A stretch of 28,552 bases of DNA from Gaertneriomyces semiglobifer (lineage: Eukaryota; Chytridiomycota; Chytridiomycetes; Spizellomycetales; Spizellomycetaceae). The DNA lies in the NCBI GenBank assembly GCA_025558075.1, contig JAHLKF010000058.1:1-28552 (forward strand), read 5' to 3'. The notes under the pieces were generated by a model. The model had not been told where the DNA came from, ran no database searches, and was given only the letters and a program-made list of their open reading frames with translations. Each line of letters begins with the position of its first letter. Within the stretch, counting starts at the first letter, position 1. Shown piece after piece: positions 1 to 28,552 of the stretch. Position numbers and translations under genes: made by a program.

Positions 1-3000
1 GCTGTAACTCGGATGCGCGGCACATCTTTAATGGACGGCCACCGCATACTTGGAGAAATCCTTTTTTCAAAGCCGAAAAGTGCGGCTGAACGATGGTGTT
101 CACGTAATGGTCGATAAATAGTCGAACGTACTCCTCCCGAGTTTCGTTGGTAACCAGGATGTTATCGCCGTTATGAATTAATGGGAACGTTTTCACGGTC
201 CCGTAAAAGTCGTATGAGGTTTCGAAGGTGCGGCAGAAAATATCCGCAACGTCGCCATTTTCCCATTCTAGTAATGAACGCAAACCGCGTCCAAGCGTAG
301 GCCATGCCACGGTAAAGTCGTCTAAGGTGACGGATTCGTCTAAAAGTTTCTTGTACATCAAGGGAGGGAAGTGGGTATTGAGCATTATCCCATTATAAAC
401 CGCCAACCCAATAATAATGCCAACAAGCTCATACTGGCGATGCGATTCCAGGGATGCTGGATTGATCCAACAGTAATGCGTTTCCTCATCCTCAATAAAG
501 ATGCCGTAGTCCGTGTCCAACAGCTTGCTCATGATGACTTGGAAAAACTCCTTTTGAACTCCGCCTTGATCCATGCCTTCCTCACCTCCTTCCACAAAGC
601 GGACTTTTAGCGGCTTCTTGAGGTCGCTCGCTTTCTTGGCAACTTGCGCAAGCACGTCCTCAACAAGGTGCTCTCGCCGTACTTCAAGAACAAGAAATGG
701 ATTGGTGGCATGCTTCAGTTCCCGCTCCAAACGGGTGACTGACGGGGATGACGGAAGGAATCGCTGAGCGTGTACCACTAGCGCTTGGTGAACAAAAGCA
801 TCTTCAAACTCCAGAGACATCTGCACCATGGCGTCAATTCTCATGATGCGGGTTTTGGCAATCGGATGGAATAGGAATGGATAGTTAAAAAAGGTAAACT
901 CTGGAATCACCGCCTGTGCATCGTCGGTCGTCGATGGGTCTCGTACTCTCTTCCAGATCTTGTATTCTTCTTTGAAGTTCAAGCGTCTACAGAGAGGTTC
1001 ATTGTAGAAAGCTGATAAGGGTATTTTGGCTTCTGACTCTGATAATTCGTTCGCAGCACAAAGCACTTGCAAAGCCTTGACGGATCCCACAAGGGCATTG
1101 TCCGGCTTCGGACTTGGATAAAAGTGGTCTACCAGGTATTGTTGAAATAGCTGAACGACTTTCGCAAACCTGGAAGGCTCGTATCTGGTGGACAGCCGAA
1201 CTGATAAGACTAGAGAGGTTTTGAATGCAAGGAGCGCAGCCTACCTCGCAAACCACTTAATCAAGATCTTCCTGGATGAGGTTGGGATGCCGCCAATGAT
1301 CAGGCACACATTCTTCAACAAAGAATCATGGGAATTCCGATTCGACAATAGAGGATTCTAAAACAGTAGAAACATTAGGCGATAACTGCTAGCGACCGTC
1401 AAACGATCGACTTACCTCCAAAACGATAAGCAAAACTCTTAGCCACAAGCGCGACCCGTCTAACAGGTGCCGGTTGAGAACGAGCCGCGCAAGCAAAATT
1501 TCTAAGGCATTGATCAATGGATTCATAAAAGTTTCCTTGGGCTCCAAATGCAGTATTAATTTGTAAGCTTCACCAACAGCGACAACGTCCAGTCCAGACG
1601 GATGTCGATGAAGCTGTGGCTCTGAGGCAGATTCGTTTTCATATAGAAAACTTCTTCCTAGTGCTTCTCCATCAGCAAATACCGTCCTCAGAACATTCAC
1701 CAGAAACTGCGGGTCGCCGCCAGTATCTTGATAGGTGGCCACAGCAGACCGTAATAGCGGTAGGTTGAGGTACTTTAAACTCAGCTCGGCAGCATCGGAG
1801 TGTTGCAGCGGTGTGCTTCTAGAGCGAACATGCGCTGAAGGAAAATGTAACGTAGAGAGGATCCCGGCATGGAATGGCGGATCATCCAGTGAGGCATCGG
1901 TAACAGGTTGCTCATGAGGCGTGTCACAAAAGGTTCTATCCGGCAAGTCCGTTGTACTTCTGCTTTTGACAAGCAAGGTATCTTTATGTTCGCCTTCGAC
2001 AAGTCTCTTTATCCATCGTAGGCCGAGAAAGGATCCGTCCTCTTTGGGCTCACGGAGGGATCTTCCCAGGACGACTTCAGATGGCAATTCGGGTTGCTGT
2101 TGGTCCAAAATTTCACTTGTAGAGTGCGAGCGTCGCATCGACGACGAGGCTTGTATTGGTGAGGTAAACAAGGATGCGAAGGGGGAGGAGGATAATAAAG
2201 ACGAAAGGAAAGGCTGCGATGGGGCGGGACCTGCAAGAGACGACGTTCGCGAAGTAGACACTTCGTCGTGCTCTTTAAATGCAGAAGACTCAGATGCTCC
2301 GCTCCCTAATCGGTGATCCTTCTCCAAATGATGCTGCCGGAAATGCGCGTCAGCTGATGACTTTTCCAGGTGGACTGACCGACTCATGCGAGGACTGTGT
2401 GTTGGACTCGCAAAGGGGGATAGCGACTCCGGAAGTGCAACATCCGCCGGTATCCTAGGACAGTAAAAAACCCGTGGTCGAGAGGCGAGTTGAACTGCCA
2501 TGATGGCGGCAGCTTCTGGAGTGAGTCGAGGGCCAATCTTACATGAGGCACATAACTTGTGTGTACATGTCGCGTCGCCGCAGCCTAGTGCCAGCTGGTA
2601 GTAATATCTAGATGATATCAAACGGTGAAAACAAACTCGCGAGGAATCGATCCAAATACATTGACCGCACCTTCTTACACATTTTTCAAACTTCTGCTTA
2701 GCTGCACTGATCGGACTGTTCGGCAAATCGTAGGATCTCCTCGGTGCAGCATCATGTAATGATCGACTGAGAATAGGGTCACTCAAAGCGGCTTTGAAAG
2801 AAGGCGAACGCGGAATAGACGTCGCTGAGGAGTGGTCAGCTACCGGTGAAGGAGGAGGAGGCGCAGTTGGCGCATATGGCAGAGGTACACCATGGCCCTC
2901 AATATTTATATCTCGTCCATGAATTGGGGGAGCTCCATTTAATTCCAGTGCGCTTTCCAAGGGAAGCTTAAATTTTGCCGTTCCAGGCGACGTGACGGCA

Positions 3001-3065
3001 CTTGGGCCAGCACTCCCCATCTCCACAAGCGCAGCTTGAGTTTCGGAGGTCCGTGAGGTTCCCAT
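1..3065 (-). CDS. HECT-type E3 ubiquitin ligase with N-terminal AZUL zinc finger (UBE3A/HUL4-like), 3 exons, 3' end outside window
   Basis: The model is complement(<1..1184, 1245..1357, 1416..3065). Both introns (1185-1244 and 1358-1415) have GT-AG ends and splicing keeps the frame. Residues about 122-205 form an AZUL-like zinc finger: cysteines at 129, 133 and 136, then the YYYQLALGCG motif with Cys162, 167, 172 and 175. This module is known from UBE3A and fungal HUL4-type ligases. Residues about 60-400 are Ser/Pro-rich and probably disordered. Exon 3 encodes the HECT N-lobe (FNYPFLF, then EGMDQGGVQKEFF, HYCWINP and GLAVYNG) and ends at VCGGRPLK, so the catalytic cysteine of the C-lobe lies beyond the left edge. 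By family, the enzyme accepts ubiquitin from an E2 as a thioester and transfers it to substrates. The start is the first ATG of the long exon; the divergent neighbour starts 1.2 kb away. Family assignment is firm; substrates cannot be told. Confidence 0.92.
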
Positions 3066-4227
3066 AGTCTGATGTTCCCGAATGGCAGATCAATTGGGAA
3101 ACCACCGCATCAATCGCACTGAGTTGCATGCAGAAGGTTTTTTGAAGGGAAAATGCGAGCTGCTCACACGCCTCACACTTCTGATTCTATTAATAACACA
3201 CGAGGCGACGCCACAATAGTCAAGCGGCAGCAATGGAAAATAAAAAACCTTTAAAAGAAATGTGCGAACCGTTTTGTCAAGTCGTCTGAATGAGGATGGA
3301 GGTGGGGTGGAAATACAGCAAAAGAGTTGTCATCGACAGATGGACAGCAGGCAGCTTCATGTTGACGAAAGCTAGATGGTGCAAACCCGATCGATAGCCA
3401 AGCGATTTCTCATCGACCGATCGCCAACATCACTTCTCCCCATCCGTTGTTAGGTTAAGTGTTATTGACGGGGTGGAGTACATAATGGAATCTGAAAAGA
3501 CAGTCTTCACAACGGTCATGAAGCGCGGGTGGTCATTTTGCCAGACACCAGCAGTCGTGCGTGCGCACACGGCGGTCTTGCCCTCGCACAAACGAGATGA
3601 TCTCTTACAACCTCCGCACGCCAAGCAACAAGTCAAAAAGCCCAGATACGACCGAACTACTGCGAAAAACCATCCAATGGTGCTAATAACATATGGACGG
3701 ACTTCTTCGGAGTTGTAGCTAGTTCCAGCAGCCCTCCATCCATCCGCTGCATCAATTAATTAGCCTTTGCAGATACAGGACCAGACATTGAATGAATCGC
3801 AACATCGGTCGACCGCTAAATTGAACCGAGAGAGTGATGCGAGATCTGCAGGTACTGCCGTCGTTGTGGGCCCATCTCACACAAATCAAGGCTTCTCTTC
3901 GTTCGGCAGACGGCGGTCCAATTTGCGAGCAAAGCGGCCCGCCCGACGTCAATTCAACGCGTTTTTGTTGCACTTCGGCAATTTCGGGCTTCCTCCGCCA
4001 GAGCTCAAAGCCTTTTAGCGAACAGCCAGCCTCTCCTTTTCCTATTTAGTTGCAGCTGTCAACTTTACCTTCTGGAGGAGAGTAGCCTTGAACATTTGCA
4101 AGGCCATCCAACACATCGGGCGTTTTTATCTAGTTAGAAATTGCTTTGACCAAAGATTTCTACTTCCGGGTACTTTCGGAAGCATCGGAAGGAGTGCAGC
4201 CCCCCCAAGTTCTTGCAAGCCGGCAAT
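3066..4227. other. Intergenic region between two divergent genes, no gene seen
   Basis: This 1.2 kb stretch separates the start codons of the minus-strand HECT ligase and the plus-strand acyltransferase. Short open frames occur on both strands, but none shows protein-like composition, splice signals or a family motif. It presumably carries the 5' untranslated and promoter regions of both genes. No repeat or RNA gene was recognised. Confidence 0.6.
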
Positions 4228-4230
4228 CAG

Positions 4231-4240
4231 CATAGCGTTA
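4231..4240 (+). promoter_or_regulatory. Candidate TATA box of the acyltransferase gene
   Basis: The run gttatataaag lies about 60-70 bp upstream of the ATG at 4301, a spacing that suits a Pol II TATA element with a short 5' UTR. The call rests on motif and position only. Confidence 0.45.
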
Positions 4241-4300
4241 TATAAAGTCTGCAGCGAACATACATACCCTCGCTGATCCTCAGAAGAACCATTCACCACA

Positions 4301-5364
4301 ATGGCGATGCAGTGGGCACCGTTGAACGTACCCTTGCCTCGGCGTCGACAAACAGCTTCCATCCTCATATGGCTCTTAAGTATCCCGATACTCATCTCGG
4401 TCTTCCTCTATTTGCTGTTCACTCCCAAGTACACCCCATGGATACTCGCATATATCGTGTTCATTGCCTTGGACCCCACACCAGAAACTGGAGGGAGGCG
4501 CATCATGCTGGTTAGGAAGATGAAGCTTTGGAAGTGGATGAAGGACTACTTTCCCATATCTTTGGTGAAGACAGCGGATCTAGATCCAACGAAAAATTAC
4601 CTGTTTGGTTATCATCCTCATGGTGAGTTCAATACTGGAACTGCCTCTTTAAGCGTCCACGGAACATCTTGGTCATACTTCGTTCCGCAGGCATTATCGG
4701 TTTGGGAGCCTGGACCAACTTTGGAACCGAAGCTTCAAACTTTTCTCATCAGTTCCCTGGGATCAACGTTCGCCTCTTGACGCTACAGACGAACTTCCAC
4801 ATGCCTTTTTGGCGTGAAGTACTCCTGTCACTCGGCATCTGTTCCGTTTCCCGTCGTTCATGTGATAATATCCTTAACCGCGGCCCCGGTCACTCGTGTA
4901 TGATCGTTGTTGGTGGTGCATCAGAGAGCCTCTTAGCTTTCCCTGGAACCAATGACTTGGTTGTCAAGAAGCGGTTGGGATTCATCAAAGTTGCCTTGAG
5001 AAACGGCGCTTCCCTTGTTCCCGTATTTTCTTTCGGTGAGAATGACTTGTGGAATCAAGTCGCGAACCCTCCCGGATCGCTCGTCCGTACGTTCCAGGTC
5101 TTATTCCAGAAATATCTCACGTTTGCCCCGCCACTTTTCTTTGGGCGTGGTATCTTCCAATATAACGTCGGAATCATGCCTTTCCGCCGGCCTGTAGTTT
5201 CTGTTGTTGGCCGGCCTATCGATTGCCCCAAGATTGAAAACCCAAGCCACGAAGTGATTATGTTGTACCAAAAACGATATCTTGACGCCTTGCAAGAGGT
5301 GTACGACCAGCACAAGGAACAATATGCGCCGAAACGCAAGAGAGATATGAGGTTCATTGAGTAG
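4301..5364 (+). CDS. DGAT2: Diacylglycerol O-acyltransferase, DGAT2 family, 2 exons
   Basis: The model is join(4301..4622, 4691..5364), giving 331 residues, about the usual DGAT2 length. The 68-bp intron (GTGAGT...CGCAG) falls inside the catalytic motif: splicing restores YHPHG followed by IIGLGAWTNFGTE. Further hallmarks are VVGGASESL and the block RLGFIKVALRNGASLVPVFSFGEND. Residues about 19-55 are strongly hydrophobic and form one or two membrane segments, as expected for an ER or lipid-droplet enzyme. By family it transfers a fatty acyl group from acyl-CoA to diacylglycerol, the last step of triacylglycerol synthesis; mono- or wax-ester acyltransferase activity in the same family cannot be excluded. 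The ATG sits just downstream of a TATA-like run. It lies tail to tail with the next gene, a fatty-acid oxidation enzyme. Confidence 0.93.
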
Positions 5365-5623
5365 AGAACTTCTTTCCCGGGCTGCTGCTGTAAAGAGAAA
5401 AGAAATCACCAGCCGACGTTGCGACCTCAGATCGCACTAATTCGTTTGTTCGACGCTCAGTTGGTGCTGACAGTAGTTACGCAGTCTCGTTTTGTTGTTT
5501 TGGGTAGTCATCGTTTAGTTTATTATAGATACCGATACCTCATGCATTAATCTTACATGACCACTCGCACTCGCACAAGAACATATGCTTAGCCATCTAG
5601 ATGGGATGTACATTCTCAACTTT

Positions 5624-6614
5624 CTACTTCTTGTATTCGTAGAAGCCGCGACCAACTTTTTTGCCCAGCCATCCTGCGTCTACATATTTAACTAGCAACG
5701 GGGCGGGGCGGTACTTGTCGTCACCAAGCTGGGTGTGCAGGACGCGCATGATTGCAAGACAGGTGTCCAAACCGATAAAGTCAGCGAGCGTAAGCGGGCC
5801 CATGGGTACGTTGGTGCCCAGCTTCATTGTAGTATCAATATCTTCCCTGGTGGCAGTACTTTCTTGCAAGACCATCACGGCCTCGTTGATGTAAGGCATC
5901 AAAACGCGGTTCGCCACAAACCCAGGCATATCCTTAGACTCCGTAGTCGTCTTGCCCATTTTATGTGCCAGGTCAGTTGTAAGCTTCATGGTCTCTGCGT
6001 TAGTCGCCAGTCCAGGGATCAATTCGACAAGTTTCATGACTGGAACGGGATTCATGAAATGCATTCCCACAACCTTTTCTGGGCGAGTAGTGGAGGCGGC
6101 AATTTTGGTAATGCTAATCGACGATGTGTTCGTCGCAAGAATGGCATGTGCAGGAGAGTTTGCGTCGAGGGTTTTGAAGATGTCGCGTTTCAAGGATGGG
6201 TTTTCGCTAACCGCCTGTTAAAAGGACATGCCTTCAGACCCGATGCTTTTGTAACCATGCAGCCAACAACATGCCCCACACCTCTACCACAAAATCAATG
6301 TCCCGAACAGCATCTGCCAAGTTGGTGTTGCCTACGATCCTCTTTCTCACATCCGCAGCCTCGTCCTCGGTAATCTTTCCTTTCAAGACATCCTTCTTCA
6401 TCATCACATCAATAAACTTAGCTGCGCGGTCAAGTTGATTCTGTGAGCTGTCCACTAGCGTAACATCCAGTCCCGCCTTTGCTGCGGCAACGATGGCGAT
6501 GCCAACACCCATCTGGCCGGCACCGACAACGGCGAACTTGCGGACATCGGATACAGAAGTGCTGTATTGGCGCACTGTAGGAACGACACGGGATCGAAGC
6601 AAAAAGGGAATCAT
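5624..6614 (-). CDS. L-3-hydroxyacyl-CoA dehydrogenase, probably mitochondrial, 2 exons
   Basis: The model is complement(5624..6214, 6282..6614), 307 residues, matching short-chain HADH and 3-hydroxybutyryl-CoA dehydrogenases. The 67-bp intron (6215-6281) has GTGTGG...AACAG ends and joins DIDFVVE to AVSENPSLK in phase 0. Exon 1 begins with an Arg/Ser-rich, acid-free stretch typical of a mitochondrial presequence, then the NAD-binding Rossmann motif GAGQMGVGIA. Exon 2 carries NTSSISI, the GMHFMNPVPVMKLVE segment with the catalytic His, and the C-terminal helical domain (MGPLTLADFIGLD). By family it oxidises 3-hydroxyacyl-CoA to 3-ketoacyl-CoA with NAD+ in beta-oxidation. The C-terminus YEYKK is not a peroxisomal PTS1 signal, which supports the matrix location. 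Its 5' end faces the plus-strand flagellar gene across about 460 bp. Confidence 0.93.
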
Positions 6615-7074
6615 CCTGTAGCAGTGAAGTACGATAAAGTAGTGGACACTTGTTTGACTGACGGTCGGTGGTAAGCATTCGACGAGATTACCGGGATCGC
6701 AACTTGTTAAGTCTCGTTAGTAATAACAAAACGATAACGCCAAACTCCGCTTTGAGCGTCGCGTCCGACCTTTGCGCACCGACATCGAAATGGATCTGGA
6801 GAACGTTGAGTTGTTGGGCGGCGCACCGTCGTTTGCGCTGTTGACGGAGAACTCTGCTTCTGTTGGGTCACCGGATTAATTGTCAATGTCCTCGTGGGCG
6901 AGCCATTGTACAGGTATTTCCGGAAATTCTCCGACATCCCAAATCAGCGGCGTGTTTGCTACCGCCCTTTATGCCCAGAGCCTTCATATATCTGTAACTT
7001 AATGACATTAACGTCGCAAATGACATCCCACTCAACCAAAATTGAAAGCGTGACGAATACCAGCAAGTCCCGAC
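6615..7074. other. Bidirectional intergenic region, no gene seen
   Basis: This 460-bp gap separates the divergent starts of the hydroxyacyl-CoA dehydrogenase and the PG-rich repeat gene. Short frames on both strands lack motifs. I see no clear TATA box, repeat or RNA gene. It probably acts as the shared promoter region. Confidence 0.5.
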
Positions 7075-8325
7075 ATGAGTTTGGTGAGATCCCTCGGATG
7101 CGACGAGCACGAAATCCGCGACTCATTGGCCAGTGCAGGCACAAAAGGCCGGCGACTCAGGGTGTATATGCACCCACCTAGCATACCAACCCGTTTCCAG
7201 ACCTTTCACTATGAGACCAGAGAACCTAAGGCTTTTAATTCTACGGCAACACGATTCGGAGACCATGCGCATGATCTACCCGGGCCAGGCTACTACCAAA
7301 CGACGGGCGCAGATACCGCATACAAAATAGTTTCTACAGGAAATGCGGTTATTAGCAAGGTAATAGGCGGTTGGATTTCAGTTCTGAGTAAGAAGTAACA
7401 ACTGGTCGACTGCCTCTACAGGAAAAGCGCTTCAAAGACCCTTTCAACCTTACTCCTGCTCCGACCCAATATAGGCCGAAAGAGCCTCATTACAGTTACA
7501 GCATTAGCCAGCATCCATCACCGGCCTTCCAGCGCCATATTGTCTCTCCCCCAGATGAAGACTGTGGGATACCACCTTGGACAGCGCGGGTCAACAAACC
7601 AACTCCAGGTCCTGCAGATTATGATGCATCTCTGGCAAATAACCCAGAGAGGAAAGGCAAAGGGATTCTCGACTATAGATCACGACGCAGTGATATTAAT
7701 GAACCTGGCTGGACTCCAGGCTTGGACGCACCTGCACCAGGTGAGTTCTCAGATTTTGGCGGTTGAACGACGCTTACGTGCGCACACAGGCGAGTATTAT
7801 CCGATAACAGCCATGTTTGACAAAGCAACCTCCGGTGCTGTAGCGGCCTTCAAGACTACGGCGCGCAAAGTACCTCCTGTGGAAGCAAACCCTGGTCCCG
7901 GCAGTTACAATCCGCCATCACCGAATGAGAAGTCTGCACATCAGCAACCAAGGTAAACAAATGCAGACGCTTTTGATTTTTTGTGTAATACTTGACAAAG
8001 ACATGCCTGCAGATATCGTCCAGTCCCGCCGATGCCGTTAGCACCTCCTCCCCCTCCTCCGAAGACACCACCGTCCCACCAGACATCGCTTCCACATTCA
8101 GGTGCACCACCTCTAGCATTTCCGGGTCCCGGGAAGTACAATCTCGCATATGCACACGATGCCCTTCTACGGGTAACATCGGATACATGTTCGGCGTTTG
8201 CCAGCGGCACACCAAGATTCACTGCAAAGCCCGTCGCTAGTTCAGTCGGGCCGGGTGCTTACCGGCCCTTGTTTCCAGGGAAGCGAAGTTTTAGATTAAA
8301 CATGAGCAAAGACTGGGCAGCATGA
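7075..8325 (+). CDS. Sperm-tail PG-rich repeat (STPGR) protein, flagellar, 4 exons
   Basis: The model is join(7075..7359, 7422..7740, 7790..7952, 8013..8325), 359 residues. All three introns (62, 49 and 60 bp) are GT-AG and keep the frame. The product repeats the short Pro-Gly-Pro-Gly-x-Tyr motif of the STPGR/ODF3 family: LPGPGYY, TPGPADY, NPGPGSY, FPGPGKY and VGPGAY. A proline run (LAPPPPPPKTPP) opens exon 4. Proteins of this family are linked to axonemes and sperm tails, some as microtubule inner proteins. Its presence argues that the organism makes a flagellated stage. The start is the first ATG of the first exon. The exact orthologue is not assigned; the family call is strong because the motif survives across splice junctions. 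Confidence 0.88.
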
Positions 8326-8977
8326 GACAAATAGTAACTGACTATGCATGTTAACTGCTGCATGCAGCTGGCCTCAATTGCATACTATTTCCAATGGTGT
8401 ACTCTGCTCAACTTTGCATCACCACTCGTCTGTAACTACACGAGATACCTGCTGATTTTCTTATTTCTTCTGCGGCATCTCCATACCCTCCACCAGACCG
8501 GGGTTTGAGGACGGACTTCTTCGAAAAATAAAGCAACGCGGGAGCGCAGATATGTTTTCGCAGCCATTATATGCTGGAGGAAGCCAGATATTAGGTGCCA
8601 ACTGGGATAAGACTGACTTGGAATGGATAAGACCTCGGTGTCACTGAAGGAAGAGTTCCTTGTCGTCGTCTTAAGTGCCCAATAGTCCACGCCACGTTTG
8701 AGGTATTTTGGGTTGACGCGTGCGACGCCAGCAAAAGCAACCCCGCTCACAGTCACTAATCCACTGGCGCTGACAAGCGGCCCTTGCTCGCATTCGCGAG
8801 ACGTCAAAAACAGTAACAACTAAACCGAGACGACCGCCACAAACAAAATAACGGAACTGGAAGGAGAGCCTGCAGCCAGAGCTCCTCCCACGGGCTTACG
8901 CGATTGATGGGCTTCTGAGCAATTGATTGCATTTCCTCAGAGTCCTCGTTCCCCGCACAGGGAACCCTATTACGAGA
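8326..8977. other. Intergenic region with at most a weak small-gene candidate
   Basis: Between the flagellar gene and the F-box gene no confident gene is seen. A minus-strand frame at about 8436-8819 has no ATG at its start and includes a short hydrophobic stretch (near 8720-8790). I could not recognise a family or a convincing splice model for it. It may be a small unrecognised gene or chance. Confidence 0.35.
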
Positions 8978-9152
8978 ATGACGGGCAGCACCTTACCGTT
9001 CAAAGACGAGGGTTATGAGGAGACCGGACCGATATCGGTAAAGTCAAGTTGTTTGATGGATATATTGGCCGGATGGTCAGAAGAACAGAAAGCAGGTTCA
9101 TAATATGCTCGACGGCTCATCTGCATCACCCCATGCTGACTTGTTCCTGTAG

Positions 9153-10787
9153 AGCTGGCGTATCAACTTCTGACAGGAGTCTCGTCCTCCCATGTTGCCG
9201 CTGTAACCAATCGTTTGTTACCGAGACTGAAGCGGGACTTTATTGGAGTTCTACCTCATGAGCTTGCCGTACACATTCTCTGTTACACCGACGCGAAAAC
9301 AGTTGGCAGAGTTGGGAGAGTGTCCCGCCGATGGCGAGTTGTTGCGTCTGACAATTTCATCTGGCACACCATGTACAAGCAAGCTGGTTGGAAAATTAAT
9401 GGACGGTATATTGCGCAGTGGTTGCGAACGAATGATGTAGAAGACGACGATTCAGCAGAGATGGAATCGGGAAAAGGGGAGGCTTCAACGAAAATCGAGG
9501 ACGAAAACAACGAATCAGTTGGGAATGAGGCAGCGGCTCGTACAAGTACGGTCGGAACAATTGAGGAAGCTACCACTCCCTTGTATCCGGAAACTGAAAA
9601 CGCATTCCCGTGGTATCAACGTTCAAACAACAAAGGCGATGAAGGTTCAACAGAAAGCACTGTGTTGACTGAGTTGATTGGAACCGGACCAAGGAGGCTT
9701 GAAGCGTCAGAAAAAGAGCTCACCCATACACCAACCTTGAGTTGGAAGCACATCTACCATCAACGTATTCTGCTAGAGCACAACTGGCGAGAAGGTCACT
9801 ATGACACTAAAACATTAATAGGGCACGCGGAAGCTATTTACTGTTTGCAGTTCGATGATGACAAGGTTATATCAGGTTCACGCGACGGTAAGCCTGTGTT
9901 GTTACCTTTCACCGCCGTGACCACGAGAATCAATCTATATCTTTAGATACCATTAAAATATGGGACATACGAACAGGAGGATGCCGCGCGACGCTGCATG
10001 GTCACCTTGGTTCAGTTTTGTGCTTGCAGTATGATGACAAGCGCATAATATCTGGATCTTCAGACTCGACCATACGAATTTGGGATCTCGCTACATGCCG
10101 GAATATCCGCACATTACAGGGGCATTCCGAGTCAGTTCTTAACGTCAAGTTTGACACAAAGTATATCGTCTCATGTAGCAAGGACACCACAGTTGTGATA
10201 TGGTCCACAAAGACTGGAAAGCGATTGCGCACCCTCGTTAGCCATCGCGCGGCTGTGAACGCAATTCAGTATGAGAACGGTCTGGTGGTATCGGCCTCAG
10301 GGGATAGGCAAATCAAAGTATGGGATGTTAAAACTGGGCGCGAACTGAAGAATCTCGTCGGGCATACACGAGGGATTGCGTGTATACAGTTTGATGGAAG
10401 AACGATCGTTTCCGGCTCATCCGATCACACCATCAAGGTGTGGGATGTTCAAACTGGCGCCAACCTCATGACGCTGACGGGGCATGCCAACTTGGTTCGC
10501 ACACTTCAGTTCAACTCTGTACGAATAGTTTCCGGTTCCTACGATGAGACGTTGAAGGTGTGGGACATGAAGACGGGCACGAAGCTGCTGGATTTGAAAG
10601 GTGGTCATACAAGTCGTGTCTTCAAGCTACAGTTCAGCGATACCAAGATCGTCAGTTGCAGTCAAGATCAGGTATGCGTACTTGCTATTACCAGTTTGGA
10701 CATTGTTTTGAAGACTGATTCTACGAACGTCAGCGAATCGTCGTCTGGGATTTCACCAAAGGGGTTGATGCCCGATTTTTCGAGTAA
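9153..10787 (+). CDS. F-box protein with seven WD40 repeats, SCF ubiquitin-ligase substrate receptor (Cdc4/Met30/beta-TrCP type), 5' exon unresolved
   Basis: Supported exons are 9153..9887, 9947..10671 and 10734..10787; introns of 59 and 62 bp have GT-AG ends and keep the frame. The F-box (about 9236-9370) reads DFIGVLPHELAVHILCYTD and then VGRVSRRWRVVASD. An acidic, Ser/Glu-rich linker covers about 9430-9720. Seven WD40 repeats follow, each with a GH near the start and a WD or WS at the end, from GHAEAIYCLQFDDD to RIVVWDF in the short last exon. By family the F-box binds Skp1 in an SCF complex and the propeller recruits phosphorylated substrates. The 5' end is unclear: an ATG at 8978 followed by a good donor (9038) and an acceptor at 9152 puts the frames out of register, so another donor or an upstream exon is needed. 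Which of the named subfamilies it belongs to cannot be decided by eye. Confidence 0.9.
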
Positions 10788-11043
10788 GCATTCGATTACC
10801 GCAGGGTTCGACAGAACCGTTTTGAAGGCTTACTCCACTTACCTGTACCATCGTTTTCTGGGCTTCCTGTTGTATGTACATATATTATTAACTCGCGTTC
10901 GGTAACTCAATGAAGCAACATTCAGAGACAATAGGTGATGTCATGCTTTAGTTGGCCAGTTCCAAGTAGACAGAAGCTGAAGCGCATTTCGCCAAAGCTG
11001 GTCGTGGTCGTGGAAGTCTTCCACATCATAAACAGTGGGAAAC
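10788..11043. other. Short intergenic region
   Basis: About 255 bp between the F-box gene stop and the next start codon. Nothing recognisable beyond AT-rich sequence near 10870-10900 that may be the 3' end of the F-box transcript. Confidence 0.4.
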
Positions 11044-11403
11044 ATGAGCCTAAAGTAAGTGGAAAGTGCCTCCTGCGACAGAGCCAGCGCGCATCTCATC
11101 TTCATTTGGAGTCCTCCAAGATCCTACAATCTGAACGACTCTGGGCTTGCGCAGGCCGGCAGTGTCGGTGGCGCTCCCCAGACCGAGTCTCTCGCTTCGC
11201 AAAACTTTAAGCATGACGAAGCGGTCCGGCGGGAAGCAGGTGGAAATGGTTTACCGATGCATCAAATCCTCAGCTCTGGGGGACCCGCTAGTGGCACTTC
11301 GACCGAGTTCAACGCGCAGGACGATGTAGGAAGGGGAGTTGTGGACGAGGAAGATTTCAACACCGTTAAACGGGAGAACACACTAGGAAACCATAGTTCT
11401 TAA
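11044..11403 (+). CDS. Small hypothetical protein, 100 residues, first exon only 11 nt of coding sequence
   Basis: The model is join(11044..11054, 11112..11403). The first coding exon is ATGAGCCTAAA, followed by a consensus GTAAGT donor and a 57-bp intron ending TTTGGAG, after which the frame stays open to the TAA at 11401-11403. The predicted product starts MSLNPPRSYNLNDSGL and is hydrophilic, rich in Gly, Ser, Asn and Glu, with no membrane segment, Cys cluster or known motif. It looks largely disordered. I do not recognise a family. Support comes from the strong donor, the intron length matching neighbouring genes, and the start directly at a canonical ATG. It could still be a chance open frame. 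Confidence 0.5.
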
Positions 11404-11710
11404 GCAGGCGGACTGGCGGTGGTAACACGAGGTTTTGTCGGAAACTTGCAATACAAGTTTATGGGTTTCCGACGTCCTGCCTTTAAATGTGCTTAGCGGC
11501 TTACCGTAGCATTGATAGACTCCCTTTCAGCAAACAACCCTTGTAGGACCCTGCTGGCGAAATGAGGCTCCTTAACGCCATAAGGTGTGTGCCTCGTCAG
11601 CAATGATGATTTGAGAGTCGAAAGAAATCAAGGATCATGACAGGGCCGACATGGGCGTTCGAGTACAGCACTCGTATCCAAATTGAGGTAACAGGTTGAA
11701 AGTGACGAAC
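11404..11710. other. Intergenic region, nothing recognised
   Basis: No open frame with protein-like composition, RNA gene or repeat was seen in these 307 bases. They lie between two genes that converge tail to tail. Confidence 0.4.
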
Positions 11711-11713
11711 ATT

Positions 11714-12770
11714 TCAGGCCTTGAACCTACGGGTATGCCACATGGTCATGTCGCTGCTGGACTTGTAACTGCTTTGCTTGCCGTACTCGGCAAAGTCCTG
11801 TGAGCTATAGTGTGCCTGGTGGTTGACGTTCAATTTTCCTTCAGTTGCGTGATCAAACAGCTTAACTGTTACTCGTAAGGCTGAACGGGGCCCTTTTGAC
11901 AGTACAAACAATTTGTCCGTTACCAATCCGTTGAAAGTTGTATTTCCGATTCTACTTGGGAAGGCTACAGGACCTACCTGAGTCTCATAAAACAACAAAG
12001 CAGCGGTTGGCTGAGATCAATCTCGTTTGCCCAACTGTGAGGCTGCCATTCTTGTGTGGGGCTATCCAGTCCGCGTACTTTTGAGTTGCCGTACCAGAGG
12101 AACTAGGAAGGCATGACTGCTCTGTGATGGGATCATTTCCTCGCGCACCGTAACGCACTCGGTCATTTCTTTTTGTTTCACCCTTGCAACGCAAGTGTGC
12201 ACCTGGGATAGCATCATGGGGTATAAGATGGTACGAGGCTCTTCTCTTCCACATCACCTACATGTTTTCACAATTGTCTCATGTCACCTATCAGCGCTTT
12301 GACGAGAGTCTCACGCTCCGGCTTGTGGTCACCCATCAACATCTGGCGCATCTTGCACGGCAAACAAACTATTGATTGGAAAGTATTTTTCCTCCCCGGG
12401 GACGTGTGTGCTGAAGAAGGCAGTGACGCTATCGTTGCGTATCCATACCACGCGAGGCTACATTATCGTGCGAACTGGAGGCATCACCAACATCTTTTGA
12501 GCATTTTCAGAAAATGTGCAGAGGACGAGGACGAATGTATGGATGAACGACTTGGAATGGTCATCCCCCCTACTCCCATTCTCCCTTGTGCGTTATTCGA
12601 CGTTGTTCCGTGTTTGTGACAAACAGAGAGACCGTGGGTGTGTACTCGTCAAAGAAAAAGGCGAGAATTGAATGCTGGGGCAGGACTGAGGGATGAGGAT
12701 GTACAACATGTACTCGGCTGTGGCTGTTGCTGCGATGGAGTACGAGAAAGTGAGTTCGCGGTTATGTTGT
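11714..12770 (-). CDS. Probable multi-exon gene of unknown function, model unresolved
   Basis: Several minus-strand open stretches have protein-like composition and sit in order, separated by gaps the size of the local introns. The clearest is the last, about 11714-11960, ending with DMTMWHTRRFKA and TGA at 11714. Upstream stretches lie at about 12050-12170 (ends VPLVRQLK), 12330-12450 (contains HVPGEEKYFPINSLFAVQD) and 12560-12660 (contains FFFDEYTPTVSLFVTNTEQ). Candidate splice pairs exist, for example a donor near 12078 with an acceptor ending CCTGTAG at about 11970, which would join LVRQLK to FPSRIGN. I could not fix a complete model with consistent phases. No family is recognised. It may be an intron-rich gene or a decaying copy; a plus-strand frame at 12281-12619 competes for part of the region. 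Confidence 0.35.
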
Positions 12771-13860
12771 CCGTTCGTCGTCCATAATGGGCTCCGTTGA
12801 CCGTATAGTTTATTTTCGACGGAAAGCAGTTAGCCGTTCAGATCGAGACATTGGCGAAGTACAATACCAAGATCTGCCCAGATCTCACATTAATGGCTAC
12901 CTGTACCCTCGCTGTCCGTCATCCTGGATCAATCGCGATTCTGATGCTCACATTCGGCAGAGCTCGGAGAGTAGTGCTTTTGTTGAAGCCAGCTCAGTTT
13001 GACGTCTCGACATTGGCTGTCTTCGGCTAAAAAAACTGCAAACGTTGATGTAGTACATTATGGAGATGCTTGTGCCAGTAGTAACGCCGCGTGGGGTTAT
13101 TTACGATTATCAGTGCCCAAGGGCTCCAAGAGCTGCGCTTGCGAGGCAGGTCAGCGTTTCTAACCGCCCGAGGCTGAAGGTCGAGGGCTATTCTACACTG
13201 CAAGAGGCCTCCAAGCAGCAGCTCTCGGCCACTGATAGTCGTAAGTAGCCCGTCACAAGCGTGCTATAACTTATTAATGCCACGTTTGGAGGACTCCAGG
13301 CGACGAACAGACACTTAATAATTATACACATGGAAGGTAACGCTTCAAACCAATGCAATCTGAAGAGCACTAGCACTAGGTGAAGAGCTACTACCTTCTG
13401 ACTCCTTATTGCAACCCCAATGATGCTCTGTCTGCCATTCAATAATTGCGACCTTGTTGGATGAACTTGAGCCGGCAACAGTCCGCATTGCCGCAATCAT
13501 CTGAGCTTCACCATTAGTGCTGATTGCAGTTAGCATTAGATTAAGGATCATACTCATCTGTGCATTCGTTTTCCCACCCCTGTCGCCGCGGATACGATTG
13601 AGGCTGTTACCAAGGGACAATTACTCCTTTATTGCCCAAAAAACCCATCGGCCGAATGCGACATCACAGGGGGGTTACGTACATTACATCTTGAGACTGA
13701 GTTCTGGCGCAAGTACACATTCGAGCCTCAAGCAAAACTAGTTATTAGCTTCTCGCGGTCCGCAATAGAACGTCCCTAAAGGTTAAAAATGCCCTTTCAT
13801 TCACTCAACGAGGTACATGCAGGTAACTACAGGAACACGGAAATAGCCCAAACTTCACTT
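12771..13860. other. Region without a confident gene
   Basis: Two plus-strand frames (12787-13002, 71 residues, and 13060-13248, 62 residues) start with ATG but show no motif or supporting splice model. The rest of the stretch to 13860 has only short frames. It leads into the retrotransposon cluster and I see no repeat in it. Confidence 0.35.
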
Positions 13861-14321
13861 TGTTGCAGAGGATCCTGCTGAGGCTCTGGTCCTTCTAATA
13901 AGCTTATGTGTATTCAAGTCTAAGGTTCTAAGAGTACAGTTGAATGCCCGGCATAAGAGAACCACCCGACGGAAAAGCTCACGTGTCGGGTGTTAGGGCA
14001 CCCAGTCACATGGGTCACGTGCTCATGGGAACATGACGCACGTGTATGCGCTGATATGGATAAGAACCCGTGTCATAGCGCGCGCCCTGGTTAGGGTATC
14101 CCTATGACGTGTATGTCACCGGGACCCCCTTACAACAACTCCCCCCTCCGTGCATGCACGACATTTCCTGCAAACTGCCCGACACCTTCAGCAACTGTTC
14201 AGTGCTTATTGTCAGTGTTCGACATCTTCAGCAGCTTGTCAGCAGTGTCAGCATTGTCAGCAACATGTCAGCAGTGTCAGACACCTTCAGCACCTTGTCA
14301 AACACTGTCATCAGCTTGTCA
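13861..14321 (-). mobile_element. Inverted 3' fragment of the large copia family: LTR (13861-14137) plus 3' internal end
   Basis: Positions 13861-14137 are the reverse complement of the 276 bp LTR at 18438-18713, from TGTTGCAGAG to CTTACAACA, with scattered differences and one base of length difference. Positions 14138-14321 are the reverse complement of the 3' internal end of the large element: the polypurine tract (GGGGGGAG on the minus strand), the GTGCATGCACC segment and the run of GACANNCTGCTGACA units. The fragment stops inside those units, next to a different repeat at 14322. The rest of that copy is missing, so this is a 5'-truncated or rearranged relic in the opposite orientation to the other copies. 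Confidence 0.85.
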
Positions 14322-14571
14322 TGTAGCGGGTTTAGACTTCCGCTCGTAATAAGTAGAAGTATATAGACGCGCTAGTACCAGGGTTAGAGCTATCTTAGTC
14401 AGCCAAGTCATGTGATATAATTTCTGTTGTCGCTTAAGTCAGCGGGGCCTATAAGAGGACCGCGCGGACTTATGCGACGAAGATCAGGCAGACATAGATC
14501 CAGAGAGAGAATACAAGGTTGTACTCATATCTATGAATCCCGTCGCATCTGAACGAGTAAGACATCCGGCA
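14322..14571 (+). repeat. Possible LTR of a second, unrelated retrotransposon family
   Basis: This segment starts TGTAGCGGG and ends ATCCGGCA, so it has TG...CA ends, and it holds a TATA-like CCTATAAGAGG at about 14449-14459, the layout of a Pol II LTR promoter. It is unrelated to the two copia LTR types nearby. No second copy, primer site or target duplication is visible in the window, and the right end was hit by a solo LTR, so its boundaries are uncertain. Confidence 0.35.
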
Positions 14572-14576
14572 GTTCT

Positions 14577-14781
14577 TGTTGTAATAGGATCCCGGTGGCA
14601 TACACGCCATTGGGGTTACCCCGTTATCGGTAACTGCTATGTCAGCACTGCCCTAGGTCACATGATCTTTTCCGTCGGGAAGCGCTTAACGCAACTGTCA
14701 GTTTAGAACTTAGAATCTTAGACTTGAGAGATAACAGAGCTTATAAGAAGGATAAGAGCATCAGCAGGTTCCTCTGCAACA
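14577..14781 (+). mobile_element. Solo LTR, copia subfamily A (205 bp), target duplication GTTCT
   Basis: The 205 bp run from TGTTGTAATAGG to CTCTGCAACA matches both LTRs of the small element (17178-17382 and 18005-18209) with few differences. GTTCT directly precedes it at 14572-14576 and directly follows it at 14782-14786, a 5-bp target duplication as expected for copia integrase. An intact duplication around a single LTR indicates loss of the internal part by recombination between the two LTRs after insertion. Confidence 0.93.
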
Positions 14782-14786
14782 GTTCT

Positions 14787-15650
14787 AAGACCAGTGACTG
14801 ATCATCCTGCCCCCTTAGAATCAGCAGTCTTAGAAGTTTTCCGACGCCTCTCATCCCTAGCCCTGCAGGCATCACCACATCTATTATACCGCCGGCGGAC
14901 ACTTAGATGTCCGGCTCTTAACAAAGGAGATCATTAGGAGCGGAGTAATCCTCTTGGAAACCCTACCGTCCGATCATAATCCTTCTACAGAGTGTTCTGC
15001 TGTTCTGTGTAGGAAAACCTGTACCCACCTTTGCAGGCATTCCTGTCATTCCGGGAAGTTCTGACATTGTTGGCAGCTGCATCTGGACAAATGAATATAA
15101 GAAGTGGTTCCAAAAGAGATGTTTAAAACATCCTTTGTTTTTTGACAGTAAATTCAAGCAAGGCCACAACGTGATTACCCCTCTCAACCCAGGACGGCAG
15201 AAAAAAACATATTCGCCGCCAAATCCACCCCGAGGAGTGCCGCTCGCACGCCCAAGGGTGAACTGTCCCAGGCCCAATCACAGCGCTTCCGTCAGGATCA
15301 GTTTTCGAGGTGTAGCACGTCAAACATGCAAAAGAGCATCTCAACCCAGGACGGCGGAAAAAAACGTATTCGCCGCCAAATCCACCCCGAGGAGTGCCAC
15401 CCGCACGCCCAAGGGTGAACTGTCCCAAGCCCGATCACAGCACTTCCGTGTGGATCAGTTTTCGACAGTGCTTTCAATGCAGCCTGACATGACCTTGCAG
15501 AAAAAGACGCACCTCAATCCAAGTGGCTTACGTGCGACGTCGACCCGGAACAACATCGACCATTGAAAATGGAAGATCACATGTAGAATCCACTGTAAGG
15601 AGGGCATACTTGCTTCGGACAAAGGAAACCCTACGCAGATATTTGTAGTC
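14787..15650. other. Decayed repeat-like sequence containing a degenerate direct duplication
   Basis: No intact gene is supported. A plus-strand frame is open from about 14960 to the TGA near 15566 and reads protein-like before the duplication (for example WTNEYKKWFQKRC at about 15090-15125), but it has no convincing start and belongs to no family I know. The duplication at 15182-15466 shifts frame between its copies, which suggests a broken gene or transposon remnant. Confidence 0.4.
15182..15466 (+). repeat. Imperfect direct duplication of about 125-130 bp
   Basis: A unit starting CTCAACCCAGGACGGC and running through CGCCGCCAAATCCACCCCGAG to GATCAGTTTTCGA occurs at about 15182-15312 and again at about 15338-15466. 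The copies differ by scattered substitutions, mainly transitions. About 25 bp separates them. The two copies fall in different reading frames relative to the surrounding open frame. Confidence 0.8.
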
Positions 15651-15651
15651 A

Positions 15652-16311
15652 GTGATATTCTCTGTTCCTCTATATCTAGGAATGAATTACTTACTCACCA
15701 GGTCGAGATGCTCCTTGTCGGGCCGCCCCACCTTCGCGACAATGATGTCCGATATCTGCTTACGTAATACACAGCTATATGTATATATGGGCCTCCTTCG
15801 ACAACGGACTTCTCTCCAGTCAGTCGCATACTCAAGATCCATGTCCCTCAGCGTAGCACATCTCCGTAAATACCTTCTTCAGTCAGGGACAACCTTCAAC
15901 ATACGCCAATGGATCGAATCCTTGCTGACATTGGTCGAGGGCTATCACAGCTTCTTGGCACAATCCAAGGACATCCGATTTGTGCAGTTTACCCAAGCCC
16001 TTAAGGCCGTCAAGGAAGATGACTATTTCGAGGAGTTCAAACGCTCTTTGTCACGCGACGAATATCTAGATTGGGTTCAAGCAATCCATTCTTTTGAAAT
16101 GGTTCGAGTGCTTTTTACCATTAGTGGCGATGGTTTCACTGACCTCTCTTTGTAGGTTCTAAAAGACCATTTCCGCACGGTGTATGAAAGCTTAACCAGA
16201 CAAGAGACTTTCATAAAAGCTGGTTTCAAAGGCGGTGAAGCAGTGATCGGGCATAATTTCCTATGTAACGGATTTTTCTTCGCTCGTGCTGTGATGCGCC
16301 GAGCGAAATAA
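15652..16311 (+). CDS. Gene or gene fragment of unknown function, 2 visible exons, 5' end unresolved
   Basis: An open frame from about 15652 ends in a TAG (16153-16155), but a 48-bp GT-AG intron at 16108-16155, with a CTGAC branch-like site and TTTGTAG acceptor, would join it in phase to a second exon that runs to TAA at 16309-16311. The joined product reads EMVR then VLKDHFRTVYESL and GGEAVIGHNFLCNGFFFARAV. The first ATG is at 15682, but the upstream sequence stays in frame and a TTTGTAG acceptor lies near 15648, so an earlier exon is likely. Composition is that of a helical soluble protein. I recognise no family. It lies alone among transposon relics and may be a decaying or multicopy gene. 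Confidence 0.45.
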
Positions 16312-16682
16312 GATGTAATTGGCGCTTCCGGGATGACCGTGGGCTTTGTTTATTTTTAATTTGGTTGCGACAAAGCGCGTGGGACTTAGCGCGTCTCGGA
16401 TCCGTGAAGCCGAGGATCCGTGACTAAATGCGGGGCACGAGAGTGCTGATAGGTGAACCAAGGAGCGATGTTGAGCCGGATGATCAGTCCGTTAACTATG
16501 TCGCCGCCGAGCGTGGAAAAGCGGGATCGGACCCGTGGGACGCGGTTACTTAGCGTGCGTGCCTTTTCTCACTGGGGTTGTATAGAGTAATTTGTATAGT
16601 TCGGCTCGTGTATTGAACTAGAACTATCTGACTCTAAGTTTCTACTGTTTCTTGCCCTCCTTGCCCTCACCGCTGCAGCCTT
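16312..16682. other. Intergenic or repeat-derived sequence, nothing recognised
   Basis: No open frame, RNA gene or repeat with a second copy in the window was identified. A short inverted repeat of the GGATCC-containing type lies at about 16396-16424 (ctcggatccgtgaagccgag). Confidence 0.3.
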
Positions 16683-17475
16683 CTATTTATAGGAGCTTTC
16701 CGTCGCCTCCTTGTGCTTTCTCTTGGGCGCCGTTTTCTTACTCTCGGAAATTACCCTATGTACTTCCGAACCTTGTGCGCGCCGCTCCTTAACTCCTAAG
16801 GTTTCGAGTGCAAGCAGGCGTCGCTCCTTAACGTCAGAACCCTTGCGATGGTCTCCATAGTATTTATTTTTTGCTATCAAACCTGCGGGTGTGTTTCGGA
16901 GGTGCAGATCTTGTTCTTGTTTTGTGTTAATTATGTTAGCAGTTGAGGCACGGTCTCCGCACCGTTCCCTTGAGGTTCTGAGATTGCGGTCCTGGGATCC
17001 GCGACATCCCCCTTCGTAAAGAAGGGCCGCCTTGATGCTGGTTCAAAGTATCAAGGGCCCTTTGACATTGGGATCGTCCCAGTCGGGTTCCCTGACTTGA
17101 TGGTCGAGTACGGCCACTAACCTTGCAGCTCCCGCAGCGTCCTTGCACAAAACACCCACCCAGTCTCGAGTCGGATGTGTTGTAATAGGATCCCGGTGGC
17201 ATACACGCCATTGGGGTTACCCCGTTATCGGTAACTGCTATGTCAGCACTGCCCTAAGTCACATGATCTTTTCTGTCGGGAAGCGCTTAACGCAATCGTC
17301 AGTTTAGAACTTAGAACCTTAGACTTGAGAGATAACAGAGCTTATAAGAAGGATAAGAGCATCAGCAGGTTCCTCTGCAACAGGTTATGAGCCCCGGCAT
17401 CAACAGCTGCCTGCTTATGCTCTGCCTCTCAGTCTCTGGGTGGATCTGCCCGTTATTGACAGTTTCCGCCTGCAC

Positions 17476-17735
17476 CGTTAATCCCCCTGCCAGCGATTAA
17501 CGACGCCCGACACCGTTGATCCCCCTGCCTGCGATCAACGACGACTGCTATTGAACACCCTGCCTGTGTTCAACTGCTTACACCCCCGGACCGTTGATCC
17601 CCCTGCCAGCGATTAACGACGCCCGACACTTATTGATCCCCCTGCCTGCGATCAACTGCTTACACCCCCGGACCGTTGATCCCCCTGCCTGCGATCAACG
17701 ACGACTGCTTATTGAACACCTTGCCTGTGTATAAC
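17476..17735 (+). other. Array of about seven stem-loops in the leader of the small copia element
   Basis: Between the primer site and gag the sequence repeats an imperfect palindrome of type CGTTGATC-CCCCTGCCTGC-GATCAACG. Units lie at 17476-17502, 17514-17540, 17551-17573, 17592-17618, 17633-17655, 17674-17700 and a weaker one at 17712-17734. Stem sequences vary while pairing is kept: GTTAATC/GATTAAC, GTTGATC/GATCAAC, TTGAACAC/GTGTTCAA, and a G-T wobble in the fourth unit. The loop core CCTGCC is constant, with a preference for CCCCTGCC(T/A)GC in the GTTGATC class. Confidence 0.8.
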
Positions 17736-17746
17736 ACTTTTTTAAG

Positions 17747-18061
17747 ATGGCTCGCTCGACCCGCATTGCCAAGGAGGAATTCTCGGCCCCCGACAACCCT
17801 CCGTCACTGTTCGCTGAACGACTGCCAAAACTGGAATCCGACGCCGTGTGCCTCACGTACATATGCGGCCTCAAACCGTCTGTTCGTGACCGCATTCGCA
17901 ATCGAATTGCCGCTGACAAGCAGACACTTGACGTCTTACAAGCTGTCGCCCTGGAACTGGATGCATCTGTGTACCGAAAGGTCGTGTATGCACCGAGGGG
18001 GGAGTGTTGTAATAGGATCCCGGTGGCATACACGCCATTGGGGTTACCCCGTTATCGGTAA
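17747..18061 (+). pseudogene. Internally deleted gag of the small copia element
   Basis: The frame starts with the same MARSTR-AKEEFSAPDNPPSLFAERL segment as the Gag of the large element, skips about 120 residues, resumes at a segment matching LPNMDSDDVCLTYICGLKPS, and stops matching after DASVY. It then continues through the polypurine tract into the 3' LTR. The zinc knuckle, protease and everything downstream are absent. The frame is still open for 104 codons, so a short Gag-derived protein could be made, though nothing shows that it is. Confidence 0.8.
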
Positions 18062-18437
18062 CTGCTATGTCAGCACTGCCCTAAGTCACATGATCTTTTC
18101 TGTCAGGAAGCGCTTAACGCAACCGTCAGTTTAGAACTTAGAACCTTAGACTTGAGAGATAACAGAGCTTATAAGGAGGATAAGAGCATCAGCAGGTTCC
18201 TCTGCAACAGGATGTGCTACTCCTGTGACTCCAATTTGCAAGGTTCGGGTGCACTGAACGGGGACTAGGTTTGTGTAGGCCGCGTGCCAGGCTGCTTGAG
18301 CAAGACTGTAGCTGGCTTTGTAGGGATTGTGGGTCTCGGTGTTCCTCCAGAGGGTGTCCGCAGCCTTATATCAGGCCTCTAGCTTCTTGGCAATGGTGGC
18401 CACCCATTCTGTTATGACTGCTTGCTTGTCATGATCT

Positions 18438-18713
18438 TGTTGTAAGGGGCTCCCGGTGACATACACGTCATAGGGATACCCTAACCAGGGCGCGCGCTAT
18501 GACACGGGTTCTTATCCATATCAGTGCATACTCGTGCGTCATGTGCCCATGAGCACGTGACCCATGTGACTGGGCGCCCTAACACCCGACACGTGACCTT
18601 TTCGTTGGGTGGTTCTCTTATGCTGGGCATTCAACTGTACTCTTAGAACCTTAGACTTGAATACACATAAGCTTATTAGAAGGACCAGAGCCTCAGCAGG
18701 ATCCTCTGCAACA
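18438..18713 (+). repeat. 5' LTR of the large copia element (subfamily B, 276 bp)
   Basis: It has TGTTG...CAACA ends. It shares its outer ends and a CTTAGAACCTTAGACTTGA segment with the 205 bp subfamily A LTRs but differs in the middle. Its full-length relative lies inverted at 13861-14137. Confidence 0.9.
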
Positions 18714-18855
18714 GGTTATGAGCCCCTGGCATCGATAGCTGTCACCTGCTTATCCTCTGCCCTTCAGTCTCCGGGTGGAACGGCCCGTTACCGACGATTC
18801 CTCACTTGCCCGAGCGATCACGCTGTTTTTCCCGACATACGACGCTCCCGACACC

Positions 18856-18954
18856 GTTAGTCCCCCTGCCAGCGATTAATGACGCCTGACTGCCATTGAT
18901 CCCCCCGCCTGCGATCAACGACAACTGCTTATTGAACACCCTGCCTGTGTTCAA
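18856..18954 (+). other. Stem-loops in the leader of the large copia element
   Basis: Three units correspond to those of the small element: GTTAGTC/GATTAAT at 18856-18880 (with two G-T wobbles), TTGATC/GATCAA at 18896-18918, and TTGAACAC/GTGTTCAA at 18932-18954. Loops again contain CCTGCC (CCCGCC in the second). The array is shorter than in the small element, and sits just before the Gag start codon at 19006. Confidence 0.75.
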
Positions 18955-19005
18955 CGACAACTGACCCTTATTGCACCTTGCCTGTGTATAACACCTTTTT
19001 TTTAG

Positions 19006-20502
19006 ATGGCCCGCTCGACCCGCAGTGCCAAGGAGGAATTCTCGGCCCCCGACAACCCTCCGTCACTGTTCGCTGAACGACTGTTAACCGACACGCTTAA
19101 GAAAATCACCCCGTTCGACGGCAATCCCCAGGATGCCGCCCCCCGGCTGTTGACCTTCATCCGCTCCATCAACATGATTCACACCTTACGCCCCGATCTA
19201 ACTGAGGAGGACCTTTTCTTAGTCGCTGTCTGCAATCTCCGCGACCATGCCCTTACATGGCTGGAAGAGTGGAACCGCTCTGCCGCAAAAGCCGCCGGTA
19301 TTACTCAGTGGAACCCCCTCCATCGTGCGCTCTATCAACGCTTCATTCCCGCTGCTTATCTGGACTCTCAACGCCTTGCTCTGCTAAACCTCACTCAAAC
19401 CGGTACCGTCGGCGAATACAACTCTGCTTTCGAGAAAATTCGCTTAACCCTGCCGAACATGGACTCTGACGACGTTTGCCTTACTTACATTTGCGGTCTC
19501 AAACCCTCGGCTCGTGACCGCATTCGCAATCGAGTTGCCGCTGACACCCAGACCTTTGACGCCTTACAAATTGCCGCCCTGGACTTGGATGCGTCTGTGT
19601 ACACGAAACCTCGAACTCCCGGCACTCCTGAAGCTTTTGCCGCTGCCGCGGCCACGCACCCCCGTCGCCGTCCCAGGCCGGCGGCCCGTCCCTGTGACAT
19701 CTGCACCCAAGGAACCCACTATGTTCGTGACTGTCCCCTTGTCATTGACGCCAAGAAACGCGCTCAGTCCCGCCCGGCCGCACATGCCGCTGAACTTGCA
19801 CACGACGACGAGGACCCCGCCCCGCCCGACTCCGACGCTGACACCGACTCCGATCCCGAGGCCTTCCTTGTCTTATCGACTGATCGTGACGCGTCGCACT
19901 CCATCGCTCTCGATTCGGGCGCCACACACAGCATTATCCGTGATCGCTTTCTTCTAACGGAATTCCAAGCTTTTCCCTCGGCCCGACAAATCTCCGGCAT
20001 TGGCACGTGCGCTGCTTACGGCAAGGGAACCTTAATCATCAACACACGTCATGGTTTACTTAAGCTTACTGACGTGCTCTATGCTCCCGAATGTCCGCGG
20101 AATCTGCTCTCTTTCGCATCATTGGCCCAGTCGCGTTATGCCTTAGATTTCTCGGCTGATCTTAGTGCCGGGTGGATTACTCATCGCAAGTCGGGTGCTC
20201 GTGTAGCTGATGTCATACGTCACAATAAACTTTATTTTATTGCCGGGTACACAACCGCCTCTCCGGCTGAATATGAAGCCTACACCAGTCATCCCCGCCG
20301 CAGGTCCGCACGTACCGCGCGTCGCCCATCCCGGTACACCCACGATTCGTCCGTGACTGCGCCCGGCCGCTGCCGTCACTGCGCCTCCGATGGCACAGCA
20401 ACTTCCCGCGTCCGACACGGTGGCACAGCACTTTTCGACAAATCGACCAGAATCGACCAATTCGACCGAGTCGACACCTCCGACACCTGCGATTGTCGAT
20501 GA
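19006..20502 (+). CDS. Copia Gag and protease (ORF1)
   Basis: This 498-codon frame begins with a copia-type Gag core (LLTFIRSINM, ALTWLEEW, YICGLKPSARDRIRNRVA). A zinc knuckle of the CX2CX4HX4C form follows at 19693-19734 (CDICTQGTHYVRDC), and an acidic linker after it. The aspartic protease active site DSGATHS starts at 19912, with a flap-like GIGTCAAYGKG. The last part is the pre-integrase region (LTDVLYAPECPRNLLS). By family Gag forms the virus-like particle and the protease cuts the polyprotein. The frame ends in a Thr/Ser/Arg-rich linker, where the integrase part continues in the next frame. A single Gag-Pol frame is usual for copia elements, so this break is probably a mutation. Confidence 0.9.
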   Translation: MARSTRSAKEEFSAPDNPPSLFAERLLTDTLKKITPFDGNPQDAAPRLLTFIRSINMIHTLRPDLTEEDLFLVAVCNLRDHALTWLEEWNRSAAKAAGITQWNPLHRALYQRFIPAAYLDSQRLALLNLTQTGTVGEYNSAFEKIRLTLPNMDSDDVCLTYICGLKPSARDRIRNRVAADTQTFDALQIAALDLDASVYTKPRTPGTPEAFAAAAATHPRRRPRPAARPCDICTQGTHYVRDCPLVIDAKKRAQSRPAAHAAELAHDDEDPAPPDSDADTDSDPEAFLVLSTDRDASHSIALDSGATHSIIRDRFLLTEFQAFPSARQISGIGTCAAYGKGTLIINTRHGLLKLTDVLYAPECPRNLLSFASLAQSRYALDFSADLSAGWITHRKSGARVADVIRHNKLYFIAGYTTASPAEYEAYTSHPRRRSARTARRPSRYTHDSSVTAPGRCRHCASDGTATSRVRHGGTALFDKSTRIDQFDRVDTSDTCDCR

Positions 20503-23416
20503 CACTGTTTATTCACCAAATATAACGCCTACTTCACATGCTCTCTCTGACCCTGCTCCTAGTCCTGCCGACTCTGTCACTCTTAAGCTCTGGCATCTAC
20601 GTTTCGGTCATCCGAGCGCTGCTAATCTCCAACTAGCGCTTCGAACATATGGCATTTCCGCGCCCGGCACCCTCGCCACCTGCGTTGGGTGTCGTGTCGC
20701 TAAGTCCCGACGCTCTCCATTCAATCATGACAACCCCCACCCTGCAACCCGAGTCCTTGGTCGCATCCACAGCGACGTGCAGTCAGTCGAGCACGACACA
20801 CTCGATCACTGCCCATACCTTGTCACGTTCATCGACGAACTTACTCGATACGCACATGTCGCCATGATCAAACATAAACACGATGTCCCCGCCGAATTCC
20901 ACGCTTTCCGCCAACATGCTGAAAACCTCCATGGCTGCAAAATCCTTGAACTGCGATGCGACAACGGCGGCGAATATCTGAGTCATGCTCTTGTCGGCGA
21001 TCTCCGGCAGCACGGCACCCGGGTTCGTCCCACCCACGCATACTCTCCGGCACAAAACGGTATCGCCGAGCGTTATAATCAGACGTTAATGACACAAACC
21101 CGGACGGTCATGCTGTCAAGTCACATACCTCAGCACTTGTGGGGGGAAATCGTCGTTGCTGTCAACTACCTCCGTCAGCGCACCCCGTCCCGCGCCATCG
21201 GCAATGCAACTCCATACGAAAAATGGCACGGTTCTCCCGCGGACGTGGCGAACCTGCGGGTCTTGTGGTCCGACGCTTATGTTCATATCCCCGTCGAACG
21301 CCGTCCCCATAAAAAGCTCGAACCTCGGGCCCGTCGCATGAAACTGATCGGGTACACTGACTCCACGGATTACCGTTTCTACGATCCCCTGACACAGCGC
21401 ATTCGTCGGTCTCGCGACGTCACGTTCGATGAAACCAACTATGTCGATCCTGCTCCCGACGCTCCCAATGATGAAGTTTTTGAAGTCGAGTACATTGTTG
21501 ATGAACGGATCGCACCGACGGGGGAGCATCAATGTTTTGTTAAGTACGTTGGGTATTCTGAACCTGAATGGAACGATGCGTTCAACTTACACGGCTTGCC
21601 CGTTGTTGATGAATATTTTGCTCGTAAGCATCGCTCCCCGGCATCTTCCTCCACGTCCCCTCCTACAGTCGAGGCCTTAGTAGCGTCCGCTCTGGACGGC
21701 CCCCTTGCCCGGGAACCCGTCACTTATAAGCAAGCGCTGCGCTCACCTGACTGTCATGCCTGTTAGCAGGCCATCGATAAAGAACTCCAATCCTTGCTCG
21801 CTAATCAGACCTGGATGCCCATCGACGCCTTGCTGTCCGACGCTTATGCCATCGACTCTAAATGGGTTTCCACGATTAAGCATCACACGGACGGTTCCAT
21901 AAAAAAGTACAAGGCCCGCCTTGTTGCCCGCGGGTTTACCCAGCGCCCGGGTCTCGATTTCAATGAAACCTATGCCCCGGTCGTCAAGTTCAGCACGCTC
22001 CGCCTGCTATTGGCTCTCTCTCAGCTCTTCGGCCTTGTCGTCCACCAAATGGATGTCCTCACGGCATTCCTGAACGCTGTAATCGACACCGACATTCATA
22101 TGCAACTCCCCGACGGGTCGTACGTTAAACTCCTACGTTCGATCTATGGGTTAAAGCAGTCACCGCGCTTATGGAACCAAACACTTGACACTTATCTGAA
22201 GTCCGTCGGTTTCCAACCCACGGTTCTCGACACCGCGCTGTACATTCGTCCCGTTGCCGGTGGCACACCTGACATCATTGCCCTGTACGTCGATGACCTC
22301 ACCATCTGCTCCACGACGGCCCGCATGCGGTCCATCAAGGACGGTCTTGCCCGGCGTTTCGCGATGGAGGACATGGGGGAGATTTCGTACATTCTCGGCA
22401 TTGAAGTCACACGCACTGCTGACACATTGACACTGAACCAAGGCAAATACATTGATGACATGCTCCTTCGCTATGGCCTTGCCGATGCCACATCTGTCAC
22501 TGTTCCACTGTCGCCCAGCTTATCGCTTGTCGCTGCCACCGACGACGACGTCCTGGCTGATCAAAAGCTTTATCAGTCAATAATTGGAAGCTTAATGTAT
22601 CTTACCATTGCCACGCGGCCCGATCTTGCCTTCGCAATCTCCAAACTGTCCCGTTTCCTGTCGAAACCCACTGAACAGCACTTGAGTGCTGCCCGCCGTG
22701 TCCTCCGCTATGTAAAAGGCACTCGCAATCTCAAGCTCTTGTATGGTCCTCGAGACGGGGGAGTATCCTCTCTACATGGTTATTCTGATGCCGATTTCGC
22801 TGCAAATGCCGAGAACCGACGCTCGACGTCGGCGTACCTCTTCTTGCTGAACGGAGGTGCTATTTCGTGGGCATCTAAGCTCCAGAACTGCACAGCACAA
22901 TTTACAGCAGAAGCGGAATACATTGCATTAGCTGAGGCCGCCAAAGAGGCAGTCTGGCTCCGTCGACTGATGATCGCGCTCCTCGAGCATTTTCCACGCA
23001 ATGACACCCAGAATTCCATCCTTCCCGGCACTGAACCCGGCACATATGGCGCTCTAACAGTGTACGAGGACAACCAGGCAGCCATCAAACTTGTCAACAA
23101 CCCTGTAAATCACAATCGCACTAAACACATCGATCTCCGTCATCACTTCATCCGCGAAAAGGTCCATCAGACCCAGGAAATCGCCCTCTGCTATGTGTCC
23201 ACTAACGACCAGCTGGCTGACGGACTTACCAAGGCCCTAGCTGCTCCTGCTCTGAATAGCATGCATCCTCGCATGGGTCTCCATACGTCCGACGCTTCTG
23301 ACAAGTTGCTGACAGCGCCCGACACTGCTGACAAGCTGCTGACAGTGCCTGACAAGGTGTCTGACACTGCTGACAGGTTGCTAACGATGCCTGACACTGC
23401 TGACAATAAGCACTGA
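20390..23416 (+). pseudogene. Copia integrase, chromodomain, reverse transcriptase and RNase H (ORF2, interrupted by TAG)
   Basis: Frame +2 opens after a TGA at 20354-20356 and overlaps ORF1, the same frame running to TGA at 23414-23416. It carries the HHCC zinc domain (LWHLRFGHP and CVGC), the integrase triad (D in HSDV at about 20773, D in RCDNGGE at about 20958, E in NGIAERY at 21068), a chromodomain at about 21475-21632, and RT with the YVDD box at about 22285. RNase H follows (SDADFAANAENRRSTS, AEAEYIAL, and HIDLRHHFIRE near the end). An amber TAG at 21764-21766 interrupts the frame at the RT N-terminus, where copia proteins usually have Trp, consistent with TGG to TAG. With the frame break before integrase, this copy should not make a full polyprotein unless suppressed. 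The tail after RNase H is a repeat. Confidence 0.9.
23285..23410 (+). repeat. Degenerate tandem repeat in the 3' end of copia pol
   Basis: Units of the form GACA-(A/G)GCTGCTGACAGTGCCTGACAC repeat several times and encode SDKLLTAPDTADKLLTVPD-like residues after the RNase H domain. The inverted fragment at 14138-14321 carries the same kind of array with a different unit order and number, so it expands and contracts between copies. Confidence 0.75.
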
Positions 23417-23476
23417 ACAGTTGCTGAAGGTGCCGGGCAGTTTGCAGGAAATGTCGTGCATGCACCGAGGGGGGAG

Positions 23477-23530
23477 TGTTGAAAGGGGGTCCCGGTGACA
23501 TACACGTCATAGGGATACCCTAACCAGGGC
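23477..23530 (+). repeat. Truncated 3' LTR of the large copia element
   Basis: The 54 bp from TGTTGAAAGG to CTAACCAGGGC match the start of the 5' LTR with two differences. At 23531 the match ends abruptly in the middle of the LTR. Confidence 0.9.
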
Positions 23531-23796
23531 ACGAGAGAAGGGGGTATGATAGTTTGTAACACCTTTTTCGGTATCGATAACGCAAAAGTGGGCGCGGCAG
23601 CGGAGTAAATTTCAATAGATTTCAATGGATTGCGATATATTTCATACGACGCGCGTCTTATTATGAAACAAACGGAAAGAATCGGAAATGTATGAAAGAT
23701 TCGTGAAAGAAATAAAGTTTGCATTGACGCGGGACCCACGGAGCCGGGAGAAGGTGACACCGAGTGAGCGGGGGTGACTCAGTTGAACACTACATA
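23531..23796. other. Junction segment between the truncated LTR and tRNA-Asp
   Basis: These 266 bases match neither the LTR nor any other part of the window. A run of roughly 10-bp phased units (ATTTCAATAG ATTTCAATGG ATTGCGATAT ATTTCATACG) lies at about 23610-23649. No gene is supported. The segment marks the breakpoint that removed the rest of the 3' LTR and leads into the tRNA. Confidence 0.5.
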
Positions 23797-23868
23797 TCCC
23801 AGATCGTATAGTGGTTAGTATCTCTTCTTGTCGCGGGGAAGGCCTGGGTTCGATTCCCAGTCTGGGAG
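23797..23868 (+). tRNA. tRNA-Asp (GTC)
   Basis: The 72-nt sequence folds as a cloverleaf. The acceptor stem TCCCAGA pairs with TCTGGGA, followed by discriminator G. The D-arm holds TAGTGGTTAGT (A box). The anticodon stem TCTTC/GGGGA (with G-T pairs) encloses loop TTGTCGC, anticodon GTC. The T-arm TGGGTTCGATTCCCA contains the B box GGTTCGATTCC. There is no intron and CCA is not encoded. No clear T-run terminator follows directly. The minus-strand RING gene ends only 24 bp downstream. Confidence 0.95.
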
Positions 23869-23892
23869 CTCCATCTGTTCTTCCATGTGGCA

Positions 23893-24348
23893 TTATTGTG
23901 GAAAGGCACCATGGAGACGAATGTGCGTGCTGAGAATGTTCACTCCACCGTCCAGCTTACACTGGACGCAGCACATATAGTCCTTATTGATGGTACGGAT
24001 AAAACAGTCTCTGCAGTAGAGATGGGAACATCCTGGAAGTTTCAAGAGACCGGCAACCTCGCTTTTACAAAGGCAACAGCAGACCGTTTCGACAGGGCGG
24101 CTTAGAATCGCCGAACAAAAAGGACCGCTGCATGCCATACTAGGAAGCGTAGCGACACAGCGGAGGTGGTAAAAGTGGTAACAATTGGTGTAGGCCCGAG
24201 GAGCGTCGGGGGAAATGGCTTTGAGACAGGCGGAACAACGGAGCAGCGACCTGGCACCTTTTGGAGTGGCGACGTAAGGTGGTGGAGGAGGAGGAGGAGG
24301 AGGGTGAGAAGAGGAAGAATCATCGTGAATAGTATTGTGATTGGCCAT
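23893..24348 (-). CDS. RING-finger protein, probable virus-encoded ubiquitin ligase
   Basis: From the ATG at 24348 the product has 151 residues; an in-frame ATG at 24399 would add 17 more, but the later one is preferred because the first would leave almost no room for a promoter and begins a hydrophobic stretch not followed elsewhere. A run of nine prolines lies near the N-terminus. The C-terminal half holds a canonical C3HC4 RING: CCLC, then CSHLYCRDC, then CVQC. A second Cys/His cluster (CSAC, NCYHFYHLRC, FC) precedes it, so the protein may have two zinc-binding modules. By family, RING proteins bring an E2 to a target for ubiquitin transfer. It is the last gene of the minus-strand viral-like block, intronless, with its TAA 24 bp from the tRNA. 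The family call is strong; the viral origin is inferred from context. Confidence 0.8.
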   Translation of the reverse strand: MANHNTIHDDSSSSHPPPPPPPPPYVATPKGARSLLRCSACLKAISPDAPRAYTNCYHFYHLRCVATLPSMACSGPFCSAILSRPVETVCCCLCKSEVAGLLKLPGCSHLYCRDCFIRTINKDYMCCVQCKLDGGVNILSTHIRLHGAFPQ

Positions 24349-24467
24349 GTTTGAGAGATGTGAGGCAGAGAACAGGAAATAGGAGAGCCTTTGCAGCATA
24401 AAAGCTTTCGCAAAAAATTTAAGGGGTAGTCAAACACAAACATTCATGTTCTAATTATGAAAGTGAG

Positions 24468-24851
24468 TCATACACATGTACTGTCGTGTTGAATCGCGTA
24501 TGTGTTTCCATTGGGACCTTGAACTTGAACTTTGAAGGTTGTCGGTAACACTTTCCAAACACTACCGTAAGGATAGGGGCGAGCGGTGTAGATACAATGG
24601 TCCCAGAAAAAGATCAATCGATTGAAGCGAGGATCAAGTGCTGCAAACAGGTGCAGTCCAACAGCAGAATCAAGAGAGTGGAGAAGGCGTGTAAATGCAA
24701 AAGAATCAGCATTCATGAAGCGACCACTCAAAGGTGTTTTGACAATAACAACGTGTCTATAAGCAAACGCTGCAATAGGGTCGGTGACTCTGAGGGTATG
24801 CTTGAGGGCATCGTCGCAAGCATCATCGGCTTCGGTTTTACGCTTGACCAT
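24468..24851 (-). CDS. Small orphan protein A, paralogue of the upstream gene (127 residues)
   Basis: The ATG at 24851 is chosen because the product then starts MVKRKTEADD, parallel to MGKRQAQDRP of its neighbour, and a TATA box lies about 70 bp upstream. The two proteins align over most of their length: AYRHVVIVKTPLSGR against VARHIDFVKHPLDGR, LLHSLDSAVGLHLF against IVHTLDAITKLQLF, LIFFWDHCIYT against ILFWAHAVYS, and at the end GPNGNTYAIQHDSTC against DRQGNIYMLKHHNIC. Compared with its neighbour it lacks about 40 residues before the C-terminal motif. No known family, membrane segment or Cys cluster is visible. It is intronless and sits in the compact minus-strand block, so it is read as a viral accessory protein. 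Confidence 0.75.
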   Translation of the reverse strand: MVKRKTEADDACDDALKHTLRVTDPIAAFAYRHVVIVKTPLSGRFMNADSFAFTRLLHSLDSAVGLHLFAALDPRFNRLIFFWDHCIYTARPYPYGSVWKVLPTTFKVQVQGPNGNTYAIQHDSTCV

Positions 24852-24916
24852 GAGTGAGAATGAGAACTGAAATAACACTATAGAAATGTTTCGAGGGAGT
24901 GGCGAACAGTGTAGAG

Positions 24917-24925
24917 CTTTTATAT
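24917..24925 (-). promoter_or_regulatory. TATA box of orphan gene A
   Basis: On the minus strand the sequence reads ATATAAAAGC, about 70 bp upstream of the ATG at 24851 and about 30 bp past the stop of the preceding gene. Similar motifs at similar spacing precede the two neighbouring genes. Confidence 0.55.
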
Positions 24926-24954
24926 TTTTTACATCGTTATTTAAAACCATGGTC

Positions 24955-25482
24955 TTATTGTTGGATGTATCCGACAGGTTGTTCAACACAACAGATATTA
25001 TGGTGTTTCAACATGTAAATATTCCCTTGACGATCTTGTGCTTGAATGCGACGCCTATGCGGTTTAATCTTCCAACACATGACTTCCAACGGTTTGGTGG
25101 GACAGTCGTCGTTGGAAATTTTGTCGATTCTTCTAGCAAGTTCGAGTTCATCTGGAAACCCTTCGATGTACAACGGACACAATGGAATATGTTCGTTGAT
25201 CCATGTGTATCGTTTTCCGACCGAGTAGACAGCATGGGCCCAGAAGAGGATACGTCGTCCAATACCGCGATCGAAATAGGTGAACAACTGGAGCTTGGTG
25301 ATTGCATCGAGGGTGTGAACAATTCGGACATCGTAGAAGAGTTCGTTGGAGACTCGCCGACCATCTAACGGATGTTTGACAAAATCAATATGTCTTGCTA
25401 CAAAGCGTTGAATGTTGTCGTAAGCCGAAACAGTTCGTTTCAACGTGTGGTCTGGTCTGTCTTGGGCTTGTCGTTTGCCCAT
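24955..25482 (-). CDS. Small orphan protein B, paralogue of the downstream gene (175 residues)
   Basis: The ATG at 25482 is preferred: upstream codons in the same frame have no ATG, and a TATA box (TATAAAAAGG on the minus strand) sits about 60 bp before it. The start overlaps the 3' end of the VLTF3-like gene by 43 bp in another frame. The core LDAITKLQLFTYFDRGIGRRILFW and the C-terminal QGNIYMLKHHNIC are shared with the next gene. An Arg/Lys-rich segment (KIKPHRRR) precedes the C-terminal motif. No known domain is recognised. Its stop (TAA, 24955-24957) lies only about 30 bp before the TATA box of the following gene. Tandem duplication followed by divergence is the simplest explanation of the pair. 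Confidence 0.75.
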   Translation of the reverse strand: MGKRQAQDRPDHTLKRTVSAYDNIQRFVARHIDFVKHPLDGRRVSNELFYDVRIVHTLDAITKLQLFTYFDRGIGRRILFWAHAVYSVGKRYTWINEHIPLCPLYIEGFPDELELARRIDKISNDDCPTKPLEVMCWKIKPHRRRIQAQDRQGNIYMLKHHNICCVEQPVGYIQQ

Positions 25483-26276
25483 TGTAAGACAGGATTCTGC
25501 TCCTTCATGTTTGAAAGTAGTTGGGAGAGTTGCTTCCTTTTTATACTTGTACGAGCCCAAGGGATCCGATAGGGTGGTAGGATAGTATGCCGATGAAGTA
25601 GCATGAGCACAACGTACTGGACCTTGGGAAACCGTTGGCGACCAAGCGATCCTTGTTTTTTGAGGTAATCAAAAGTCCGATGAAGTTGAAAGGCATCTTC
25701 CAGAACAAGTTGCACCTTATGGTACGGAACGTTCCACCGTGGACCACCAAGCCGGGAAATCAGTAGGGGTATAGCGGGATAAAGATGAGGGAGCTTGCGT
25801 TGCTTTAGGTACTTTCGAATAACTTCATAGATATTGTGAGACATCAACAGGGATCCGTGGATGTGTTTCTTTAAGTCACTTTCCAATGTGGGCGGCAGTT
25901 TGGTGGTCGCATGTCCTAGAAGCTGAAAGAAGGTTCTACGTATTCGATAAAGTCGATCATAGTGGTGTGTACGTTGGCGGTTCATTTTCCATTGTTGTTC
26001 GTCTTGATAATACATAACCATGGGATGCGCAGTTTCCTCATCTTCGACAACACAGTACCGGTGGTAACCAAAAGTTTCAGGGTCGCACCAAGCAATCTGG
26101 GAGGACGTGAATATTGGAAGATGATCGTCGTCTGAGTCATAATAGGCCGGCTCAGAGGGTAACAATGGTGGGGAACGTGGCGCAGGATCATTAGGAACGT
26201 TATGGGCCGAGTTCCATTCATCAGGACTGACCTCGATCCCCAACTCGGCAAGCATGGACAGGTATGTGTTGGACAT
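25440..26276 (-). CDS. VLTF3-like protein (poxvirus late transcription factor 3 type, viral)
   Basis: A 278-residue intronless frame starting at a good ATG (26276). Residues about 105-265 follow the pattern of VLTF3-like proteins of nucleocytoplasmic large DNA viruses, adintoviruses and polinton-like viruses: HYDRLYRIRRTFFQLLGH, then IYEVIRKYLKQRKLPHLY followed directly by PAIPLLISRLGG, a later RFPKVQYVVLMLLHRH, and a C-terminal Lys-rich helix. By family these proteins drive late viral transcription. The N-terminal 100 residues are acidic and proline-rich (PYYDSDDDHLPIF-like) and not recognised; I see no zinc-ribbon there. A TATATAAAG element lies about 55 bp upstream. Recognition is by pattern from memory of the family and is not certain; a profile comparison (PF04947) would decide. 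Confidence 0.6.
   Translation of the reverse strand: MSNTYLSMLAELGIEVSPDEWNSAHNVPNDPAPRSPPLLPSEPAYYDSDDDHLPIFTSSQIAWCDPETFGYHRYCVVEDEETAHPMVMYYQDEQQWKMNRQRTHHYDRLYRIRRTFFQLLGHATTKLPPTLESDLKKHIHGSLLMSHNIYEVIRKYLKQRKLPHLYPAIPLLISRLGGPRWNVPYHKVQLVLEDAFQLHRTFDYLKKQGSLGRQRFPKVQYVVLMLLHRHTILPPYRIPWARTSIKRKQLSQLLSNMKEQNPVLQWANDKPKTDQTTR
25536..25547 (-). promoter_or_regulatory. TATA box of orphan gene B, inside the VLTF3-like coding region
   Basis: On the minus strand the sequence reads GTATAAAAAGG, about 60 bp upstream of the ATG at 25482 and within the coding sequence of the preceding gene. Confidence 0.55.
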
Positions 26277-26329
26277 GTTTTGGAAAAAGCTCGGTAACCC
26301 GGAAAAGAGATGAAAAAAGTGTATCGCCC

Positions 26330-26348
26330 TTTATATATTTTTTATTCA
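26330..26348 (-). promoter_or_regulatory. Overlapping stop codon, poly(A) signal and TATA box between fibre and VLTF3-like genes
   Basis: On the minus strand the fibre gene ends TGAATAAAAAATATATAAAG. The TGA stop (26346-26348) is overlapped by AATAAA, a poly(A) signal, and TATATAAAG follows within 10 bases, about 55 bp from the ATG of the VLTF3-like gene. All three signals fall in about 19 bp, far tighter than in the host genes of this window. Confidence 0.6.
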
Positions 26349-28552
26349 ACCAACTTTAGTTACTATAAACCAGGACATGGTAACATCATCGAGTGCGAAC
26401 GGTGCAGCGTCAGGTATATCCGTAGTAATCGTAGTATAAGGGTAAAGCATTCTGAACATAACGGTGTTCTGGTAATTTGTCACCTCCTTTATATGAACAC
26501 ATATATCGAATATGAGTGACTGGTTAGATCCAGCCGTAGTAGTCGTCACTCCAGATTCTTTGAATGTCAACTGATTGCTTTGACCCAACAACGTCGAAAC
26601 TAAATAGGTACCATTATCGGCGCGCACAACATTGTTTGCCTGTAAACGCCACTCGTAGGTAGTGGATTGGTTACGTAGTGGTGATTTCCAAGTAAGGTGT
26701 ACTTTGAAAGCGTACACACCCGTTGGTAACGTCACATAACCTAAACGGATGCTTCCCGATGGTGCGGACATATATGTTACTGCAGGTACGAAATCCCCTG
26801 TCGGAACACCTGATATCGCTTCGAAAGCGAAATACCCCAGTGTTCGGTCCGAAGGAGGTGCCCAAGTGTAGTTGGTAAATCGAAAGACTGCGGAATTCTG
26901 AGTCGTAGCCACAGGGAGAACAGGTTTACCAGTGAGCTCCTCATAGGACAGCGTATTTTTGAAAGCCAAATCGCCCAGTTGTCGGTTTTGAACACGAAAC
27001 TCGTTGGAGACGTGAGCCTTCCCACAATGAACAGTATCCACAACATTCAACGATGTATCCAAAGAGATACCGTTTTTCGATATCAAGTCTCCGGTGAACT
27101 TGACCATCTTCAAAATCGCATCGCCATATGTTTGTGCAGCGTTCGTGCGCAAAATAACCAATCTCAAATAGGAACATGGTTGGGCACTGCTCACAGGCAC
27201 TGTGGAGGTCTGACTTGGGCTCAGTTGAGCGTCCGCCACAGAGAGTAGAACATTCCAAATAACACCGTTGATTGATCCGCATAGAGTATAAGCAGCAGGC
27301 ACTCCGATTGTCACCAACGTAAAAGTGAGCTTCTTACATAAGATGGGTTCTGGCAATCGTAGTTGAAACCATTCACCTTTTAGATCTCCTTGGTTACTTG
27401 GGGTTGTTGCATTCAATACATATGCTCCTGTAGCTGCATTGTATGCGGTGGTGACTGTCCTCCACGAAGGTGAACCTCCGTTCCCAGCATATCCAAAACC
27501 ACCTCCAGGACCCGTATTTACGTAGAACGAACTACTCGCTGACGCCTCATAAGTACCGTTCCCATAGGGTAAATCAACGAATGTCGAAGTATGGGTGGAT
27601 TGAAATGTTGCCGGGGGGAAGACCAAGTCTCGATTGTCCCAGTTGGAAAGTGTTCCCAACGGGAACTTGGCCTGGTTAACCGTAATAGCGCCATTGTTGT
27701 CCAAAGTAGCAAGTGTCGGTTTGTTGATGATATCGTCGCTATTCCAGTCCAGACTCTGTTTAAGTGCCAGGGCACCTATGGGCACACCCTTCACTTTCAG
27801 GTTACCCAACATGTTCACATCCCCCGTCCCAGGTTCCACGGCAATTCCGCCGCTCACATTGTCGGACTGTAGTAGCAGAGACCCTCCACCGGTATTACGC
27901 AACATACAGGTGTTCGGTCCACCGTTGCCAGTGTATATAGATGAATTGTATTGGAGAAAAGCCCCCTTGGTGGTGTCGTTAGCAAGGCGTACTTGTGTAA
28001 AAGCATTCGCATGCTTGAATCGGTTGGTGCATATCATTTGAACCAATGTGGTATTCACAGCCTTGCTGCCAACGTTCATGGAACCTGTTGTTTCAATGTT
28101 GGTGTATTCCATGTAATGCGTGGTATCGTTGGTTGCAATGGTAACTGGCGATTTCGGAACATAGTATTCAATGTAACCTTGATTCACACCGTTGCTCAAC
28201 AAAGTCAAGTGTCCGAGACTTAACCAAGGTGTGTTGGTCACATTGGTGAATGTGTACAGAAGCACTCGTGGTGACGCAACTAATTCGGATCGGGTGTTAC
28301 CGACGTATACTGAAAGCTCGACCGTGTTGGAGATCGTCTGACGCACGATACGGAAATAGAGATGGCGCGGATCCGTTAGAGTGTGGGTTGCAGAAGCCAC
28401 TTTTGTCGGCTCACTGTTAAAACGTGTATATACATCCACCACACGATTGGCCCGGAAGAGGATATTGATTTGCGGTGGTCGGCTCCCAGGTTGGTCGTCA
28501 ACTTCGTACGTATCAAACATACGAATAAGGACACCAAACCATCTGGTGCTTT
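26346..28552 (-). CDS. Large fibre-like structural protein with discoidin-like and C1q/TNF-like parts, open at the right edge
   Basis: A 724-codon frame from the ATG at 28520; it stays open to the window edge (ten more codons), so the protein may start outside. Residues 1-115 are beta-rich and may be a lectin-like sandwich. Residues 115-250 are Asn/Gly/Thr-rich like phage tail fibres. The linkers WNSDDIINKPTL (259-270) and SYEELTGKPVLP (525-536) are of the kind found in trimeric fibre proteins of phages and large DNA viruses. Residues about 315-478 resemble a discoidin (F5/8C) fold (GEWFQLRLPEPI, then SYLRLVILRTN). Residues about 546-724 resemble a C1q/TNF-type jelly roll (GYFAFEAISG, LPTGVYAFKVHLTW). 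The role inferred is virion surface attachment to a host cell. There is no transmembrane segment. Domain calls are by eye; a structure prediction would test them. Confidence 0.65.
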   Translation of the reverse strand, partial: STRWFGVLIRMFDTYEVDDQPGSRPPQINILFRANRVVDVYTRFNSEPTKVASATHTLTDPRHLYFRIVRQTISNTVELSVYVGNTRSELVASPRVLLYTFTNVTNTPWLSLGHLTLLSNGVNQGYIEYYVPKSPVTIATNDTTHYMEYTNIETTGSMNVGSKAVNTTLVQMICTNRFKHANAFTQVRLANDTTKGAFLQYNSSIYTGNGGPNTCMLRNTGGGSLLLQSDNVSGGIAVEPGTGDVNMLGNLKVKGVPIGALALKQSLDWNSDDIINKPTLATLDNNGAITVNQAKFPLGTLSNWDNRDLVFPPATFQSTHTSTFVDLPYGNGTYEASASSSFYVNTGPGGGFGYAGNGGSPSWRTVTTAYNAATGAYVLNATTPSNQGDLKGEWFQLRLPEPILCKKLTFTLVTIGVPAAYTLCGSINGVIWNVLLSVADAQLSPSQTSTVPVSSAQPCSYLRLVILRTNAAQTYGDAILKMVKFTGDLISKNGISLDTSLNVVDTVHCGKAHVSNEFRVQNRQLGDLAFKNTLSYEELTGKPVLPVATTQNSAVFRFTNYTWAPPSDRTLGYFAFEAISGVPTGDFVPAVTYMSAPSGSIRLGYVTLPTGVYAFKVHLTWKSPLRNQSTTYEWRLQANNVVRADNGTYLVSTLLGQSNQLTFKESGVTTTTAGSNQSLIFDICVHIKEVTNYQNTVMFRMLYPYTTITTDIPDAAPFALDDVTMSWFIVTKVG

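Follow-up and report, generated by a model that had tools for sequence, protein, structure and literature searches.

The closest known kind of element to the one described here is the Spizellomyces punctatus group of polinton-like viruses (PLVs; Bellas & Sommaruga 2021, PMC7805220), which is likewise integrated in a chytrid of the family Spizellomycetaceae and has a similar architecture of MCP, minor capsid protein (mCP; a candidate in the element here) and packaging ATPase genes. The accessible text of that paper contains neither 'VLTF' nor 'late transcription', and it gives a chitinase for 52% of the group. Classical polintons and adintoviruses (Polintoviricetes) have TIRs, jelly-roll capsid genes, a packaging ATPase and a viral-type family-B polymerase (pPolB) together with an RVE integrase and an adenain-like protease; RVE integrases leave a target duplication of about 5-6 bp, according to the accessible part of PMC12220804. 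Mriyaviruses, as portrayed in the available portion of PMC11253617, have small genomes of 35-45 kb that encode VLTF3, VLTF2, RuvC and an MCP structurally near nucleocytovirus capsids, and the same portion of this 2024 paper states that VLTF3 is undetectable beyond Nucleocytoviricota. The PLVs of Oxyrrhis marina (PMC12721341, in its accessible text, from which 'VLTF' is absent) are also endogenous, have TIRs and a pPolB domain, and lack target-site duplications; they encode a tyrosine recombinase that can be recognised, and their pPolB is fused to a helicase.

Here we analyse a window of 28,552 bp, the entire contig C58 of Gaertneriomyces semiglobifer (Chytridiomycota), and the sister copies of its viral element on other contigs of this genome. 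The element shares TIRs, jelly-roll capsid genes, a packaging ATPase and a viral-type family-B polymerase with polintons and adintoviruses but differs in having a VLTF3-like gene, in the lack of a recognised RVE integrase or protease, and in the lack of a target duplication at its long terminal repeat (LTR) site. It resembles mriyaviruses in VLTF3, small genome and MCP, yet measures ~23-24 kb, has TIRs and a polinton-type polymerase, and shows neither RuvC nor VLTF2; unlike the Oxyrrhis elements, it has neither the recombinase nor the fusion in recognisable form. In contrast to the S. punctatus group, no chitinase was recognised in the element ORFs examined, copies are many rather than one, and a copia LTR is targeted. 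Over the searched region, the polymerase shares 39% identity with SPPG_00918 of S. punctatus, a putative product of the element in that species, and no S. punctatus protein is among the 120 listed of 603 MCP matches.

The left end of a probable endogenous polinton-like virus

We consider it highly probable (roughly 0.87) that positions 23533-28552 are about the leftmost fifth of an endogenous PLV of ~23-24 kb, one of a swarm of copies in G. semiglobifer (Table 1). A preliminary description had proposed a polinton-like virus inside a fungal genome, and this main reading is supported, the host being a chytrid. The element begins at 23533, and the contig stops within its fibre gene. The TIRs for which the preliminary description had suggested a search were found: the left repeat matches the inverted end at C1:740146 at 83.5% over 237 columns, with the initial 79 bases identical. 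We counted 33 element termini genome-wide. The copy on C1 retains both TIR ends but is internally deleted to 16.4 kb, and the full length is an estimate based on two copies; TIRs and a size within 10-41 kb are as expected of PLVs. The direct neighbour, previously taken for an intron-bearing host gene, is actually a copia retrotransposon (~18437-23532).

Table 1. Features of the window, with strand and supporting evidence.
Feature	Position	Strand	Evidence or remark
Host gene matches AZUL and HECT	within 1-3065		Pfam
Unbroken integration target CCAGGGCGCGCGCTATGACA, in inverted copia LTR-related segment	14071-14090	-	pattern match
Copia 5' LTR	18437-18713	+	direct repeat of 23477-23530; 97% inverted match to 13861-14138
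Copia polyprotein (gag, integrase, reverse transcriptase; three ORFs)	19006-23416	+	Retrotrans_gag, rve and SH3_retrovirus, RVT_2
Copia 3' LTR	23477-23532	+	cut by viral insertion after 56 bp (ends ...CCAGGGCAC)
Viral left terminal inverted repeat (TIR)	23533-23758	+	starts GAGAGAAGGGGG...; inverted end C1:740146 similar
RING-type zinc finger protein, 168 aa	23893-24399	-	zf-RING_11 19.8 bits, under cut-off 27; recurs among copies
Orphan paralogue 1, 173 aa	24468-24989	-	no Pfam match; paralogue of 24955-25560 product
Orphan paralogue 2, 201 aa	24955-25560	-	no Pfam or NCBIfam match
VLTF3-like late transcription factor, 278 aa	25440-26276	-	Pfam Pox_VLTF3 19.4 bits, below cut-off 25
Fibre gene, C-terminal part	26346-28552	-	frame open up to contig end

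The five one-strand ORFs described earlier all lie where they had been placed, on the minus strand, and are not chance frames, because they recur in sister copies and the dN/dS of VLTF3 is low. The two orphans are true paralogues, aligning over 168 columns with 27% identity (E 3e-20); their starts in the ORF list were set mechanically, and by eye the paralogue alignment places the likely ATGs further in, near 24851 for paralogue 1 and near 25482 for paralogue 2. The proposed RING protein stands as an ORF that recurs in copies, while its Pfam RING matches stay below cut-off. Similarly, the long fibre-like protein is borne out as an ORF (26346-28520, 724 aa) but not as a complete gene. Given that the contig end cuts this ORF and that the corresponding open frames in C25, C32 and C28 are longer (1,688, 1,580 and 1,482 codons, respectively), the ATG at 28520 is internal. 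The N-terminal part of the fibre in C25 gives a weak Av_adeno_fibre match (19.3 bits against a cut-off of 22.7), and fibre tips are swapped between copies.

Gene content and state of the sister copies

The capsid, ATPase and PolB genes that had been predicted to the right of the window are present in sister copies, and the gene set of the element family comprises fibre, MCP, minor-capsid candidate, packaging ATPase, family-B polymerase, HNH endonuclease and VLTF3. The MCP has the double jelly-roll fold typical of PLVs, and among solved structures its fold is matched best by capsids of nucleocytoviruses. The mCP candidate, a 346-aa gene behind the MCP, matches DUF5901 at 21.8 bits, and at 32.7 bits in a second lineage (cut-off 26.4). 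The packaging ATPase, also a PLV hallmark, matches Pox_A32 at 29.4 bits (cut-off 22.8), a profile that likewise matches in 2 of 14 control genomes. The family-B polymerase is of viral/organellar type (DNA_pol_B_2, 126.8 bits; 0/14 controls match) and is predicted to be protein-primed, as in polintons and adintoviruses.

Searches with Pfam, NCBIfam or PHROGs of the element ORFs examined gave no match to an RVE integrase or an adenain-like cysteine protease, of which a very divergent form is possible; the only rve match among the ORFs examined is in the copia element. Tyrosine recombinase and RNA polymerase subunits were likewise not recognised in the element ORFs examined, nor, by Pfam, were VLTF2, RuvC and SF3 helicase. 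A search of viral_contigs for relatives confirmed none.

The copies are mosaic. The earlier statement that frames are intact is true of many copies, whereas others carry broken genes: MCP and HNH in C7, MCP in C38, VLTF3 in C5 and C32, and polymerase in C1 and C39. Among the copies inspected, no uninterrupted one holds every gene. In the C1 copy VLTF3, the fibre gene and most orphan genes are missing, the C7 copy stops before the polymerase, and the C38 copy is interrupted; C45 has VLTF3 split over two frames, a partial polymerase match and a different gene order. The intact polymerase comes from C47, whose left part changes to other sequence within mCP. The element has also inserted inside its own copies.

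The VLTF3-like protein

The window copy falls below the Pfam Pox_VLTF3 cut-off, which is passed, at 28.3 bits, only by the second-lineage loci C45 and C49 of the same genome. Among 21 aligned members, seven match the profile at E<=0.01 (best 8.8e-7), and none of the 14 control genomes gives a match. A fold search of BFVD with the VLTF3-like protein returned nucleocytovirus VLTF3 matches, the best at E 1.7e-3, and no match at E<=0.001. Homologs number 21 for VLTF3, 603 for MCP and 270 for the polymerase; therefore, VLTF3 may be limited to part of the group. Purifying selection acts on VLTF3 and MCP, as dN/dS is 0.06-0.32 in 20 of 21 VLTF3 pairs among seven intact copies (the remaining pair, C7 versus C63, has 0.88 with merely 2 synonymous differences) and, for the MCP genes of C1 and C32, about 0.11. 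That polinton-like or adinto-like viruses typically carry VLTF3, as the preliminary description presumed, is unsupported; here VLTF3 occurs in an element family with TIRs and polinton-type replication, which goes beyond a routine PLV.

Integration at a copia LTR

Twelve of the 33 termini, the window's among them, adjoin the same position within a copia LTR (GCGC^GCGC; with the junction marked, CCAGGGCGC^GCGCTATGACA), and no target duplication was found at this site. By our assignment, the element lies there in both orientations (7 versus 5 termini). By pattern match, the copia 5' LTR of the window holds the site unbroken at 18485-18504. A second site, common to C7 and C30 within 2 bases, lies in copia gag, and C occupies position -3 in 29 of 31 scored termini.

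It is very unlikely that the common junction stems from a single insertion multiplied by segmental duplication rather than from site-specific integration. Some ends are indeed duplicated, since C1:740146 and C38:80768 have 192 identical flank bases in common and the ends in C65 and C42 look alike. However, the same bond is hit in both orientations, the LTR flanks of different termini diverge by as much as about 17%, the sequences beyond the LTR start differ in C58, C1 and C39, and the gag site and the preference for C at -3 also speak against it.

Discussion

A giant virus or mriyavirus (Nucleocytoviricota) fragment integrated into the fungus would account for VLTF3 and for the fold matches of the MCP, and two short Capsid_N matches lie elsewhere in the genome. 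We regard this origin as extremely improbable, as the elements are TIR-bounded with a polinton-type PolB, many copies have near-identical ends, and two-TIR copies lie within large host contigs such as C1. Of the features expected of Nucleocytoviricota, VLTF3 is present (above the Pfam cut-off only in C45 and C49), whereas VLTF2 and RuvC, like SF3 helicase, were unrecognised in the element ORFs examined by Pfam, and the element, at ~23-24 kb, falls short of a genome of at least 35 kb. A classical polinton or adintovirus is highly improbable as well, for although polymerase, TIRs, packaging ATPase and jelly-roll MCP would all fit, rve and cysteine protease are unmatched in the element ORFs examined and the LTR site lacks the duplication left by RVE integrases. 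Since RVE integrase, tyrosine recombinase and protease were all unrecognised in the ORFs examined, membership in these groups is unsupported, and the adintovirus-like label of the preliminary description, which would call for the integrase and protease, is likewise not supported. Quite unlikely, too, is a self-synthesising transposon, no longer infectious, whose capsid genes persist as relics; the large number of copies, the self-insertions and the broken genes listed above agree with it, but the low dN/dS values of MCP and VLTF3 and the swapped fibre tips do not, and, of the 120 MCP relatives listed (from 603), 118 are on other contigs, mostly from metagenome sources.

For the preferred endogenous PLV, a life cycle may be proposed in which protein priming at the TIRs would start replication of the linear DNA and VLTF3 would turn on late genes (capsid, fibre). 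As the ORFs examined showed no recognisable RNA polymerase subunit, VLTF3 would rely either on RNA polymerase II of the host or, in the manner of virophages, on the transcription machinery that a co-infecting giant virus brings. The A32-type ATPase would package DNA into icosahedral particles bearing adenovirus-like fibres with exchangeable tips, and new copies would insert at GCNN^NNGC-like sites, preferably the LTR site, after cleavage by either the element's HNH protein or a recombinase that escaped recognition, for which a 417-aa orphan (L086:903-2156) would be the first candidate. A more far-reaching proposal is tentative and, in our judgement, unlikely: that this is a fungal virus lineage, related to the PLV-to-giant-virus transition, which would combine polinton-type replication with nucleocytovirus-type capsid and late-transcription modules by deep ancestry rather than recent capture, and which would persist in its host because its own HNH endonuclease homes to one palindromic copia LTR site.

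VLTF3 in a small TIR-bounded family with polinton-type replication blurs the border of Nucleocytoviricota and bears on giant virus origin. VLTF3 serves as a giant virus marker, for example in the BEREN tool (available text of PMC12638062), and marker-based surveys using it can miscall such viruses. The exact LTR target, used in either orientation by elements in whose examined ORFs no RVE integrase or tyrosine recombinase is recognised, offers a testable integration system. Finally, fungal DNA viruses are scarcely known, no dsDNA virus infecting fungi being known according to the accessible part of PMC10640383, and this chytrid carries a swarm of copies with many genes intact.

Gene content of the element

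The genome of Gaertneriomyces semiglobifer, a spizellomycetalean chytrid, is assembled in 66 contigs (20.86 Mb), and the window comprises contig C58 entire, both ending at the same base. An ORF check found all five genes of the preliminary description where it had placed them. On contig C25 the fibre frame continues past the window's end point, and viral copies on other contigs, named here after them, supply further genes (table). The copy on C1, with termini at both ends, contributes the polymerase and more ORFs; its polymerase is the same protein as in C47, frame-broken in C1 and intact in C47 (1,209 aa, 126.8 bits). The DNA_pol_B_2 profile gave 14 match rows across the whole genome. The packaging ATPase matches Pox_A32 at 29.4 bits. 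The HNH protein matches PHROG 59 (1.7e-22) but reaches only 18.8 bits against Pfam HNH_3, under the cut-off of 24.8. Pfam searches with six ORFs of C1 and C47 (194, 212, 215, 251, 417 and 173 aa) returned nothing above cut-off.

Features of the window and of related viral copies
Feature	Copy	Position	Strand	Remark
Dense direct and inverted repeats (LTR pieces and other units), copia region and upstream	window	13861-14782; 15182-15465; 17173-19083
RING protein	window	23893-24399	minus
Orphan 1	window	24468-24989	minus
ORF overlapping orphan 2	window	24886-25368	plus	160 codons
Orphan 2	window	24955-25560	minus
VLTF3-like protein	window	25440-26276	minus	278 aa
Fibre	window	26346-end	minus
Fibre tip	window	26346-27700
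Lysine-rich protein	C7	first past fibre	opposite to fibre
MCP	C7	second past fibre	opposite to fibre	frame-broken
Minor-capsid candidate (mCP)	C7	third past fibre	opposite to fibre
HNH protein	C7	after mCP	minus	frame-broken
ATPase	C7	after HNH protein
Copy with both termini	C1	723759-740146
MCP frame without stops	C32			499 aa
MCP frame without stops	C1			519 aa
MCP frame without stops, second lineage	C45			546 aa

VLTF3-like and capsid proteins

A genome search with the VLTF3-like gene gave 14 match rows, representing 11 loci. Nine of these are 96-100% identical, except for one 40-residue piece on C32 at 90%, and the other two form a second lineage at 56-59% identity. Against the Pfam cut-off of 25 bits, both second-lineage loci score above (28.3), and the C63 locus (24.1) and the window copy (19.4) fall below. 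The Pox_VLTF3 profile recognises seven of 21 aligned homologs at E<=0.01; the other 14 fall short of that level. The AlphaFold model (mean pLDDT 76.6, pTM 0.50) retrieved from BFVD, among its best 34 rows, 22 named VLTF3 or late transcription factor, all from giant viruses and poxviruses, with no match at E<=0.001 in those rows (best 1.7e-3). Each line by itself is modest, but on the combined evidence we consider membership of the 278-aa protein in VLTF3 sound. Conservation of VLTF2 and VLTF3 is presented in the mriyavirus paper (PMC11253617) as diagnostic of Nucleocytoviricota affinity.

Nucleocytovirus capsids head the fold matches of the MCP model (PBCV-1 23.9, faustovirus 23.5, ASFV 21.6, vaccinia D13 20.9). 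Other nucleocytovirus entries score 14-19, a range overlapping Sputnik (16.9), mavirus (16.2) and PRD1 (16.4), and adenovirus hexons score about 12-13. Because the comparison set included no polinton-like virus (PLV) control of the same kind, this predicted nearness to nucleocytovirus capsids is suggestive only. Among the model's BFVD matches there is also a protein of Tetraselmis virus S1 and another from an adintovirus.

Integration into copia LTRs

An 80-base terminus query located 33 termini in the genome, and the flanks of all 33 were inspected. The first 56 bases of a copia LTR, ending ...CAGGGC[AG]C|, abut seven termini (C58, C1:723759, C63:789, C39, C6, C65 and C42), and the opposite LTR side, reversed and ending ...GTCATAGCGC|, abuts five (C43, C12, C10, C63:7989 and C38:33886), the C10 LTR being a variant that lacks an internal stretch. 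These termini are partly non-independent, as C65 and C42 look duplicated. Since the unbroken LTR reads CCAGGGCGC GCGCTATGACA across the site, no bases are duplicated or missing when the two sides, which come from different copies, are compared. The 20-base site has 81 unbroken genome matches at <=2 mismatches, counted by sequence pattern rather than LTR context, versus none in the reversed control. With ends classed as left or right by their sequence identities and by where VLTF3 or polymerase lies, seven termini are consistent with one orientation at this site and five with the other.

A second common site, in copia gag, is shared by C7 and C30, which agree within 2 bases; insertions on C2 and C30 lie within other viral copies. 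Position -3 is C in 29 of 31 scored termini. Four unbroken sites in the window have the sequences GCGC^GCGC, GCAC^GTGC, GCAA^ACGC and GTGC^GTGC. Three of them fit GCNN^NNGC, though only the first two are perfect palindromes; a symmetric, GCNN^NNGC-like site may be preferred.

Selection and mosaicism among copies

Seven of the 11 VLTF3 loci are intact and share one length, and among them dN/dS was 0.06-0.32 in 20 of 21 pairs; the remaining pair, C7-C63, gave 0.88, resting on 2 synonymous differences. For MCP, C1 versus C32 gave dN 0.018 and dS 0.160. The orphans were compared in four copies (window, C7, C25 and C63; six pairs). Orphan 1 dN/dS was 0.13-0.22 in the five computable pairs. Orphan 2 carried no purifying sign over its six pairs summed (31 non-synonymous versus 3 synonymous differences). 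The five differing pairs each show 5-7 non-synonymous and 0-1 synonymous changes, an almost purely non-synonymous pattern that contrasts with the neighbouring genes. Positive selection might explain this, or alternatively constraint on a second frame, given that a plus-strand ORF overlaps the gene.

Identity between C28 and the window rises from 69% (RING) through 78% (orphan 1) and 94% (orphan 2) to 99% (VLTF3 and fibre tip); the viral copies are mosaics. The window's fibre-tip stretch matched no counterpart in C63, C5, C7 or C38. These four copies carry other sequence in place of the tip, next to a stem conserved at 86-94%. Large ORFs on C11, C24, C38 and C42 hold recurrent fibre tips at 31-32% identity. 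The tips are predicted to be exchangeable and receptor-binding.

Other viral sequences in the genome

The Pox_A32 profile, which is not wholly specific (it also matches in 2 of 14 control genomes), gave 32 matches genome-wide, 31 above cut-off. Because only about seven of the 32 could be assigned, by place, to this element family, the chytrid genome is suggested to harbour further PLV families. At C47:36570-46569 (stretch L097) the element's right half breaks off inside mCP and other sequence follows, and six contigs (C47, C19, C30, C34, C39 and C59) carry a second ATPase match with the identical score of 28.6 bits; on C19, C30, C39 and C47 its distance to the first match is 9.7-9.9 kb. The switch and the second match together suggest a putative type of recombinant element whose capsid module is a different one. 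Short matches to Capsid_N, a nucleocytovirus capsid domain, lie above cut-off at C8:2516-2773 (33.6 bits) and C15:12122-12355 (26.8 bits, with an internal stop) and may be remnants of a different virus. A 69-residue piece of MCP, 93% identical to the second lineage, is likewise present on C8.

Discussion

From Spizellomyces punctatus, Bellas and Sommaruga (PMC7805220) described an integrated PLV together with the group to which it belongs; they also described PLV genes in Allomyces. The genome set outlined by Bellas et al. 2023 (PMC10120064) leaves fungi out. Open-licence PMC literature, judged mostly by title, yielded no paper on PLVs in Gaertneriomyces, VLTF3 in PLVs or LTR-targeting PLVs.

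We are less sure that VLTF3 and polymerase would occur together in one intact genome. Hits of both within 12 kb on C45, the gene order in C38 and equal-sized metagenome contigs argue for it, and the homolog counts (21 for VLTF3 versus 603 for MCP and 270 for polymerase) argue against it. The best-supported points are the family gene set, the terminal inverted repeats, the copy number and the LTR junctions. The viral part of the window is a genuine endogenous virus of the polinton-like kind.
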